From Loigolactobacillus jiayinensis (GTDB taxonomy: Bacteria > Bacillota > Bacilli > Lactobacillales > Lactobacillaceae): a DNA stretch of 64,000 bases. Of this stretch, positions 1 through 64,000 are shown in pieces (within the stretch, counting starts at the first letter, position 1; each line of letters begins with the position of its first letter). A program made the translations under genes and the position numbers. The stretch covers positions 62,001 through 126,000 of the forward strand of contig NZ_RHOF01000001.1 of assembly GCF_003946445.1 (NCBI RefSeq). Reading direction: 5' to 3'. The notes under the pieces were generated by a model. It saw nothing but the letters and a program-made list of their open reading frames with translations, was not told where the DNA came from and made no database searches.

Positions 1-47
1 TTTACGTGCAGAAACCTGATGATGAAGCAGATTCAAATCAAGCATAG
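1..47 (+). CDS. C-terminal tail of an upstream gene (partial)
   Basis: An open frame entering from the left edge encodes about 14 residues (YVQKPDDEADSNQA) and stops at TAG 45-47, 41 bases before the next start. The acidic, polar tail carries no motif. In related bacteria an FtsK/SpoIIIE DNA translocase often precedes the ymfF-ymfH pair, so that is a guess from gene order only. Confidence 0.35.
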   Translation, partial: YVQKPDDEADSNQA

Positions 48-88
48 ACGCAGCATACAATAATCACAATAGTGAGGTACATTTATTT

Positions 89-1366
89 ATGGTAACGAAA
101 AAAGAATTAGCAAACGGCGTCACGTTAACCGTTTTACCGACAACACAATTTAAAACGACGCGGATCGTATTGAATTTCATCGCGCCGCTGGCTGCTGCAA
201 CGATCACGCAGCGTTCATTATTAGCCAGTTTACTGGAAACTAACAGTCAAGATTATCCTACTCAAGCTGACTTAGCCGCAAAACTATCAGCGCTTTACGG
301 GGCCAACTTTGGTATCTCGGTCAGTAAGCGCGGTAACGTGCACGTTTTTTCCGTAGTCATGACAGTGGTCAATGATAAATTCTTACCTGGGGCAACAACC
401 GTGCTAACGGAAGGCTTGGCGTTTTTAAAACAAGTTTTGTGGCGGCCTAATGTGACGGCTAGTCGTTTTGATGCGGCAACTTTTAATCGAGAAAAGACTA
501 ATATGCAGGCTTACTTGGCATCAGTTTATGATAATAAACAAGCTTACGCGAGTCTACAACTGCAGGAGCTATATTTTAAAAATAGTACGGCGCAACGGGT
601 GCCTAGCTTTGGTAACGAGGCTGATCTGCAGGCGATCACGGCTAGTAGTTTGTACACCTATTACCAGCAAATGTTGGCGCAAGATCAGGTGGCGATCACT
701 GTACTTGGCGACGTTGATGCTGAGCAGGTAACAGCACTTTTAACTGATTTGCCGCTCACCGCGCGGACAGCGGACACAACGGATTTGTTTTATCAACAGC
801 CAGCGATTTCTTCGGTTGTTGAAAAGACTGATATTCAGCCAACTAATCAGGCCAAGTTGAATTTAGCTTATCAAGTACCAACTTATTATTATCAGCCAAA
901 TTACTATGCCTTATTAATGGCTAATGGTATTTTTGGCGGGTCGCCGATGTCATTGTTATTCACTAATGTCCGTGAACGCGCTAGTTTAGCTTACTATGCT
1001 TCTAGCTCATATGATGCTTTTCGTGGCTTGATCACAGTCCAAACTGGGATCGACGCGGCGAATGTGGCTCAAGTTAAGCAGATCATCGCTACTCAGTTAG
1101 CGACTTTGCAAGCGGGGGAGTTCAGCAATGAATTACTCGCACAAACTAAAGCAACACTAAAAAATCAGTATATTACCGGCTTAGATAGTGCTGGCTATTT
1201 AACCAGTCAAGAACTAGTCCAACAATTAGTCCCAGCATCAGCGGTAGCTACCGAGGAATTTATTGCTCAATTGACGGCAGTCACCAAAGAACAAATTGTG
1301 GCGGCGGCACAAACAATCAAACTACAAGCCGTTTATTTTTTGAGTAGTCAGGAGGCGGGCAAGTAA
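89..1366 (+). CDS. ymfF: M16 family peptidase-like protein (YmfF-like, probably inactive subunit)
   Basis: This 425-residue protein belongs to the insulinase/processing-peptidase family. The N-terminal half lacks the zinc motif HxxEH that its downstream partner has, so it probably acts as the non-catalytic subunit of a two-protein M16 peptidase, as for bacterial YmfF/YmfH pairs. The C-terminal half keeps the family's glycine-rich stretch and 'RERASLAYY' near residues 310-318. ATG 89 is preceded by TGAGGT about 10 bases upstream. Its stop overlaps the start of the next gene (TAATG), indicating translational coupling. The substrate is unknown. Confidence 0.88.
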   Translation: MVTKKELANGVTLTVLPTTQFKTTRIVLNFIAPLAAATITQRSLLASLLETNSQDYPTQADLAAKLSALYGANFGISVSKRGNVHVFSVVMTVVNDKFLPGATTVLTEGLAFLKQVLWRPNVTASRFDAATFNREKTNMQAYLASVYDNKQAYASLQLQELYFKNSTAQRVPSFGNEADLQAITASSLYTYYQQMLAQDQVAITVLGDVDAEQVTALLTDLPLTARTADTTDLFYQQPAISSVVEKTDIQPTNQAKLNLAYQVPTYYYQPNYYALLMANGIFGGSPMSLLFTNVRERASLAYYASSSYDAFRGLITVQTGIDAANVAQVKQIIATQLATLQAGEFSNELLAQTKATLKNQYITGLDSAGYLTSQELVQQLVPASAVATEEFIAQLTAVTKEQIVAAAQTIKLQAVYFLSSQEAGK

Positions 1367-2676
1367 TGGAAACAACACATTATGCGACCTTGGATGAAAC
1401 CTTGTATCAACAAACACTAGCCAATGGCCTACAGGTAACAATGTTACCCAAAGCTGGCTATCATAAGACTTACGCGGTGATGACCACAAACTATGGCTCG
1501 ATCGATAATTATTTTGTGCCAGCAGGAGGTAGCGACTACACAACAGTGCCTGCTGGGATCGCCCATTTTCTAGAGCATAAAATGTTCGAAAAAAAAGCGG
1601 GTGATATTTTTGAAGTATTTAGTCGTAATGGGGCTAGTGCCAATGCATTTACCAGCTTTACTCGGACAAGCTATTTATTCTCAGCCACTGATAATATTAA
1701 AACCAACTTAGACACATTGCTGGACTTTGTTCAAGACCCCTATTTTACTGAAGCGTCAGTGAATAAGGAAAAGGGAATTATTGGTCAGGAAATCGAAATG
1801 TACGAGGATGATCCTAATTGGCGCCTGTTCTTCGGCATTATTGAAAACTTATATCCTAAACATCCGGTTCACGAAGATATTGCTGGAACTATTGATTCAA
1901 TTGCGAAAATCACGCCGGAGCAGCTTTATCAGGCCTATCACACTTTTTATCAACCCAGCAATATGAACTTGTTTGTGGTGGGCAACATCGACCCCGTTGA
2001 AACGCTAGCTTGGATCGAAGCGAATCAAGCTGACAAAGAATTTGCACCAGCAACACCAATTCAGCGGCAGTTTCCTGAAGAAGCCAGTGATGGCAGTGAC
2101 ATTATTCCTTATCGAATGACGCAATTGCCAGTTAAACGAGGTAAAAGTATCGTTGGTATCAAGGGTTTAGCACCAGTATCACGTGATCGCGCCGGCTTGA
2201 AATATCGGACTGAATTGAATTTATTATTTGATATGTTGTTTGGTGATTCGTCACAAAATTATTTACAGTTGTATGATCAAGGAATTGTTGATGATAGCTT
2301 TGGCTATGAGCTAGACTTAGCGCGCACCTATCATTTTGCAACATTAAGTGGCGATACGGAAAAGCCACAGCAATTCTCTGATGCAATCATCAGTTTATTG
2401 GAAAAGGCTAGTGATAATCCAGATCTAAACGCTAATCGGTTAGCATTGGTCAAAAAAGAAGCATTAGGCCGGATGTTGCAGTCAATGAACGCACTGGAAT
2501 ATATTGCTAATACGTATTCTGGTGACGATTTTGGTGATGCAAGTTTGTTTGATCTGGTGAATATTATTGACGAGATCACTTTAACGGATATTCAAAGCGT
2601 ATTAAAACAATTTGTGCGCAGTGCTGCTCTAAGTGTCTTTCATATTGAACCATTAGCCGGAGATGACGCTAAATGA
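1366..2676 (+). CDS. ymfH: M16 family zinc peptidase (YmfH-like, catalytic subunit)
   Basis: This 436-residue protein carries the inverted zinc motif HFLEH at residues 67-71. The downstream third ligand region (GQEIEMYEDDP) lies about 70 residues later, as in active pitrilysin-type peptidases. The start overlaps the stop of the upstream YmfF-like gene, and the end overlaps the next start by four bases, so the three genes form one operon. In related species the pair is cytoplasmic and its peptide substrate is not settled. Confidence 0.9.
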   Translation: METTHYATLDETLYQQTLANGLQVTMLPKAGYHKTYAVMTTNYGSIDNYFVPAGGSDYTTVPAGIAHFLEHKMFEKKAGDIFEVFSRNGASANAFTSFTRTSYLFSATDNIKTNLDTLLDFVQDPYFTEASVNKEKGIIGQEIEMYEDDPNWRLFFGIIENLYPKHPVHEDIAGTIDSIAKITPEQLYQAYHTFYQPSNMNLFVVGNIDPVETLAWIEANQADKEFAPATPIQRQFPEEASDGSDIIPYRMTQLPVKRGKSIVGIKGLAPVSRDRAGLKYRTELNLLFDMLFGDSSQNYLQLYDQGIVDDSFGYELDLARTYHFATLSGDTEKPQQFSDAIISLLEKASDNPDLNANRLALVKKEALGRMLQSMNALEYIANTYSGDDFGDASLFDLVNIIDEITLTDIQSVLKQFVRSAALSVFHIEPLAGDDAK

Positions 2677-3401
2677 GTCGCTCAGCGCTGATTATTGGTG
2701 CTTCCGGTGATATTGGTCAGGCGGCAGCGCGTCAATTAGCAGCGGCTGGTTGGTCCTTGTATTTACACTATTTTCAGCATGCCACACCAGTACAGCAGAT
2801 GCAGGCCGATTTTATTCAAAAATATCCCCGCCAAGATTTTTTCACGTTGGCCTATGATTTAACTGATGAAACGCAGCTGGATCAAATTATTGGCCAATTA
2901 TTCCAAGTTGACGCTGTTATCTTTGCTGCAGGAACAACGACGTACGGTTTGTTTAAGGAGACAACAGCAGTTCAACTGGAACAGTTGTGGGAAATGCATA
3001 TTAAAACACCAATGTTGCTGTGTCAACGATTAAGTGAAAAGTTGGCCCGTAGTGATTACGGCCGCATCGTTTTCGTTGGTTCAGTCTATGGTGGCAGTGG
3101 CAGTGCCTTAGAAGTGGCGTACAGTACTGTTAAAGGCGCCCAGTCGGCCTTTGCCAATGCCTACGCCCGTGAAGTTGCTTCATTAGGCATTACGGTTAAT
3201 GTGGTGGCACCTGGGGCAGTGGATACAAAAATGAATCAGCTCTTTGATGCCACTGCTAAAACCCAGTTACGTAGCGAAATTCCAATTAGTCGCATGGCCA
3301 GGCCAGACGAAGTTGCTTATTGGATCAGTGCGTTGCTAAAAAAAGATGCCAGCTATTTGACGGGGCAGACATTATACGTGACTGGCGGCTGGAGAAAGTA
3401 G
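2673..3401 (+). CDS. ymfI: Short-chain dehydrogenase, probable EF-P 5-aminopentanone reductase (YmfI)
   Basis: This 242-residue classical SDR has the cofactor loop GASGDIG at residues 9-15 and the catalytic YxxxK as YSTVK, with Ser in 'FVGSVYGG' just before it. The C-terminal 'YLTGQTLYVTGGW' is standard for the family. Position directly after ymfF-ymfH matches ymfI of Bacillus, whose product reduces the 5-aminopentanone group on Lys of elongation factor P. That assignment rests on synteny and family; another SDR substrate is possible. ATG overlaps the preceding stop (ATGA). Confidence 0.85.
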   Translation: MSRSALIIGASGDIGQAAARQLAAAGWSLYLHYFQHATPVQQMQADFIQKYPRQDFFTLAYDLTDETQLDQIIGQLFQVDAVIFAAGTTTYGLFKETTAVQLEQLWEMHIKTPMLLCQRLSEKLARSDYGRIVFVGSVYGGSGSALEVAYSTVKGAQSAFANAYAREVASLGITVNVVAPGAVDTKMNQLFDATAKTQLRSEIPISRMARPDEVAYWISALLKKDASYLTGQTLYVTGGWRK

Positions 3402-3484
3402 CAGATCAGGGCTCAGAAACTAAGTGCTTTTTTGTCACTCTCTAAAGAATTGTTTAAATTAACTTACTGTAAGGAAAATCTTAG

Positions 3485-3513
3485 TGAAAAGATTTATTTT
3501 TCTATGCTATACT
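3485..3513 (+). promoter_or_regulatory. Putative extended -10 promoter of the rodZ-like gene
   Basis: TGCTATACT with the hexamer TATACT at 3508-3513 forms an extended -10 element. The -35 position (3485-3490, TGAAAA) is weak. It lies in the 150-base gap before the rodZ-like gene and fits a separate transcription start. Confidence 0.5.
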
Positions 3514-3555
3514 AAAATTGAAATTCATTAAAAAGGGCTATAGGTGGAAAAATTA

Positions 3556-4515
3556 ATGAGTGAAATAGGACAAAAATTACGTGACGCGCGGATCGACAAA
3601 GGCTACACTTTGGATGATCTGCAGCAGATCACTAAAATTCAAAAACGTTATTTAATTGCGATCGAAGAAGGTAACTTTGAGGCGTTGCCCGGTGATTTTT
3701 ATGTGCGCGCCTTTGTCAAACAGTATGCAGATACCGTCGGCTTAGACAGTGAGCAGTTACTGAATGAATTCAACGACACAATTCCTCAGCCGCAACCACA
3801 GGAATATATTGAGCCGGAAGCGGATGAAAAGAAGACTGATTCACGAACGCAGACACGTAATCATGATACTGGTTTTGCACGATTTAGCCGTTATCTGCCG
3901 ACAATTATTATTGTTGTCGTTGTCATCGTTATCGTCGGTGTGATCTACGCCTTTGCCATCGGTAATCGTGGCCGTGATAAAAGTGTGATTCAAGAAAGTT
4001 CATCGATGACGGTTTCATCTGAATCAACCAGTAAAAAGGCAACTAGTCAAAGTAGCAGCTCGCAAGCAGCGTCGTCTTCTTCAGCTAAGAAAACTAGTTC
4101 GGCTAAAAAGACGACAACTAAGCCTAAAATGACGGTGACCTCAGAAACGACAACTGCGGCTGCCTTTACCTACAGTAACGCGCCAACAACTAATACACTG
4201 GTCTTACACGCTAGTGATACTAAGACTGCTTGGGTAGCCGTTACAGCAGGTGGAACTCAAGTTTGGCAAGGAACGTTAAAGAGTGCCGAACAGTCAGTTG
4301 CGATTCCAGCTGGTACAACGTCATTTACGATTCAAACGGGTAATGCTGAGAACACAAAGGCTAAGATCAACGGGAAAACCTTTAACCTCGATCCAAACAA
4401 TGTGGGTGGCTTTGTCAAGACGATCACAGTAACACTGACAACTGCCGCAGCTAGTAGCAGTAGTGCTACGACAGCAAGCAGTAGTAGTGTTGCAGCCACA
4501 CAAACAAGCAATTAA
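3556..4515 (+). CDS. RodZ/YmfM-like HTH membrane protein
   Basis: From ATG 3556 the protein is 319 residues. It has a cytoplasmic Xre/Cro-type helix-turn-helix (about 5-70), a charged linker, one membrane span rich in Ile and Val (about 114-135), a Ser/Thr/Lys-rich linker (about 145-195), a small beta domain of DUF4115 type (about 200-285) and a Ser-rich tail. This is the layout of RodZ/YmfM, a cell-shape protein that links MreB to the envelope. I chose ATG 3556 over the in-frame GTG 3544 because AGGTGG at 3542-3547 sits 8 bases upstream of it. It lies directly before pgsA, as in Bacillus. Confidence 0.85.
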   Translation: MSEIGQKLRDARIDKGYTLDDLQQITKIQKRYLIAIEEGNFEALPGDFYVRAFVKQYADTVGLDSEQLLNEFNDTIPQPQPQEYIEPEADEKKTDSRTQTRNHDTGFARFSRYLPTIIIVVVVIVIVGVIYAFAIGNRGRDKSVIQESSSMTVSSESTSKKATSQSSSSQAASSSSAKKTSSAKKTTTKPKMTVTSETTTAAAFTYSNAPTTNTLVLHASDTKTAWVAVTAGGTQVWQGTLKSAEQSVAIPAGTTSFTIQTGNAENTKAKINGKTFNLDPNNVGGFVKTITVTLTTAAASSSSATTASSSSVAATQTSN

Positions 4516-4641
4516 TCTAATTAAGTAGTACAACGATCTGTATTTCTGCATGAACGGCAACTTTTGTCGTTGAAATAAGGTTGAGCGTGCTACTTTTTAA
4601 GTAGTCGTAAAATATTTCTATAATTAAGGAGAATTAATGTA

Positions 4642-5232
4642 ATGAATGTACCTAATCGATTGACAATGATTCGGATCTTCATGATCCCAGTGTTTATGTT
4701 AGTTGTGCTGATTCCGTGGAGCTGGGGTAGTGCCAATGTTGCCGGTACGGTGATTCCGTGGACTCAAATTATCGGTACGATTATTTTTGCGGTAGCTTCG
4801 ATCACCGATTTGGTTGATGGCAAAATTGCTCGTGGTCAGCATTTAGTGACTAATTTTGGTAAATTTGCTGATCCGTTAGCTGATAAAATGCTGGTTATGA
4901 CCGCATTCATTATTTTAGTTGGTATGGGTAAGGCGCCAGCTTGGGTCATTGCGATTATTGTTTGCCGTGAATTAGCCATTACTGGTTTACGCTTGTTATT
5001 GGCAGAAAGCAACGAACATACCGTTCTAGCGGCTGCGATGCCGGGGAAAATCAAAACAACGACCCAAATGTTGGCCATTATTTTCTTGTTCTTGAATAAT
5101 GTTTTCTTTAATAATTTACATTTTCCAATGGGCTTAACTTTGTTATATATTTGCTTGTTCTTTACGATTTACTCGGGTGTGGATTACTTTGTCCACAGTC
5201 GCCACGTTTTTGCCGATTCATTTGGTAAATAG
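4642..5232 (+). CDS. pgsA: CDP-diacylglycerol-glycerol-3-phosphate 3-phosphatidyltransferase
   Basis: This membrane enzyme makes phosphatidylglycerophosphate, the first committed step to phosphatidylglycerol and cardiolipin. The full CDP-alcohol phosphatidyltransferase motif DG-x2-AR-x8-G-x3-D-x3-D is present at about residues 58-80 (DGKIAR then GKFADPLAD). The 196-residue protein has several hydrophobic spans. AAGGAG at 4626-4631 precedes the start. An ATG at 4636 is followed at once by TAA and cannot be the start. Confidence 0.95.
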   Translation: MNVPNRLTMIRIFMIPVFMLVVLIPWSWGSANVAGTVIPWTQIIGTIIFAVASITDLVDGKIARGQHLVTNFGKFADPLADKMLVMTAFIILVGMGKAPAWVIAIIVCRELAITGLRLLLAESNEHTVLAAAMPGKIKTTTQMLAIIFLFLNNVFFNNLHFPMGLTLLYICLFFTIYSGVDYFVHSRHVFADSFGK

Positions 5233-5236
5233 GCAA

Positions 5237-5267
5237 GACGCGCACAGCTACTGTGCGTGTTTTTTTT
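5237..5267 (+). terminator. Intrinsic terminator after pgsA
   Basis: ACGCGCACAG and CTGTGCGTGT form a 10-bp stem with a 3-base loop, followed by a run of eight T. It ends the ymfF-to-pgsA group and separates it from cinA. Confidence 0.85.
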
Positions 5268-5418
5268 GTCTAAAAAGAGTAAGCTAAAGGGTAAAGTGTG
5301 TTCTGAAAAAAGCGCCTAAATCATCACGTAGTTTGCTTTTTTGTATGAATTAGATTTTACGTTAATGACGCAACTTGGAGAAAATAACGTATATTATAAT
5401 TAATGGGGGTTGAAGACA

Positions 5419-6666
5419 ATGCGTGCAGAGATCATCGCAGTCGGTACGGAAATTCTTTTAGGTGAGATCACGAATACGACAACACCGTTTGTTGCTCGTG
5501 AGTTGGCGGATCTAGGTATTGATGTTTATTATCAATCAGTTATTGGTGACAATACTGAACGATTGGAAGCGGCCATTACGTTAGCTGATAGTCGTAGTGA
5601 TCTGATTATTTTAACTGGTGGCTTAGGCCCGACTAAAGACGATTTAACTAAGCAAACGTTAGCGGCTCATTTAAATGAAAAGCTGGTAGTTGATGAACCA
5701 GCCATGGCTTACATTGAGCAATTTTTTGCCCGGTCACAGCAACCAATGACTGAAAATAATCGTTTGCAGGCGATGTTACCCGCCAACAGTCTACCCTTAA
5801 AGAATCCAGTGGGGATGGCTGTAGGAGCGCTATATCAGACACCAGCACATACTTACATGTTGTTGCCTGGCCCACCAAGTGAACTAGAAGCGATGTTCAC
5901 GGATTCGGCGCGACCAGTTTTGATTAAAAAATTTAAGCAAGCCAACGTTTTAGATTCACGGGTGCTACGCTTTCACGGTATTGGGGAGTCGGCCTTAGTG
6001 ACGCAACTCGCTGACCTAATTGATGGCCAAACGAACCCAACCATCGCGCCATACGCGAAAACAAATGAAGTGACCTTGCGTTTAACGGCAGAAGCAACCG
6101 ATCAGACAACTGCTGATCAGTTATTGGCTGAATTAGAAGCGAAGGTTCAAGCTCGCGTTGGTCAATATTTTTACGGTTATGGCGAACATAATTCGTTAGA
6201 TCAGGTAGTGGTCAATTTGTTAAAAGAGCGTGGTTTAACGATCACTGCAGCCGAAAGCTTAACAGCTGGCTTATTTCAGAGCATGATCGGTAATGTTAGC
6301 GGGGCTTCTGACGTTTTCAATGGTGGTTTTGTCACGTATTCTTTAGCCGAAAAAGCCCACTTATTACAGATTTCACCAGAATATTTGCATAAGTACGGTG
6401 TCGTTAGTGAAGAAACGGCTATCGCAATGGCACGACAGGCCAAAGTATTGATGAAAACTGATATTGCAGTTTCCTTCACTGGCGTTGCTGGACCAGATGA
6501 ATTAGAGGGTCAACCAGCCGGCACTGTTTATATTGGTGTGGCTTACCGTGATCAAATTCCTTTTGCCCGCAAGTTTGTTTTTTCACGGACGCGTAACTTC
6601 GTTCGGCAACAAAGTGCTTTAACTGGTTTTGATCTACTGTATCATTTGTTAGCCACCGAAAAATAG
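5419..6666 (+). CDS. cinA: CinA family protein (competence/damage-inducible)
   Basis: This protein of about 415 residues joins an N-terminal molybdopterin-binding-like domain ('TGGLGPTKDDLTK' near residue 65; in related enzymes ADP-ribose pyrophosphatase) to a C-terminal CinA domain ('TAAESLTAG', 'SFTGVAGP'; nicotinamide-mononucleotide deamidase in homologues). ATG 5419 is preferred over the in-frame TTG 5410 because GGGGG (5405-5409) lies at proper spacing. cinA next to recA is typical of Gram-positive bacteria, but here a LexA box and a promoter lie between them, so recA can be expressed on its own. Confidence 0.93.
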   Translation: MRAEIIAVGTEILLGEITNTTTPFVARELADLGIDVYYQSVIGDNTERLEAAITLADSRSDLIILTGGLGPTKDDLTKQTLAAHLNEKLVVDEPAMAYIEQFFARSQQPMTENNRLQAMLPANSLPLKNPVGMAVGALYQTPAHTYMLLPGPPSELEAMFTDSARPVLIKKFKQANVLDSRVLRFHGIGESALVTQLADLIDGQTNPTIAPYAKTNEVTLRLTAEATDQTTADQLLAELEAKVQARVGQYFYGYGEHNSLDQVVVNLLKERGLTITAAESLTAGLFQSMIGNVSGASDVFNGGFVTYSLAEKAHLLQISPEYLHKYGVVSEETAIAMARQAKVLMKTDIAVSFTGVAGPDELEGQPAGTVYIGVAYRDQIPFARKFVFSRTRNFVRQQSALTGFDLLYHLLATEK

Positions 6667-6669
6667 CGG

Positions 6670-6681
6670 GAACGCTTGTTC
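6670..6681 (+). promoter_or_regulatory. LexA (SOS) box upstream of recA
   Basis: GAACGCTTGTTC matches the Gram-positive LexA/DinR operator GAAC-N4-GTTC with both half-sites perfect. It begins 3 bases after the cinA stop, just upstream of the recA -35 box, so LexA should repress recA until DNA damage. Confidence 0.75.
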
Positions 6682-6690
6682 ACTTTTTGC

Positions 6691-6719
6691 TTGCTTTTTG
6701 GAAAGTGATTCGGTATGAT
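6691..6719 (+). promoter_or_regulatory. recA promoter
   Basis: TTGCTT (6691-6696) and TATGAT (6714-6719) are separated by 17 bases, about 80 bases before the recA start and directly downstream of the LexA box. Confidence 0.6.
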
Positions 6720-6797
6720 TAGTTGTGCGGTAAGACTGGTTTACTTACTGGTTACCTGAAATGAAGATAATGAGTGACAATTTAAGGAGGACTTTAC

Positions 6798-7943
6798 TTG
6801 GCTGACGAACGTAAAGCTGCATTAGATAAAGCGCTAAAAAAGATTGAAAAGAATTTTGGTAAGGGGTCGATCATGCGTTTTGGCGAAAAGATCGATACGC
6901 AAATTTCGACAGTTTCTACTGGTTCATTAGCGCTTGATGAAGCATTAGGTGTTGGTGGCTACCCCCGTGGCCGAATTATTGAAATTTATGGACCAGAAAG
7001 TTCTGGTAAAACAACGGTCGCTTTACACGCCGTGGCTGAAGTACAAAAGCAAGGCGGCACAGCAGCTTATATTGATGCTGAAAATGCGATGGATCCAAAA
7101 TACGCCTCTAATTTAGGGGTCGATATTGATAACTTATTGCTTTCACAGCCAGACACAGGTGAACAAGGCTTAGAGATTGCTGATGCGCTGGTTGCCAGTG
7201 GGGCCATTGATATTGTTGTCATTGATTCTGTAGCGGCATTAGTACCGCGCGCTGAAATTGAAGGCGAAATTGGTGACTCCCATGTTGGCTTACAAGCACG
7301 CTTGATGTCGCAGGCGTTACGTAAGCTTTCTGGTTCAATCAATAAGACCAAAACAATTGCGATTTTTATTAACCAAATTCGTGAAAAAGTTGGTATCATG
7401 TTTGGTAATCCGGAAACGACACCTGGTGGCCGCGCCTTGAAGTTCTATGCAACGGTTCGCTTGGAAGTTCGCCGTGCTGAACAGATCAAGGAAGGAACCA
7501 ATATTATTGGGAACCGCGTTAAAATCAAAGTGGTTAAAAATAAGGTAGCTCCTCCTTTCAAGGTTGCTTTAGTTGATATTATGTACGGTCAAGGGATATC
7601 ACAGACCGGTGAATTAGTTGATATGGCCGTTGAAAAGGACATTGTCGATAAAAGTGGTTCATGGTATTCTTACGGTGCAGATCGGATCGGCCAAGGTCGT
7701 GAAAACGCCAAGAACTATTTAGCTGATCATCCTGATGTGATGACTGAAATCAAGTTGAAGGTTCGTGAAGCTTATGGCATTGCGGAACCAACAACTGAAA
7801 CTAACAAAACTAAAGCGGCAGATAAAACTGCTGATAAAAATAAAGATAAAGCAAAAGATAAAAGTGCTACTAAAGTGGCTGAAGCAACCACCGATAAAGC
7901 AGCTGATAAAACTAAGGATGATCCCAGTACATTAGATGTTTAA
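6798..7943 (+). CDS. recA: Recombinase RecA
   Basis: This 381-residue ATP-dependent recombinase drives homologous recombination and LexA cleavage. The Walker A motif GPESSGKT is at residues 65-72, and the L2 region '[14 protein letters not shown]' follows. The start is TTG 6798, with AAGGAGG 7 bases upstream. The C-terminal tail after about residue 330 is a low-complexity Lys/Asp/Ala/Thr stretch of repeated 'ADKT' and 'KDK' units, longer than the short acidic tail of many RecA proteins. Lactobacilli often have such variable tails, which modulate DNA binding. Confidence 0.98.
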
Positions 7944-7959
7944 TGTTATTTTAGCGTGA

Positions 7960-7988
7960 AAGCCAATACTATAGTGTTGGCTTTTTTC
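7960..7988 (+). terminator. Intrinsic terminator after recA
   Basis: AGCCAATACT and AGTGTTGGCT (7961-7982) pair as a stem with one G-U, followed by six T. Confidence 0.85.
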
Positions 7989-8094
7989 TGTCGCAAAAGA
8001 TTGTTTAGAATTGGTATCTTTTATGTAAACGTCGCTGAATCAAGGAATTTAGGTGACTTTTATAAATCACTAGGGTATTGTTGGCCGATTAATG

Positions 8095-8123
8095 TTGACA
8101 GTACCAGTCTGCAACTATAAAAT
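8095..8123 (+). promoter_or_regulatory. Promoter of rny
   Basis: A consensus -35 TTGACA (8095-8100) is followed after 17 bases by TAAAAT (8118-8123), about 90 bases before the rny start. TATAAA at 8116-8121 is an alternative -10. Confidence 0.6.
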
Positions 8124-8211
8124 GAATAGTGTGTAAATAATCAAATAATAAACATCTTAAATTTTATACGGTTATTTCGGTAATCGTTTTTGATGATGCG
8201 GAGGTGAAGAT

Positions 8212-9774
8212 ATGAGTCTATTTATCACGATAATCCTCGCAGTCATCATGTTAGTTGTCGGTTTAATCTTAGGCTACGCTGTGCGTAAGTCAATTCATGA
8301 AAAAAACTTGGCTATGGCACACAATACCGCTGATAGTATCCTAGCTGATGCAAAAAAAGAAGCTGGAACACAGAAAAAAGAGGCACTTTTAGAAGCAAAA
8401 GATGAAAATCATCGTTATCGGGCTGAGATTGAAAATGAGTTAAAAGAGCGACGTGGCGAAGTTCAGAAACAAGAGAATCGCGTCCTGCAACGTGAAGAAA
8501 CACTTGACCGCAAGGATGATACCTTAGACAAAAAGGAACGACTCTTAGAGAAACGAGAAACGACGTTAGGTAGCAGACAACAACTCATTGATGAGAAGCA
8601 AAAGGAAGTATCCTCACTGATTGAGCAGCAACAGACAGAACTTGAACGTGTTGCTGCATTATCCCAAGAAGACGCACGCAATATGATCATTGACCAAACT
8701 AAGACTGATTTAGCCGAGGAGCGGGCTGTTATGATCAAGGAAAGCGAAGCTGACGCTAAGGAAACGGCGGATCGTACCGCTAAAAGTTTGATTGCCTACG
8801 CGATTCAGCGTAGTGCTGCGGATTCAGTATCGGAAACGACAGTCTCTGTCGTTAATTTACCAAATGATGATATGAAAGGTCGCATTATTGGTCGTGAAGG
8901 TCGGAATATTCGGACCTTGGAGACCTTAACCGGGATCGATTTAATTATCGACGATACACCAGAAGCCGTTATTTTAAGTGGCTTTGACCCTGTCCGGCGT
9001 GAAATTGCACGGATGGCGTTGGAAAAACTTATTCAAGACGGCCGTATTCATCCAGCACGGATCGAAGAAATGGTGGAGAAGTCACGCAAAGAAATGGATG
9101 AACGAATTCGGCAAATCGGGGAACAAGCGATTTTTGATGTCGGTATTCATAATATGCATCCTGATTTGATCAAAATTTTAGGTCGACTTCATTTTAGAAC
9201 CAGTTATGGTCAGAATGTTTTAAACCATTCAATTGAAGTCGCCAAACTAGTCGGCGCTTTAGCAGCGGAACTAGGTGAGGATGTTACACTAGCAAAACGC
9301 GCAGGATTATTACACGATATTGGTAAAGCTTTGGATCATGAGGTTGCTGGGTCACACGTTGAAATTGGCGTGGAAATTGCCCGTAAGTATCATGAAAATG
9401 AAGTCGTTGTAAACGCAATTGCATCACATCATGGTGATGTTGAACCAACTTCCGTTATTGCAGTATTGGTGGCAGCTGGGGATGCAATCTCGGCAGCACG
9501 TCCGGGAGCACGTTCAGAGTCACTAGAAAATTATATCCATCGTTTAGAGAAGCTTGAAGCAATTACTAATGATTTCAAAGGGGTTAAAACCAGTTATGCC
9601 ATTCAGGCTGGCCGCGAAGTTCGGGTCATGGTTAAGCCAGAAGAAATTAATGATTTACAGGCGGTCACGTTAGCCCATGATATTCGGAAACGAATTGAAG
9701 ATGAGCTAGAATATCCTGGCCATATCAAGGTCACAGTGATTCGTGAAACCAGAACAGTTGAATATGCTAAATAA
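8212..9774 (+). CDS. rny: Ribonuclease Y
   Basis: This membrane-anchored endoribonuclease starts bulk mRNA decay. The 520-residue protein has an N-terminal transmembrane helix (about 4-24), a long charged coiled coil (about 30-200, rich in E/K/R), a KH RNA-binding domain (about 210-275, '[15 protein letters not shown]') and an HD phosphohydrolase domain with '[12 protein letters not shown]' near residue 365. Length and order match the family exactly. The ribosome-binding site GGAGGTG precedes ATG 8212. It is a single gene with its own promoter and terminator. Confidence 0.97.
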
Positions 9775-9832
9775 ATAATGACAAACGGGGCGAAGAATTT
9801 GAACTTCATAAACACTGACTAAGTTAGTGTTA

Positions 9833-9857
9833 GAGGCGATTTTTCACCTCGTTTTTT
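9833..9857 (+). terminator. Intrinsic terminator after rny
   Basis: GAGGCGA and TCACCTC pair around a short T-rich loop (9833-9850), followed by seven T. Confidence 0.75.
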
Positions 9858-9889
9858 TATTAATAAACAGCCTTTGGTACGGGGTAAAT

Positions 9890-9918
9890 TTGTGTTTCCA
9901 GGCTGAGCTTTGTATAAT
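9890..9918 (+). promoter_or_regulatory. Promoter of tagO
   Basis: TTGTGT (9890-9895), a 17-base spacer and a perfect TATAAT (9913-9918) lie 42 bases before the tagO start. Confidence 0.7.
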
Positions 9919-9960
9919 AATTAACATAGGGGAAACAGTTGAAAGAGAGTTAAAAAGACT

Positions 9961-11034
9961 ATGTTTAGAATAATTGTCATGTTCAGTTTGACGATGGTGC
10001 TTTCTGCCGTAATTACACCATTTATCCGGCGCTTAGCGATTAAGATGGGTGCGGTGGATAAGCCTAATGCCAGACGAATTAACAAGGCACCAATTCCGTC
10101 AATGGGTGGTTTAGGCCTTTTCATCACTTTTACATTTTCGACGTTTGTGTTATTACGCGCGCAGTTTCCAACAATGATGTTGTACAGTATCTTTCTTGGT
10201 GAGTGTATTATTATTATTACTGGTATTTTGGATGATATCCTAGAGCTGAAGCCTAAACAGAAAATGTTCGGCATCTTTTTAGCGGCATTAGTGATTTATT
10301 TTGTGGCTGGAATTCGTATGACTAGTATTTCGATTCCGTTTATTGGCTATTTTCAACTTGGTTTTTGGAGTTTACCGATCACGATTATCTGGATTCTAGC
10401 GATCACCAATGCGGTAAATCTAATCGATGGTTTAGATGGCTTGGCTACAGGCGTATCGATAATTGCCTTATTCACAATGGGCGTGATTGCTTGGTTCTTC
10501 TTGACTGTAACCGAAGTTGATATTCCGATTATGATTTTTGCCTTAGTGGCAACATTAATTGGTTTTCTGCCACATAACTTTCATCCGGCCAGTATTTTTT
10601 TAGGTGATACCGGCTCCTTATTTATCGGTTTTATGATCGCCGTCTTTTCCTTAGAAGGATTAAAGAATGTTACTTTCATTTCAGTTGTGATTCCGGTGAT
10701 CATACTGGGCGTGCCAATTACCGATACAGTATTTGCTATTTTCCGGCGGCTGTTAAATCATAAACCAATTTCACAGGCTGATCGGCATCACTTGCATCAT
10801 CGGCTGTTAGCGATGGGGCTAAATCAGCGGCAGGCTGTATTAACAATTTACGGTATTGCTTTAGTTTTTGCATTGATTGCCATGCTATTTCCGCTCTCAA
10901 CACGCTGGGGTTCAATTTTACTAGTTATTGCCGTATTATTCGGTTTAGAAATTTTTATTGAAGAAATCGGCCTTGTTGGTAGCCACTGGCAGCCGTTATT
11001 GAAACTTATTCGACAACTAGTAAAACACCGCTGA
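9961..11034 (+). CDS. tagO: Undecaprenyl-phosphate N-acetylglucosaminyl-1-phosphate transferase
   Basis: This polytopic membrane enzyme transfers GlcNAc-1-phosphate from UDP-GlcNAc to undecaprenyl phosphate, the first step of wall teichoic acid and other wall polymers. The 357-residue protein shows the MraY/WecA family motifs in order: 'DDILELKPKQK' (about 88-98), 'NLIDGLDGLATG' (about 153-164), 'FLGDTGSLFIG' (about 217-227) and the histidine motif 'HHLHHRLL' (about 276-283). The ribosome-binding site of ATG 9961 is weak, and ATG 9979 is another possible start. It converges on yvyE with a shared terminator. Confidence 0.92.
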   Translation: MFRIIVMFSLTMVLSAVITPFIRRLAIKMGAVDKPNARRINKAPIPSMGGLGLFITFTFSTFVLLRAQFPTMMLYSIFLGECIIIITGILDDILELKPKQKMFGIFLAALVIYFVAGIRMTSISIPFIGYFQLGFWSLPITIIWILAITNAVNLIDGLDGLATGVSIIALFTMGVIAWFFLTVTEVDIPIMIFALVATLIGFLPHNFHPASIFLGDTGSLFIGFMIAVFSLEGLKNVTFISVVIPVIILGVPITDTVFAIFRRLLNHKPISQADRHHLHHRLLAMGLNQRQAVLTIYGIALVFALIAMLFPLSTRWGSILLVIAVLFGLEIFIEEIGLVGSHWQPLLKLIRQLVKHR

Positions 11035-11057
11035 TCTTATTGATCGGCGGTGTTTTT
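11023..11057. terminator. Bidirectional terminator between tagO and yvyE
   Basis: AACACCGCTGATC and GATCGGCGGTGTT form a 13-bp stem with one G-T pair. It has a T run on the + side and an A run on the left that serves the - strand. The hairpin overlaps the stop codons of both convergent genes. Confidence 0.85.
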
Positions 11058-11687
11058 TAGTATGGTTTCAGAATATTGTTCAGCGCCAAATTCAAAGGTA
11101 ACTTGGCCACTTAATAGCTCAATGATCGCCGCTTGAACAGCGGGAACATCACTTTCGGTAACCATGATCGTTAATGCTACTTTTTCTAAATAGCTGGCCG
11201 CAGCGATTGCAATAGCTTGTTGTTGTAGGTAATGTTCTAAACTACCAATTTGCGCATAGTCGATGGTAATAATGACTGTTTTTTGCAGGCGACCTTCAAC
11301 TAAGCCGATTTCGGTTAGTGCTTGGGAAACCGAGTTGCTGTAAGCCCGAATCAAACCACCAGCCCCGAGCTTTGTACCGCCAAAATACCGCGTTGTGACG
11401 GCAACTACATTCTTTAAATGCTGGCGCCGCAATACTTCTAACATGGGTACGCCTGCGGTACCAGCGGGTTCGCCATCATCGTGAGCATGTTGGTGTTCAT
11501 CATGTTCCCCAATAACGTAAGCACTACAGCTATGATTAGCCTTGTAGTGCTTTTTTTTACAGGCTGCGATAAAAGCTTGAGCGTCAGTTTCGCTGTCGGC
11601 ACGGGCTAATTGACAAATGAAGCGCGATTTCTTAATTTCAATTTCGTGTTCACCGGCGGCTTTGATAGTGATGTAATGAGTTAGCAA
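11037..11687 (-). CDS. yvyE: YigZ/IMPACT family protein (YvyE)
   Basis: This protein of about 216 residues has the UPF0029/IMPACT N-terminal domain ('KKSRFICQLARADSETDAQAF', 'HDDGEPAGTAG') and the C-terminal DUF1949-type ferredoxin-like domain. The molecular role of bacterial homologues is uncertain; the eukaryotic relative regulates Gcn2. I place the start at TTG 11687, 4 bases after GAGGGTG. A longer frame back to 11720 would run through that ribosome-binding site. It is transcribed divergently from comFA. Confidence 0.88.
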   Translation of the reverse strand: MLTHYITIKAAGEHEIEIKKSRFICQLARADSETDAQAFIAACKKKHYKANHSCSAYVIGEHDEHQHAHDDGEPAGTAGVPMLEVLRRQHLKNVVAVTTRYFGGTKLGAGGLIRAYSNSVSQALTEIGLVEGRLQKTVIITIDYAQIGSLEHYLQQQAIAIAAASYLEKVALTIMVTESDVPAVQAAIIELLSGQVTFEFGAEQYSETILKNTADQ

Positions 11688-11800
11688 AATAACACCCTCT
11701 GACTGCTTAATTAAAAGCAAATATACTTAGTTTGCGTAATTTATGATATAGGTAGGTGATATAAATCGAAATTACGGAACTATATGGCCGTCAACAACTG

Positions 11801-13090
11801 ATGACGGTAACTGAATTGTCTAATATTAATAATATACCACATCTACAGCAACGCCCAGCAATGACGTCTTTAAATCAAAATTGGTTAATTTGTGCGCGCT
11901 GTGGTAGTCGACAATTAAAGCAACAAGTGCAATTAGCAGATGGACGCTATTATTGTCCCAATTGTCTTTTGTTAGGTCGCGTTTGTAGTGATGCTTATTT
12001 GGTGAGCTTAACTGAGCCAAATAAATTCGACGTGCCGGCCGATTTGTTAACTTGGGTGGGCCAATTAACGCCAGCACAGCAAAAAGCGGCGGCAGCGATC
12101 CGAACGTATTTTGCGCAACAACAAGATCATTTATTGTGGGCGGTGACCGGCGCGGGGAAAACGGAAATGTTATTTCCTGGGATCGCGTGGGCCTTGACAC
12201 AAAAGTTAAGAGTAGGTATTGCATCACCAAGAGTCGATGTTTGTTTAGAACTAATGCCGCGCGTACAGGCTGCTTTTGCCAACACGCCGATCATGCTCTT
12301 ACACGGTCGTCAAAACGAGCCCTACCGCTACACCCAGTTAGTGTTGTGTACAACACATCAACTGTTACGTTTCTACCACGCTTTTGATGTACTGATCATT
12401 GATGAGGTGGATGCTTTTCCCTATGCGCAGAATCCGCAATTAGCATATGCCACCCAGCAAGCAGTTAAAGCAACTGGCGCGCGGCTATTTTTAACCGCCA
12501 CACCCAGTCCGCAATTATTGCGCCAAGTGCGTCAAAAAAGATTGGCTTTAAGTTATTTACCGCGGCGTTATCACGGGCATCCTTTACCACAACCAAAAAT
12601 TCGTTTATGCCTAAAGTGGCGACAACAATTGTATCGGCAGCGATTGCCAACTTTGTTACAACGTTTATTGACGAATAAAATTGCTCAAGGACAGCACTTC
12701 TTGTTGTTTATCCCACGGATTGAATTATTAGCGCACTTGGCGCCATTGCTGCAGCAACAATTTCCCGATTTGAAGTTTGCTACTGTTCACGCTGCTGATC
12801 CACAACGGCTAGAAAAAGTTCAGCAAATGCGGCAACAACAGGTGAGCTGTTTAGTGACAACCACAATTCTTGAACGTGGTGTTACTTTTCCTGGTATCGA
12901 CGTCATTGTTTTAGGTGCGGATGATGCGGTATTTTCAGCGGCAGCTTTAGTACAGATGGCAGGACGTGTTGGTCGCTCAGCCGCACGACCAACTGGTGCG
13001 GTCGATTTTCTTTGCGCTGGCCTTAGCCGTAGTGTGCAGCAAGCGTGTCGCCAGATTAAACAAGTTAATCGAAAGGCGGGATTCAAATGA
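11801..13090 (+). CDS. comFA: Competence protein ComFA, DNA-uptake helicase
   Basis: This cytoplasmic ATP-dependent translocase pulls single-stranded DNA in during transformation. An N-terminal zinc finger (CxxC at about 31-34 and 51-54) precedes the helicase core, with Walker A 'AVTGAGKTEM', the DEAD-like box 'IIDEVDAFP' and motif VI 'QMAGRVGRS' near residue 390. The ATG at 11801 may not be the true start. The same frame is open upstream to ATC 11765 and encodes IEITELYGRQQL, which aligns with the N-terminus of other ComFA proteins, and AGGTG lies just before it. The stop overlaps the start of comFC. Confidence 0.92.
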   Translation: MTVTELSNINNIPHLQQRPAMTSLNQNWLICARCGSRQLKQQVQLADGRYYCPNCLLLGRVCSDAYLVSLTEPNKFDVPADLLTWVGQLTPAQQKAAAAIRTYFAQQQDHLLWAVTGAGKTEMLFPGIAWALTQKLRVGIASPRVDVCLELMPRVQAAFANTPIMLLHGRQNEPYRYTQLVLCTTHQLLRFYHAFDVLIIDEVDAFPYAQNPQLAYATQQAVKATGARLFLTATPSPQLLRQVRQKRLALSYLPRRYHGHPLPQPKIRLCLKWRQQLYRQRLPTLLQRLLTNKIAQGQHFLLFIPRIELLAHLAPLLQQQFPDLKFATVHAADPQRLEKVQQMRQQQVSCLVTTTILERGVTFPGIDVIVLGADDAVFSAAALVQMAGRVGRSAARPTGAVDFLCAGLSRSVQQACRQIKQVNRKAGFK

Positions 13091-13767
13091 AGTGCCTATT
13101 GTGCCGGCAAAACTTTAGTCAAAATTTAACCTTAGCTGAGCTACTCCATTGGTTACCATTGTTAACCGACCAAATTTGTCCCCATTGCCAGCAACGTTTA
13201 GTACCAATCACAACGGCTTGTCCTGAGTGTGGCCGCGCGCAAACAAGTACTGAGCGTTGCCGCGATTGTCAACGCTGGCTGCAGGCTCAGCCGCAACAAC
13301 AACTGCATAACCAGGCACTATTTATTTATAATGCATTATTACAAGATTTCTTTAAGCGTTATAAAAGTTTAGGCGATTATCGTTTACGTCATGCCTTTAA
13401 TGCACCATGCCAGCGTTGGTTTGCCCAGTATTCCGCAGATGTTTATATTCCCTTACCGACAGATGAGCAAAGCTTTGCCCAACGCGGCTTTAATCCCGTG
13501 GTGGGTCTTTATGCAGACTGTGTTCCGTTAACGACTTGTCTAAAAAAGCGGCCACAATTGGTGAAACAGTCACATAAGAAACGGCAAGCACGTTTACAAA
13601 CACCACAATTATTTGAGTTTGTTGGGGATCCAACTGGATTAAATAATAAAAAAATTTTATTACTTGATGATATTTATACAACCGGCCGAACCATGCGCCA
13701 CGCCCAGACTTGCTTGAAAATAGCTGTCCCTAATTGTCGCTTGAACACGTTTACTTTAGCGCGTTAG
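13087..13767 (+). CDS. comFC: ComF family phosphoribosyltransferase-like protein ComFC
   Basis: This 226-residue partner of ComFA in DNA uptake has cysteine pairs in its N-terminal third (CLLC, CPHC, CPEC and CRDC) that should bind zinc. The C-terminal half is a phosphoribosyltransferase fold with the PRPP loop 'ILLLDDIYTTGRT' near residues 193-205. The start overlaps the comFA stop by four bases (ATGA). A strong independent promoter follows at once for hpf. Confidence 0.93.
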   Translation: MKCLLCRQNFSQNLTLAELLHWLPLLTDQICPHCQQRLVPITTACPECGRAQTSTERCRDCQRWLQAQPQQQLHNQALFIYNALLQDFFKRYKSLGDYRLRHAFNAPCQRWFAQYSADVYIPLPTDEQSFAQRGFNPVVGLYADCVPLTTCLKKRPQLVKQSHKKRQARLQTPQLFEFVGDPTGLNNKKILLLDDIYTTGRTMRHAQTCLKIAVPNCRLNTFTLAR

Positions 13768-13789
13768 TTGAATCTAAGCACTGTTTTGA

Positions 13790-13818
13790 TTGTCAATTAG
13801 ACCGCTTTCTATTATAAT
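13790..13818 (+). promoter_or_regulatory. Strong sigma-A promoter of hpf
   Basis: TTGTCA (13790-13795), exactly 17 bases, then a perfect TATAAT (13813-13818). Transcription would start near 13825, leaving a 5' leader of about 145 bases before hpf. Confidence 0.85.
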
Positions 13819-13830
13819 TAGGGCATAAGC

Positions 13831-13937
13831 AAAGGAGCGAAGCAAACCCAATAATCACGTTCTCATAGGTACCTAGCGTGTGGGTCTGGTTGCAGACGAT
13901 CGCTGTAACCATTTTGCTTCACCTATGTTTGCCAGCA
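13831..13937 (+). ncRNA. Structured 5' leader of hpf (candidate cis-regulatory RNA)
   Basis: GAAGCAAA (13839-13846) pairs perfectly with TTTGCTTC (13913-13920), enclosing two elements. One is a stem-loop from ACCCA (13846-13850) and CACG (13857-13860) with CGTG (13877-13880) and TGGGT (13881-13885), whose loop holds the palindrome TAGGTACCTA. The other is a hairpin GTCTG-GTTG-CAGAC (13884-13897). The two overlap by two bases, so they may be alternatives. A last hairpin, GCCA-GCAA-TGGC, lies near 13929. Structured RNAs are known upstream of raiA/hpf genes in some Firmicutes, but I cannot match this one to a family. Confidence 0.5.
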
Positions 13938-13971
13938 ATGGCGAACTTGCAAGTGAAAGGGGAGAAGTTCT

Positions 13972-14529
13972 ATGCTTAATTACAATGTCCGTGGAGAAAA
14001 TATCGAGGTAACTGCTGCGATTCGGAGCTACGTTGAAAAACGGCTAGGTAAGTTAGAAAAGTACTTCACTAATACCGCCGAATCCACTGCACACGTCAAC
14101 CTCAAGGTTTATCCTGATAAGACAGCAAAGGTCGAGGTTACGATTCCATTACCGTACTTAACCTTACGTGCAGAAGAAACTTCACCAGATTTATATGCGA
14201 GCGTCGACCTCGTAACGGATAAGCTAGAACGCCAGATCCGTAAATTCAAGACAAAAATCAATCGTAAGTCACGTGAAAAAGGCTTCCGTGATTTTGATCT
14301 AACTGTACCAGCAACTGATACTAGCGATGATAATAAGGAAGAAAAGCTAGATATTGTGCGGACAAAGCAGGTCAACTTGAAGCCAATGGATAGCGAAGAA
14401 GCTGTTCTACAGATGGACATGCTCGGCCATAACTTCTTTATCTTTGAAGATGCAGAAACAAATGGGACTAGCATTGTCTACAAACGGCGTGATGGTCGTT
14501 ATGGCTTGATTGAAACTGACGAACAATAA
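13972..14529 (+). CDS. hpf: Long-form ribosome hibernation promoting factor
   Basis: This 185-residue protein dimerises 70S ribosomes into inactive 100S particles in stationary phase or stress. The N-terminal S30AE/RaiA domain (about 1-100) is followed by a linker (about 105-125) and the C-terminal dimerisation domain ('KPMDSEEAVLQMDMLGHNFFIFEDAETN', split across about 136-163). This two-domain length is the long form of Gram-positive bacteria. AAAGGGGAG precedes ATG 13972. It has its own promoter, leader and terminator, and lies before secA as in many Firmicutes. Confidence 0.96.
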   Translation: MLNYNVRGENIEVTAAIRSYVEKRLGKLEKYFTNTAESTAHVNLKVYPDKTAKVEVTIPLPYLTLRAEETSPDLYASVDLVTDKLERQIRKFKTKINRKSREKGFRDFDLTVPATDTSDDNKEEKLDIVRTKQVNLKPMDSEEAVLQMDMLGHNFFIFEDAETNGTSIVYKRRDGRYGLIETDEQ

Positions 14530-14545
14530 GTAAATGATTCATTTA

Positions 14546-14585
14546 AGGCTGAATTATCTTTTAAAGATGGTTCAGCTTTTTTTAC
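14546..14585 (+). terminator. Intrinsic terminator after hpf
   Basis: GGCTGAATTATCTTT and AAAGATGGTTCAGC pair almost fully, followed by seven T. Confidence 0.85.
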
Positions 14586-15074
14586 GTTATGTCCGCAATG
14601 TGTTAAAGTTGTTTGCAGAGATTTAAATTAATGCTAAACTTGAAGTAATGTTTTTTTATATTAAAACTAAAATTAATTAATTTGCTAATTACTGTGACAA
14701 ACAGTGTACACTAATTAGTAAACTGCTAAAAAGTTGTAATGATCCGCTATCCGCAGTACTAAATTTTTGTATAATCGAATATTATCATGATCGTTAATAT
14801 TTTGAATAAGGAATTGAATATCATTTTAACGAGTAACTGGTCCTATAAAAGTAGGATAATAACTCAATAGATAAGAATCTGTTGATTGTTCAGGCTAGTT
14901 GTTTTCTCCCAATTTGGTATTTTAATACCGTTGTCGTTCATGATATTGGGACGAAAGGTCAGTCGCTAGTCGGTTGCTTTTCATTGTACGTTAAGTTATT
15001 TTAGAAATTATAAGAAGTTGAAGCCACGTTGTTTCAACCTCCATTGTCGCAAGTTGACAAGAAGGGAATTAGTC
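14586..15074 (+). promoter_or_regulatory. Long AT-rich leader region of secA with hairpins
   Basis: No gene is visible in these 489 bases. A perfect TATAAT at 14770-14775 lacks a good -35 box. Downstream are a hairpin TCCTA/TAGGA (14841-14856) within GAGT...ACTC, and a nested hairpin in which TCCCAAT (14907-14913) pairs with ATTGGGA (14945-14951) around GGTATT-TT-AATACC. Upstream lies a 10-bp palindrome AGTGTACACT (14703-14712). The secA transcript could carry a leader of about 300 bases. Function is unknown. Confidence 0.4.
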
Positions 15075-17441
15075 ATGGCAAATATTTTAAGAAACTGGGT
15101 CGAAAGTGATAAGCGCGAGGTTAAACGGATGGGCAAAATTGCCGATCAAGTTGAAGCACTTGCGGACACGATAGCAGCCCTTTCTGATGAAGAATTACAG
15201 GCAAAAACGCCTGCACTTAAGGAACGATTAGCAAAAGGTGAAACGCTGGACGATATTTTGCCAGAAGCTTTTGCGGTTGCCCGTGAAGGTGCTAAGCGTG
15301 TTTTAGGTTTATATCCGTTTCGTGTGCAGATCATTGGTGGGATCACCTTACATGAAGGTAACATAGCCGAGATGCGTACCGGTGAAGGTAAAACTTTAAC
15401 CGCGACGATGCCGGTTTATTTGAATGCGCTTGGTGGAAAAGGTGTTCACGTTGTTACTGTCAATGAATACTTATCTAGTCGTGATGCGACGGAAATGGGC
15501 GAATTGTACAATTGGCTGGGCTTATCGGTTGGTTTAAACTTGAACTCACTCAGTGCTGAAGAAAAACGGGCGGCTTACCAAGCCGATATTACCTACTCAA
15601 CCAATAGTGAACTAGGTTTTGATTATTTACGTGATAACATGGTCGTTTACAAGGAACAAATGTCACAGCGGCCGCTAAATTACGCGATTGTCGATGAAGT
15701 CGATTCTATTTTAATTGATGAATCACGGACACCACTGATTATTTCTGGTCAAGCTGAGAAATCTACGGCGCTGTATATTCGTACTGATCGTTTTGTTAAA
15801 ACCTTGAAGGAAGAGGAAGATTACAAAATTGATTTACAGACTAAAACCATTAGTTTGACTGAGCAAGGAATTCGTAAAGCCGAAGCAAACTTTGGCCTAG
15901 ATAACTTGTACGATGCTGATAACATGGCGTTGACCCATCATTTGGATCAAGCATTGCGCGCCAATTACATCATGTTGCTAGATATTGATTATGTGGTTCA
16001 AGACGATAAAGTCATGATCGTTGATTCCTTTACAGGTCGGGTTATGGAAGGCCGGCGCTATTCTGATGGGTTGCATCAAGCAATTGAAGCCAAAGAAGGC
16101 GTAGAAATTCAAGATGAAACCAAGACCATGGCTAACATCACGTATCAGAACTTTTTCCGGATGTACAATAAGCTTTCCGGGATGACGGGTACTGCTAAGA
16201 CCGAACAAGAAGAATTCCGCGAAATTTATAACATGCAAGTTATTACGATTCCAACTAACCGGCCAATCGCACGGATCGACCATCCTGATGTGTTATATCC
16301 AACCTTGAATAGTAAGTTTAAGGCAGTTGTTGCTGATATTAAGCGCCGCCATGAAAAGGGTCAACCAATGTTAGTTGGTACTGTAGCGGTTGAAACCTCT
16401 GAATTGCTATCTAAATTATTGGATCGTGAACATATTCCACATATGGTTTTAAACGCAAAAAACCATTTTAAGGAAGCAGAAATTATTATGAATGCAGGTC
16501 AGCGTGGTGGCGTTACGATTGCGACCAACATGGCCGGCCGTGGGACTGATATTAAACTTGGCCCTGGGGTCAAAGAAGTTGGCGGTTTATGTGTAATTGG
16601 GACCGAGCGGCATGAATCACGGCGGATCGATAACCAGTTGCGTGGTCGTGCCGGCCGACAAGGTGATCCTGGTGAAACTCAATTTTACTTGTCACTAGAA
16701 GATACCTTAATGCGGCGTTTCGGTTCTGATCGAATCAAAGCTTTGTTGGATCGAATGAAGGTTGCGGACGACGATGCAGTTATCCAAAGCCGGATGATCA
16801 CACGTCAGGTTGAATCCGCCCAAAAGCGGGTTGAAGGTAATAACTACGATACCCGTAAAAATACGTTGCAATACGATGATGTTATGCGTGAACAACGTGA
16901 AGTTATTTACTCACAACGGATGCAAGTTATCGATAGCACGGAATCATTGAAATACGTGCTGATTCCAATGATTGAACGGACAATCAAACGGATCGTTGAT
17001 TCCCATACGCAAGGCGATCAAAAAGATTGGGATCTGCAAGCTATTTATGATTTTGCAATTAATTCAATGGTGCCAGAAACTACGATCTCAATTGAAGACG
17101 ACTTAGCTGGTAAATCTAGCCAACAGATTATTGATTACTTGTTGGATCGTGCCAATGATGTTTACGTACAAAAGCAAAAACAATTGTATGATGATGCGCA
17201 AATGCTAGAATTTGAAAAAGTTGTTATTTTACGTGTAGTTGATTCCCATTGGACCGATCATATCGATACTATGGATCAAATTCGCCAATCAATTGGTTTG
17301 CGTGGTTATGGTCAGTTGAATCCGTTGGTCGAATACCAATCTGAAGGTTACCGGTTGTTTGAAGAAATGATCGCCGACATTGATTTTGACGTCACACGCC
17401 TGTTTATGAAGGCAGAAATTCGGCAGAATATTCGTCGCTAG
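15075..17441 (+). CDS. secA: Preprotein translocase ATPase SecA
   Basis: This essential ATPase pushes unfolded preproteins through SecYEG. From ATG 15075 (after AGAAGGGA) the protein is 788 residues. An in-frame ATG 57 bases upstream lacks a ribosome-binding site. Walker A '[10 protein letters not shown]' (about 100-109), the DEAD-type '[11 protein letters not shown]' (about 205-215), the helicase C motif '[11 protein letters not shown]' and the helical scaffold region are all present. The C-terminus stops at 'AEIRQNIRR' and lacks the cysteine-rich zinc tail that binds SecB in other bacteria, as is usual in lactobacilli. It is followed by its own terminator, then a repeat array. Confidence 0.97.
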
Positions 17442-17465
17442 TGATCAGTGAAGTAAGGAAATACT

Positions 17466-17502
17466 AAAAAAGCGACGTGTGCTGATCCCGCGGCGCTTTT
17501 TT
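17466..17502 (+). terminator. Intrinsic terminator after secA
   Basis: AAAAAAGCG and CGCTTTTTT pair, extended by further CG pairs around a 12-base loop, and end in a T run. It separates secA from the repeat array and prfB. Confidence 0.8.
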
Positions 17503-17507
17503 GGCTA

Positions 17508-18092
17508 ACATAGATGGTACGGTTTTGGCCACAAGAATGGTCATCACCCGTAGCATCAGAAATTTTTGGCACAAAAATACTCGCTAGTTGCGGAGTAGCG
17601 CCATGTTTCTTGCGGTACGGGCTTGGCCACAAGAATGGTCATCGTCCAAAACATCAGAAATTTTTGGCACAAAAATACTCCTTAAATGCGGAGTAGAGCC
17701 ATGTTTCTTGCGGCACGGTTTTGACCACAAGAATGGTCATCGTCCGTAGCATCAGAAATTTTTGGCACAAAAATACTCTTTAAATGCGGAGTAGAGCCAT
17801 GTTTCTTGCGGCACGGGCTTGGCCACAAGAATGGTCATCGTCCAAAACATCAGAAATTTTTGGCACAAAAATACTCCTTAAATGCGGAGTAGAGCCATGT
17901 TTCTTGCGGCACGGTTTTGACCACAAGAATGATCATCGTCCGTAGCATCAGAAATTTTTGGCACAAAAATACTCTTTAAATGCGGAGTAGAGCCATGTTT
18001 CTTGCAGCACGGTTTTGGCCACAAGAATGGTCATCGTCCGTAGCATCAGAAATTTTTGGCACAAAAATACTCCTTAAATGCGGAGTAGAGGA
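17508..18092 (+). repeat. 98-bp tandem repeat array between secA and prfB
   Basis: Five units begin with ATGTTTCTTGC at 17603, 17701, 17799, 17897 and 17995, exactly 98 bases apart, after a partial, more diverged copy from about 17508. Two subtypes alternate (GGGCTTGGCC/CCAAAAC and GGTTTTGACC/CCGTAGC), giving a 196-bp higher-order unit. Each copy contains TACTCC-N8-GGAGTA. In two copies this is TACTCT-N8-GGAGTA, which still pairs through G-U. The last copy runs straight into the AGGAGG of prfB. Reading frames through the array are short and differ between units, so it is not a gene. Confidence 0.9.
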
Positions 18093-18102
18093 GGCACTAC
18101 GA

Positions 18103-19219
18103 ATGGAATTAAGTGATGGTAAACGAATTTTGGCCGAAGTGGCCGCAAAATTAGATCAATTTAGGGGGTCACTTTGACCTCGCTGCATTGAAAGATAATA
18201 TTGCTGAGAATGAAGCGCAGATGGCGGAACCCGGTTTTTGGGATCATCAGGCAACGGCGCAAAACTTAATTGATGCCACTAATGGCTTGAAAGCTAAGTA
18301 TGATTCGTTTCAGCAGTTACAGCAGCAATACGATGATTTAACCGTTTCAGCAGAATTGTTGGCCGAAGAGGATGATCCGCAGATTGCTGCTGAATTTGAA
18401 ACAGGTTTGGCAACATTGCAAAAACAATTGCAACAATACGAGCTTAACTTGTTGTTGAATCAACCTTATGACAGCCATAATGCTATTTTAGAAATTCATC
18501 CTGGTGCTGGTGGCACAGAATCACAAGACTGGGGTGAAATGTTGTTGCGGATGTATATGCGCTGGGCTGAACAGCACCAATTTACGGTAGAAACAGTTGA
18601 CTACCAAGCTGGTGAAGAAGCTGGCATCAAAAGTGTAACGTTGCTGATCAAGGGCCACAATGCTTATGGTTACTTACGTTCAGAGCGTGGCGTCCACCGT
18701 TTAGTGCGTATCTCACCATTTGATGCCGCTGGCCGGCGCCATACATCGTTTGCGTCTGTTGATGTGATGCCTGAATTAGACGACACAGTTAACGTGGAGA
18801 TCAATAGTGATGATCTACGGGTCGATGTTTACCGAGCAAGTGGCGCTGGGGGTCAGCACGTTAATAAAACTTCGTCAGCGGTGCGGATCACCCATTTACC
18901 AACGGGCATTGTCGTTGCCAGTCAAGCAGAACGGTCACAGCTACAAAACCGGCAAACGGCGATGAATATGTTGCGAGCTAAATTGTATCAACGGGAACTG
19001 GAAGAAAAGGAGCGTCAACGCGCCCAAATTCAAGGCGAACAGGCTGAAATTGGGTGGGGCTCACAAATTCGCTCCTATGTGTTCCAACCGTACACAATGA
19101 TCAAGGATCATCGCACTAATTATGAAACTGGGAACGGTCAAGCTGTTTTAGATGGCGACTTGGATCCATTTATTAATGCGTATTTACAATTACAATTAAA
19201 GGCGGATAATCCGCAATAA
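18103..19219 (+). CDS. prfB: Peptide chain release factor 2 (programmed +1 frameshift)
   Basis: RF2 recognises UGA and UAA stop codons and releases the peptide. The first 24 codons end at an in-frame TGA (18175-18177). Skipping the T at 18175 continues in the +1 frame from GAC 18176 to 19219, giving 371 residues in total. The SPF stop-recognition motif ('[12 protein letters not shown]') and the catalytic GGQ ('[15 protein letters not shown]') are both present. AGGAGG lies 7 bases before ATG 18103 at the end of the repeat array. Low RF2 lets the TGA wait and shift, so the protein regulates its own synthesis. Confidence 0.96.
18162..18178 (+). promoter_or_regulatory. prfB programmed +1 frameshift site
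   Basis: AGGGGG (18163-18168) acts as an internal Shine-Dalgarno. It is followed by TCA, then the slippery CTT and TGA with C after it (18172-18178). This is the classic spacing of the autoregulatory RF2 frameshift signal. Confidence 0.95.
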
Positions 19220-19343
19220 TGCTGAGTAGCTGGCTTTATTTTTCATCCTAGTGATGCAAAATAGGGTCAGCTTTTTTGAATATTTTTTTGTGAGCAGGAA
19301 TGCTATACTAGCATTAAAGACTAAAAACGGGGTTTTTCAATTT

Positions 19344-20492
19344 ATGTTATTAAAATTATTGATCAGTTTAGTGGCTCAGCCGCTACTATGGTGTATGATT
19401 TTGGCCGGCTACTTAGTCAGTCGGCGTCGAATTAAGCGTGAACGGCGCACTTTTCATATTGCAATTGATAGTCGCTTAAATGAATTTAAAGCGTTTTTTA
19501 TCTACGGAATTCCATTAGGTATTGTGCTCTCTGCAGTGACAATTTTATTAAGTTTAAAGTTATCCGCGGCGGGCTGGGTGATTTATCAAGTTGTTGGCTT
19601 GTTAGCGTTGTTGCTAACAGCTAGTTTTGTTTGGCCGACGGCAGCGGTTTTATTGACAACTGTGGTAACTGTCGTGTTGTTGCCTAATAGTTGGCGGTTG
19701 GCAGTGCCAGCATTTACTGATCACGTGACCACCAATCGGTTGATCGCTACTAGCTTATTTTTCCTAATGGCGGTGAGTGCGTTAGCTAGTGTGATTTTGC
19801 GTAAACGTTTAGCGCTGCGCAATCTATCACCACAAATTACGGAAAGTAATCGGGGCCGGCGAACCGGTTATTTTCAAGCTCAACAGTTAGCTTTGGTGCC
19901 GTTGGCTTTTTTGGTACCTGGTAGCAAGTTGACCAGTGGCTTATTTGCTTGGTCGACCTTTCAATTTAGTGGTGAGCAATATCATTTAGTGATTTTGCCG
20001 TTGTTAATTGGCTTTTTGTTGACGGTGCGGCAGCAATTACCAGCAGTACAGATCAAGCAGCAGAATAAATGGCAACTGGTAACGGGGGTTGTTAGTTTAG
20101 TGGCAGCTGGGATTGTTTATTTGCAGCCACAGTTTTTCTTGCCATTGTTAGTGATCGTCGCTATCGTTACTTTTGGTAGTTGGTTGGAAATGCGGCGAAC
20201 ACACGGTATTATTCACTATACGGAGCCATTTAGCGGTGTTATGGTATTAGGTATTCAGCCGGAAACCCCTGCAGCAAAAATGGATTTAGTGGCGGGCGAT
20301 ATTATTTTGGAATGCAATAACCAAACAGTGCACGATGAGGATTCCTTTTATGCGGCGCGGATGACTGATCCGACCTATTGTCATTTGCGGGTCAAGACAG
20401 TGACTGGTGATATTAAAATCACCGAATCGGCTATTTTTGCCGATTCACCGCATAACCTTGGTGTGATGACTTTTCCAGAGCAAACGGTGTAG
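19344..20492 (+). CDS. Multi-spanning PDZ-domain membrane protein, MinJ-like
   Basis: From ATG 19344 the protein is 382 residues. About seven to eight hydrophobic segments fill residues 1-290, and a C-terminal PDZ domain covers about 300-380 ('GVMVLGIQPETPAAKMDLVAGDIILECN'-type core, split here: 'ETPAAKMDLVAGD', then 'NNQTVHDEDSFY'). This architecture and a position near secA-prfB match MinJ (YvjD), which links DivIVA to MinCD at division sites in Bacillus. That identity is an inference. The ribosome-binding site is weak. TGCTATACT at 19301-19309 is a likely extended -10 promoter, and a longer frame to 19251 would include it. Confidence 0.7.
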   Translation: MLLKLLISLVAQPLLWCMILAGYLVSRRRIKRERRTFHIAIDSRLNEFKAFFIYGIPLGIVLSAVTILLSLKLSAAGWVIYQVVGLLALLLTASFVWPTAAVLLTTVVTVVLLPNSWRLAVPAFTDHVTTNRLIATSLFFLMAVSALASVILRKRLALRNLSPQITESNRGRRTGYFQAQQLALVPLAFLVPGSKLTSGLFAWSTFQFSGEQYHLVILPLLIGFLLTVRQQLPAVQIKQQNKWQLVTGVVSLVAAGIVYLQPQFFLPLLVIVAIVTFGSWLEMRRTHGIIHYTEPFSGVMVLGIQPETPAAKMDLVAGDIILECNNQTVHDEDSFYAARMTDPTYCHLRVKTVTGDIKITESAIFADSPHNLGVMTFPEQTV

Positions 20493-20507
20493 CGGGAGGC
20501 AGATTGG

Positions 20508-21209
20508 ATGAAGCAGGTATTGGTAGTTGATGATGAGCCATCAATTGTGACGTTGCTAAGCTATAATTTGAAAAAAGAACATTATCAGGTGACCACGGCT
20601 AATGATGGCGCAACGGCATTAAAGTTAGCGTTAGCAACTGCGTTTGACTTTATATTGCTTGATCTGATGTTGCCACAAATGGACGGTATGGAAGTTACTC
20701 GGCGCTTGCGTCAGGAAAAGGTGACCACGCCAATCATCATGTTAACGGCTAAGGACGCCGAGTTTGATAAAATTATTGGTTTAGAATTAGGGGCTGATGA
20801 TTATTTGACCAAGCCGTTTAGCCCACGGGAAGTTATTGCACGGATGAAAGCCATTAGCCGCCGCTTACGGCCAGTGGCACCAACGGCTGCTGTTGAACCA
20901 ATTAAAATTGGCGCGTTACAAATTTTTCCGGATGATTATCGAGTTCTGCAGGCTGGCCAACCATTGAAGTTGACACCACGGGAATACGCGCTATTACTTT
21001 ATCTAGCGCAACGACAAAATCGGGTATTAAGCCGTGAACAATTGCTAAATGGCGTTTGGGGCTATGATTATGCTGGGCAAACACGGATGGTGGATATTCA
21101 GGTCAGCCATTTACGCGATAAAATTGAAATCGATCCTAAGCAGCCACTATATTTAGTGACGGTACGCGGTTTTGGCTATAAGCTGGAGGAACCGCATGAA
21201 ACGGATTAG
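20508..21209 (+). CDS. phoP: OmpR/PhoB-family response regulator (PhoP)
   Basis: This 233-residue transcription regulator has a receiver domain with acidic pocket D8-D9, phospho-acceptor D52 ('LLDLMLPQMDG') and Lys in 'TKPFSPRE', then a winged-helix DNA-binding domain ('LTPREYALLLYLA', 'RGFGYKLE'). Position between a PDZ protein and phoR-pstS suggests it is PhoP of the phosphate regulon. AGCGGGAGG lies ahead of ATG 20508. It overlaps the kinase gene by 14 bases. Confidence 0.9.
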   Translation: MKQVLVVDDEPSIVTLLSYNLKKEHYQVTTANDGATALKLALATAFDFILLDLMLPQMDGMEVTRRLRQEKVTTPIIMLTAKDAEFDKIIGLELGADDYLTKPFSPREVIARMKAISRRLRPVAPTAAVEPIKIGALQIFPDDYRVLQAGQPLKLTPREYALLLYLAQRQNRVLSREQLLNGVWGYDYAGQTRMVDIQVSHLRDKIEIDPKQPLYLVTVRGFGYKLEEPHETD

Positions 21210-22905
21210 GCGAATCAGTTTATTAATTTTCGGGGTGGTCGCTATCGGAATGGTGGCGCTCATCCTTTTTTTGAATCAGCGTTTTATTGCGGCGCAGCAA
21301 ACTAATTTAGCGCAACAAGGGGAGCTATTCCAGACGGAAGTTGGTTCTAAAATAACGGCCACAGCGGTTCCCCAAGCGGCATTAAAAAAGTGGCAACAGC
21401 AGCACAATAGTCATGTCGCCATTTTTGATGCGCAGAATCAGCTTGTTTTTCCAGTTGCTGGACCGCGGGCTGATCTGATCGCTGGTGTGATTGACTTTCA
21501 GAATAAGCCGACCACACACGAACGGCAACAAATGCGGATCGCGGGGCAAACGCAAACGACGTTCCTATTTAGCCAGCATTTGTGGACAATCGTGTTATAT
21601 ACGCCTCAGCAAAATTTATGGCAACCATTTCGGCAGCAAGGTAGTTACTTATTGGTCGCTATTTTAGGACTAAGTGGCCTTAGTGTCCTAATCTTTCGTG
21701 GGTATACGCGTTGGGAACGGCACTCTTTACAACGGGTCCAGCAACAATTAGCGCGTGTAGGGGCTACACAGCCAACGCTGCCAGTTTTATTGAAGCCAGC
21801 AGATCATTATTTTGCGCTAGAGCGAACGGTCACCCAGGTTGATCAGCAATTACAGGCACAAACAGCATTGGCCGAAAATGAGCAACAAAACTTTACTCGC
21901 TTTATTGATCATCTGACGATTGGGGTCTTGTTGTTGAACGAAAGTGGGACTGTAATTGCCCATAATCCAGCTGCTGCCACAATGTTGGCACAGGAGATCA
22001 GTTCACAGCCCCACGACTATCTTAATGATATTCAGCATTTTGCATTAAGTCGGTTGATCAAACACGCATTGAATCAACAGAAAAGCCAGCATGCTACGGT
22101 TAAATTAGTTCAGCCACAGGAGCGTTATTTAGATGCTAATGTGGTTTGGATGAAAGCACCACGTGAGCAGGCCACTTATCAAGTTGCAGTGTTGTTGTAC
22201 GACATTACACCGGTAAAACAAATTCAGCAGATGCAACTGGATTTTGTGAGTAACGTCAGCCACGAGTTGAAAACGCCGGTGACATCAATTCTGGGATTTA
22301 CAGAAACTTTACTAGATGGGGCACAGGATGAACCTGCTGTGCGGCAAGAATTTCTCGAAATTATCGCTGCTGAAAGTAAGCGACTGACGGCATTGATTCA
22401 AGATATTATTGCACTTTCGCGCGGGCAACAACAGCAATTACAATTAACCAGGGTTACTATTGGCGCAGTGGTGCAAAACTTATTGGTCCCACTACAACAA
22501 ATGGTGGCTGACAAGCAATTAACCGTGACGGTGACGATTCCGCCAACTGCGCAATTGGTCACAGATCAGCGTAAATTTGAGCAAGTGGTAAAGAATTTAT
22601 TGATCAATGGCTTAGCGTATAATCGTGTTGGCGGTCACTTAAGTGTGACTGCGACCAAAGTGGCTCAACAGTGGCAGCTTGTTTTCAATGATAATGGACT
22701 AGGGATCGCGGCCGATGATCAGGTACGGATCTTCGAACGTTTTTATCGTGTTGACAAGGCACGGAGTCATCATCAAGGGGGCACTGGCCTTGGCTTGGCC
22801 ATTGTTAAAGAGCTAGTCATGGCATTAGGTGGTCAAGTTCATTTAAAAAGTCAGCTAGGTGTGGGCAGTACGTTTACCGTTATATTGCCGGAACAGATTA
22901 AGTAA
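21196..22905 (+). CDS. phoR: Sensor histidine kinase (PhoR)
   Basis: This 569-residue membrane kinase has TM1 (about 8-26), an extracellular region of about 120 residues, TM2 (about 150-168), a PAS-like domain (about 235-340), a HisKA domain with 'FVSNVSHELKTPVTS' (phospho-His in SHELKTP) and a HATPase domain ('NLLINGLAYN', 'DNGLGI', 'GGTGLGLAI'). ATG 21196 follows GGAGGAACC; an upstream TTG at 21172 lies inside phoP without a ribosome-binding site. The neighbouring pst operon suggests it senses phosphate limitation. Confidence 0.9.
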   Translation: MKRIRRISLLIFGVVAIGMVALILFLNQRFIAAQQTNLAQQGELFQTEVGSKITATAVPQAALKKWQQQHNSHVAIFDAQNQLVFPVAGPRADLIAGVIDFQNKPTTHERQQMRIAGQTQTTFLFSQHLWTIVLYTPQQNLWQPFRQQGSYLLVAILGLSGLSVLIFRGYTRWERHSLQRVQQQLARVGATQPTLPVLLKPADHYFALERTVTQVDQQLQAQTALAENEQQNFTRFIDHLTIGVLLLNESGTVIAHNPAAATMLAQEISSQPHDYLNDIQHFALSRLIKHALNQQKSQHATVKLVQPQERYLDANVVWMKAPREQATYQVAVLLYDITPVKQIQQMQLDFVSNVSHELKTPVTSILGFTETLLDGAQDEPAVRQEFLEIIAAESKRLTALIQDIIALSRGQQQQLQLTRVTIGAVVQNLLVPLQQMVADKQLTVTVTIPPTAQLVTDQRKFEQVVKNLLINGLAYNRVGGHLSVTATKVAQQWQLVFNDNGLGIAADDQVRIFERFYRVDKARSHHQGGTGLGLAIVKELVMALGGQVHLKSQLGVGSTFTVILPEQIK

Positions 22906-22910
22906 GAACC

Positions 22911-22939
22911 AGTGTCGCAAGCAAGCGGCACTTTTTTTA
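22911..22939 (+). terminator. Intrinsic terminator after phoR
   Basis: AGTGTCGC and GCGGCACT pair (one G-T) around a 6-base loop, then seven T. It separates phoPR from pst. Confidence 0.85.
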
Positions 22940-23034
22940 TACGATAAAGTGTGCGTTCAAGCGTAATTAAAGCGTTTTCTGTGACAATCATGCTATTATT
23001 GATTTGCATGAGGTTAACTGGCCAGTCAACGAAA

Positions 23035-23086
23035 TTTACATTATTTTTACAAAAGAAGACATTGGATTTTACGTTGATCTTTTACA
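23035..23086 (+). promoter_or_regulatory. Pho-box-like direct repeats before pstS
   Basis: TTTACA occurs at 23035 and 23046 (11-base step), TTTACG at 23068 (two further steps) and TTTACA at 23081 (13 bases on). The TT(A/T)ACA hexamer with 11-base spacing is the binding pattern of PhoP in Bacillus, so this is a probable PhoP site. I see no convincing -10 in register; TGCTATTAT near 22991-22999 is a possible extended -10 upstream of the repeats. Confidence 0.6.
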
Positions 23087-23119
23087 CTTAAAAGGAATTG
23101 AAATAATGGGGGTTTTGCT

Positions 23120-23989
23120 GTGAAGAAGCGCATCCTACTAGTCGCCGCGTTGCTACTGAGTTTAGTAACGTTAACGGCGTGTCAAAGCTCGGCTGATCGC
23201 GGTGAATCGATTACCGTTGTTGGTTCGTCGGCGCTACAGCCATTGGTTGAAGCTGCAGGTGAACAATATGGCAGTGAACATTTAGGTAAGTTTATTAACG
23301 TGCAAGGCGGCGGTTCAGGAACGGGCTTGAGCCAGATTCAAGAAGGCGCCGTTGCAATTGGCAATTCAGATATGTACGCTGAAGAAAAGCGCGGCATCAA
23401 AGCCAAGCAACTCGTTGATCATCGCGTGGCGGTGGTTGGCATTACACCGGTATTAAATAAAAAAATCGGCGTGAAAAATTTAAGTTTCGCGCAATTGAAG
23501 GCTATTTTCACTGGTCAAGTGACTAATTGGCGCGAAGTCGGTGGACCCAATTTACCGATCGTGATCGTGAATCGCGCTCAAGGTAGCGGGACGCGGGTCA
23601 CATTTGAAAAATGGGTCCTGCGGGGCGCACAAGCCAAGCAAGCACAGGAACAGGAATCTACAGGGATGGTGCGGCAAATCGTTGCGACAACCCCAGGTGC
23701 TATCAGCTACATGGCGTTTTCCTATGTTGATAAAACCGTTGCGGCAGTCAACGTGGCTGGGGTAGCGCCAACGGATCAAAATGTCACCACCAATAAGTGG
23801 CAAATTTGGTCCTATGAGCATATGTACACCAATGGTCAGCCCAAAGGATTGACTAAGGACTTTATTCGGTATATCTACAGTGATGCCATTCAAGAAAAAA
23901 TGTTACCTAAACTGGGCTATATTCCGGTGAATCATATGCAAATAGAGCGTGATTTAAAGGGCAACGTCACAGCGACCAAAGGAGGCTAG
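23120..23989 (+). CDS. pstS: Phosphate ABC transporter substrate-binding lipoprotein
   Basis: This 289-residue periplasmic-type binding protein is anchored by a lipobox (LTAC, Cys21). It has the phosphate-binding signatures 'VVGSSALQPL', 'QGGGSGTGL' and 'NRAQGSGTR'. The start is GTG 23120 with GGGGGT upstream. It delivers phosphate to PstCA and is the first gene of the pst operon, preceded by Pho-box-like repeats. Confidence 0.95.
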   Translation: MKKRILLVAALLLSLVTLTACQSSADRGESITVVGSSALQPLVEAAGEQYGSEHLGKFINVQGGGSGTGLSQIQEGAVAIGNSDMYAEEKRGIKAKQLVDHRVAVVGITPVLNKKIGVKNLSFAQLKAIFTGQVTNWREVGGPNLPIVIVNRAQGSGTRVTFEKWVLRGAQAKQAQEQESTGMVRQIVATTPGAISYMAFSYVDKTVAAVNVAGVAPTDQNVTTNKWQIWSYEHMYTNGQPKGLTKDFIRYIYSDAIQEKMLPKLGYIPVNHMQIERDLKGNVTATKGG

Positions 23990-23993
23990 GCCC

Positions 23994-24914
23994 ATGGACC
24001 CAATTCGTGAAAGTTTATTAAAAGTGTCCCACCAAGCAAAATTAGAACGGCGCGGGCGCATCATTGGCTTGTTTTGTATTAGCTTGATTGTGATCGTGGT
24101 GGCGGCTATTTTTTATTTTGTGGCCTCACGTGGCTTGGCAACTTTTTATCATGATAAAATCAATTTATGGGATTTCTTGACTAAGCAAGCTTGGAATCCT
24201 GGCACCAAAGATAGTCATGGTAACCCAGCAGTTGGTGCGTTACCAATGATTGTTGGTTCATTTTTAGTGACGATTTTTGCGGCGATTGTGGCGACACCAT
24301 TTGCCATTGGGGCAGCTATTTTTATGACCGAAATTTCACCGCGCCGCGGAATGCAAATTCTTAAGCCAGTCACAGAATTATTAGTCGGTATTCCGTCAGT
24401 AGTTTATGGGTTTATTGGTTTGACGGTGGTTGTGCCAGTGATTCGGCAGCTGTTCGGTGGGACCGGCTTCGGTATTCTAGCTGGGACAATGGTATTGTTC
24501 GTCATGATCTTACCAACAGTTACTTCAATGAGTGTTGATGCGTTACAGGCGGTGCCACGGTATTATCGCGAAGCATCGTTAGCGTTAGGTGCTACCCGCT
24601 GGCAAACAATTTATAAGGTGGTTTTGCGTAGCGCCACACCTGGGCTATTAACGGCGGTTGTTTTTGGAATGGCGCGGGCTTTTGGTGAAGCGTTAGCGGT
24701 ACAAATGGTGATTGGTAATGCCGCATTACTACCGCATAACTTAGTTTCACCAGCATCAACTTTAACCAGTATTTTAACGATGGGCATCGGTAATACAATT
24801 ATGGGTTCACTAGAAAATAATGCACTTTGGTCATTGGCCTTGATTCTTTTGCTTATGTCACTGGTCTTTAATTTACTGATTCGCTTGATTGGTCGGAAAG
24901 GGGCAATGAAATAA
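23994..24914 (+). CDS. pstC: Phosphate ABC transporter permease PstC
   Basis: This 306-residue membrane permease has six predicted spans and the coupling (EAA) loop 'YYREASLALGATRWQTIYKVVLR' region near residues 190-212. It forms the transport channel with PstA. GGAGG precedes ATG 23994 and the stop overlaps the pstA start. Confidence 0.95.
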   Translation: MDPIRESLLKVSHQAKLERRGRIIGLFCISLIVIVVAAIFYFVASRGLATFYHDKINLWDFLTKQAWNPGTKDSHGNPAVGALPMIVGSFLVTIFAAIVATPFAIGAAIFMTEISPRRGMQILKPVTELLVGIPSVVYGFIGLTVVVPVIRQLFGGTGFGILAGTMVLFVMILPTVTSMSVDALQAVPRYYREASLALGATRWQTIYKVVLRSATPGLLTAVVFGMARAFGEALAVQMVIGNAALLPHNLVSPASTLTSILTMGIGNTIMGSLENNALWSLALILLLMSLVFNLLIRLIGRKGAMK

Positions 24915-25813
24915 TGAACGTCAAACAACAAGATAAGTTAGCGACAGGCATTCTTTATACGATCGCTGGCATCATTATTTTAGTGCTAGCTTCATTGTTG
25001 GCCTTCATTTTGATTCAAGGCTTGCCCCACGTGACGTGGCACTTTCTAACGGCACCAGCACGCTCGTTTGAAGCTGGCGGTGGGATTGGTATTCAGTTGT
25101 TTAACTCCTTTTATTTATTGGTGTTAGCAATGTTGATTTCAGTACCATTATCCTTAGGTGCAGGAATCTACCTGTCAGAATACGCCAAGAAGAATTGGCT
25201 GACGTCATTGATCAGAACATCGATTGAAATTTTAAGTTCGTTGCCCTCGGTAGTCGTTGGGTTGTTCGGCTTTCTAATTTTCGTCATTCAGTTCAAGTTT
25301 GGTTTTTCGATTTTATCTGGTGCGCTGGTATTGACGGTGTTTAATTTACCGCTATTAACGCGTAATGTTGAGGAATCACTAGCTAGTATTTCTAGCATGC
25401 AACGGGAGGCTGGCCTAGCACTGGGCTTGTCACGTTGGGAAACAGTGATGCGGATCATTGTGCCCGAGGCCTTACCAGGGATCACCACTGGGATGATTCT
25501 AGGCGCAGGGCGTGTCTTTGGTGAAGCCGCTGCTTTGATTTATACAGCGGGGCAAAGTGCACCAGCGCTTGATTTCACTAACTGGAATCCCTTTTATATT
25601 GCCAGCCCGCTGAATCCAATGCGGCCGGCTGAAACTTTGGCGGTGCACATCTGGAAAATCAATTCTGAAGGGATTATGCCAGATGCAGTGGCAGTTTCCG
25701 CAGGGGCATCAGCAGTTTTAATTGTTGCCGTACTGCTATTTAACCTTGGTGCGCGCTGGTTTGGTCAGCATTTATATCAAAAAATGACCGGTACCGGTAA
25801 GAAGGGAGCCTGA
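24914..25813 (+). CDS. pstA: Phosphate ABC transporter permease PstA
   Basis: This 299-residue permease pairs with PstC. The EAA loop 'MQREAGLALGLSRWETVMRI' lies near residues 163-182, and 'SSLPSVVVGLFG' is typical of PstA. It is translationally coupled to pstC, and its stop lies 2 bases before pstB1. Confidence 0.95.
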   Translation: MNVKQQDKLATGILYTIAGIIILVLASLLAFILIQGLPHVTWHFLTAPARSFEAGGGIGIQLFNSFYLLVLAMLISVPLSLGAGIYLSEYAKKNWLTSLIRTSIEILSSLPSVVVGLFGFLIFVIQFKFGFSILSGALVLTVFNLPLLTRNVEESLASISSMQREAGLALGLSRWETVMRIIVPEALPGITTGMILGAGRVFGEAAALIYTAGQSAPALDFTNWNPFYIASPLNPMRPAETLAVHIWKINSEGIMPDAVAVSAGASAVLIVAVLLFNLGARWFGQHLYQKMTGTGKKGA

Positions 25814-25815
25814 GC

Positions 25816-26625
25816 ATGAAGGATTATGATTTAACTAAAACGGCAATTAAAACGTTTGACCCAGAAGTACAAGAAATCGCGCTGAGTACGGATGATCTAC
25901 ACGTTTTTTACGGTAGTAAAGAACAAATCAAAGGCGTGTCACTGCAATTTCCGCGCTATCAAATCTCTTCGATCATCGGCTCCTCTGGTTCCGGAAAATC
26001 AACTTACTTGCGCTCGTTAAACCGAATGAATGATGAAATTCAAATTGCGCGAGTTACCGGTAAAATTATGTATCGTGGGTTGGATATTAACCAGCCAAAA
26101 ATTGATGTTTTCGAAATGCGTAAACATATTGGCATGGTATTTCAGCGGCCGAACCCATTTGCCAAATCGATTTACGATAATATTACGTTTGCGCCTATCC
26201 GGCATGGTGTCAAGGATAAAAAGGTTCTAGATCAACTAGTGGAAACGACGTTACAGCAGGCGGGTTTATGGAAAGAAGTTAAGGATACACTGCATAAAAG
26301 TGCTTTGGCGCTATCTGGTGGTCAGCAGCAGCGTTTGTGTATTGCCCGCGCGATTGCCATGAAGCCGGATATTTTATTGCTAGATGAGCCAGCTAGTGCA
26401 CTAGATCCTATTTCCACCAGCGTGGTTGAAGATACCTTGGCGCAATTAAAAGCGCATTATACAATTATTATTGTGACGCATAATATGCAACAAGCGGCGC
26501 GAATCAGCGACTATACTGCCTTTTTCCATCAAGGTGTCGCGTTAGAATATGCTGAAACCAAGCGTATTTTCACCAAGCCCGCAATTCAGGCCACTGATGA
26601 TTATGTTTCGGGTCACTTTGGGTAA
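25816..26625 (+). CDS. pstB: Phosphate ABC transporter ATPase PstB (copy 1)
   Basis: This 269-residue ABC ATPase has Walker A 'GSSGSGKST', signature '[14 protein letters not shown]' and Walker B 'ILLLDEPASALD', with the PstB-specific 'LNRMND' after Walker A. It is the first of two adjacent pstB genes, a usual arrangement in lactic acid bacteria. An 80-base gap before copy 2 holds a small hairpin TCTGAA-GTG-TTCAGA (26636-26650). Confidence 0.94.
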   Translation: MKDYDLTKTAIKTFDPEVQEIALSTDDLHVFYGSKEQIKGVSLQFPRYQISSIIGSSGSGKSTYLRSLNRMNDEIQIARVTGKIMYRGLDINQPKIDVFEMRKHIGMVFQRPNPFAKSIYDNITFAPIRHGVKDKKVLDQLVETTLQQAGLWKEVKDTLHKSALALSGGQQQRLCIARAIAMKPDILLLDEPASALDPISTSVVEDTLAQLKAHYTIIIVTHNMQQAARISDYTAFFHQGVALEYAETKRIFTKPAIQATDDYVSGHFG

Positions 26626-26704
26626 GTATGGGGTGTCTGAAGTGTTCAGATAAGCACGAAGTAAAAATGATTCAGATTAAGATGTTATCCGCAGAGGGGG
26701 ACAG

Positions 26705-27469
26705 ATGATGGTAGCAGAAAAAATTATTACTAGTAAAGATGTGCACCTGTACTATGGTGAACGCGAAGCTTTAAAGGGTATTGATCTGGATTTTATGACT
26801 CATGAGATCACAGCTTTAATTGGTCCCTCTGGTTCGGGGAAATCGACTTATTTGCGCTTATTGAATCGGATGAACGATTTGATTCCTAATATTCGGATTA
26901 CCGGCGATATTCGCTTGCACGGCCAAGATATTTACGCGCCAGAGACGGATATTGTTCAATTGCGTAAAGAAGTTGGCATGGTGTTTCAGCAACCAAATCC
27001 ATTTCCCTTTTCAATCTACGAAAATGTTATCTACGGCTTACGTTTAGCTGGCGAGAAAAATAAAGCGGTATTGGATGAGGTCGTTGAAAGTAGTTTGAAG
27101 GCTGCGGCAGTTTGGGAAGAAACTAAGGATGTATTACATCAAAGTGCCTTGTCCTTATCCGGTGGTCAGCAGCAGCGCGTCTGTATTGCGCGTGTCTTAG
27201 CAGTTAAGCCAGCGGTGATTTTACTGGACGAGCCAACCAGTGCGCTGGATCCAATTTCTAGTAGCAAAATTGAGCAAATGTTGGTCAATTTAAAGGACAC
27301 TTACACCATCATTATGGTCACCCACAATATGCAACAAGCCGCGCGGGCATCGGATCGGACTGCTTTTTTCTTGGACGGCCAATTAATTGAATACAGTGAA
27401 ACGGCGAAGTTCTTCACGGCGCCGGATAAAAAAGAAAGTGAAGACTATATTTCAGGACGCTTTGGTTAG
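26705..27469 (+). CDS. pstB: Phosphate ABC transporter ATPase PstB (copy 2)
   Basis: This second PstB is 254 residues, with Walker A 'GPSGSGKST', signature '[14 protein letters not shown]' and Walker B '[11 protein letters not shown]'. It resembles copy 1 over its whole length but is clearly diverged, not a recent duplicate. AGAGGGGGA precedes the start; ATG 26708 is equally possible. Why two ATPases serve one PstCA pair is not known from the sequence. Confidence 0.94.
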
Positions 27470-27543
27470 TTTGATTAGCTATAGGGCGACTAAATTAGTT
27501 TAGACGGAACTTATCGAGTATAACTTAAAAAGGAGGCAGACAG

Positions 27544-28218
27544 ATGCGGGAAATATTTAGCGAAGAATTGGCAGATCTACATGTACGCTTCTCCGAAATG
27601 GGGATGTTGGTTAACGAGGCGGTTTACAATTCGGTTAAAGCATTCGTTAATCATGATCGTGAATTAGCATTGGAAGTGATCCAAAACGATGACGCGATCA
27701 ACCAACGAGAAGTTGATATTGAAAAGCGCAGTTTTGAAATGATTGCTTTACAACAACCGGTGACCAGTGATCTACGGATGATCGTCACGATTATGAAAGC
27801 CAGTAGTGATTTAGAGCGAATGGGCGACCACGCTGTTAGTATTGCTAAGTCAACGATCCGCGTGAAAGGCAATACGCGGGTACCGGAGATTGAGGAAGAT
27901 ATCGCCGCAATGGCCGATGTCGTTAAGCAAATGGTCGAAGATGTGCTGGATGCTTACGTGAAAAAAGATCAACAGCGTGCTCGGGACATTGCGCAGCAAG
28001 ATCAACAAGTTAACGAAGCGTTCAAAGTGATTTATCAGAAGTGCGTTGAAGAAATGAAGCGCAATCCGCAAACTGTAGTCGGCAGTACGGATTATTTAAT
28101 GGTCAGCACCTACTTAGAACGGGTTGGCGATTATGTGACCAATATTTGCGAATGGATCGTCTACTTGAAGACAAATAAATTGATTGAATTAAACACAAAT
28201 AATCAAGAAACTATGTAA
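27544..28218 (+). CDS. phoU: Phosphate transport regulator PhoU
   Basis: This 224-residue all-helical protein has two PhoU repeats, each with the metal-binding E/D-rich motif ('ASSDLERMGDHAVSIA' about residues 82-97 and 'YLERVGDYVTNICEW' about 186-200). It curbs phosphate uptake and connects Pst to PhoR. AAAGGAGG lies before ATG 27544. It ends the pst operon at a strong terminator. Confidence 0.95.
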   Translation: MREIFSEELADLHVRFSEMGMLVNEAVYNSVKAFVNHDRELALEVIQNDDAINQREVDIEKRSFEMIALQQPVTSDLRMIVTIMKASSDLERMGDHAVSIAKSTIRVKGNTRVPEIEEDIAAMADVVKQMVEDVLDAYVKKDQQRARDIAQQDQQVNEAFKVIYQKCVEEMKRNPQTVVGSTDYLMVSTYLERVGDYVTNICEWIVYLKTNKLIELNTNNQETM

Positions 28219-28239
28219 ATTTGCTGTAAACGTCACTAC

Positions 28240-28266
28240 GACTGCCATAATCGGCAGTCTTTTTTA
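28240..28266 (+). terminator. Intrinsic terminator after phoU
   Basis: GACTGCC-ATAATC-GGCAGTC stem-loop followed by six T. Confidence 0.85.
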
Positions 28267-28289
28267 TTTTCCGAAAAAAGCTAAACGTT

Positions 28290-28322
28290 TTTAAGTTGAC
28301 TTTAAGTTAGCTCCCTTAGAAT
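28290..28322 (+). promoter_or_regulatory. Promoter of operon 1 with 11-bp direct repeat
   Basis: TTTAAGTTGAC (28290-28300) is followed directly by TTTAAGTTAGC (28301-28311), then TCCCT and a -10 box TAGAAT (28317-28322). No -35 consensus exists; the repeats occupy that place. Tandem 11-bp repeats abutting a -10 are typical of activation by OmpR/PhoB-type regulators. The same layout precedes the aldehyde dehydrogenase and operon 2. Confidence 0.6.
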
Positions 28323-28371
28323 TCATTGTAATCAGTTGAGACAAGGATTAGATGATGAGGAGTGAATGTGT

Positions 28372-29190
28372 ATGCAAAGTGAATTAGAGTTACCAACTAA
28401 AGTGCATAAAGCTAAACAAACTAGAAAATTAAAGCCCCATCCCCGCGTACGTAAATTAGCGTGGCTGACTTTATCAATTACAGTAGCAATTGGTGTTTGG
28501 TGGTTACTGTCAGTACTGCCGGGCACGAAAGAAAGTTTTCCTAACCCAGTAGCGGTAGCGTCAGCGGTCGGTACTATGCTTGGTCGTGGCGTATTATTCA
28601 GCGATATTGGCTCCAGCTTATTCTCGGTGATTTGGGGTTTTGTTTTTGGCTTTATCTTCGCCTTACCGATCGCTATTTTAATGGCATGGTACAAACCATT
28701 GGAAAATATCATCGGCCCTTGGATTCAATTTATCCGTAGCATTCCGCCATTGGCTTACGTGCCGCTAGTTGTTGTTTCCGCTGGTATTGGCGCTAAAGCA
28801 CAGATCATTGTCATCTGTATTGCGACTTTCTTAGTCATGACAGTCACCATTTATCAAGGCGTGGTCAACATTGATCCAACCTTGATCAAGGCCGCACGGG
28901 TGCTCGGCGCGCGTGATCGTGATATTTTCGTCCACGTGATCGTACCCGCGGCGACACCATACATTATCACCGCCGTTCGCTTAGGCGCGACGACTGCTTT
29001 GACCACATTGATTGCGGCTGAGTCAACCGGCGCTGAAGCAGGCCTGGGTATGCGGATCCAATCATTGAGTCAAACCTTTGATATGGCACCAATGATGTTA
29101 TACATCATTATTATCGGGATCATTGGGATCACTTTAGATAAATTAATTCGGATGTTTGAAAGGAAGGTTACCAAATGGCAGGACAAATAA
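28372..29190 (+). CDS. Sulfonate/taurine/nitrate-type ABC transporter permease
   Basis: This 272-residue membrane permease belongs to the SsuC/TauC family: a Lys/Arg-rich cytoplasmic N-terminus, about six membrane spans, and the EAA loop 'AARVLGARDRDIFVHVIVPA' (about residues 172-191). ATG 28372 is preferred over ATG 28366 because AGGAG (28360 area) is then 9 bases away. It overlaps the ATPase gene and is the first gene of operon 1. The substrate is inferred to be an organosulfonate from the family and the linked catabolic genes. Confidence 0.85.
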   Translation: MQSELELPTKVHKAKQTRKLKPHPRVRKLAWLTLSITVAIGVWWLLSVLPGTKESFPNPVAVASAVGTMLGRGVLFSDIGSSLFSVIWGFVFGFIFALPIAILMAWYKPLENIIGPWIQFIRSIPPLAYVPLVVVSAGIGAKAQIIVICIATFLVMTVTIYQGVVNIDPTLIKAARVLGARDRDIFVHVIVPAATPYIITAVRLGATTALTTLIAAESTGAEAGLGMRIQSLSQTFDMAPMMLYIIIIGIIGITLDKLIRMFERKVTKWQDK

Positions 29191-29948
29191 AATTAGCGAT
29201 TGATCATGTTTCAAAAACGTATCAATCCGAACGTGGTGAAACAACCGCGATTCATGATATTAACTTAAAAATTACTGAAAATGAATTTGTAACTGTGATT
29301 GGGCCTTCTGGCTGTGGTAAATCCACCTTATTGAACATCATTGCTGGACTAGAACCAGCAACTGACGGCAAAATTATTTGTGATGGCCAACCAGTACAAG
29401 GGACTGGCAGTGAGCGGGGCGTGGTTTTTCAGCAGTACGCGTTGTTTCCTTGGTTAACGGTACGCCAGAATGTGGCATTTGGTTTGAAAATGCGTAAGGA
29501 CAAATCAGCTGCAGCGCAGGAACGGGTCAATCATTATATTGAAATCGTTGGCCTCAGTGAATTTGCGGATCGCTATCCCAAAGAATTATCTGGGGGGATG
29601 CGGCAACGTGTGGCGATTGCTCGCGCTTATGCCGCCAATCCTGCCGTCTTATTGATGGATGAACCATTTGGGGCGTTAGATGCGCAAACTCGCGGTCAGT
29701 TACAGGAAGAATTATTACAGACATGGGAAAAAGAGCAGAAAACCTGTTTCTTCATTACCCATGATGTGGATGAAGCTATTTTATTGGGGCAGAAGATTGT
29801 GATCATGAATGCCCATCCTGGCACCGTCAAAGAAGTGGTGGCTGTTGACCTAGACTATCCGCGTAATCAGGAAACACGTTTAAGTGAAGCCTTTCTCGCC
29901 ATAAAAAAGCACGTCTGGGCGCAAGTTTATAGCAGCGCAGGCGTTTAA
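29175..29948 (+). CDS. Sulfonate/taurine/nitrate-type ABC transporter ATPase
   Basis: This 257-residue ATPase has Walker A 'GPSGCGKST' (about 43-51), signature 'LSGGMRQRVAIARA' and Walker B 'LLMDEPFGALD'. It is closest to SsuB/TauB/NrtD type energisers. The start lies inside the end of the permease gene, indicating coupling. Confidence 0.88.
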   Translation: MAGQIKLAIDHVSKTYQSERGETTAIHDINLKITENEFVTVIGPSGCGKSTLLNIIAGLEPATDGKIICDGQPVQGTGSERGVVFQQYALFPWLTVRQNVAFGLKMRKDKSAAAQERVNHYIEIVGLSEFADRYPKELSGGMRQRVAIARAYAANPAVLLMDEPFGALDAQTRGQLQEELLQTWEKEQKTCFFITHDVDEAILLGQKIVIMNAHPGTVKEVVAVDLDYPRNQETRLSEAFLAIKKHVWAQVYSSAGV

Positions 29949-29966
29949 TTAAAAGGAGCTGAAAAA

Positions 29967-30992
29967 ATGAAAAAGAAACTTTGGGGGTTAATTGCCCTTT
30001 TGTCACTGTTTATGATGTTATTCGCCTCATTTGGTAATAGTTCTAGTACCCAGGCCGCCAGCAAGACTGAAACCATTAAAATTGGTTATATGGGTTCAGT
30101 TAATAGCGTTGGCCTGGCCGCGATTGCCAAGCAGGCGGGCTATTATGAAAAGCAAGGCTTGAAGGTCAAATTAGTTGAGTTCGCCGATGGGCCATCAGTT
30201 ATTGCCGCTATGAAATCCGGCAGTATTGATATTGGTGAAATTGGTCCCGGTGCGCACACGCAGGTTGCACAAGGTAACGCCAAAATCGTTATGTTTGACG
30301 GTCTGAGCACCTCTGATAAAATCATTGCCAATAAAAAATCAGGCATTAGCTCAATCAAAGATTTAAAAGGCAAGAAAGTGGCGGTTGTTGTCGGGACGAC
30401 TAGTCAAGTTATTTTAGATGCTGCGCTGAAAAAGGCGGGCATGACTGAAAGTGACGTTAAAGTTGTCAGTATGAGTGTGAACTCGATCGTCAACGCAATG
30501 GTTTCTGGCAAAATTGATGCCGCCGCAACTTGGGCACCAGGCACAACTAAAATCAAAGAAAAATTAGGCAAAAATGCGGTTACGTTAGCCACTGATAATG
30601 ATTTTACTGATTCAATGCCATTTACTTGTTCATGGATCGTTACCCCAAGTTACGCTAAGAAACACAAAGCAACGATCTTGAAATTTGATAAAGCAATGTT
30701 ACAAGCAATGAACTATCGTGAAAGTGGCGGTAAGAATGCAGCTAAATGGATCGCGAAACAATTAGGCTTTAGTGAAAGCGACGTTAAGAAGCAGATCACT
30801 AGCACTGAAAAGATCTACACGTCGAAGCAGTTGGTTAAGCTAATTAATAACGGCAACTTGCTACAGTATTATACCAAGCAACAAAAGAACTTCATCAAGC
30901 TGGGTATTTTAAAGGATACCGGTAAGTTGGAAACAGCTAAAGATTACGTGATGACCGATATGATCAAGAAAGCAGCAGCGGCGATTGAATAA
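29967..30992 (+). CDS. SsuA/TauA-like substrate-binding protein
   Basis: This 341-residue binding protein of the NMT1/SsuA-like family ('IKIGYMGSVNSVGLA', 'KSGSIDIGEIGPGAHTQVA', 'AATWAPGT') presents the ligand to the transporter encoded just upstream. The N-terminus is a signal peptide ending near AQA-ASK with no lipobox cysteine. That is unusual for a Gram-positive binding protein, which is normally lipid-anchored. The protein could stay as an uncleaved anchor or be released. The ligand is unknown; a sulfonate is the family expectation. Confidence 0.85.
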   Translation: MKKKLWGLIALLSLFMMLFASFGNSSSTQAASKTETIKIGYMGSVNSVGLAAIAKQAGYYEKQGLKVKLVEFADGPSVIAAMKSGSIDIGEIGPGAHTQVAQGNAKIVMFDGLSTSDKIIANKKSGISSIKDLKGKKVAVVVGTTSQVILDAALKKAGMTESDVKVVSMSVNSIVNAMVSGKIDAAATWAPGTTKIKEKLGKNAVTLATDNDFTDSMPFTCSWIVTPSYAKKHKATILKFDKAMLQAMNYRESGGKNAAKWIAKQLGFSESDVKKQITSTEKIYTSKQLVKLINNGNLLQYYTKQQKNFIKLGILKDTGKLETAKDYVMTDMIKKAAAAIE

Positions 30993-31018
30993 CTAAATTC
31001 AATTTAGATGATTTGATG

Positions 31019-31054
31019 AGGAGCTGCGGCAAAGCAATTTTTGTCACAGCTCCT
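31019..31054 (+). promoter_or_regulatory. Hairpin between transport and catabolic genes of operon 1
   Basis: AGGAGCTG (31019-31026) pairs with CAGCTCCT (31047-31054) around a 20-base loop, followed by only TTTC. The U-tract is too poor for a good terminator, so it may cause partial termination or protect the upstream mRNA. Confidence 0.4.
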
Positions 31055-31096
31055 TTCAATTAAATTAAAACTTAAAACAATGAGGAGCAATCAATT

Positions 31097-32461
31097 ATGG
31101 CTAATTTATTATATATTCCGGTTGAACGGCGTTTATTTGATGCCGCAGCAGCAGACCAGATTTACGACGAAATGTTGATGGTGCTGGCACCTTATCACGC
31201 AACGGTTCCAGCACATAATTTAGGCACACCTGAGGAAATGGGTGACTATCTAACCAGTGTTAATCAGCAAGATTTTGCTGGTATCATTTTCCACAATACG
31301 TCGTTTACCGGTGCCGAATTTATTGAACAAATTGCTGATCGTTTTCCCAGCACACCAATCTTGTTGGTGGCGTCGCGGGCACCTAGTATTGGTGGCTGGC
31401 TGCGCTTAAATGGTGGCACTGGCTTGATCAGTACCGCTAACAGTCTGATGCGGCGCCAGCATGCCTATAGTTACATCTATGGTGATCCAAATGAAGCGGC
31501 CGTCCAAACCGCCATCAAGAATTTTAGTCAGGCCGTGACTTTGAAAGCTAAATTAGCTAAGCTTAAAATCGGCGTGGTTGGTACTTATCCGTTAGGCTTT
31601 GCCTTTGCCGGTGTTGACGAAGCCGCCTTGCAGGAAACGTTCGGTACCAAGTTATTACATTACGAGGTTGATACAGCATTTGCTGACGCGACGGCGCTAC
31701 CGGAGACTGATTATCAAGTTGAACTGGATTATGCGCAAGCCCATATGCGGCATCTTGATCCTGAACTACCAGAAACCATTAAATACGTTAAATTTGTAAC
31801 TTTAATGCACCAATGGCAACAACGTGATGGTTTTAAGGCGTTGGCGTCACGGTGTTGGCCAGACTTTTTCGATAAGTATGCGGCCGCACCTGGCGCTGTC
31901 TGGTCACAGCTTTGTGACGAAGGGCTGCCCACTGCAATGGAATGCGATATACACGGCGCTTTAGCCATGTATATTTTGCAACAAATGCAATCCAGCGATG
32001 CGCCAGTCTACATGGGCGATATTTCTAGCTTTGACACCAGCGATAACACGATTTCCGTGTGGCATGATTATGGGCCATTTGCCATGGCTAATCCTAAATA
32101 TGGCGTTGAAACCAGCGTCCATCCTAATCGGAAAATGCCAGTTAGTCCTCAATTTGTACTCAAACCAGGTCGCGTGACGTTATTACGCGTGCACGTTAAC
32201 GCTGCTGGTAAGTATGAACTGGTTGCGCTAAGTGGTGCTGCCCAGGACGCACCAGCTCAATTTGATGGTGTTTCTGGCCGAATTAAATTAGATGCTCCGG
32301 TAGAACATGTTTTCGATGATATTGTCAGCCACGGTTATGAACAACATTATGCGCTGATCTATGGCGATTTTGCCGCAGAAATTAAAACGTTAGGCGCATT
32401 GCTGCAGTTACCAACGCATATTTATCAGGAGGTGGCTTATGACACTAGTGACCGCAAGTGA
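31097..32461 (+). CDS. L-fucose/L-arabinose isomerase-like protein
   Basis: This 454-residue protein has the fold and length of the fucose-isomerase-related group (COG2407-like). An N-terminal Rossmann-like part (about 1-190) is followed by a metal-site region 'PTAMECDIHGALAMYIL' (Glu near residue 282), which corresponds to the ECD/EVD-x2-GA motif of FucI and AraA, and a C-terminal domain with 'HDYGPFAMANP'. Family members convert aldoses to ketoses with a divalent metal. Beside an organosulfonate-type importer, aldolase, Pfk-like kinase and aldehyde dehydrogenase, it may isomerise a sulfonated or other modified sugar. GAGGAG precedes the ATG. The substrate is not proven. Confidence 0.7.
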   Translation: MANLLYIPVERRLFDAAAADQIYDEMLMVLAPYHATVPAHNLGTPEEMGDYLTSVNQQDFAGIIFHNTSFTGAEFIEQIADRFPSTPILLVASRAPSIGGWLRLNGGTGLISTANSLMRRQHAYSYIYGDPNEAAVQTAIKNFSQAVTLKAKLAKLKIGVVGTYPLGFAFAGVDEAALQETFGTKLLHYEVDTAFADATALPETDYQVELDYAQAHMRHLDPELPETIKYVKFVTLMHQWQQRDGFKALASRCWPDFFDKYAAAPGAVWSQLCDEGLPTAMECDIHGALAMYILQQMQSSDAPVYMGDISSFDTSDNTISVWHDYGPFAMANPKYGVETSVHPNRKMPVSPQFVLKPGRVTLLRVHVNAAGKYELVALSGAAQDAPAQFDGVSGRIKLDAPVEHVFDDIVSHGYEQHYALIYGDFAAEIKTLGALLQLPTHIYQEVAYDTSDRK

Positions 32462-33302
32462 GCTGACTAAGGCTGCACAACAAGCCCAGTACGCAGTGGG
32501 TGCCTTCAACGTGACGAGTATCGCCATGGCGCGCGGTGTTGTCGCTGCCGCTGAAGCACAACGCTCGCCAGTGATTCTGCAAATTGGTGAAAAGCAACTC
32601 ACCAATTACGTGCCATTGGACTTAATTGGCCCCGTGATGTTACAGCTGGCCCACACCGCTAGCGTGCCAGTTGCTGTTCATTTAGATCATGGCTTCAGTT
32701 ATGACGTGATCATGCAGGCACTAAAAATTGGCTTTAGCTCGGTAATGATCGATGCCTCGCAAGCTGATTTTACGGCAAATGTGGCCCAGACGCGAGCTGT
32801 TGTTCAAGCGGCGCACGCACTAGGCGTGTCGGTGGAGGCGGAACTTGGCCCGATGAACCGCGAAGGTGGTGGTGTTGCAGTTGATTACAGTCAATTGGCA
32901 CACACCTACACTGATCCTAAAGAAGCTGAACGCTTTGTCACCCAAACTAACGTGGACATGCTAGCCGTCGCGTATGGCACCGTTCATGGCGTATATTCGC
33001 AGACGCCGCATTTAAGTTTTGAACGGTTACAGCAAATCAAACAGTTAGTCGCGCTCCCTTTGGTGGTTCACGGGGGCTCTGGGCTGGCTGATGATGATTA
33101 TCAACGTTCAATTGACAATGGTATTTGTAAAATTAATTATTACTCAACGCTTGCCTATCATGTGGCTAACGCAGTTAAGCAACGATTACAACAGACCACA
33201 GAACAGACTTTTATTTCCGATGTTGATCAATGGACACAGCAACTAGTTCAAAATGAAGTCGCAGCTAAGCTCAAGGTTTTTGGCTCAGCTGGTCAGATAT
33301 AA
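32439..33302 (+). CDS. Class II fructose-bisphosphate/tagatose-bisphosphate-type aldolase
   Basis: This 287-residue zinc aldolase has 'HLDHG' at residues 81-85 (D83 catalytic, H84 zinc), 'EAELG' near 133, 'HGGSG' near 206 and the phosphate-binding 'KINYYS'. It cleaves ketose 1-phosphates or bisphosphates to dihydroxyacetone phosphate and an aldehyde. It overlaps the isomerase gene by 23 bases and shares its mRNA. It is probably not the housekeeping glycolytic aldolase, since it sits in a sugar-specific operon; cleavage of a phosphorylated sulfo-ketose is an inference. Confidence 0.88.
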   Translation: MTLVTASELTKAAQQAQYAVGAFNVTSIAMARGVVAAAEAQRSPVILQIGEKQLTNYVPLDLIGPVMLQLAHTASVPVAVHLDHGFSYDVIMQALKIGFSSVMIDASQADFTANVAQTRAVVQAAHALGVSVEAELGPMNREGGGVAVDYSQLAHTYTDPKEAERFVTQTNVDMLAVAYGTVHGVYSQTPHLSFERLQQIKQLVALPLVVHGGSGLADDDYQRSIDNGICKINYYSTLAYHVANAVKQRLQQTTEQTFISDVDQWTQQLVQNEVAAKLKVFGSAGQI

Positions 33303-33305
33303 AGC

Positions 33306-33343
33306 AATACCGTGAAGAAAAATAAACTTCACGGTATTTTTTT
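33306..33343 (+). terminator. Intrinsic terminator of operon 1
   Basis: AATACCGTGAAG and CTTCACGGTATT form a perfect 12-bp stem, then seven T. Confidence 0.9.
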
Positions 33344-33349
33344 GTTCAC

Positions 33350-33377
33350 AAAAATAGTCGCCCTTAGGTGGACGACT
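33350..33377 (-). terminator. Intrinsic terminator after the Pfk-like gene
   Basis: Read on the - strand, AGTCG-T-CC pairs with GG-G-CGACT and is followed by ATTTTTG. Confidence 0.6.
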
Positions 33378-33388
33378 AAACTTAATGC

Positions 33389-34537
33389 TTAATTGAAATT
33401 AACGATTTCCGGTAACGGCGTATCGGCTAAGCGTGGGCCTAGCCAGTTGCGATAGTCGGTGGTGATGCCGTTGCCAGCGGCGTTAATGTAGTGGGCAGGC
33501 AATACGCGCGTTTGCTGGGCGACAGCAGCTAGTGGCAGTAATTCGTAGTGTGTTTTGGCATTGTGATCTGTCAGCAGGCCGACTAGCTGATCGGTTTGCT
33601 CATCAAGTACAGCGGCAACGGCCATTCTGCCAGCGGCAATTGCTTCAGTACGATCGCGCTTAGTTTGGGCGGCAATACTTGCGCGACCAGCTAAACCAGG
33701 CTTTTCATTACGTGCTTTGAGGCCTAATTGTTTAGTGACTTGTTCCGCTAAATAACTACCAACCTCACCAAAATAAACAGCACGACCAGCTTTAAAACGA
33801 GTAGGAACAATTGATTGACCAGCAGCATTCTTTAAGCCTTCTGCCACGACGACGATGGCCGACCCTTTCTGTGCATAAACAGCTTGGACGTCATGAAGAA
33901 ATTGTGTTTCGTCAAAGGCGTGTTCGGGTACGTAAATTAAGTCTGGTGCTAATCGTTCGGTCGGCTTAGCAGCTAAAGCGGCGGCAGCAGTTAGCCAGCC
34001 AGCGTTGCGCCCCATTAATTCGATAATACAAACATGGATCGGTAAGCTGGCCACATCAGCCGCAATTTCGCGTACTGTTTGGCGAATATAATTAGCGGCA
34101 CTAAGAAATCCCGGTGCATGATCAATGCCACCGAGATCGTTGTCGATAGTTTTCGGGATGCCTAGCACACTAATGCCAGTGGGGCGACAAGCTGTGGCTA
34201 ACTTGTGAGCGGTGGTCATGGTGCCATTACCGCCGCTCATTAGTACAAAATCAATTTGATTTTGCTGCAGTATTTTGACTAAGTGTGGATAATCTTGTTG
34301 TTGCAGTGGTGTCCGCGATGAACCAATCGCGGTGCCAGGTGAGTGAAGTAAGGCGGCAATTTCCACATCGCTACGCTCGGATAAGGGGATGAAATCTTCA
34401 CCAAGTAAACCGGCGATCCCGTTACGGGCGCCAAGCACTTCTAAATGTTGTGCTTGGCCGGCTTTGATCACGCCGTATAAGGAGCTATTTAAAACAGCGG
34501 TGGGGCCGCCACCGTGAATGACTAATAATCGTTGCAT
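33389..34537 (-). CDS. PfkA-family phosphofructokinase-like sugar kinase
   Basis: This 382-residue protein is of the phosphofructokinase family: 'GGGPTAVLN' (9-17), 'SGGNGTM', 'GIPKTIDNDLGG' and 'ELMGRNAGWL'. It has Gly in the GGNGT loop, as in ATP-dependent enzymes, but Lys in PKTIDND, as in PPi-dependent and group III enzymes, so the phosphate donor cannot be assigned. It is not the canonical glycolytic PfkA of lactobacilli, which is about 320 residues with PGTIDND. Located behind the aldehyde dehydrogenase (46-base gap) and facing the aldolase operon, it may phosphorylate the ketose made by the neighbouring isomerase. AAAGGAA precedes the ATG. Confidence 0.82.
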   Translation of the reverse strand: MQRLLVIHGGGPTAVLNSSLYGVIKAGQAQHLEVLGARNGIAGLLGEDFIPLSERSDVEIAALLHSPGTAIGSSRTPLQQQDYPHLVKILQQNQIDFVLMSGGNGTMTTAHKLATACRPTGISVLGIPKTIDNDLGGIDHAPGFLSAANYIRQTVREIAADVASLPIHVCIIELMGRNAGWLTAAAALAAKPTERLAPDLIYVPEHAFDETQFLHDVQAVYAQKGSAIVVVAEGLKNAAGQSIVPTRFKAGRAVYFGEVGSYLAEQVTKQLGLKARNEKPGLAGRASIAAQTKRDRTEAIAAGRMAVAAVLDEQTDQLVGLLTDHNAKTHYELLPLAAVAQQTRVLPAHYINAAGNGITTDYRNWLGPRLADTPLPEIVNFN

Positions 34538-34583
34538 GTTGTGGGTTCCTTTCTGCTGAGACTGGCAATGCGTTTAGTACGCA

Positions 34584-35960
34584 CTAATCTGCGATAACTT
34601 TCTGATTAGCAAATTCAAATAGGGCCTGTTCACTCATTTCACGTCCATAACCGGAGTTTTTAATGCCACCGAAAGGCAATTCGGGCTGGGCAACAGCTTG
34701 TTGATTGATGAAAACTTGGCCAGTTTCGATGTGTGCTGCGACTGCTTGGGCGTGGGCACTTTCACCAAAGACGGTACCAGCCAGACCAAATTGCGATTGA
34801 TTAGCTAGAGCAATGGCGGCTTCGTCGGAATCGACCACATGGATCTGACCAACAGGACCAAATAATTCTTCGTCAAAAATTGGATTGTCCGGCGTGATGT
34901 TACCCAATAAAACAGGCTTAAAGAAATAACCTGTTTGCTCGGTTACACTACCGCCAGCTACTAGGACTTCGGCGCCAGCACTAATTGCCTGATCGACTTG
35001 TTCTTGAATGCGCTGTTGGACTGCGGCTGAAGCTAAAGGCGCCAAGGTAGTGTTTGGCTCACGTGGGTCACCGATTTTTTGTGCTGCAAAGGCCGCTTTA
35101 ACTGCCGCTGTAAAGGCCGGGGCTACTGCTTGGACAACGATGAAGCGTTTCGCCGACACGCAAACTTGGCCGGCGTTTCGTAGGCGTGAGCCAACTGCCG
35201 CTGCGGCTGCCGCTGGCACATCCGCATCAGCTAAAACAACAAATGCATCGTTGCCGCCGAGTTCCAACGTTGATTTAGTTAGCGCTTGGGCCGCTTCACT
35301 AGCAACGGCGCGGCCAGCACGGACAGAGCCAGTTAAGGCAACACCTTGCACGCGTGAATCAGCAATGACAGTGGCAGCTTGTTCATTAGTCAAAAATAAG
35401 TTTTGCAACGCTGCAGACTCAATATCAGCTGCTTGAACCATTTCGGCAAATAATAACGCACAATCAGCGACGCTGGGTGCATGTTTAAGAATGATTGGAT
35501 TGCCTAAAATAAAGTTCGGTGCAAATACGCGCATGACTTGCGTATACGGGAAATTCCACGGTTCGATCGTCAATACGATACCAGTAGGCGCGTAACTGAT
35601 TTGTGCTTGACCGCTACCTTGATATTGACGAACACGAGGTTGTAGCGCTTCAGCACCATGTTTGGCGTAATAATTGGCTACGCCGATGCTGCCATTGACC
35701 TCACCATGACTTTCACGTAACAACTTACCCATATTTGCTGTAGCTGTGGCTGCTAAGCGCTTTTCATTTTGCTTAAAAATGGTTGCTAAACGTTGTAACT
35801 GTTTAGTTCGTTTTTGCACGCCGGCAAAGCCTTGTTGGCGCGTAGCTTGATAATAGGCGTGACCAGTTGTTAAAGCTTTCTCAATAGTTGCTGGTGTCGC
35901 CGTTTGATAGGTGGCACTGATTTTTTCTGTATAAGGGTTGATAACTTGATAATTTACCAT
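34584..35960 (-). CDS. NAD(P)-dependent aldehyde dehydrogenase (GabD/succinate-semialdehyde type)
   Basis: This 458-residue enzyme has the ALDH hallmarks: 'EPWNFPYTQ' (133-141), general base E233 in 'LELGGNDAF', and catalytic C267 in 'NAGQVCVSAKRF'. It is closest in pattern to succinate-semialdehyde dehydrogenases, a group that also includes sulfolactaldehyde dehydrogenases. It oxidises an aldehyde to a carboxylate. As first gene of an operon with the Pfk-like kinase, sharing a promoter type with operon 1, it may oxidise the aldehyde released by the aldolase. GGAGG precedes the ATG. Confidence 0.88.
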   Translation of the reverse strand: MVNYQVINPYTEKISATYQTATPATIEKALTTGHAYYQATRQQGFAGVQKRTKQLQRLATIFKQNEKRLAATATANMGKLLRESHGEVNGSIGVANYYAKHGAEALQPRVRQYQGSGQAQISYAPTGIVLTIEPWNFPYTQVMRVFAPNFILGNPIILKHAPSVADCALLFAEMVQAADIESAALQNLFLTNEQAATVIADSRVQGVALTGSVRAGRAVASEAAQALTKSTLELGGNDAFVVLADADVPAAAAAAVGSRLRNAGQVCVSAKRFIVVQAVAPAFTAAVKAAFAAQKIGDPREPNTTLAPLASAAVQQRIQEQVDQAISAGAEVLVAGGSVTEQTGYFFKPVLLGNITPDNPIFDEELFGPVGQIHVVDSDEAAIALANQSQFGLAGTVFGESAHAQAVAAHIETGQVFINQQAVAQPELPFGGIKNSGYGREMSEQALFEFANQKVIAD

Positions 35961-35991
35961 TTAAAATGACCTCCAATTGTTATTTGACTGC

Positions 35992-36024
35992 AGTATAACG
36001 AGGCAACCTAAAGATAACCTTAAA
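35992..36024 (-). promoter_or_regulatory. Promoter of the aldehyde dehydrogenase-kinase operon with direct repeat
   Basis: On the - strand TTAAGGTT and TTTAGGTT start 11 bases apart (complements at 36016-36023 and 36005-36012), followed by a -10 TATACT (35992-35997). The arrangement mirrors the promoters of operon 1 and operon 2, with more divergence in the repeats. Confidence 0.5.
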
Positions 36025-36150
36025 TGTGATTAAGTTACGATCAGCTCATTAATCCTAGCTACTTGTTTTAACGAACTAGTATTTTTGTAAAAGTAGCCCA
36101 GTTACTTCTCTTAGTAGTAGCTTAACCGCACAAAGAAAATCTTTTTACCT

Positions 36151-36183
36151 TTTAAGTTCGGTTTAAGCTTGTCTGGGTATGCT
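36151..36183 (+). promoter_or_regulatory. Promoter of operon 2 with 11-bp direct repeat
   Basis: TTTAAGTTCGG (36151-36161) is followed directly by TTTAAGCTTGT (36162-36172), CTGGG and a -10 TATGCT (36178-36183). The distance from the second repeat to the -10 is 16 bases, the same as in operon 1. Confidence 0.6.
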
Positions 36184-36216
36184 AGTCTCCAATAAAACAA
36201 ATGGAGATGAACGTTA

Positions 36217-37029
36217 ATGGAGAATGTAGCGGAACTTGGGGCAACGACAAACCACCACCGCTTGCGCTTTGCTTGGCAAAAATTGTTACCGTGGTTGATC
36301 CCCATCGCTATCATTGGTTTCTGGCAACTTGCGGTTAATATGAACTGGATCAGTAGTAGTTTATTACCAGCGCCGTTGGCTGTTGTTCAGGACGGTATTG
36401 CGTTGTGGCAAACTGGAGAATTACCCAAGAATATAAGCATCAGTCTTTATCGGGCCACTGCTGGTTTCATACTTGGTGGTAGTATCGGTTTTATTTTAGG
36501 CTTGCTCAATGGCTTGTCGCAAACAGCGCGGGCCTTATTTGATTCTTCCATTCAAATGTTGCGGAATATTCCGCATTTGTCTTTGATTCCAGTGGTGATC
36601 ATTGCTTTAGGCATTGGTGAAACTGCTAAGATTTCACTAGTCACGGTAGGGGTTATGTTTCCAATCTATATCAATACGTTCCACGGTATTACTAGTATTG
36701 ATCCTGAATTGTTAGAAATGGGCCACGCGTATGGTTTATCCAAGCGGGCATTGTTGACAAAAATTATTTTTCCGGGCGCACTACCCACGATTCTGGTTGG
36801 TGTTCGCTACGCATTAGGCGTGATGTGGACCACTTTGATCGTGGCCGAAACGATTTCTTCCAGTTCCGGTATCGGCTACATGGCCACCAATGCACAAGAG
36901 TTTATGAATATGGATACGGTGTTGTTGTGTATTGTGATCTATGCCTTATTAGGTAAGTTATCCGATTTAATTGCCAAAGCGCTGGAAAGTATTTGCTTAG
37001 CGTGGCAAAAAGAAGGGAGCGTCAAGTAA
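36217..37029 (+). CDS. Aliphatic sulfonate-type ABC transporter permease (SsuC-like)
   Basis: This 270-residue permease of the SsuC family has a long hydrophilic N-terminus, about six spans and the EAA loop 'EMGHAYGLSKRALLTKIIFPGA' region (about 168-188). TGGAGATGAACGTTA precedes ATG 36217. Its stop overlaps the ATPase start (TAATG). The SsuA-like binding protein of the same operon supports sulfonate transport. Confidence 0.87.
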   Translation: MENVAELGATTNHHRLRFAWQKLLPWLIPIAIIGFWQLAVNMNWISSSLLPAPLAVVQDGIALWQTGELPKNISISLYRATAGFILGGSIGFILGLLNGLSQTARALFDSSIQMLRNIPHLSLIPVVIIALGIGETAKISLVTVGVMFPIYINTFHGITSIDPELLEMGHAYGLSKRALLTKIIFPGALPTILVGVRYALGVMWTTLIVAETISSSSGIGYMATNAQEFMNMDTVLLCIVIYALLGKLSDLIAKALESICLAWQKEGSVK

Positions 37030-37745
37030 TGCTTAAGCCGTTATTAACTTTAGAACAAGTTGGCAAAATCTATGGTGGAAAAGTTGCGTTGCATGACGTT
37101 AACTTCGCTATTTATCCAGGTGAGTTTATTGCGTTGGTGGGAATGAGTGGCGGCGGCAAGAGTACGATTCTACGCTTGATCGCACAACTTGAAGCACCTA
37201 CAGCCGGTGACATTAAATTTGCTGATCCTAATACCACGGTACGAGTGATGTTTCAAAATGATCGCTTGTTGCCGTGGATGACCAACTTAGAAAATGTATC
37301 CTTTAAAAGTAAAAATAAAACCCAGCAGCAGCGCGCTAAGGAAATGTTAAGTGAAGTTGGATTGGCTGATTTTGCTGACAGCTATCCTGGCCAACTATCT
37401 GGTGGTCAAAAACAGCGCTTGGCGTTGGCGCGTGCTTTAATGGCGCAACCACAATTATTGCTGCTAGATGAACCATTAGGCGCCTTAGATGCCTTAACCA
37501 GACGTAAAATGCAAACCTTTATCGCAGACATTTGTGCCAAACAACACTTAACGACGTTGTTGATCACACATGATGTGGATGAAGCAGCACGGATGGCTGA
37601 TCGCGTGATCGTCGTTAAAGATGGCACTAATGTGTACGAGGCCGATGGTGCTAAAAATCAAGATACTGCAACTATCGCTACAGTATCGGAACGAATTCTA
37701 AACGTTATTTTACATGCACCAGCTACAGCAGCTGGGGTGCATTAG
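37029..37745 (+). CDS. Aliphatic sulfonate-type ABC transporter ATPase (SsuB-like)
   Basis: This 238-residue ATPase has Walker A 'GMSGGGKST', signature 'LSGGQKQRLALARA' and Walker B 'LLLLDEPLGALD', as in SsuB. ATG 37029 overlaps the permease stop and is preferred over an upstream start inside the permease gene. It is followed after 10 bases by an unrelated membrane acyltransferase, which splits this transporter from its binding protein. Confidence 0.88.
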   Translation: MLKPLLTLEQVGKIYGGKVALHDVNFAIYPGEFIALVGMSGGGKSTILRLIAQLEAPTAGDIKFADPNTTVRVMFQNDRLLPWMTNLENVSFKSKNKTQQQRAKEMLSEVGLADFADSYPGQLSGGQKQRLALARALMAQPQLLLLDEPLGALDALTRRKMQTFIADICAKQHLTTLLITHDVDEAARMADRVIVVKDGTNVYEADGAKNQDTATIATVSERILNVILHAPATAAGVH

Positions 37746-37755
37746 GGGAGTGAGG

Positions 37756-39000
37756 ATGCTGACAGAAGAAAAAACAACAGTTAAGAAAAAGCGACCATAC
37801 CTTTATGAAGTCGATCTCATGCGGATCTTCTTTATTTTCGGAGTCTTACTCAATCATACAACGACAACATTTGCCCAGCAGATGGTAGCGACTAGTGGTT
37901 GGCCGCATGTTTTGTTAAACAGTACGCATTTAATGATTCATTTTACGCGAATGGGTTTTATGTTCATGACTGGTTTGGTTCTGACCTTAAATTATTATCG
38001 GCGCGATAATTGGCCGAGTTTCTTCAAAAAACGGTTCGCTGGTTCTGGCTGGCCTTACCTTTTATGGAATTTAGTGTTAATGACTTTTGCCGTGATCGTT
38101 GGTATCGGCGGTTTTTCATGGTCAAACTTTGGTAGCACGTATCTAGATGCCATTTTACATGGTGATCAGTTCTATATGTACTATATTTTAGTAACATTGC
38201 AGCTATATTTGCTGTTTCCACTGATCGTTAAGTTATTTAAACGACTGCCTAAAGCGCACAATCGCATCTTACTGATCAGTTTCTTGCTTCAGTTAGGGTT
38301 AATGGTTGCTATCAAATATGGCTTACCACATGTGGATCATAGTAATTGGTTATGGTGGTTCCGTTCCTATGGTGTCAATGTGTTCACGTACCAATTTTAC
38401 TTTATCTTTGGTGCCTACACATCGCTACATTATCAGGCGGTTAACGACTTTATTCAGCAGCATATCAAGCCAATTGCCGCCGTTACGCTAACGTTAGGCG
38501 TTGGGACCGTTGTTTACTACGCTTGGAATCGAAACTGGCTCGGCTTGTCGCATACCGCTGCCGTGTCACCGCATCAACCGTACATGCTAATTTATGACAC
38601 CTTAATGATTATTTTTGTTTTCTGGATCGGTAAATGTTACAGCTATTGGCGTCAACATGGTGTTTGGACTTGGTTTGAAAAGTTTGTCCGCAATGGAGCA
38701 AAGGTTTCATTTGGGATCTATCTTGATCAAACAATCGGCTTGACCCTTTTAAGTGGGTTGCTGAGTTTGATCAGCGTGCCAGATTGGGCCTTACTTCTAT
38801 TGATTCCAGTAGGTTATATTTTCGTGGTTGCCGTTTCCTTTGGGATTGCGTGGTTCTGTTATCGCATACCACCATTTGGAATCATGATCGGTCGGCCGCA
38901 AGTGCATTTGTTTAAGAAGAAAGGAATGGTGCTTCATGACCACACTAACAAAGAAACTATCACAACAACTAAAAAACAATATGAACGAACCACTGATTAA
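37756..39000 (+). CDS. Membrane acyltransferase, family 3 (AT3)
   Basis: This 414-residue protein has about ten membrane spans and the AT3 N-terminal signature 'YEVDLMRIFFIFGVLLNHT', whose His is thought to be catalytic. Family members acylate sugars, cell-wall or lipid substrates at the membrane. ATG 37756 follows GGGGAGTGAG. It lies between the SsuB-like ATPase and an acyl-CoA-ligase-like gene, with which it overlaps by 65 bases. This suggests that a transported or membrane compound is acylated using an acyl donor made by the next gene. The substrate is unknown. Confidence 0.82.
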   Translation: MLTEEKTTVKKKRPYLYEVDLMRIFFIFGVLLNHTTTTFAQQMVATSGWPHVLLNSTHLMIHFTRMGFMFMTGLVLTLNYYRRDNWPSFFKKRFAGSGWPYLLWNLVLMTFAVIVGIGGFSWSNFGSTYLDAILHGDQFYMYYILVTLQLYLLFPLIVKLFKRLPKAHNRILLISFLLQLGLMVAIKYGLPHVDHSNWLWWFRSYGVNVFTYQFYFIFGAYTSLHYQAVNDFIQQHIKPIAAVTLTLGVGTVVYYAWNRNWLGLSHTAAVSPHQPYMLIYDTLMIIFVFWIGKCYSYWRQHGVWTWFEKFVRNGAKVSFGIYLDQTIGLTLLSGLLSLISVPDWALLLLIPVGYIFVVAVSFGIAWFCYRIPPFGIMIGRPQVHLFKKKGMVLHDHTNKETITTTKKQYERTTD

Positions 39001-40468
39001 AGATGAAAACTTGGCCACTTGGTTTACTGGCTTAGATTTACAAGATGACGTTTACCGGTTACGCGATGCTTTTGTTGCCAACAAACTTGGTTATGGCGAT
39101 CAGATTTTAGTTTGTCTGCCTAATTCTGCCGTTTTTCCAGTAATTAATCAGGCAGCTTGGAATTTAGGCATTATTGTGCACCCAATCTCACCAACAACCC
39201 CAATCGCTGAATTACGGGCAGATTGGCAAGAACGCCACTATGCCGGTATTTTATTGGCACCAACATTGGCCACAGCGCTTTCTGGTGCACCATTTATGGC
39301 CACACAGCTACAGTTACACACCGTGGCTGAGTTACCGTTCTTGGTTGACCGTGAACAAACCGCTGGGCGTGTGGTTGCTAGTACGCGTTTACCCCAAGAA
39401 GACGACTTGGCACTGATTTTAAACACATCGGGGACCACTGGTAAGCCCAAACGTGTTGGCTTAACGCACGCAATGTTGGTCAGCGCCGCCGAAAATGATG
39501 TCCGCAGTAATCACATGACGGCAGATGACGTTGCGATGATCACCATGCCGATGTTCCATATTAATGCCCAAGTGATGTCCACATTATCAACACGCTTGGC
39601 TGGTGGTAAAATTTTAGTGACGCCAAAATTCAGTGCCAGCAAGTTTTGGCAACAAGTTAAGGATAATGGCGTGACGTGGGTTTCCGTTGTGCCAACAATT
39701 ATCACTTTCTTATTATTAAATGACAACGCCAACCGTGTTTATCAGGAAAATGCAGCGGATATTCATTTGCGCTATGTTCGTTCATCGTCGTTTGCCTTAC
39801 CAGAAGATAAATTACGGGCGTTTCAGGATAACTTTAATACGCTAGTGATCGAAGGCTACGGTATGACCGAAGCCGCCAGTCAATGCACAATCAATCCATT
39901 TGATGCACCGAAAATCGGTTCCGCGGGGAAAGCCTTTGGCACCGATTTGAAAATTTTAGTCGATGGCGTGCTTAGTGACGAGCCTAACGTACTTGGCGAA
40001 ATTGTGGTCAAAGGCGATCATGTGATCACCCAATACATGGATCCAAACCCTGATTCATTTAAGCATGGTTGGTTCCTTACTGGCGACCTCGGTTATTTAG
40101 ACGAAGATGGTTACTTATTCGTCAAAGGTCGGAGCAAAGAAATCATTAGTCGCGGCGGTGAAAAGGTGGCGCCAGCGGCTGTTGAGAATGTCCTAAATGA
40201 ATTAGACTTTATCGAGCAGTTATCAGTTATTGGCATGCCTGATGAGCTCTACGGTGAAGAAGTCACAGCGGTGGTCATTAGTACCACGCCTGGTCTCGAT
40301 GAAGCAGCGCAACGCCAAGCAATTTTCGATTACGCCCAAGACCATTTAGCCAAATATGAATCACCAACGCGTGTCGAATTTGTCCGTGAATTTCCGCGCA
40401 ATATGACCGGTAAAGTCTTACGACCACAGTTACGTGAACAATTATTAACGGCAGGTGTCACTAGATGA
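38936..40468 (+). CDS. AMP-forming acyl-CoA synthetase-like ligase
   Basis: This 510-residue member of the ANL superfamily has the P-loop 'LNTSGTTGKPKR', 'EGYGMTEAA', 'TGDLGYLDEDGYLFVKGR' hinge and the C-terminal catalytic Lys in 'PRNMTGKVLR'. It activates a carboxylic acid to the acyl-AMP, then usually to the CoA thioester. The pattern is nearest to oxalate- or medium-chain acyl-CoA ligases, but the substrate cannot be read from the sequence. AAGGA lies 10 bases before ATG 38936; ATG 38981 is another option. It overlaps the acyltransferase gene and, by four bases, the binding-protein gene. Confidence 0.87.
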   Translation: MTTLTKKLSQQLKNNMNEPLIKDENLATWFTGLDLQDDVYRLRDAFVANKLGYGDQILVCLPNSAVFPVINQAAWNLGIIVHPISPTTPIAELRADWQERHYAGILLAPTLATALSGAPFMATQLQLHTVAELPFLVDREQTAGRVVASTRLPQEDDLALILNTSGTTGKPKRVGLTHAMLVSAAENDVRSNHMTADDVAMITMPMFHINAQVMSTLSTRLAGGKILVTPKFSASKFWQQVKDNGVTWVSVVPTIITFLLLNDNANRVYQENAADIHLRYVRSSSFALPEDKLRAFQDNFNTLVIEGYGMTEAASQCTINPFDAPKIGSAGKAFGTDLKILVDGVLSDEPNVLGEIVVKGDHVITQYMDPNPDSFKHGWFLTGDLGYLDEDGYLFVKGRSKEIISRGGEKVAPAAVENVLNELDFIEQLSVIGMPDELYGEEVTAVVISTTPGLDEAAQRQAIFDYAQDHLAKYESPTRVEFVREFPRNMTGKVLRPQLREQLLTAGVTR

Positions 40469-41427
40469 AAAAGCATAAATGGCAGTTGGGGTTATTGGTT
40501 GTCGCGCTAATCGCGTGGCTGGGGATTGCTTTTTACGGCTATTTACAAACTGATTCTAGTAGCAGCAGCCTAACCACAGTGACTATCGGCTATCAAAAAG
40601 CAGATCCTGTGGACATTTCGCGGCAACGGGGTGAACTTGCCAAGAAGATGAAGGCAAAAGGCTATAAAGTTGTCTTTAAAGAATTTTCCGATGGGACGGC
40701 CTTAACGACTGCGTTGAAAGCCGGCGATATCGATTACGCCCGCTTCGGCGATACGCCACCGGTTACCGCCCAAGCAAATGGTATGAATTTAGTGTACATT
40801 GCTGCAGGATCCTCTAAGGAAAATGGTTCTGGTATCTTGGTTAAAAAGAATTCAAGCATTAAAAGTTTGAAGGATTTAAAAGGTAAACGAATCGCTTATA
40901 CTAAAGGAACCTCCGCTCAATTTCTGATTATTCAAGCCTTGAAAAAAGCTGGCTTGACCACGGATGACGTTACATTGGTCAACATGGATCAATCGGCCTC
41001 TAGTGTTGCATTTGCCAAAGGGAAAGTTGATGCGTGGGTGACTTGGGATCCTTATACCGCCACTGCTGAGGTAGAACAAAACGCTAAGCTGTTAGTTGAT
41101 GGCACTGGTTTATCGAAAAACCGTGATTTTGTGATATCAACTAGTAAGTACGCCAAAGCACATACTGCTGTCAGCAAGTATCTTGTTTCGTATTTGTCTG
41201 ACGACATGCAGTGGGCGTCGACGCACCAAAGTAAGCTGATCACCATGATGAGTAAGACGCTGCACTTGTCTAAAGCAGTCATCAAACTGCAAGTCAGCCG
41301 CCGCAGCTTCTCAATGGGCAAAGTGACTGCTGCTATCGTTAAGGAACAGCAAAAAATTGCCGATGTGTTCTATCAAGATGGTGTGATCACGAAGCAAATT
41401 AAAATCAAGGATGCTTTAATTAAATAA
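40465..41427 (+). CDS. SsuA-like aliphatic sulfonate-binding protein
   Basis: This 320-residue protein strongly resembles SsuA: 'VTIGYQK', 'RQRGELAKKMKAKGYKVVFK'-type start split at residues 54-73, 'YARFGDTPPVTAQANG', and 'VDAWVTWDPYTATAE'. It should bind an aliphatic sulfonate for the SsuC/SsuB-like pair at the head of the operon. The N-terminus has one hydrophobic helix (about 8-25) but no lipobox cysteine, so it is probably a membrane-anchored or secreted protein, not a lipoprotein. It is the last gene of operon 2. Confidence 0.88.
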   Translation: MKKHKWQLGLLVVALIAWLGIAFYGYLQTDSSSSSLTTVTIGYQKADPVDISRQRGELAKKMKAKGYKVVFKEFSDGTALTTALKAGDIDYARFGDTPPVTAQANGMNLVYIAAGSSKENGSGILVKKNSSIKSLKDLKGKRIAYTKGTSAQFLIIQALKKAGLTTDDVTLVNMDQSASSVAFAKGKVDAWVTWDPYTATAEVEQNAKLLVDGTGLSKNRDFVISTSKYAKAHTAVSKYLVSYLSDDMQWASTHQSKLITMMSKTLHLSKAVIKLQVSRRSFSMGKVTAAIVKEQQKIADVFYQDGVITKQIKIKDALIK

Positions 41428-41518
41428 GCGAAAATAAGACTGTGGCATAAATAAAAGGTTCTTTCTGAACTTTGGCTGTTCTATTAACTCATAGGCAGAT
41501 TTAGTTTGGTTCCATTCC

Positions 41519-41671
41519 GGCGCTGGCGTATGGAACGCGTGGCACGTTGTCAAGCTAATTTTCTTTCCAATTAAGCCCAATCGGAAAAGAAAATGGATCT
41601 TGCCAGCCGCGCATGGTACTAGGCGACCATGGTCACCAAGTACCATCGACACAGCTGATAACGCCAGCGCC
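41519..41671. ncRNA. Candidate structured RNA or MITE-like element (three-way junction)
   Basis: GGCGCTGGCGT (41519-41529) and ACGCCAGCGCC (41661-41671) form a perfect 11-bp outer stem. Inside are two arms. One pairs GCGTGGC (41537-41543) with GCCGCGC (41606-41612) and ATTTTCTTT-CC (41558-41568) with GG-A-AAAGAAAAT (41583-41594), closing on a small loop. The other pairs TGGTACT (41614-41620) with AGTACCA (41639-41645), extended by GG/CC and GACCA/TGGTC. No family is recognised and the strand is undecided. Confidence 0.45.
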
Positions 41672-41796
41672 TCCATTCCACCTTGGCAGCGTTTGAACAT
41701 TATTTTGTGAGTTAAATTAAACGTTTAGTTGGTTCAATTAGGATTAACCGGCAAGTTATAGTGATTCGTAGTTTTAAAGCAGATTGTATGCACATA

Positions 41797-41840
41797 AAAA
41801 CACCGATAAAACAGTTTTCTGACTGTTTTATCGGTGTTTT
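41797..41840. terminator. Perfect 18-bp hairpin, terminator-like on both strands
   Basis: AAAACACCGATAAAACAG pairs perfectly with CTGTTTTATCGGTGTTTT around an 8-base loop. Terminal A/T runs would let it terminate RNA on either strand. It lies about 370 bases after operon 2 with no gene directly next to it. Confidence 0.65.
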
Positions 41841-41929
41841 ACGTTCTAACGCCCACTAACTTTGCCACTTAAACAAATCAACGCTTGAACGTTCAACCAT
41901 TGCCTGCTGGAATGGAGTCGACAGTGGGC

Positions 41930-42300
41930 CACTGTCGCTCGTTTCTAGCAACTAAGTTTAGCAAGTATCAGCAACTAGCACTTATCTACTAAACAGTGCA
42001 TGCTTCCCGTTGTCGATTGAACTATGGCAAGAACCGCCAAGTTCAAGTCGCACTGTCGCTCGTTTTTAACAACTAAATTTGAAAAGTATCAGGGACTTAG
42101 CACTTAACTACCCAATAGAACGTGCTTCCCGTTGTCGATTGAACTACGGCAAAGGCCGTCGAGTTCAGGTCGCACTGTCGCTCGTTTTTAACAACTAAAT
42201 TTGAAAAGTATCAGGAACTTAGCGCTTAACCGCCAAATAGAATGTGCTTCCCGTTGTCGATTGAACTATGGCAAAGACCGTCAAGTTCAAGTCGCACTCG
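41930..42300 (+). repeat. Tandem repeat of about 122 bp, three units
   Basis: ACTGTCGCTCG recurs at 41931, 42052 and 42174, and CCCGTTGTCGATTG at 42006, 42128 and 42250, giving steps of 121-122 bases. The array ends near 42295, where the sequence diverges. Each unit carries TTGAACT...AGTTCA with an inner CGGC/GCCG-type stem, which varies between units. The first unit is the most diverged. Confidence 0.85.
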
Positions 42301-42479
42301 TTCCATCCACTGGCGAGCTTACTCAGCTTACAGCCAAACTTCAGAAAGCACCAAATAAAATTATGTCGCAGTCTTATTTTTATTGCCGAACATTAGCGTT
42401 TAAACGTCTCATGGCATACGCTCATTTTCGTGTCAGCAGCTTAGTTGGAAGACTCAGTCCGCAAAGTTTTCTTTTAGGC

Positions 42480-42510
42480 TTGACCTTGACGTTACGTTAA
42501 CCTGTAAGCT
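42480..42510 (+). promoter_or_regulatory. MerR-type promoter with 19-bp spacer and operator
   Basis: TTGACC (42480-42485) and TAAGCT (42505-42510) are 19 bases apart, the long spacing typical of MerR-activated promoters. The spacer contains a near-palindrome TTGACGT-T-ACGTTAA (42486-42500). It lies 40 bases before the MerR gene, so the regulator probably controls itself. Confidence 0.65.
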
Positions 42511-42549
42511 AACTTATAAGCAAGTCAGTTTTACGAACGGAGGCATAAA

Positions 42550-43308
42550 ATGTATACGATTCAACAACTTGCACAGTTAGCCGGTGTTAGCACGCGGACA
42601 CTGCGGTATTATGATCAAATTGGCTTGTTGCCGGCAGTGCGTGGCAGTAACGGTTATCGTCAATATGGTGCAGCTGAAGTGGCGCGATTACAGGAGATTC
42701 GTTTTTTGCGGTTATTTGATGTGGAGTTAAGTCAAATTCAACAAATCATGCAGCAGTCACCGCTAGCCCGTATGCAAGCATTGCAACAACAGCGTACTAA
42801 AATCGTTCAAGAACAGCAGCGTTTATTTTTGTTACTGCAAACGTTAGATCAAGTGCTTGATCCAAAGAAGGGAGTCATGACAATGACCGACGAAGAAAAA
42901 TTTGCCGCTTTTAAGCAAAAGCAGGTGGCGACCAATGATGCAGATTATGGTGAAGAAATTCGCGCTAAATATGGCGCTGATACAGTGGCCCAGAGCAATC
43001 AAAAATATTTAAAGCTGACCACTACTGAAATGGCGGCAATGACTCAAACGCAAGCTGAATTAATGGTCACGTTACAACAAGTGATTGTCGCTCAGGATAT
43101 TACTGGTACAGCAGCTAAGCGGGTATTCGACTTACACAAGAAATGGCTTAGTTATACTTGGCCAACTTATTTGGCAGCGGCGCACCGTGGCTTAGGTGAA
43201 ATGTATGTCAATGATCCGCGGTTTACTAAATATTATAATGATGGTGCGCATTCACCAGTGGCTGCGGAGTGGCTGAATCGAATTATTCAGCGGTACGCAA
43301 CAGATTAA
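42550..43308 (+). CDS. MerR-family regulator with TipAS-like ligand domain
   Basis: This 252-residue protein has an N-terminal MerR winged helix ('TIQQLAQLAGVSTRTLRYYD', residues 2-21), a dimerisation helix (about 75-115) and a C-terminal helical domain (about 125-250, 'HKKWLSYTWPTYLAAAHRGLGEMY') like the antibiotic-binding TipAS/Mta domain. Such regulators sense drugs or peptides and twist a 19-bp-spacer promoter, which is present upstream. No efflux gene lies next to it, so autoregulation is the only visible target. CGGAGG precedes ATG 42550. Confidence 0.9.
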   Translation: MYTIQQLAQLAGVSTRTLRYYDQIGLLPAVRGSNGYRQYGAAEVARLQEIRFLRLFDVELSQIQQIMQQSPLARMQALQQQRTKIVQEQQRLFLLLQTLDQVLDPKKGVMTMTDEEKFAAFKQKQVATNDADYGEEIRAKYGADTVAQSNQKYLKLTTTEMAAMTQTQAELMVTLQQVIVAQDITGTAAKRVFDLHKKWLSYTWPTYLAAAHRGLGEMYVNDPRFTKYYNDGAHSPVAAEWLNRIIQRYATD

Positions 43309-43311
43309 GCG

Positions 43312-44199
43312 CTAGTTGATTGCAGCCTGTAAATAACGGCGCAATTGGTTGATGGCTACATTTTGCACTCGTTTTGGTGTCACTAGCTGTACCTCACTAA
43401 AAATTGGACTGGTTAACGGCCGACTGACTAGCTTGGTGGTCATAAAAGGGGCAGCTGAGCGTTGAAAAAGTAGAGTGACTTGCTGTGAATTGGCAACGAC
43501 ACTTAAGATCGTTTCAATATGGGTGCTTTCAAAGCGCACGTTTGGTGTGAAACCAGCATGCTCGCATAACGTCACTACCTGCTCGTAAACGCCAGAACCA
43601 GGCGGCAATAAAGTAAATTCGAAATCAGCTAGTTGAGCGATGCTGATTTCTTTTTTTTGCGCCAGCGGATGAGCGGCTGGTAAAATCACCATTAATTGAT
43701 CACGATACAGATTTTGACTGCGGTAGTTTTTATTGAGATGGTCGGTTTGCAGATCACGCACAATCACAAGATCAAGGTTGGCGGTGTGCAACTGTTCAAT
43801 TAATTCAGCGCCTTCTAATTCACGTAAGCGTAAATTAATTTGCGGATAGTCGGCCATAAATTGGGTCAAGGCCTGCATTAACCCATATTGGGCCAAAATA
43901 GGGACTGTACCGATCAATAGGCTACCGCGTTTAAGTTCCTGATATTCCTGTAGTTCATTTTGCATTAAATTATATTGCGTGGTGATCAATTTAGCGTAAC
44001 GATAAAAGGATTCGCCGGCTTCGGTGATCTGCAAGCGCCGGCGATTTTGCGTACTGACTAAGGTGACGCCGACGGTCCGCTGAATTGCTTGTAGTCGCTT
44101 GGAAAGCGCGGATTGCGTCAGATTAAGCTGCTCAGCTGCACGCGAAATATTTTTAGTTTGATAAATTTGGATAAAAGCCTGTAGGTCCTCTAAATTCAT
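43312..44199 (-). CDS. LysR-family transcription regulator
   Basis: This 295-residue regulator has an N-terminal helix-turn-helix ('NISRAAEQLNLTQSALSKRL', about 17-36) and a C-terminal substrate-binding-like effector domain (about 90-290). ATG 44199 follows AGGGGTG; a longer frame has no such site. It is divergent from lpdB-lpdD, the usual place of a LysR activator, and may respond to a phenolic acid. The two genes are separated by about 205 bases. Confidence 0.9.
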   Translation of the reverse strand: MNLEDLQAFIQIYQTKNISRAAEQLNLTQSALSKRLQAIQRTVGVTLVSTQNRRRLQITEAGESFYRYAKLITTQYNLMQNELQEYQELKRGSLLIGTVPILAQYGLMQALTQFMADYPQINLRLRELEGAELIEQLHTANLDLVIVRDLQTDHLNKNYRSQNLYRDQLMVILPAAHPLAQKKEISIAQLADFEFTLLPPGSGVYEQVVTLCEHAGFTPNVRFESTHIETILSVVANSQQVTLLFQRSAAPFMTTKLVSRPLTSPIFSEVQLVTPKRVQNVAINQLRRYLQAAIN

Positions 44200-44404
44200 G
44201 TTGCACCCCTTAATAGTCCTAATTGGAATAATGATAGGCCAAAGCTGATTTGTTCGCAAACATTTGAACTGCTAAACTTAAAAGTGCTTAGAAAAGGATT
44301 TGGCCGCTGTGATGGCACTTTTTGCTGTGTTCAGGCAAGTCAATATTAGAACTGATTAGAAATCTAAAAATAATGTAAGTTATCAAAAAATGGAGGAAGC
44401 AAAC

Positions 44405-44980
44405 ATGCGGCGAATTATTATTGGCGTAACTGGCGCATCTGGCACGATTTACGCAATTGATCTATTACAAAAGCTGGCGCAGTTACCTGATGTGGAAACG
44501 CATCTGGTCCTGAGTCAGTGGGCCAAACAGAATCTAGCGTTGGAAACTGATTTCACTTTAAAACAAGTGGAAGCGTTGGCTGATGTTAATTACAATATTA
44601 ATGACCAGGGGGCTGCTATTGCCAGTGGGTCATTTTTAAATGACGGGATGATAATTGTGCCGGCTAGTATGAAAACAGTGGCTGGCATCGCAACCGGTTA
44701 TGGCGAAAATTTAATTTCACGTGCGGCTGACGTCGCGTTAAAAGAACAGCGTAAATTAGTTATTGTACCGCGCGAAACGCCATTTAGCGTGATCCATTTG
44801 GAGAACTTAACTAAGTTAGCGCGGCTTGGGGTCCAAATTATCCCACCGATTCCTGCTTTTTACGATCGTCCACAAACGATTCAAGATCTTGTCAACCACC
44901 AGACAATGAAACTATTGGATGCCTTAGCAATTCCTAACCATGCCGCACCGCGTTGGCAGGGAGCAGGGGTGACTAAATGA
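44405..44980 (+). CDS. lpdB: UbiX-family flavin prenyltransferase (LpdB-like)
   Basis: This 191-residue enzyme makes prenylated FMN, the cofactor of UbiD-type decarboxylases. 'GVTGASGTIYAIDLLQKL' (FMN-binding N-terminus), 'IVPASMKTVAGIATGYGENLISRAADV' motif region (about 80-106) and 'VIVPRETPFS'-like 'IVPRETPFSVIHLENL' are typical. ATG 44405 follows TGGAGG; an in-frame ATG 44390 precedes the ribosome-binding site. In Lactobacillus plantarum the homologue LpdB supports gallate decarboxylase LpdC, which is not in this window. The stop overlaps the next start by four bases. Confidence 0.93.
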   Translation: MRRIIIGVTGASGTIYAIDLLQKLAQLPDVETHLVLSQWAKQNLALETDFTLKQVEALADVNYNINDQGAAIASGSFLNDGMIIVPASMKTVAGIATGYGENLISRAADVALKEQRKLVIVPRETPFSVIHLENLTKLARLGVQIIPPIPAFYDRPQTIQDLVNHQTMKLLDALAIPNHAAPRWQGAGVTK

Positions 44981-45393
44981 GTAATGTGACGTTTAGTGTC
45001 AGCAAAAGTGGCTACACAATGACGGTGTTGGTACAACAAATCGGACCTGATCTATTGTTAACTATTATTGGCGGTGACCATCCACATATTGGCACTGTAA
45101 CCACGTTTAGTGCCACCACCCCGCTGACAACAGTCCGTTTTCCCAGCCACGATGGCCGTGTGCACAAGGACGATGTTTTGGCGCAAACATTGGCGCAACA
45201 GCTCAAAGCACAGGTTAGTGGCAGTTGTACGATCACTGCTGGGGTGCACGTAGATCAAATTAGTCAGCAACAGATCAAGGCAGCGGCTGGAATGGCGCAA
45301 AATTTAGGCCAACAAGTTAGTGCATGGTTGGTGCGCCACCCAGTGACTAAGGCGGCGCCACAGTATTACTCTGATCAAGAGCAGCCGCGCTAA
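44977..45393 (+). CDS. lpdD: LpdD-like protein (prenylated-flavin chaperone candidate)
   Basis: This 138-residue protein has no enzyme motif but fits LpdD by size, content ('IGGDHPHIGTV', 'VRFPSHDGRVHKDD') and tight coupling to the UbiX-like gene. In L. plantarum lpdB and lpdD also lie together, away from lpdC. A role in handing prenylated flavin to the decarboxylase has been proposed for such proteins. The gene call is firm; the function is from synteny. Confidence 0.8.
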   Translation: MSNVTFSVSKSGYTMTVLVQQIGPDLLLTIIGGDHPHIGTVTTFSATTPLTTVRFPSHDGRVHKDDVLAQTLAQQLKAQVSGSCTITAGVHVDQISQQQIKAAAGMAQNLGQQVSAWLVRHPVTKAAPQYYSDQEQPR

Positions 45394-45433
45394 TCTAGGT
45401 GGTCTAGTTAGGTTTAGTCAATAATTATAAAAA

Positions 45434-45507
45434 CTTCCTCCAAAAAGCGGTATTACTTTTATAGAAATATATTGTATAATAAAGCTATAAAATGTGATTG
45501 GAGGAAG
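45434..45507 (+). promoter_or_regulatory. Promoter flanked by an inverted repeat covering the next ribosome-binding site
   Basis: TTACTT (45453-45458) and TATAAT (45475-45480), 16 bases apart, form a promoter. CTTCCTCCAA (45434-45443) is the exact complement of TTGGAGGAAG (45498-45507), which holds the ribosome-binding site of the small gene downstream. Only RNA reading through from lpdD would contain both arms. Confidence 0.55.
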
Positions 45508-45515
45508 GACGCCAA

Positions 45516-45788
45516 TTGGTACCAATCAATTGCTGTCTGCGTAAAATGACGACTAAACAGCGTAATAAAGCGGTAAAGCTAATTATTAGATGTATCGATC
45601 AGCATAACAATATTTTACAACCTGATCTGCTTAAATATGGTTATAAATATAGTGATTACAGTGTTAGTGCGCCTGATTTAGCTGCTCAAGGTTACCTGCC
45701 AATTGCTTCCAACGTGGTTACCGGCTGCTTAAATGAGAAACAACAACGGTTAACCTTTGTCTATCGATCGGTAGATGGCCTTCTTTGA
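45516..45788 (+). CDS. Small protein of unknown function
   Basis: From TTG 45516 (11 bases after GGAGG) the frame encodes 90 residues: a basic N-terminal half with two Cys ('INCCLRKMTTKQRNKAVKL') and a helical middle, then 'YGYKYSDYSVSAPDLAAQGYLP'. There is no membrane segment. It has a good promoter and a terminator-like hairpin downstream, which supports a real gene. I do not recognise the family. Confidence 0.6.
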   Translation: MVPINCCLRKMTTKQRNKAVKLIIRCIDQHNNILQPDLLKYGYKYSDYSVSAPDLAAQGYLPIASNVVTGCLNEKQQRLTFVYRSVDGLL

Positions 45789-45835
45789 TCGGGTTGTTTT
45801 TAGTGGTGTAAAATTAAAAAAATAATAACTAAACG

Positions 45836-45870
45836 AAGACGCTCACAGTGCACAGGCTGTGAGCGTCTTT
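45836..45870. terminator. Bidirectional terminator between convergent genes
   Basis: AAGACGCTCACAG (45836-45848) and CTGTGAGCGTCTT (45857-45869) form a perfect 13-bp stem. It lies between the small + gene and the - strand lipoprotein. Confidence 0.85.
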
Positions 45871-45888
45871 TGAATTTATTATCTGTTG

Positions 45889-46455
45889 TTAGTTGCCAAC
45901 TTGTTGGCGTTCTAAGATATTGCCCCGCTTGGCATCAATACGCAGGCGGACAGTGTGGTGTGCACGACTGTGAATCAGTAGATCGTAATAAGTGATGCGA
46001 CGTTGGCGGTCCAGCGTGTAAGCCACCAAATGACCATCATTGATTTCACTGATGGCCACTTGTTTGATTTGATCTAGTGACTTTAAACCACGTAAACTGA
46101 TAACCTCACGCTTGGCATTTTTGGCTGACAATTTAGTGTGCTTTTGATCAGTAATAATTGGCTGCATGGCATTAACCGATAAGCGGTAATACTGTTTCTT
46201 TTGCCGTGCTTGCACATGATATTGATAAAAGCGGCCTTGCTTTTTCAGCGTTACTTTTAAAATCTGCGCGTGGGGCAATTGTTCACGGATCAACTTCACC
46301 ACTTGCTTGGCTGAGACCTTAGCCGCAAACACGCCTTGACTCGGATCTTGACGATAAGGCGCAGCTGCTTTTTTAGCTGAGTTTGGTTCAACAATACCAC
46401 AACCGCTGAGCAAAATTACGAGTAATAATAGCGGCCATAAACGGTTAACTTTCAC
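45889..46455 (-). CDS. Lipoprotein with PepSY-like domains
   Basis: This 188-residue protein has a lipoprotein signal (LSGC, Cys19). The mature part has two alternating alpha-beta stretches ('AKQVVKLIREQLPHAQILKV' near 47-66 and 'LKSLDQIKQVAISEINDGHLVAYTL' near 123-147) that resemble PepSY domains, ending in 'IDAKRGNILER'. PepSY proteins are extracellular and often inhibit peptidases. The function here is unknown. Confidence 0.65.
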   Translation of the reverse strand: MKVNRLWPLLLLVILLSGCGIVEPNSAKKAAAPYRQDPSQGVFAAKVSAKQVVKLIREQLPHAQILKVTLKKQGRFYQYHVQARQKKQYYRLSVNAMQPIITDQKHTKLSAKNAKREVISLRGLKSLDQIKQVAISEINDGHLVAYTLDRQRRITYYDLLIHSRAHHTVRLRIDAKRGNILERQQVGN

Positions 46456-46529
46456 GGTGAATTCCTTTCTAAACGTGTTCCCCTTAACTTATGTTTTCAA
46501 AAAAGTGCTATGGCATGGTTAAGTAAAAC

Positions 46530-48365
46530 TTAATTGTGGACGCCTAGTAACTGGCGAATTTCGCTGACACTATTTTTATCGCTGGTAAAAATTAGGTGAT
46601 CATCCTGTTCAATGAAGGTGTCACCATGAGGTGCAACAAATTGGCCGTTGCGGTAAATGCGGCTGATGGTGATATTTTCGATAAAGGGCAGCGACTGTAA
46701 TTCGCGACCAGCAAAGCGGCGATTACGTACCGTAACTTCATACAGGTCAGCGTCATTATCAGTTAATAATTTCAGCGTTGATGGCGACTCGATCATCTCC
46801 CGCAGCATACTGATGTTGATATCAAAGCTATTATAGATCTCTACACCTTGTTCAGCGAGCACGTCATAACTGTTATCGGCTGCGTCACGAGCTTCAAAGC
46901 GGGCGATAATTCGTGGCACATGCTGTTGGACTGCCGCTGTAGCTAAACGCACGTTAACTTCATGATCAAAGTGGCCAAGAACTAAAATATCGGTGTCAAA
47001 AGCCTGGGCATTTAACAAAGATTTTTCGGTTAGGTCAGGTAGTAGCGTCACGTTGGCTTCACTATTGTAGGTCCGGTAATTTTTCTCCTGATCCGTCAGC
47101 ATCTGAATACTATACCAGCCTTGTGATAAGCGCTGGGCTACAGGAATCGTCAGAATATTGGTGCCGATAAAAGTGACCCGCGTTTTGACTAAATCTTCCT
47201 TTTCTGGCTGATAGAGACGGTTGAAAATAATTGGCGAACAAATACAAGTTAACACGGCGGCTAAGGTAAAAGCGCCTGCCTGCTGTGTATTGATGACATG
47301 CAGGTTTTGCGCAACTTGCAATGTGGGTAGAACTAAGGTGATCGTAGTTGACGCTAAGAAGCTACTAGCAACCGCGTTTTTCATAGTGAAACGCTGACGG
47401 AAAATCAAGATTGGTACGATTTTAGCTAACAGGAAGCAAACAAAGAAAATTGGAATTAAAATCAGTGACTCGCGATCGGCTAATAGATTACCGAGATTTA
47501 ATTTGGCACCAGTGGTAATGAAAAAAATCGGGATGAAAAAGCCATAACCAATTGAGGTCAACTTATCACGAGTAGCCGTGCTCGGCTGTAGCAGTTTCAT
47601 GACGATCCCAGCCAGGAAAGCGCCTAAAATATTTTCAGCGCCAACTTGTTCGGCAATGGTCACTAAGGTAAAAATCAGGAAAAAGGCCAGCCGGATATCT
47701 AGCTGGGTGGTTGTTTTATCGATTTTAGCGAAGAACCGGTAAATGCTGCGAAAACGCATCAATAGAATGATCGCCGCTAAGAAAATCAGCAAGACTAGCC
47801 ATAAACGATTAGAGTGGCCACCATTCAAGGAAGCGTAGGCGGTTAAAGCTAATAGCGGGATGATCTCACCTAAGGCTGCGGTCAGTAAAATTGTTTGGCC
47901 GAGCGCTTTACTCAGTAGTTCTTTTTCCGTTAAGGCAGCGATAACCACACCTAAGGCAATTGTTGAAAATAAGATTGTTGCCAGCAGAACGTCACTAAAT
48001 AAGCCAGTCAGTTGTAGTATCCAGCCTAGTAATGCAGCGGTGATCAAAATACCGGCGTAACTACTAATGGCGAGTTTTAACGGTGACCATTTTGCTGGTG
48101 CTTCGCCGTTGATATTTTTTTGTGGTTTGAACAGGTCAAAATCAATTTCCATCCCCGACAGAAAAATTAAAATGATCACGCCGAGCGTCGATAACTGATT
48201 CAAGCTTGTGGTCAAGGTGACCCAGTGGAGTAGGCTCTTACCCAAAACAATACCGACCACAATTTCGGCAACAGCAGTCGGTACTACAGAAATGTTAAAT
48301 CGTGCCATGACTAGTGGCGTCATTAGGGCTGCTAGTAGGACGATCAATAAAGATAATTGTGCCAT
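46530..48365 (-). CDS. CPA2-type monovalent cation/proton antiporter with RCK domains
   Basis: This 611-residue protein has about 12 membrane spans (residues 1-390), a Rossmann-like TrkA-N/RCK domain (about 395-515) and a TrkA-C domain (about 525-610, 'RRFAGRELQSLPF'). This is the KefB/NapA-like architecture for Na+ or K+/H+ exchange and pH or salt homeostasis. GGAGG precedes the ATG. It follows the dedA-type gene on the same strand with an 18-base gap, so the two may be cotranscribed. Confidence 0.88.
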   Translation of the reverse strand: MAQLSLLIVLLAALMTPLVMARFNISVVPTAVAEIVVGIVLGKSLLHWVTLTTSLNQLSTLGVIILIFLSGMEIDFDLFKPQKNINGEAPAKWSPLKLAISSYAGILITAALLGWILQLTGLFSDVLLATILFSTIALGVVIAALTEKELLSKALGQTILLTAALGEIIPLLALTAYASLNGGHSNRLWLVLLIFLAAIILLMRFRSIYRFFAKIDKTTTQLDIRLAFFLIFTLVTIAEQVGAENILGAFLAGIVMKLLQPSTATRDKLTSIGYGFFIPIFFITTGAKLNLGNLLADRESLILIPIFFVCFLLAKIVPILIFRQRFTMKNAVASSFLASTTITLVLPTLQVAQNLHVINTQQAGAFTLAAVLTCICSPIIFNRLYQPEKEDLVKTRVTFIGTNILTIPVAQRLSQGWYSIQMLTDQEKNYRTYNSEANVTLLPDLTEKSLLNAQAFDTDILVLGHFDHEVNVRLATAAVQQHVPRIIARFEARDAADNSYDVLAEQGVEIYNSFDINISMLREMIESPSTLKLLTDNDADLYEVTVRNRRFAGRELQSLPFIENITISRIYRNGQFVAPHGDTFIEQDDHLIFTSDKNSVSEIRQLLGVHN

Positions 48366-48383
48366 GAAAAACCTCCACGAATA

Positions 48384-49019
48384 TTATTGTTTATTTTTAA
48401 TCAGATTATAAAGGCCAATGCTAAGACTTGGCAAGAGCGCCACCAGTATAATACCCAATAAGATCATTGAAAAGTGGGCTTGGACAAATGGCTGGGCGCC
48501 GAGAAAATAACCTAACAGGCTACCGGTACCGACCCAGATTAACACGCCAAGAAAATTATACAAGACAAAGCGTGGCCAGTTCATTTTGAACATGCCCGCG
48601 ATCAAGGGAACAAAGGTACGAATCATTGGGATAAAGCGCCCGAAAATCACGGTCTTACCGCCGTGACGAACAAAAAAATCGGTGGCACGTTCTAATTTAT
48701 CAGCCTGAATATGACGGTTAAAGAATTTCCAGTGGCCTAAGTGGCGACCAATTTCGAAATTAACTGTATCACCAAGTAAGGCAGCTAAGAAAAAGGTCAG
48801 ACTTAGCCAACCGATATCAAGAAAAAAGCCGTGGCGCGCTGCTAAGGTGCTGCTGATGAAAATAATCGATTCTCCTGGTAAAAAGGGAAAAATAACTAAA
48901 CCAGTTTCAGCGAAAATTAACAAAAATAAAATGGCGTAACTGCCGCGGCCAAAATATTGAAAAATTGGTAATAGCACTGTTTCTAAATGGGTTAGGCCAT
49001 AAAAAATGGTGTGTAACAT
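48384..49019 (-). CDS. DedA family membrane protein
   Basis: This 211-residue protein has several membrane spans and the DedA motifs 'FPFLPGESIIF' (about 44-54) and 'FGRFIPMIRTFVPLIAG' (about 122-138). DedA proteins act in membrane homeostasis; some are undecaprenyl-phosphate or phospholipid flippases. The start at 49019 follows GAGGGATTAC on the - strand. Confidence 0.92.
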   Translation of the reverse strand: MLHTIFYGLTHLETVLLPIFQYFGRGSYAILFLLIFAETGLVIFPFLPGESIIFISSTLAARHGFFLDIGWLSLTFFLAALLGDTVNFEIGRHLGHWKFFNRHIQADKLERATDFFVRHGGKTVIFGRFIPMIRTFVPLIAGMFKMNWPRFVLYNFLGVLIWVGTGSLLGYFLGAQPFVQAHFSMILLGIILVALLPSLSIGLYNLIKNKQ

Positions 49020-49404
49020 GCGTAATCCCTCACTTGTTGTGACTAATGATACTCTTAGTTTACCCTTTGGTTACTATTCCTGCTAGCATTGACGATTATG
49101 TTTTACACGAACTTAAAATTTTCTCACAGGCTGCTTGGTTGTATCGCTTTCGTCTAAGTGATAAAATGGTTTATCTGAAATTGCAGGATGTTTTAAACAG
49201 CGTTCAGCTTTTAGATCACAATCTAGATTGCCGATAAAGAGTTCACAGGGGGCCGTTGGGCAAGTGTGGCTAGGCGGTGAAAAGTTGCTTTTTAAAATAC
49301 CTTTATGCTAACTCAGTTACAAAAATAACTTAAAGTTAAGCGTAAATACAATCTAAGACAAAACGATTGATGCAGATTTACGTAGTAGGGAGGTTGTTAA
49401 AATT
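49020..49404. other. Divergent intergenic region, dedA-type gene to helD
   Basis: These 385 bases hold no supported gene. A 63-codon open frame at 49046-49237 lacks a ribosome-binding site and any recognisable content. TACAAT near 49349 and AACTTAAAGTT (a perfect odd palindrome, near 49328) may belong to the helD promoter. GGGAGG lies ahead of the helD start. Confidence 0.5.
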
Positions 49405-51708
49405 ATGGCTGATACGGAAAAGCAACAAGAACAAGCACGTGTTGATGATGTTATCACAAAAATCAAGCGTACCGAAGCAACACTGACTGATAAAATTGCG
49501 GCAGCTAAAGCCGATGAAAAGAACATCAATGATAATTTTTACAATGATGTACGGTTGAATGTAGGGTCCTATGAATCCATGATGGACACAGCATTATCGA
49601 TCCGACAGCAACAGCAAATGTTGAATGATCGCAACAATAGTTGGCGTCACTCAACGCAACAACTAGGTGTATTGCAACGTTTGGAAAAGACACCTTACTT
49701 TGCGCGAATCGATTTTCAAGAAACCAATGCTAAAGCGCCAGAAACCATTTATATTGGGCTAGGCTCTTTTACTGATAAGCAGGATCATTTTCTAGTTTAT
49801 GACTGGCGGGCGCCGATTTCTTCAATCTATTATGATGGTAATCTAGGTCGGGTCACTTATCAAACGCCAGATGGTGAACAGGCAGTGAATATCACGCTGA
49901 AGCGGCAATTTTTGATTGCTGACGGTGAAATCAAAACTATGTTTGACACGCAAGAAACTATTGGTGATCAGATGCTGATGGAAGTGTTAGGCGAGCAAGC
50001 CGATACCAAGATGAAAAGCATTGTTACCACTATTCAGCGCGAACAAAACCAAATCATTCGCGATACTAGCGCGCGCTTGTTATTCGTCCAGGGGGCAGCT
50101 GGTTCCGGTAAAACATCGGCAATCATGCAGCGAGTGGCCTATTTATTGTATCGTTACCGTGGCAATTTAAGTTCTAGCCAAGTGATCATGTTCTCGCCGA
50201 ACCAATTATTCAACGACTATGTATCCAATGTGTTGCCAGAATTAGGCGAACAGAATATGGTTCAGCTGACCTATTATCAGTACGCAGCACGGCGGATCCC
50301 TAGCTTAAAAGTCGATGATTTATTTACTCAGTTTGAGAAAAATGAATCAGCCGTTGATAAAAAAATCAATCAACTGAAGGGTAGCTTAGCCTTTTTCCGT
50401 GCCACCAAGAAGTACGCAAATGGCTTAGGTACGAGTGGCATGCGCTTTCGTGACGTTAAATTGCGTAACGAAGTATTCATTGACCATGAGCGGATCGAGA
50501 AAACGTACTATAAATATAATACTAACTATCGGTTAGGTAATCGCCTGAATGCGACTAAAGAAGAATTATTGAAGTACTTTGGTCGGCGGATCGAGTCTGA
50601 AATGAAGGCAAAATGGGTCAGCGAGTTCATTCAAAATTTGGATGAAGAAGGGATGCGCAAGTGGTACGGCAACCATCCGCGTAACTTTGAAAACGGCGAT
50701 AAAGAATTCCGTTTCTTAGCTCGACGGATAGTAACAGCCGCGTTTGAGAGCGTGCGCCGTGGCGTGATCCGTAATCGATTCTTGAATATTAAAGCGCAGT
50801 ACATCGACTTTTTACGCCAAGTACCTCAATTGTTAAACTTGAAGAAATTCGGGTTAACAGAAGAAGCTTGGCAATTAAATGTCAATCAAGTGCTAGCTGA
50901 ATTACGGCAAAAGCAGTTGGCCACCGCCGACGTAACACCATATTTACATCTATATGATTTAATGACCGGTAAGCATGGTGACCGCGATATTCGTTATTTA
51001 TTTATTGATGAAATTCAAGATTACACACCTTATCAGCTAAGTTTCCTGAAATCCAGTTTCCCCAACGCGCGTTTTACATTGTTAGGAGATCTGAACCAAG
51101 CTATTTTTACACAGGAAAGTAGTCATAGCTTACTGAAAGAATTAGCAACCATGTTCAAGCCAGAAGAAACCCGAGTGGTGCAGTTGACGCAATCATATCG
51201 TTCAACGCAGCAGATCACTGATTTTACCAAGGCCATTTTGCGTAACGGTGAATCAGTAACCGCCTTTGATCGACAAGGGGCACTACCCAATATTGTTACC
51301 GCGCCGGCAGAAGACGCGTTATTAGACGTTTTGCAGCAGCAACTTGCCGAAAATACGGCTGCTAATCGAGTAACGGCGATCATCACGAAAACATTGCCAG
51401 AAAGTAAGGCTTTATACGAAACCTTACGGGCACGCGGTGAAAAAATAACCTTGATTCGCTCTGAAAATCAACGTTTAGCTGCTGGTACAATTATTGTGCC
51501 TTCATATTTAGCTAAAGGTTTGGAATTCGACGCCATCATTGCTTGGCAAGTGACTGCGACCAATTATGGGGCTGACGATCAGCGGCAACTATTGTACACG
51601 ATTGCTTCTAGAGCGATGCACCGCTTAACCATATTGGCGCAAGGCGAATTATCACCATTATTAGCGGATGTACCGCAATCAGCTTATACATTGACCCAGC
51701 TAAATTAA
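49405..51708 (+). CDS. helD: RNA polymerase recycling helicase HelD (UvrD/Rep superfamily 1)
   Basis: This 767-residue protein has an N-terminal coiled-coil arm (about 1-70), Walker A 'GAAGSGKTSAIMQR' (about 231-244), motif II 'FIDEIQDYTPYQ', 'LGDLNQAIF', and motif VI 'LLYTIASRAMHRL'. This is the HelD type that strips stalled RNA polymerase from DNA in Gram-positive bacteria, rather than PcrA or RecB. GGGAGGTTG precedes ATG 49405. Confidence 0.9.
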   Translation: MADTEKQQEQARVDDVITKIKRTEATLTDKIAAAKADEKNINDNFYNDVRLNVGSYESMMDTALSIRQQQQMLNDRNNSWRHSTQQLGVLQRLEKTPYFARIDFQETNAKAPETIYIGLGSFTDKQDHFLVYDWRAPISSIYYDGNLGRVTYQTPDGEQAVNITLKRQFLIADGEIKTMFDTQETIGDQMLMEVLGEQADTKMKSIVTTIQREQNQIIRDTSARLLFVQGAAGSGKTSAIMQRVAYLLYRYRGNLSSSQVIMFSPNQLFNDYVSNVLPELGEQNMVQLTYYQYAARRIPSLKVDDLFTQFEKNESAVDKKINQLKGSLAFFRATKKYANGLGTSGMRFRDVKLRNEVFIDHERIEKTYYKYNTNYRLGNRLNATKEELLKYFGRRIESEMKAKWVSEFIQNLDEEGMRKWYGNHPRNFENGDKEFRFLARRIVTAAFESVRRGVIRNRFLNIKAQYIDFLRQVPQLLNLKKFGLTEEAWQLNVNQVLAELRQKQLATADVTPYLHLYDLMTGKHGDRDIRYLFIDEIQDYTPYQLSFLKSSFPNARFTLLGDLNQAIFTQESSHSLLKELATMFKPEETRVVQLTQSYRSTQQITDFTKAILRNGESVTAFDRQGALPNIVTAPAEDALLDVLQQQLAENTAANRVTAIITKTLPESKALYETLRARGEKITLIRSENQRLAAGTIIVPSYLAKGLEFDAIIAWQVTATNYGADDQRQLLYTIASRAMHRLTILAQGELSPLLADVPQSAYTLTQLN

Positions 51709-51715
51709 ATTGGGC

Positions 51716-51743
51716 TTGTATTTTTAATGAAAACGGTTATAAT
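51716..51743 (+). promoter_or_regulatory. Promoter of the thiamine operon
   Basis: TTGTAT (51716-51721), 16 bases, then a perfect TATAAT (51738-51743), directly ahead of the TPP riboswitch. Confidence 0.75.
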
Positions 51744-51754
51744 TTAATGTAATT

Positions 51755-51845
51755 GAAAGCAGGGGAGCTGTTGTGAACAGCTGAGAGGAAAATACATTTT
51801 CGACCCTTTAAACCTGATTGGTTAAAACCAGCGTAGGGAGCTATT
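51755..51845 (+). promoter_or_regulatory. TPP riboswitch (THI element)
   Basis: The conserved core is clear: GGGGAGC (51762 area), CTGAGAGG (51781-51788), GACCCTTTAAACCTGAT (51802-51818), GTTAAAACCAGCGTAGGGAG (51821-51840). Thiamine pyrophosphate binding should favour the terminator that follows and shut off the downstream transporter genes. Confidence 0.95.
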
Positions 51846-51857
51846 TTGACGGTAAAA

Positions 51858-51890
51858 GCACATCCTTAGGCAATGAGGATGTGCTTTTTT
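51858..51890 (+). terminator. Riboswitch-controlled terminator
   Basis: GCACATCCT (51858-51866) pairs with AGGATGTGC (51876-51884), followed by seven T. It is placed as the expression platform of the TPP riboswitch. Confidence 0.9.
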
Positions 51891-51983
51891 TATGCAAATT
51901 TTTAGTTCGGCTTTCAAAAAAAGGTGAGGGAGGATAGGACTTTATTTAGGGTAATCGGTATTTAATTAGACAAGGAGGAAATT

Positions 51984-52283
51984 ATGATGAATTCAAGTAT
52001 TGCGGTTCAAGTTTTACCTTTAAATGTGGATACACAAAAAACAGTGGCTATTGTTGATGCGGTGATCGCTTATATTCAAACCACTGGCGTCAGTTATCAG
52101 GTGAGTGCGTTTGAAACGACCTTAGAAGGGGATTATGACCAGCTAATGACTGTGGTCAAACAAATTCCTTTAGTGGCAGCTAAAGCAGGGGCAACGGCTG
52201 ATATGATCTATTTAAAAATTAATTATCAAGCTCAAGGTGAGGTTTTAACGATTGCAGAAAAAACAGATAAATATCAAGATTAA
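51984..52283 (+). CDS. Thiamine-binding family protein (DUF77/MTH1187, YqgV-like)
   Basis: This 99-residue ferredoxin-like protein ('IAVQVLPLN', 'YQVSAFETTLEGDYDQLMTVV') belongs to the Thiamine_BP family, which binds thiamine or its hydroxymethylpyrimidine part. It is the first gene after the TPP riboswitch and overlaps the permease gene by 32 bases. AAGGAGGAA precedes the double ATG; either codon could start it. Confidence 0.9.
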   Translation: MMNSSIAVQVLPLNVDTQKTVAIVDAVIAYIQTTGVSYQVSAFETTLEGDYDQLMTVVKQIPLVAAKAGATADMIYLKINYQAQGEVLTIAEKTDKYQD

Positions 52284-53025
52284 TTGGGCACCATGGCTAG
52301 TTTTAGGCCTTTGCTTATTATTGTGGCAGGCTGTAGTTAGTTTTGGAATCGTACCGCGCTTTTTATTGCCGGCGCCAACCGATGTTGTGACAGCTCTTTA
52401 TACCGATCGGGCGTTATTGCTGCAGAATATGTGGATAACTTTAACAGAAACGTTAATTGGTTTATTAGTGGGTATTTTATTAGGTATCTTTTTGGCAATC
52501 GTGATGGATCGTTTTGAATTCTTATATCGTGCGGTTTATCCATTGCTGGTGATCAGCCAGACCGTACCAACAGTGGCAATCGCGCCGATTCTGATTCTCT
52601 GGTTAGGCTACGGCATGTTGCCTAAAATTGTCTTAATTATCGTCACCACATTTTTCCCAGTTGCGGTGGAGATGTTGGCTGGTTTTCGCGCCACCGATCC
52701 AGATCTATTACAATTGATGGCGACTATGGGGGCAACACGCCTAAAAGTTTTGTGGTTCGTCAAGTTGCCACAAGCTTTGGATCATTTCTTTGCCAGCTTG
52801 CGTATTGCAACCACGTATGCCGTCATTTCGGCAGTTGTGGCCGAATGGGTTGGCGGTAATGATGGCCTAGGTGTTTATATGACCCGCGTCATGAAAGCTT
52901 ATGCCTTTGACAAAATGTTTGCGGTGATCGTTTTGATCACGATTCTGAGTTTGCTATTAATGGGCTTGGTCAATGGCTTACAACGCTGGTTGGAGCCATG
53001 GAAACGCGCAGTAAACAAACAATAA
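52252..53025 (+). CDS. thiX: Thiamine-precursor ABC transporter permease (ThiX-like)
   Basis: This 257-residue permease of the SsuC/ThiX family has about six spans and the EAA loop 'LMATMGATRLKVLWFVKLPQ' (about 160-179). The start is TTG 52252, 10 bases after GGTGAGG inside the preceding gene. The riboswitch and the ThiY-like binding protein indicate uptake of a thiamine pyrimidine precursor. Confidence 0.87.
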   Translation: MQKKQINIKINWAPWLVLGLCLLLWQAVVSFGIVPRFLLPAPTDVVTALYTDRALLLQNMWITLTETLIGLLVGILLGIFLAIVMDRFEFLYRAVYPLLVISQTVPTVAIAPILILWLGYGMLPKIVLIIVTTFFPVAVEMLAGFRATDPDLLQLMATMGATRLKVLWFVKLPQALDHFFASLRIATTYAVISAVVAEWVGGNDGLGVYMTRVMKAYAFDKMFAVIVLITILSLLLMGLVNGLQRWLEPWKRAVNKQ

Positions 53026-53064
53026 GATTAGCTTAGCATTAATTACAAAATGAAGGAGTACAAA

Positions 53065-54066
53065 ATGTACAAAAAAATATTAGCTGGCGCAGTATTAGGG
53101 TTAACCTTACTTGGTTTAACTGGTTGCGGGCAACAAACCAAGTCAACGAAAACAACTGAGTTAACGGTGGTACTTGATTACACGCCAAACACCAACCATA
53201 CAGGTTTATACGTCGCTCAGCAGAAAAAATTCTATCAAAAGCACCACTTAAAAGTGAAAATCGTACAACCACCACAGAGTGGGGCTGATGGTTTAGTCGC
53301 AGCCGGTAAAGCCCAATTTGGCGTTTCTTATCAGGATACGATGTCACCAGAACTTAGCGGGAAAAAACAATTGCCGATCACGGCCATTGCTGCATTAGTG
53401 CAACATAATACGTCAGGAATCATGTCGCGGCAGGCTGATAATATCACCAGTCCTAAGGCGATGGTAGGTAAGCGTTACGCCACGTGGAATTTACCGATCG
53501 AACAGGCAATTATCCGTACCTTAGTTAATCAGGATGGTGGTCGCTACCAAGACGTTAAATTGACCCCGGGGAACTTTACTGACGAGGTGGCCGCGCTAAA
53601 AACTAAGAAAGTCGATGATGTCTGGGTTTATTACGCTTGGGGTGGCATTAACGCGCAAGTCCAGAATTATCCGGTTAATTATTTTGCCTTACGTAAAATC
53701 AATCCAGTATTTGATTATTACACACCAGTTTTGATTGGGAATAATCGTTATTTGAAACAACATCCAAAAGTCGCTAAAGAATTTTTAGCGGCGACCAAGG
53801 AAGGCTATCAGTATGCCATCAAGCATCCGACCAAGGCGGCAACTATTTTAGAAAATAAAGTGCCAGAATTAAAGGGTAAGCAAGCTAAGTTAGTTTTAGC
53901 GAGTCAAAAATGGTTAAGCGGCCAGTATCAGGCGGAAGTTAAACGCTGGGGTTACATTAAACCACAACGGTGGAATCGCTTCTATCAGTGGTTAAATCAA
54001 GAAAAATTAGTCGACACACCATTAGCTAAAAATGCCGGCTTCACTAATCAGTATCTACCTAAGTAA
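53065..54066 (+). CDS. thiY: Thiamine-precursor-binding lipoprotein (ThiY-like)
   Basis: From ATG 53065 (after AAGGAG) the protein is 333 residues. It has a lipobox 'LTGCGQQ' and the NMT1/THI5 start 'VVLDYTPNTNHTGLYVAQ', typical of ThiY, which binds N-formyl-4-amino-5-aminomethyl-2-methylpyrimidine. An earlier in-frame ATG at 53050 lies upstream of the ribosome-binding site. The THI5 synthase cysteine motif is absent, so it is a transport protein. Confidence 0.92.
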   Translation: MYKKILAGAVLGLTLLGLTGCGQQTKSTKTTELTVVLDYTPNTNHTGLYVAQQKKFYQKHHLKVKIVQPPQSGADGLVAAGKAQFGVSYQDTMSPELSGKKQLPITAIAALVQHNTSGIMSRQADNITSPKAMVGKRYATWNLPIEQAIIRTLVNQDGGRYQDVKLTPGNFTDEVAALKTKKVDDVWVYYAWGGINAQVQNYPVNYFALRKINPVFDYYTPVLIGNNRYLKQHPKVAKEFLAATKEGYQYAIKHPTKAATILENKVPELKGKQAKLVLASQKWLSGQYQAEVKRWGYIKPQRWNRFYQWLNQEKLVDTPLAKNAGFTNQYLPK

Positions 54067-54090
54067 GCGACTGAAAAGTTTAGAAAGTGG

Positions 54091-54840
54091 GTGAGTCGTA
54101 TTCTATTAGAGGTCGCGCACGTCAGTAAAAAATTTGATCAGCAGCCAGTTCTTGCTGATATTAGTTTGAAAATCGACCATGGTGAGATCGTTGCCTTATT
54201 AGGAATCAGTGGCTCTGGAAAGACAACCTTGTTCAACATTATTGCTGGATTATTAGCTTGTGATCAGGGACAAGTGCTTTTGGCCGGAGAAGATGTTACT
54301 GGGCAAAGCGGCCAGGTTAGTTATATGCTGCAAAAGGATTTGTTGCTACCATTTCGAACGATTGCTGGTAATGTAGCGTTACCGCTGTTGCTGCATGGTG
54401 AAAACAAACACGCGGCCTACCAAAAAGTATTGCCCTACCTTGAGACGTTTGGTTTGGCGGGAACGCAAGCACAATATCCAGCAGCACTTTCTGGCGGGAT
54501 GCGTCAACGCGCTGCCTTATTGCGTACTTATTTATTTGGTAAACCGCTGGCGTTACTGGATGAACCGTTCAGTGCTTTAGACGAGATTACCAAACGCAAT
54601 ATGCATCAATGGTATTTAGACGTGATTCAGCAGATTGATTTGACCACGCTACTCGTGACACATGATATTGATGAAGCGTTGGTGTTGGCGGATCGAATCT
54701 ATGTTTTGGCCGGCACACCTAGTCGTATTGCAACAGAATTGAAGTTGCCAGCCCGTGCGCAGCGGGGACAGGATTTTGAGTTAACACCCACCTTCGTTGA
54801 CTTTAAACGGCAAATTTTAAGCCTATTAGCGGGTGCGTAA
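54091..54840 (+). CDS. thiZ: Thiamine-precursor ABC transporter ATPase (ThiZ-like)
   Basis: This 249-residue ATPase has Walker A 'GISGSGKTT', signature 'LSGGMRQRAALLRT' and Walker B 'LALLDEPFSALD'. The start is uncertain: GTG 54091 gives a full N-terminus, but its ribosome-binding site (AAGTGG) is very close. It completes the ThiXYZ set. Confidence 0.87.
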   Translation: MSRILLEVAHVSKKFDQQPVLADISLKIDHGEIVALLGISGSGKTTLFNIIAGLLACDQGQVLLAGEDVTGQSGQVSYMLQKDLLLPFRTIAGNVALPLLLHGENKHAAYQKVLPYLETFGLAGTQAQYPAALSGGMRQRAALLRTYLFGKPLALLDEPFSALDEITKRNMHQWYLDVIQQIDLTTLLVTHDIDEALVLADRIYVLAGTPSRIATELKLPARAQRGQDFELTPTFVDFKRQILSLLAGA

Positions 54841-54860
54841 TTTAAAACTTACTATAAAAA

Positions 54861-54872
54861 TAAAGCGCTTTA
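54861..54872 (+). promoter_or_regulatory. Possible cre-like palindrome
   Basis: TAAAGCGCTTTA is a perfect 12-bp palindrome and resembles the core of CcpA sites. It lies between the ThiZ-like gene and an unknown gene. A similar, weaker sequence, TGTTAGCGCTTTAT, lies at 56486-56499. Confidence 0.3.
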
Positions 54873-54955
54873 GCAAAATTCATGAATTCTCCCCACCAAG
54901 TATGCTAAACTTTAATTATGAATGGGTCATATGGCTTAGCATTGGGGGGATCGAA

Positions 54956-55354
54956 GTGGCAAACTATCAAATTAGTTTTAACAATAAGATCAAAACAGAA
55001 ACTATTACGGTGGCTTACACTGCCAGTCATACAACGTTGAGTGGCCGGCGGCAGATTTTGTATAATGGTGAGTCAGTTTTCCAACGGGAGGCGGTACCAC
55101 CGCTGTTATTACAAACTGGAGAAGTGGCTTTACGGTCGATTGAGCAAGTTATGGTCGGGTTAAAACAAAACTATCAGTTGGTAAAGGTTAATTTTGCACA
55201 GCCACAAAACTCTGCGTTACTGGGTGTACCGAGTTTTCAGATGTTTAGTCGCTATTTAAAGGAGCATAAATTGTTACATTGTGTGCCAACGCACCAAGCT
55301 GCTGGTAAAACGGTTGTAGATATTACATTTGAACAAGAATTACGCATTGGTTAA
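54956..55354 (+). CDS. Protein of unknown function
   Basis: From GTG 54956 (after GGGGGGAT) the protein is 132 residues, soluble, mostly beta with a helical part: 'NYQISFNNKIKTETITVAY', 'GRRQILYNGESVF' and 'FTEQELRIG'-like end 'FEQELRIG'. A longer frame back to 54833 lacks a ribosome-binding site and overlaps thiZ. I recognise no domain. It is a single gene before a terminator, and a link to thiamine transport is not evident. Confidence 0.6.
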   Translation: MANYQISFNNKIKTETITVAYTASHTTLSGRRQILYNGESVFQREAVPPLLLQTGEVALRSIEQVMVGLKQNYQLVKVNFAQPQNSALLGVPSFQMFSRYLKEHKLLHCVPTHQAAGKTVVDITFEQELRIG

Positions 55355-55411
55355 AGCAAATGCGAGTGCGCCATAGTTTAGGTTTTTTCTGGACTACGGC
55401 GTGAAAAAACA

Positions 55412-55456
55412 AGCAACCGCCTACTGAAGTTTGTCAGTGGACGGTTGCTTGTTTCC
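55412..55456. terminator. Bidirectional terminator
   Basis: CAAGCAACCG and CGGTTGCTTG are the base of a long stem, continued by CTACTG/CAGTGG pairing around an 8-base loop. It lies between the + strand unknown gene and degV on the - strand. Confidence 0.75.
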
Positions 55457-55475
55457 TTATTTAATTTAAAACAAT

Positions 55476-56342
55476 TTAATCAATATCCTCAAAATTGCGG
55501 GACCAAACAGCACCCATTACTTTGCGGCCAGTATGAACACCTAGTACTGGTCCTAGGCTACTGGTATCGATCGTAGCTTGGGGAAACGTTTCTTTTAGAT
55601 CGGCGACCCATTCGTCACTGGTCGCCTGATTGTCGCCATTAATGACATCAATGCGAACAGGGTAGCCAACGCTATCGATAAAGCTAGCAATGTCGGTTTT
55701 GATGTGAATAAAGGCGCGGCGCATCGTTCGTTCCTTAGCCGCAGCAATAATTTGCCCAGCATCGTTGAAACGTAAAATTGGTTTGATCCGTAGCATATTA
55801 CCCAGCAGCGCCGAAGTATTACTTAAACGGCCTGTACGGACCAAATGACTAAGATCGTCAACAACGAAATCAACGTGTTGCGTTGAACGCAATTCAGTTA
55901 ATGCGGCAAGAATTTCTTCAACCGACTTACCGGCGCGGATTAATTTTGCGGCTAACAGTGCTTGGTTAGCTTCGGCGGCGCTGGTCAATTTAGAATCAAA
56001 TGGATAAACTTTAATGTTATGAATATTCGGTAGATAAGCTTCAAGGTTGTTGATGAAGCTGGTGATGCCGCTAGATAAATGAATACTGATCACGGCTTCA
56101 TAACCCTGAGCGGCTAATTCATCATAGACCGCTTGAATTTGGCCCATGGAGATTTGTGCGGTGGTTGGCAATTCCTTTTCGCTGGTTAATTTCTCGTAGA
56201 ATTCCTTAGTTGTGATATCGACATTTTCTTTATATGTGTGCTGACCAAAAATTACGGTGATTGGAACGACAGTAATATTATTGGCAGCGGCTTGTTCAGG
56301 GGTTAAATAGCTGGCACTATCAGTTACAACGGCAATTTTCAT
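55476..56342 (-). CDS. DegV family fatty-acid-binding protein
   Basis: This 288-residue DegV protein has the family motifs 'VTDSASYL' (6-13), 'TTAQISMGQ' (about 61-69), 'SSGITS' and 'LRIKPILRF'. Homologues (FakB) present fatty acids to the kinase FakA for phospholipid synthesis. No fakA lies nearby. AAAGGAG precedes the ATG. Confidence 0.92.
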   Translation of the reverse strand: MKIAVVTDSASYLTPEQAAANNITVVPITVIFGQHTYKENVDITTKEFYEKLTSEKELPTTAQISMGQIQAVYDELAAQGYEAVISIHLSSGITSFINNLEAYLPNIHNIKVYPFDSKLTSAAEANQALLAAKLIRAGKSVEEILAALTELRSTQHVDFVVDDLSHLVRTGRLSNTSALLGNMLRIKPILRFNDAGQIIAAAKERTMRRAFIHIKTDIASFIDSVGYPVRIDVINGDNQATSDEWVADLKETFPQATIDTSSLGPVLGVHTGRKVMGAVWSRNFEDID

Positions 56343-56576
56343 ACTAAACTCCTTTTTGGCGCAAACCTTGTATTATTTATTGAGCAAACGTTAACTGGAT
56401 TAAATGCGCTAAGGTAAAAAAGCGCGTAGTTTCATTTTACGCTAAATATAAAAGTATTGCGACTATGTTTTACTTGCCAAATAATTGTTAGCGCTTTATT
56501 TTGCAGGTAGTACATCTATCAGTCTACTTTGTTATTGTCTGGATAAATTGCAATTAATTTTGCGGTGAACCTGTGC

Positions 56577-56582
56577 TATAAT
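56577..56582 (+). promoter_or_regulatory. Extended -10 promoter of the thioesterase-coaA operon
   Basis: TGTGCTATAAT contains a TG dinucleotide at 56574-56575 and a perfect TATAAT at 56577-56582, 56 bases before the thioesterase start. Confidence 0.6.
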
Positions 56583-56637
56583 TCTGGTAATGCTTACACC
56601 GTAACTGGCTAAGTATAGATTACAATGAGGTGAGTAA

Positions 56638-57105
56638 ATGGCCGTAAAAAGTTGTCAAGCATCGTTGATCGTGCATCAGCATCGGGTACGTTATCAGGAT
56701 CTTAATTCACATCAAACGATGCACGGTGGTCAATTACTTCATTTGTTCGATGATCAAGTTGCTGAATCAGCCCGACAGTTTGGCCATCAGCGGGTGGTAA
56801 CGGCTAGCGTCGATCGTTTTGACTTTATTCAGCCGTTAGTCTATGGTGAGCAATTCACAATTTATAGTTTTGTTAGTGGCGTGACCCAGCGTTCACTAGA
56901 AGTTTACGCTTACGTACTCAATGCAAAAGGCCAGTTCGCCGACGAAGCGTTCTTATCCTTGGTCAGCATGGTCCAACAACCTGATTGGCCACAGATTCAG
57001 CCGGAAAGTAAATTAGAACAAGCGGTGTGTGCTGGTTACGCTCAGCGCTATGCCGCCAATCTAGCACAACGACAAGCGGCCAGCGCACGACAAGCTTTAC
57101 TGTAG
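56638..57105 (+). CDS. Hotdog-fold acyl-CoA thioesterase
   Basis: This 155-residue protein has the hotdog helix region 'DLNSHQTMHGGQLLHLFDDQVAESA' (split at about 22-46) typical of YciA/BFIT-like acyl-CoA thioesterases, including the Asp that acts in catalysis. It hydrolyses acyl-CoA esters in the cytoplasm. It is 16 bases ahead of coaA and probably cotranscribed, a sensible pairing for CoA turnover. Confidence 0.9.
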   Translation: MAVKSCQASLIVHQHRVRYQDLNSHQTMHGGQLLHLFDDQVAESARQFGHQRVVTASVDRFDFIQPLVYGEQFTIYSFVSGVTQRSLEVYAYVLNAKGQFADEAFLSLVSMVQQPDWPQIQPESKLEQAVCAGYAQRYAANLAQRQAASARQALL

Positions 57106-57121
57106 TTGGAGGAAACTTGGT

Positions 57122-58045
57122 TTGCAAAATGAAATGAACTATTACAAAATTGAACGGCATGAATGGAAAAAGTTTTACCGTAACGGTATGGCACCATTAT
57201 CACAGGCTGATTTGGATCAAGCCAAGTCACTGAATGACCGAATTTCTTTAGCTGACGTTAAAGAAATTTATTTGCCGTTGCGTCATTTGGTCCACGTTTA
57301 TTATGATCAGTATCAAAGCCAGCAACAAGATCGGGCGGATTTTCTACGTTTGCGGCTGCACAAGGCACCATTTGTCGTGGGTATCGCAGGTAGTGTTGCC
57401 GTGGGTAAAAGTACGACTGCACGCTTATTGGAGATATTACTGACCCGCGCTTATCCGACTAAAAAAATTCAAAATATTACCACTGATGGCTTTTTATATT
57501 CTAACGCCGAATTGAAGAAGCGTGGTTTGTTGGCGCGTAAAGGCTTTCCGGAAAGTTATAATATGAAGCGGCTGATCATGTTTATGAATGAAGTTAAAAA
57601 TAATCTTGGTCCCGCTAAAGCACCACGTTACTCCCATCAAAGTTATGACGTATTACCTAATCAGTATGACTTGATCGATTCACCAGATATATTGATCGTT
57701 GAAGGAATCAATGTACTCCAGTTACCTAGCAGCCAGCCAGTCTACGTCAGTGACTTTTTTGATTTTTCAATTTATGTTGATGCTGATCCTGTGCTGATTG
57801 AGCAATGGTATTTGGATCGCTTTAAGTTGTTGCTGGATACGGCCTTTACTGATCCAACTAATTATTATTATCCTTACGCCATTGGTGATCGTAAGGCTGC
57901 AGTGGAAATGGCTAAAAATGTCTGGATGACCAACGATCTACCTAATTTACGTGATTATATTTTACCAACACGCAGTCGAGCCGATGTGATTTTACATAAA
58001 ACGAATAATCACCGGATCAATGAAATTTATTTACGTAAGTTCTAG
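57122..58045 (+). CDS. coaA: Type I pantothenate kinase
   Basis: This 307-residue kinase phosphorylates pantothenate, the first step of CoA synthesis. The Walker A motif 'GSVAVGKST' is near residues 90-98, followed by 'TTDGFLYSNAELKKRGLL' and 'KGFPESYN', which bind pantothenate in the family. The start is TTG 57122, 9 bases after GGAGG. The sequence ends in 'INEIYLRKF', as in other CoaA proteins. Confidence 0.95.
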   Translation: MQNEMNYYKIERHEWKKFYRNGMAPLSQADLDQAKSLNDRISLADVKEIYLPLRHLVHVYYDQYQSQQQDRADFLRLRLHKAPFVVGIAGSVAVGKSTTARLLEILLTRAYPTKKIQNITTDGFLYSNAELKKRGLLARKGFPESYNMKRLIMFMNEVKNNLGPAKAPRYSHQSYDVLPNQYDLIDSPDILIVEGINVLQLPSSQPVYVSDFFDFSIYVDADPVLIEQWYLDRFKLLLDTAFTDPTNYYYPYAIGDRKAAVEMAKNVWMTNDLPNLRDYILPTRSRADVILHKTNNHRINEIYLRKF

Positions 58046-58070
58046 CGGTGGGTAAAGTGTTCAGGTTTTA

Positions 58071-58108
58071 AGGCTACTTGAGCCTGATTCAGGCTAATAC
58101 CTATTTTT
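58071..58108 (+). terminator. Alternative hairpins after coaA (terminator or attenuator)
   Basis: AGGCT (58071-58075), AGCCT (58081-58085) and AGGCT (58091-58095) can form two mutually exclusive hairpins, the second being AGCCTGA-T-TCAGGCT. ACCTATTTTT follows. It most likely ends the coaA transcript, since the guaA promoter lies downstream. Confidence 0.45.
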
Positions 58109-58145
58109 GCGAAACATATTTTAAATGAGAGTCTGTTAGGAATAG

Positions 58146-58174
58146 TTGACCTAGCGGCTTGCAATCAGTAGAAT
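58146..58174 (+). promoter_or_regulatory. Promoter of guaA
   Basis: TTGACC (58146-58151), 17 bases, TAGAAT (58169-58174), about 50 bases before the guaA start. No guanine riboswitch or clear PurR box is visible. Confidence 0.7.
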
Positions 58175-58225
58175 AGGTTTATTGAAAAAAGTTATGAAAG
58201 TCAATCTTATAATGAGGTGAATTTG

Positions 58226-59782
58226 TTGGCAACGACGAACATGCAAGATTTTGATAAAATTATCGTGCTCGATTTCGGTAGTCAGTATAACCAATTGATC
58301 ACCCGGCGGATTCGCGAATTCGGCGTTTATTCCGAATTATTGTCGCATAAAATAACTGCGGCAGAAATTAAAGCAATGAATCCAAAAGGCATTATTTTCT
58401 CTGGTGGCCCGAACAGTGTTTATGATGAAGGGGCATTCCAAGTTGATCCTGAAATTTATCAACTCGGTATTCCAATCCTAGGTATTTGTTATGGCATGCA
58501 ATTGATGGCCCAAGATTTACCTGGTGGCGTGGTTGAAAATGCCAATAACAGTGAATACGGTCGTGCTGACATTCACGTGACCGACCCGAATGCGGTTATG
58601 TTCAAAGATTTGCCAGCTGATCAATACGTTTGGATGAGTCACGGTGATTTAGTGACTAAAGTACCTGATGGTTTTGTAGAAACAGCTACCAGCAAGAACT
58701 GCCCAATTGCAGCGATTGCTGATGATAAGCGTAAATTCTACGGACTGCAATTCCATACTGAAGTTCAAAACACTCAGTATGGCAGTGAGATTTTACATCA
58801 TTTTGCTTTTGACGTTGTTGGTGCCCGTAGCAACTGGTCAATGGACGACTTTATTGACTTACAAATTGACAAAATCCGTAAGCAAGTTGGCGACCGTAAA
58901 GTCTTGCTTGGCTTATCTGGTGGTGTCGATAGCTCAGTTGTCGGTGTATTGTTGCACAAAGCAATTGGTAGCCAATTAACTAGTATCTTTGTTGATCATG
59001 GTTTGTTGCGTAAAGGCGAAGCTGACCAAGTTATGGCTAGTCTAGAAGGTAAATTTGGCTTAAATATTATTAAGGTTGACGCACAAAAACGTTTCCTAGA
59101 TAAATTAACTGGTGTGTCTGATCCTGAAACTAAGCGTAAAATCATCGGTAATGAATTTATTCAAGTCTTTAACGATGAAGCGATTAAGCTGAAGGGAATC
59201 GACTTCTTAGCACAAGGGACACTGTATACCGATGTCATTGAAAGTGGTACCGATACAGCGCAAACAATCAAATCGCATCATAATGTCGGTGGCTTGCCAG
59301 AAGACATGCACTTTGAGTTGATTGAACCATTACGGACCTTGTTCAAAGATGAAGCACGTGAATTAGGCGAAAAGTTAGGCATGCCCGAAGCACTTGTTTG
59401 GCGCCAACCATTCCCTGGTCCTGGTCTTGGTATCCGGGTCATTGGCGCAATCACTGAAGATAAATTAAAAATCGTCCGTGATAGCGACTTGATTTTACGT
59501 GAAGAAATCAAAAACGCCGGCTTAGACCGCAGTATCTGGCAATACTTTACTGTTTTGCCTGGTATCCGTAGTGTCGGCGTCATGGGTGACGGCCGCACAT
59601 ACGACTACACTGTCGGTATCCGTGCCGTTAACTCAATTGATGGTATGACCGCAGACTTTGCGCGTATTCCGTGGGATGTACTGCAAAAGATTTCCGTACG
59701 AATCGTTAACGAAGTGGATCACGTTAATCGTATCGTGTATGACATCACCTCCAAGCCACCGGCAACTGTCGAGTGGGAATGA
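58226..59782 (+). CDS. guaA: GMP synthase (glutamine-hydrolysing)
   Basis: This cytoplasmic enzyme aminates XMP to GMP. The protein of about 518 residues has an N-terminal class I glutamine amidotransferase domain ('[10 protein letters not shown]' nucleophile, 'FHTEVQ'), an ATP pyrophosphatase domain ('[11 protein letters not shown]') and the C-terminal dimerisation domain ending in 'PPATVEWE'. TTG 58226 lies 7 bases after GAGGTG; TTG 58223 and GTG 58217 are less well placed. The 3' end is copied imperfectly at 63838-63853. Confidence 0.96.
59765..59780 (+). repeat. guaA 3' end, candidate attachment site (left copy)
   Basis: ACTGTCGAGTGGGAAT at the end of guaA matches 15 of 16 bases with 63838-63853. 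The 3' end of guaA is a known integration point for genomic islands and phages, with a core around GAGTGGGAAT. The pair would bracket about 4.07 kb. Confidence 0.55.
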
Positions 59783-60107
59783 TCCAGATATAAAACTTGG
59801 AGCCGAAATGTTGATTTAACGGCATTTTATTGAGATATAAAGCTAAGTTTTGGTGGGGTATTTAGATAGTTTCCCGCCAAAATCCCCGTCAAGATTTGGG
59901 ATTCGCTGTTTGCGATTCCAAGTTTTGACGGGGATTTTTTAATGGTTATATGGGTTAAATAATAATAGAGTACGTTGAGTTTGCACTGGATTAAGTGTAT
60001 TTTATTTAGATCCCAAGGTCTAAATTGTGACTTTGATTAAGTTCTAAAATGTGCAGGCTTTCATAAATTTGTTATTGATATGGTATTATAAAATTGAGGT
60101 GGGGTAA
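59783..60107 (+). other. Intergenic region with guaA terminator
   Basis: No gene is seen. After the terminator (59881-59940) the sequence becomes visibly AT-richer. TATTAT near 60082 may be the -10 of the Crp/Fnr-like gene, which has GAGGTGGGG as its ribosome-binding site. Confidence 0.5.
59881..59940 (+). terminator. Long intrinsic terminator after guaA
   Basis: AATCCCCGTCAA and TTGACGGGGATT are the base of a long, slightly interrupted stem (inner pairing GGATTCGC/GCGATTCC), closed by a small loop and followed by six T. Confidence 0.9.
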
Positions 60108-60668
60108 ATGGTAGCGGAACAAAAAATATTAGATGGGGCTGCTTTCTTGAAGAAATATGGTTCAATGTTGACTGATGGGCTTTATATGGAACAAGTCCCT
60201 GCATTAACGACATTACTTTATCAAGGCGATATTTCGCATAGCTTGTACTTTATAAAACAAGGCAGCTTACGTCTTTGGCATAATAATGGTGATAAAGATA
60301 TCACAATGCAATTTTTCTTTGAGAATCAAATGGTTTCTGCTTTTGAATCGATCTATTTAGCAACTGCAAGCCTGTATTCGATTGAATCCCTTGAGAATAC
60401 CATACTATACAGGTTGGATAGAGATAATCTGTTGAAACTGATGGATAACTCAGAAGAATTGCAACATGATATTTTAAATTTTATTTGTGAGCGATTTATT
60501 AATTATCAGCATTATTTTCTATCACGAATAAAAGATTCCCCAGCAGAAAGATACCGCGATTTGGTGGCTAATGAACCAAGAATTATTGCACGGGTACCGC
60601 AACATTACATTGCTTCTTACCTAGGGATAACAGCTGTTTCACTTAGCCGAATAAAAAACCGTCATTAG
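60108..60668 (+). CDS. Crp/Fnr-family transcription regulator
   Basis: This 186-residue protein has an N-terminal cyclic-nucleotide-binding-like beta barrel (about 20-115, 'FIKQGSLRLWHNNGDKD') and a short C-terminal helix-turn-helix ('YIASYLGITAVSLSRIKNR', about 166-184). It has no Fnr-type cysteines and ends directly after the recognition helix, at the short end of the family. Codon use is AT-rich relative to guaA. It is followed after about 90 bases by a quinone reductase-like gene that it may regulate. Confidence 0.85.
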   Translation: MVAEQKILDGAAFLKKYGSMLTDGLYMEQVPALTTLLYQGDISHSLYFIKQGSLRLWHNNGDKDITMQFFFENQMVSAFESIYLATASLYSIESLENTILYRLDRDNLLKLMDNSEELQHDILNFICERFINYQHYFLSRIKDSPAERYRDLVANEPRIIARVPQHYIASYLGITAVSLSRIKNRH

Positions 60669-60756
60669 TAATTAACAAATGTTAATGCGGAGAATCTTCA
60701 CTGCTATTAAGATAGGTCTTGCTTTTAAAAATAAATTTTAATTGGAGATCTTTAAT

Positions 60757-61347
60757 ATGAAAAATGCAGTGATCGTTTATTACCATCCTTACGACGGTAG
60801 CTTTTGTCATGCAATTCTTGAATCAACTAAAAAAGGATTAATGACCGGTGGATTTTCTGTTGATGTTATTGATTTGCAGGCAGATAATTTTAATCCAGTT
60901 ATGTCTAGTGCTGATTTGTTAGGTTTTGTTAAACATCAAATGATTGATGAACAATCAAAGGACTATGTTCAGCGACTAAAAAAAGCAAATAAATTAATTT
61001 TTATTTTTCCGATTTGGTGGGAACTCATGCCAGCGATGGTTAAAGGCTTTATCGATAAGGTGATTTTCCCTGGTAGCACCTATGAGAATGCTAAAACTGT
61101 GACTGGAATGGCTTCAAGTTTACCTAACCTAAAACAGACAACCATGATCACGACAATGAATACACCTAAATACGTTTATCAATTTATTTTTGGCAATGCA
61201 ATTAAAAAGGCGATGATCAGCGGTACATTCAAAAAAACGGGAATCAAAAAAATAAAGTGGATTAATCTAAGCGGTGTAAAGTCACGAACTCAAGAAAAGC
61301 GTGGAACTTGGTTACACAAAATTGAAAAAGATATGGCTTTGAAATGA
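60757..61347 (+). CDS. Flavodoxin-fold NAD(P)H oxidoreductase (NQO/MdaB-like)
   Basis: From ATG 60757 (after GGAGATC) the 196-residue protein has an FMN-binding flavodoxin-like fold ('VYYHPYDGSFCHAILES', 3-19) and the family motif 'IFIFPIWWELMPAMVKGFIDKV' (about 75-96). Such enzymes reduce quinones or other electrophiles by two electrons. An in-frame ATG at 60742 lies at the ribosome-binding site and is unlikely. It is probably a target of the upstream Crp/Fnr-like regulator. Confidence 0.88.
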   Translation: MKNAVIVYYHPYDGSFCHAILESTKKGLMTGGFSVDVIDLQADNFNPVMSSADLLGFVKHQMIDEQSKDYVQRLKKANKLIFIFPIWWELMPAMVKGFIDKVIFPGSTYENAKTVTGMASSLPNLKQTTMITTMNTPKYVYQFIFGNAIKKAMISGTFKKTGIKKIKWINLSGVKSRTQEKRGTWLHKIEKDMALK

Positions 61348-61848
61348 AAAGTGTTTATTTTTGCTTGAATTGATTATGACCGTAAAAAGCAATTTCACTA
61401 GTGTCATAATTAGTAGTGAATTTATTTATGTAAAACACGACATTCAATTTGAATGCCGTGTTTTTGTTTTCTACAAGCTAGATTTAATTGTCCAGTTTGA
61501 ACCTGCTTTTTCCAAAACAAGTGTATTGCGAGTATTGGGTCATAACAGTTTCACTATCGAGAAACTTAACAGTAATACCAACTTATATATTGGCACCTTG
61601 TCGATGAAATGTCGGATTGTCTAATCTACAAAGCGATAATCTATATTCAATGGTTTCATATTGCCATCAATACAAATAGTCTGTTGATTAATTGTGAATA
61701 ACACTTTATTGACTTGATTTTTCCTAACCTCAACTTGGCAATTCTTATTTTTGTTTACGAATTTTATATCTAAAACGTAGAAATAAGGTATCTTACCTAG
61801 ACTATGCTCGAATCTAATCACTTTATTTCCACGCGCCTTAATTAACGG
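61348..61848. other. AT-rich intergenic stretch with a hairpin and weak open frames
   Basis: AAACACGACATTC and GAATGCCGTGTTT (about 61435-61464) form a terminator-like hairpin followed by T-rich sequence, suited to the quinone reductase gene. Overlapping it is an unconvincing + frame (61361-61624). A - strand frame is listed separately. No known domain is visible. Confidence 0.5.
61621..61821 (-). CDS. Possible small protein or gene remnant
   Basis: This 66-codon frame has a GTG start and a weak GGAA 5 bases upstream. The product is basic, with beta-like 'YFYVLDIKFVNKNKNCQVEV'. No family is recognised. It could be a decayed fragment in the putative island; existence as a gene is doubtful. 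Confidence 0.25.
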   Translation of the reverse strand: MIRFEHSLGKIPYFYVLDIKFVNKNKNCQVEVRKNQVNKVLFTINQQTICIDGNMKPLNIDYRFVD

Positions 61849-61895
61849 TTGACTTGATATGGAAGTTTGTTATACTAATATAGTTAGCCGGCTAA
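61849..61895 (+). promoter_or_regulatory. Promoter and palindromic operator of the marR-rhodanese operon
   Basis: TTGACT (61849-61854), 16 bases, TATACT (61871-61876). Right after it lies the perfect palindrome TTAGCCGGCTAA (61884-61895), within a longer imperfect dyad, overlapping the expected transcription start. It is the expected place for a MarR autorepressor to bind. Confidence 0.75.
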
Positions 61896-61920
61896 TTATA
61901 TTTCAAGGAGCTTTGTTATA

Positions 61921-62463
61921 TTGAATTTTACATTTAACGACAAACCAACGCAGCAGCGAATTCAACTTGCATTGGAACAATTTACTAATGGAAAAACGGC
62001 CGATGACAAGATGGTCGGGTTATTTCTCGAATTGCAATGGACTTACCGAACAATGCAGCAACAGTACGACCAACTACTTGGCCGGTTTCACCTATCCGAA
62101 TCTCAATTTATCATTTTGATGTTTTTAGAAGAGGCGCCAAATCATGCTCATCTGCCTTCTGAATTAGCGGACCAATTAGGGAGTTCACGAGCAACAATCA
62201 CTAAACTCGTTAATCATATGCAAAAAGATGGCTTGGTAGTTAAGCAACATTCAAAAGTTGATAAGCGAAGTGTAACCATTCAAATAACTGCGCAGGGATC
62301 GCATTTTTTGAAAACCTTCTTGCCTAAAAACTTTGAAGCGGTAAATACAATTATGGATAATTTGTCTGCCGACGAGATTCAACAACTATTCTTACTACTC
62401 CAAAAAGTAAAACAAGGAACACAAAATTTAAAACAAGAAATGGAGTCCACGCACCATGAATAA
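61921..62463 (+). CDS. MarR-family transcription regulator
   Basis: This 180-residue winged-helix regulator ('LHLPSELADQLGSSRATITKLVNHMQKDGLV'-type core: 'LPSELADQLGSSRATIT', then 'DKRSVTIQITAQG' as the wing) has a somewhat long N-terminus of about 40 residues. The start is TTG 61921 after AAGGAG. The stop overlaps the rhodanese-like gene. A perfect palindrome at its promoter suggests autorepression. Confidence 0.9.
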   Translation: MNFTFNDKPTQQRIQLALEQFTNGKTADDKMVGLFLELQWTYRTMQQQYDQLLGRFHLSESQFIILMFLEEAPNHAHLPSELADQLGSSRATITKLVNHMQKDGLVVKQHSKVDKRSVTIQITAQGSHFLKTFLPKNFEAVNTIMDNLSADEIQQLFLLLQKVKQGTQNLKQEMESTHHE

Positions 62464-62818
62464 TAAAAAAATTGAGTTACTACAAACATATCTTAGCCTT
62501 TATATTGATCATCACAAGGTTCTAAACGGTTTGGAAGGCCCAGATTCACCTTATGTCATTTTAGATGTTCGAAACGCTCCCGCTCAGGTAAAACAAGACC
62601 AAATTAAAGGCGCCATTGCAATGCCGGCAAAGGACTTAACCGAACACTTGAGTGAACTTGATAAAAGCAAACAGTATGTCGTTTACGACTGGACTGGTGG
62701 AACGACACTTGGAAAAGCAGCACTGTTGATTCTTCTTTCAAACGGATTTGAAGCATATGAATTAGCCGGCGCCCTTGAAGGTTGGAAGGGTATGCATTTA
62801 CCAATTGAAAAGATTTAA
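62456..62818 (+). CDS. Rhodanese-like domain protein lacking the catalytic Cys
   Basis: This 120-residue single rhodanese domain has 'VILDVRNAP' near 31-39 and 'YELAGALEGWKGM' at the end. Where active rhodaneses have Cys at the start of the active loop, it has Asp ('VVYDWTGGTTLGKAAL', about 75-90), so it should not transfer sulfur and may be a binding or regulatory domain. It is cotranscribed with the MarR regulator (8-base overlap). Confidence 0.85.
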   Translation: MNNKKIELLQTYLSLYIDHHKVLNGLEGPDSPYVILDVRNAPAQVKQDQIKGAIAMPAKDLTEHLSELDKSKQYVVYDWTGGTTLGKAALLILLSNGFEAYELAGALEGWKGMHLPIEKI

Positions 62819-62857
62819 ACAAAGAGGGCTGAGGAAAATTTAATTTTCAACCCAAAT

Positions 62858-62908
62858 AAAGAGATCCTGAAAAGAAGTTTTTTCTTTTTCAGAATCTCTT
62901 TATTATTA
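62858..62908 (+). terminator. Intrinsic terminator after the rhodanese-like gene
   Basis: AAAGAGAT-C-CTGAAAA pairs with TTTTCAG-A-ATCTCTTT around a T-rich loop. Confidence 0.75.
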
Positions 62909-63048
62909 TGTAAACAGGAAACCATTCCTACTGGTGTAACTACGAATCTTTTTCATAAGGCATTTACTCCTTTCATCTGGATTAATTGGTTGTTATACTG
63001 GGCAAGCTTAAGCGCTAGTAATTTGGAAAAATGGCTTCGTAGTTATAT

Positions 63049-63077
63049 TTGACTACAGGGCAACAATACCTTATAAT
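63049..63077 (+). promoter_or_regulatory. Promoter of the toxin-antitoxin operon
   Basis: TTGACT (63049-63054), exactly 17 bases, perfect TATAAT (63072-63077), 24 bases before the antitoxin start. Confidence 0.8.
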
Positions 63078-63100
63078 ATACAGTACAAGGAGGGATCAAT

Positions 63101-63337
63101 ATGGCACAAGCAACCTCAGTTCGGTTTGATGACACAACCGATAAATTGTTAAAAGCATATATCGCATCACATAACATTAGTAAGTCAGACTTTATTAAAC
63201 AGGCAGTAGCGGCACAGCTAGAAGATTGGTCCGATGTTCAGGCTGCCGACCTAGCCTATCAAGAATGGAAGCAAGATAACTTTAAGACGATGGGCTGGCA
63301 AGATACGCTTAAAGATTTAGAGCTTGACGATGAGTAA
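63101..63337 (+). CDS. RelB/DinJ-type antitoxin (ribbon-helix-helix)
   Basis: This 78-residue protein has an N-terminal ribbon-helix-helix ('TSVRFDDTTDKLLKAYIASH', 5-24, 'NISKSDFIKQAV') for operator binding and an acidic C-terminal half that should wrap the toxin. CAAGGAGGG precedes the ATG. The last codons overlap the toxin gene by 8 bases, the usual antitoxin-first layout. Confidence 0.88.
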   Translation: MAQATSVRFDDTTDKLLKAYIASHNISKSDFIKQAVAAQLEDWSDVQAADLAYQEWKQDNFKTMGWQDTLKDLELDDE

Positions 63338-63641
63338 ATATGAGGTTCGTACTACAAAGTACTTTCGTCAATCTATGAAAAAACTTGATAAATCGACGCA
63401 GCGTGCGATAGTTAAATTCATTCAAAAGCATTTAGTCGATGTTGATTATCCAGCGTCACCTGGGAAAAAGTTAGTTAGCGATCTGTCCGGGTATACACGT
63501 TTTCGAATCGGTTCATATCGATTAATCACAGTCGTAGATGATGATCGTTTGATTATTACCAATATTTATGTTGCCAAGCGTGAACAAGTTTATGATTTAG
63601 ATTCAGATAAATTACCGAGACCTAATTTTGATGACAGATAA
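63330..63641 (+). CDS. RelE/ParE-superfamily toxin
   Basis: From ATG 63330 this 103-residue protein has the RelE fold pattern: 'RTTKYFRQSMKKLDKSTQRAI' N-terminal helices, 'GYTRFRIGSYRLI' and 'IITNIYVAKREQVY' C-terminal strands with basic residues. RelE toxins cleave mRNA in the ribosome; ParE types hit gyrase. The Arg-rich 'RFRIGSYR' is typical of RelE. It is coupled to the antitoxin and may stabilise the putative island. Confidence 0.87.
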   Translation: MSKYEVRTTKYFRQSMKKLDKSTQRAIVKFIQKHLVDVDYPASPGKKLVSDLSGYTRFRIGSYRLITVVDDDRLIITNIYVAKREQVYDLDSDKLPRPNFDDR

Positions 63642-63643
63642 GT

Positions 63644-63678
63644 AAAACCACAATTGCAAATTGTAATTGTGGTTTTTT
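63644..63678. terminator. Terminator after the toxin gene
   Basis: AAAACCACAATT and AATTGTGGTTTT form a perfect 12-bp stem with a short loop and T tail. Confidence 0.85.
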
Positions 63679-64000
63679 AACGTTGAAGGAGTGGCTTACG
63701 ATTGAGATCTCGAACGAATATATAGTATATTTCAATGGAGATCAGGCGATTAAGCATGCTTTGTTGGTGAGTTCACCAACAAATGTGGCCATGAACGAAT
63801 AAAGCGTTGAAATATCAATGCTTTTAACGTAACTGTTACTGCCGAGTGGGAATAGATTTATAATTTTTCAAACAAGTTCAGCTCTGTGGCAACTCGTAAA
63901 AAAGGTTGTCGGGGGGCTGTTTTTTGTTTTCTGTAAAAGGAAGCTAAAAGATAAAACTCGATTGTCAGACGGTAAATTAGACGGTACATTTTATTTTGCC
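63679..64000. other. Non-coding right edge with an inverted repeat, guaA-end copy and a hairpin
   Basis: TTTGTTGGTGA-GT-TCACCAACAAA (63760-63783) is a perfect 11-bp inverted repeat. The guaA 3'-end copy follows at 63838-63853. AGCTCTGTGGCAAC and GTTGTCGGGGGGCT (about 63890-63930) could form a terminator with the T run after them. No gene is supported up to the edge. Confidence 0.6.
63838..63853 (+). repeat. guaA 3'-end copy, candidate attachment site (right copy)
   Basis: ACTGCCGAGTGGGAAT matches the guaA end at 59765-59780 with one mismatch. In frame it reads TAEWE then TAG, echoing the TVEWE-stop end of GuaA. Sequence upstream of it is not guaA, so it is a short duplicated end and not a gene copy. 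Confidence 0.55.

Follow-up and report, generated by a model that had tools for sequence, protein, structure and literature searches.

A gene set of sulfo-EMP2 type as the probable core of a CiaR-box-controlled sulfosugar regulon in Loigolactobacillus jiayinensis

We have analyzed a stretch of 64,000 nt from Loigolactobacillus jiayinensis (GCF_003946445.1, contig NZ_RHOF01000001.1, positions 62,001-126,000, forward strand), referred to here as the window. A seven-gene module in this window is probably the core of a sulfosugar regulon that is controlled through CiaR boxes and that imports a C6-sulfonated hexose into a degradative trunk of the sulfo-EMP2 type. Judged from sequence, the most likely substrate is sulfoquinovose (SQ), a sugar with a sulfur acid group that comes from plant leaves; related genes found elsewhere (module B, comprising NagA/NagB-like and PGI-like genes) suggest that the substrates may include more than SQ. 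The features of the locus, in window positions, are as follows.

28240..28259, +, terminator-like hairpin after phoU, from a consensus scan; separates the pst operon from the module
28291..28308, +, CiaR-like box (11-bp direct repeat), promoter of the importer-isomerase-aldolase operon; conserved in loci L010 and L160
28366..29190, +, ABC permease of SaoP/TauC/SsuC type (PF00528)
29175..29948, +, ABC ATPase of SaoA/nitrate/taurine type (ABC_tran)
29967..30992, +, SsuA/TauA-like substrate-binding protein, proposed sulfosugar binder (NMT1; TIGR01728)
31097..32461, +, SqvD/SftI-like isomerase, proposed to convert sulfoquinovose to sulfofructose (NF048012)
32439..33302, +, class II aldolase, proposed sulfofructose-1-phosphate aldolase, SqiA-like role (PF01116, F_bP_aldolase)
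33389..34537, -, PF00365 kinase (PFK), proposed sulfofructose 1-kinase, SqiK-like role (PRK14072)
34584..35960, -, aldehyde dehydrogenase (ALDH), proposed sulfolactaldehyde (SLA) dehydrogenase of SlaB/GabD type (Aldedh)
36006..36023, -, CiaR-like box, promoter of the ALDH-PFK operon (pattern search)
36152..36169, +, CiaR-like box, promoter of the adjoining SsuC2 operon (pattern search)
36217..37029, +, associated cluster: SsuC-like permease (NCBIfam SsuC 304 bits, cut-off 347)
36993..37745, +, associated cluster: SsuB-like ATPase (ABC_tran; homologues in L089, L102-L104 and the L161 region)
37714..39000, +, associated cluster: membrane acyltransferase (Acyl_transf_3)
38936..40468, +, associated cluster: AMP-forming acid-CoA ligase family protein
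40465..41427, +, associated cluster: SsuA-family binding protein (TIGR01728 213 bits, above the cut-off of 163.5)

All seven open reading frames of the module were confirmed at these positions: permease, ATPase, binding protein, isomerase and class II aldolase in that order on the plus strand, facing a minus-strand pair of ALDH and then PFK. For the permease, the second ATG at 28372, the start in the original prediction, agrees better with the L. binensis sequence and is probably the true start rather than 28366. The module lies directly downstream of the pst-phoU genes. The hairpin after phoU is weak evidence by itself, because the scan found 16 sites where 16.6 were expected from shuffles. 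The facing operons had been predicted to have the same promoter type, and both do carry the 11-bp repeat box. The predicted cotranscription of importer, isomerase and aldolase is plausible from the sequence, but a terminator-like hairpin, read by eye in the window and in L. binensis and absent from the consensus scan list, lies between the binding protein and the isomerase.

We infer the substrate, and each reaction with its direction, as follows. The SsuABC-type importer would take up a C6-sulfonated hexose, the SqvD-like isomerase would yield 6-deoxy-6-sulfofructose and the PF00365 kinase would phosphorylate carbon 1 of this product. The class II aldolase would cleave sulfofructose-1-phosphate to DHAP, which would pass to glycolysis, and sulfolactaldehyde, which the ALDH would convert to sulfolactate with a gain of NAD(P)H. 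The four enzyme families and the order of reactions are identical to those of sulfo-EMP2 (SqvD, SqiK and SqiA with SlaB or YihU), as described for Bacillus urumqiensis and Megamonas rupellensis in PMC9594981 and PMC12890257. The enzymes had been noted to be unlike YihSTUV of E. coli, and the protein families of sulfo-EMP (YihS, PfkB-type YihV and class I YihT) are indeed not matched; the further suggestion of another solution has, in outline, a precedent in sulfo-EMP2, which already uses these enzymes. A boxed SqvB homologue in the source genome adds to the likeness. The window locus differs from sulfo-EMP2 in that its kinase and aldolase stand on deep branches apart from the pair at L072 (the one clear sulfo-EMP2 kinase-aldolase pair found for comparison), that it has no sulfoquinovosidase and its SqvB is unlinked, and that it has an SsuABC-type importer, a CiaR-like box and a Lactobacillaceae host.

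The isomerase has the L-arabinose/L-fucose isomerase fold and matches the sulfoquinovose isomerase model NF048012 with 366 bits (E 2.3e-109), under the cut-off of 700; this cut-off is passed by 0 of 398 genomes of the phylum and 0 of 395 of the order, and the L072 isomerase (462 bits) is likewise under it. In the tree it is nested among isomerases of Lactobacillaceae SQ clusters (15-row set, SH-aLRT 98), and this grouping, together with the NF048012 score, agrees with the FucI-family SqvD isomerase of sulfo-EMP2. It is found in 3 of the 395 order genomes at 1e-50, the source genome included. The viral contig search gave no match, and the plasmid search gave matches below 33%. Among 20 named Lactobacillaceae isomerase loci, a class II aldolase is present in two (L022 and L023), and at these two, as at the window locus, the SqvA transaldolase (PF00923) is absent beside SqvD. 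The other 18 all have a transaldolase, an ALDH and a GPH importer, with GH31 in 16 and SqvB in 12; the GH31 of one, L011, matches solved sulfoquinovosidases, YihQ included, at 1e-208 to 1e-264. These sulfo-TAL/SFT clusters (Paucilactobacillus, Secundilactobacillus, Levilactobacillus and others) have isomerases 40-58% and ALDHs 48-60% identical to those of the window and resemble the window locus in the trees of both proteins and, in 8 of 18, in the promoter box, whereas the window locus is without transaldolase, GPH importer and sulfoquinovosidase.

In a tree that has a single distant outgroup row, the window ALDH groups with ALDHs of Lactobacillaceae SQ clusters, and it retains the RlGabD-type Arg pair of SLA dehydrogenases, which is kept in 24 of 25 ALDH rows; both features are consistent with an SLA dehydrogenase as in sulfo-EMP2. 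The kinase scores 363 bits with PRK14072 (cut-off 273) and has GGNG and PKTIDND motifs; the aldolase keeps the HLDH, AELG, VHG and VHGGSG motifs. Their families, PF00365 and PF01116, agree with SqiK and SqiA. The top three PDB matches of the aldolase include 8q57 (the best) and 8q58, which we take to be SqiA structures; the names given in the PDB are KbaY and ketose-bisphosphate aldolase. Because the two proteins are not sisters of the L072 pair, they look separately recruited; the aldolase branch is also apart from those of L068, L070 and L074. The order of events that we infer is an origin within the Lactobacillaceae from a sulfo-transaldolase ancestor, of which isomerase and ALDH would have been retained, with the transaldolase swapped for kinase and aldolase and the GPH importer for an ABC importer.

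Three promoters of the window share an 11-bp direct repeat that corresponds to the streptococcal CiaR box. The pattern TTDAGNT-N4-TTDAGNT occurs three times in the 64 kb, at 28291(+), 36006(-) and 36152(+), against a mean of 0.17 and a highest count of 2 in 100 approximate dinucleotide shuffles. Genome-wide there are 27 boxes (three of which look like copies of one repeat), compared with 8 for reversed-pattern controls. Scored by matrix, the module promoters reach 25.6, 24.9 and 18.1 among the window's 53 upstream regions, the next reaching 9.7; a null set of 193 (95% at 15.9) was discarded, as it was drawn partly from stretches chosen for holding boxes. The layout NTTAAG-N5-TTTAAG spans the -35, with the -10 downstream, as in the CiaR box of streptococci given in PMC3091779. 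Boxes also precede the PGI-like and CiaR-like regulator genes in both Loigolactobacillus species compared, and both divergent genes at C52, where the second binding protein, a paralogue of that in the module, is encoded. The recognition helix of the regulator equals that of CiaR at 10 of 13 letters, and this CiaR-like response regulator would drive transcription through the TTAAG-type 11-bp repeats. The streptococcal CiaRH regulon is alike in box, recognition helix and a box before its own regulator operon; it differs in that sulfosugar genes are among the box-bearing members here, where the regulator is a candidate proposed from sequence. With a matrix trained without SQ clusters, and scores above 99% of 222 background upstream regions counted as positive, the box precedes 8 of the 18 named SQ-type clusters of relatives as well as SqvB; 8 of 18 have no box and 2 have a weak one. 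By the strict pattern, only 2 of the 18 have a match where the cluster begins. Module B of Lacticaseibacillus has no TTAAG box and has TTCACA repeats instead. Pho control, an idea that came from the pst-phoU adjacency and the resemblance of 11-bp repeats to the PhoP box, was rejected because the repeats of the pstS promoter (TTTACA) and of the module (TTAAG) differ. A search for cre sites that allowed as many as 2 mismatches gave none close to the operons of the window.

The permease matches the NCBIfam models SaoP (126 bits), TauC (116) and SsuC (87), each under its cut-off, and every equivalog score of the ATPase is under cut-off among the matches listed. The best NCBIfam match of the binding protein is SsuA_fam (TIGR01728; 158.6 bits, cut-off 163.5), and the top seven Foldseek matches of its model, a weak one with pLDDT 67, are SsuA or TauA chains. 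All three subunits thus share their family, and the binding protein its fold, with the SsuABC/TauABC alkanesulfonate importers, from which they differ in scoring under equivalog cut-offs, in linkage to sugar enzymes and in a Met in the module's binding proteins at the sulfonate-contacting glutamine of TauA/SsuA.

Co-occurrence in relatives had been suggested as a check. The module is kept as a unit in Loigolactobacillus binensis at 73-88% identity. A third Loigolactobacillus species has part of it, with kinase and aldolase present and the isomerase missing. Two Lacticaseibacillus genomes have the importer genes in one row with genes for NagA/NagB-like, kinase, PGI-like and ALDH proteins; genome G1032 has module B and no close class II aldolase. 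The box-preceded unlinked genes of the source genome encode a SqvB homologue, a PGI-like protein, a second binding protein with NagA/NagB-like proteins, and the CiaR-like two-component system. The first three would be under the same control, and the box-sharing proteins may channel other 6-sulfo sugars into the same trunk. SqvB (PF16161) has one homologue in the genome, at 227 bits and on another contig; its box fails the strict pattern and has a six-site matrix score of 13.1. GH3, rhamnosidase and GH43 genes neighbour it on the opposite strand and are uninformative for its role. As originally noted, neither a sulfoquinovosidase nor a sulfolactate exporter is found at the locus, and the one GH31 that the genome encodes shares only 29% identity with a sulfoquinovosidase, over 220 residues. 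A GH188-type sulfoquinovosidase was also considered, but the candidate, a Gfo/Idh/MocA protein with a box (L140), was rejected since it matched only generic oxidoreductases.

Tentatively, these genes might form a branched 6-sulfo-sugar glycolysis in Lactobacillaceae, in which hexose and N-acetylhexosamine with a 6-sulfonate (or a 6-O-sulfate) enter the kinase-aldolase-dehydrogenase trunk of SQ by way of NagA/NagB/PGI-like proteins, with SsuA-type binding proteins and, in Loigolactobacillus, a CiaR-like switch. The phosphate pockets of the NagA-like, NagB-like and PGI-like proteins would be remodelled in such a scheme.

An unlikely alternative to a sulfonated substrate is a sulfate ester (GlcNAc-6-sulfate or another hexose-6-sulfate, for example) whose sulfate is retained, giving glyceraldehyde-3-sulfate and then a sulfated glycerate. 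It is favored by the NagA/NagB-like genes, which have the promoter box and binding-protein family of the module and, in Lacticaseibacillus, stand in a row with its genes, and also by the Met of the binding proteins and the altered phosphate loops of the PGI-like and NagB-like proteins; however, isomerase and ALDH cluster with SQ-pathway enzymes, and boxes precede GH31-bearing SQ-type clusters too. We think it improbable that the importer is an unrelated sulfur scavenger in the same operon, the substrate of the enzymes entering otherwise. The hairpin before the isomerase and the adjoining second SsuABC set would fit this, but in L. kribbianus a binding-protein homologue (67-68%) is divergent to isomerase-aldolase, and the Lacticaseibacillus rows join permease and ATPase to the NagA/B-like, PGI-like and ALDH genes. 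There is little to commend the idea that stress induces an additional suite of enzymes for glycolysis and amino sugars, working on ordinary 6-phosphosugars from the ABC importer: NagA, NagB, PGI, PFK, class II aldolase and ALDH all have ordinary 6-phosphosugar or triose counterparts and the box is of the CiaRH type, but the PGI-like protein, which keeps stretches of the catalytic region, reads AKNFATLEP in place of the SKSGTTTEP of S. aureus PGI, the PTGGTP loop of the NagB-like protein is shortened and changed, the isomerase is SqvD-like, and further PFK and aldolase genes lie elsewhere in the genome. A pathway for a neutral 6-deoxy sugar resembling quinovose or fucose, with terminal lactaldehyde oxidation, is suggested by the isomerase fold and by an ALDH match to a model of lactaldehyde dehydrogenase, but is scarcely credible against the SsuA-type binding protein, the SqvD clade and the Arg pair.

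The sulfoglycolysis-like logic of the original prediction is well supported at the sequence level by the placement of isomerase and ALDH among Lactobacillaceae SQ enzymes and by the box at SQ-type clusters and SqvB. Sulfoglycolysis is reported for Enterococcus gilvus, a relative in the wider order, in PMC10599462; the literature search gave no report for Lactobacillaceae among the matches listed, no match at all for sulfoquinovosamine-type catabolism, and nothing pertinent among the matches listed for GlcNAc-6-sulfate catabolism or a PGI-type SQ isomerase, phosphoglucose isomerase being mentioned in the part of PMC5902678 seen as a comparison only.

In a small number of lactic acid bacteria, genes under joint control look suited to importing sulfosugars and splitting them by a route that resembles glycolysis. 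With kinase and aldolase recruited separately, such a sulfo-EMP2-type set would add another case of convergent sulfoglycolysis in Gram-positives, and CiaR-type control of sulfosugar genes would be unexpected. Amino sugars that carry sulfur may serve as food too, to judge from hints in the sister gene sets: the NagA/NagB/PGI-like link predicts the use of amino sugars bearing a sulfonate or sulfate at C6 with the sulfur group still in place, and such desulfation-free use, if true, would bear on gut glycan turnover and fermented plant foods.

From the sequence we interpret the module, an importer, isomerase and class II aldolase operon facing an aldehyde dehydrogenase (ALDH) and kinase pair, as a putative sulfo-EMP2-like sulfosugar pathway in Lactobacillaceae, under the control of a CiaR-like promoter box. 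Every gene named in the original prediction is present in the window, as listed below.

Genes of the module in the window (open reading frames and family searches)
28366-29190, + strand, ABC permease
29175-29948, + strand, ABC ATPase
29967-30992, + strand, SsuA-family binding protein
31097-32461, + strand, isomerase
32439-33302, + strand, class II aldolase
35960-34584, - strand, ALDH, facing the + strand unit
34537-33389, - strand, phosphofructokinase (PFK), facing the + strand unit

The module lies immediately 3' of the phoU gene of a pst operon. The isomerase and aldolase genes overlap by 23 bases. The 104 bases separating the binding protein gene from the isomerase contain a terminator-like hairpin (by eye; likewise in L. 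binensis), so that full cotranscription of the + strand unit is only plausible. The pst operon itself carries a tandem pair of PstB-like ATPase genes (25816-27469), the second identified by family test and the first by 56% likeness. At 52252-54840 lie a permease, a binding protein scoring 215 bits against NMT1 and an ATPase, the third importer set of the NMT1 type, which perhaps takes up a thiamine precursor.

The sulfo-EMP2 route (PMC9594981, PMC12890257) comprises the FucI-family isomerase SqvD, the PF00365 kinase SqiK and the PF01116 aldolase SqiA, after which sulfolactaldehyde is oxidised by SlaB or reduced. The window enzymes correspond to these family by family; the outline is therefore not new, contrary to the earlier view of the locus as another solution. 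Among the matches listed, the literature on sulfoquinovose (SQ) with lactobacilli, SsuA or Loigolactobacillus contained no description of this system, and amino-sulfosugar terms found nothing. A clear sulfo-EMP2 cluster, L072, carries SqvB, GH31, YihU-like and GPH genes. In trees that included L072 and no characterised SqiK or SqiA, and to which a long-branch warning applies, the window kinase and aldolase form deep branches of their own, apart from the L072 pair, which suggests that they were recruited separately. The kinase has the GGNG and PKTIDND motifs of the L072 kinase. It lacks the ATP-PFK arginine at the HER position, which says little since the other PPi-PFK-like rows lack it too.

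The isomerase is well modelled (pLDDT 89.9), with L-arabinose and L-fucose isomerases as structural matches. At 1e-50 it has matches in 20 of the 398 genomes of the phylum set and in 3 of the 395 of the order set (L. jiayinensis included), and none in either set exceeds the curated isomerase cut-off. PFK and class II aldolase both accompany it in 5 of the other 19 phylum loci and a transaldolase in 2 (by BLAST; some loci end at contig ends). Six of 60 relatives had a match at E 0.001, two of these only 22% identical. A search of named genomes with the isomerase alignment gave 26 loci, six of them distant (L042-L047); the other 20, from Lactobacillaceae, were annotated by BLAST against reference proteins and make up the counts that follow. 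L. binensis (L022) has the same arrangement as the window, and Lacticaseibacillus kribbianus (L023) has the isomerase with a class II aldolase. All 18 others are transaldolase-type clusters with transaldolase, GPH importer and ALDH, accompanied by GH31 in 16 and SqvB in 12. The reference SqvB (PF16161) and transaldolase (PF00923) are those of locus L011. Its GH31 matched, with E-values no weaker than 1e-208, six solved sequences of sulfoquinovosidase type (next family 1e-44); we take all six to be sulfoquinovosidases.

Quick-search trees with SH-aLRT support only (42 isomerase rows, two short rows omitted) place the window isomerase inside a 15-row set (support 98) that, besides L. binensis and L. 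kribbianus, comes from transaldolase-type clusters. The window ALDH likewise falls among the ALDHs of such clusters, sister (100) to Lacticaseibacillus ALDHs in a tree whose single outgroup row is distant. The pathway probably arose from an SQ transaldolase ancestor. Two arginines are proposed to bind sulfonate in RlGabD (PMC10599462). This pair is present in 24 of 25 ALDH rows (23 different sequences), the exception being L083. Succinic semialdehyde dehydrogenases also possess such arginines, and the pair therefore indicates an acidic aldehyde, not a sulfonate alone.

The common promoter type claimed for the facing operons was borne out: an 11-bp direct repeat, TTDAGNT-N4-TTDAGNT, stands at three window promoters (3 in 64 kb against a mean of 0.17 in 100 approximate shuffles, highest 2). 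It equals the streptococcal CiaR box, NTTAAG-N5-TTTAAG (PMC3091779). Genome-wide, L. jiayinensis has 27 strict matches and 8 to the reversed pattern; in L. binensis the figures are 26 and 5. Of the strict matches, 3 and 9, respectively, appear to be copies of a single repeat, TTxAGATCTATTTTAGCT, and in our judgement are not promoters. In both genomes a box precedes a two-component system whose response regulator reads VVEVYMSNLRKKL where CiaR reads VVEVYVSKVRKKL. Since this regulator reached the cut-off of none of the 25 NCBIfam models listed, we only infer the link to a CiaR regulator. Similar boxed stretches in two species (L135, 3350, + strand; L145, 4366, + strand), with no evident protein close downstream, could be CiaR-type small RNAs.

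A matrix was trained on ten Loigolactobacillus sites, all outside SQ clusters, and 222 background upstream regions set its 99% level at 11.7. Over 53 window upstream regions the module promoters, all in the training set, score 25.6, 24.9 and 18.1, and the next 9.7. Of the 18 named loci of the transaldolase type, 8 exceed the level upstream of the first gene: L027, L030, L031 and L035 in Secundilactobacillus, and L036, L037, L038 and L040 (the last scored separately) in Levilactobacillus. The sites within L030/L031 and within L036/L038/L040 come from close relatives and so are not independent. Only L027 and L035 have the strict box at the cluster start. L041 and L039 are borderline, as is L012 at a start of our choosing, and the remaining 8 of 18 have no box by matrix before the first gene. 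Elsewhere in L. jiayinensis, contig C52 has a boxed gene for a second binding protein (54%), which diverges from those for NagB-like and NagA-like proteins, and C103 a boxed PGI-like gene, boxed also in L. binensis. The sole SqvB homologue of this genome, on C41, has a box by matrix only (17.2 with ten sites, 13.1 with six) and fails the strict pattern. On C52 a TnpB-type gene lies directly 3' of the NagA-like gene (L100, 11295-12599). In L020 (875-7618), GH3, alpha-L-rhamnosidase and GH43 genes, a plant-glycan-type cluster, lie beside this unlinked SqvB gene on the opposite strand.

A Lacticaseibacillus gene row, module B, runs in the order binding protein, NagB-like, NagA, PfkB/LacC-like kinase, permease, ATPase, PGI-like, ALDH and AMP-ligase cluster (L089, L. 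kribbianus; L102, genome G1032). The L089 NagA scores 269 bits against TIGR00221 (cut-off 226); the kinase reading frame is short in L089 (228 aa) and full length in L102 (317 aa). Several genes of this row have homologues that carry the box at scattered Loigolactobacillus sites, which we take as strong evidence that they serve one function. At the Lacticaseibacillus module B promoters the TTAAG box is absent and TTCACA repeats stand in its place. No class II aldolase of G1032 is closer than 37%, and L. kribbianus has no PfkA-type kinase besides a 31% housekeeping-like one. At the site of the module a third Loigolactobacillus (G003) retains the permease, aldolase and kinase along with an ATPase interrupted by a stop, with neither binding protein nor isomerase there and no isomerase elsewhere in the genome, as if this trunk ran with other feeders or were decaying.

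Compared with S. aureus PGI (3ff1), the PGI-like protein keeps the ESEGK, DLHS and PGVEAYK stretches and has AKNFATLEP in place of SKSGTTTEP. In the NagB-like protein the PTGGTP loop is shorter by two residues and reads GIGLSGHIAFNEP or GIGITGHIAFNEP in place of GVGNDGHIAFNEP; the NagA-like protein keeps HREPG. We take the altered PGI-like and NagB-like loops to be phosphate-binding, and the changes together make it likely that the C6 group is other than phosphate; it could be either a sulfonate or a sulfate ester. In Foldseek the first seven matches of the binding protein, from a weak predicted model, were SsuA or TauA chains. A TauA glutamine contacts the sulfonate and is conserved in SsuA (PMC6906117). 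The module binding proteins align a methionine opposite this glutamine, which counts against a sulfonate; the neighbouring SsuA2 has glutamine.

SsuA2 belongs to a cluster adjoining the module (36217-41427; SsuABC2, membrane acyltransferase and AMP-forming ligase), boxed in the window, which could conceivably serve a sulfonate-linked modification of lipid or acyl type. Ligase-cluster homologues occur in L089 (10551-18249), L161, L103 and L104, and ligase or acyltransferase homologues lie beside some transaldolase-type clusters (L028, L033, L034).

SQ is the likeliest substrate of the module. That other 6-sulfo sugars enter the pathway as well is a bold proposal, though one that can be tested. 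Transaldolase-type clusters (L024-L041) occur in Paucilactobacillus, Secundilactobacillus, Levilactobacillus (L. brevis included), Ligilactobacillus and Liquorilactobacillus. Among L031, L035 and L041, the GH31 and GPH genes of S. paracollinoides and S. similis are broken into several reading frames, and L035 and L041 have a short or split isomerase as well; this reflects either decay or sequencing error. In another Loigolactobacillus (G004, locus L012) the cluster is instead of the transaldolase type, with a candidate YihU-like reductase. Judging from these gene sets, several genera of lactobacilli may use SQ, and Loigolactobacillus may hold two types of sulfoglycolysis.
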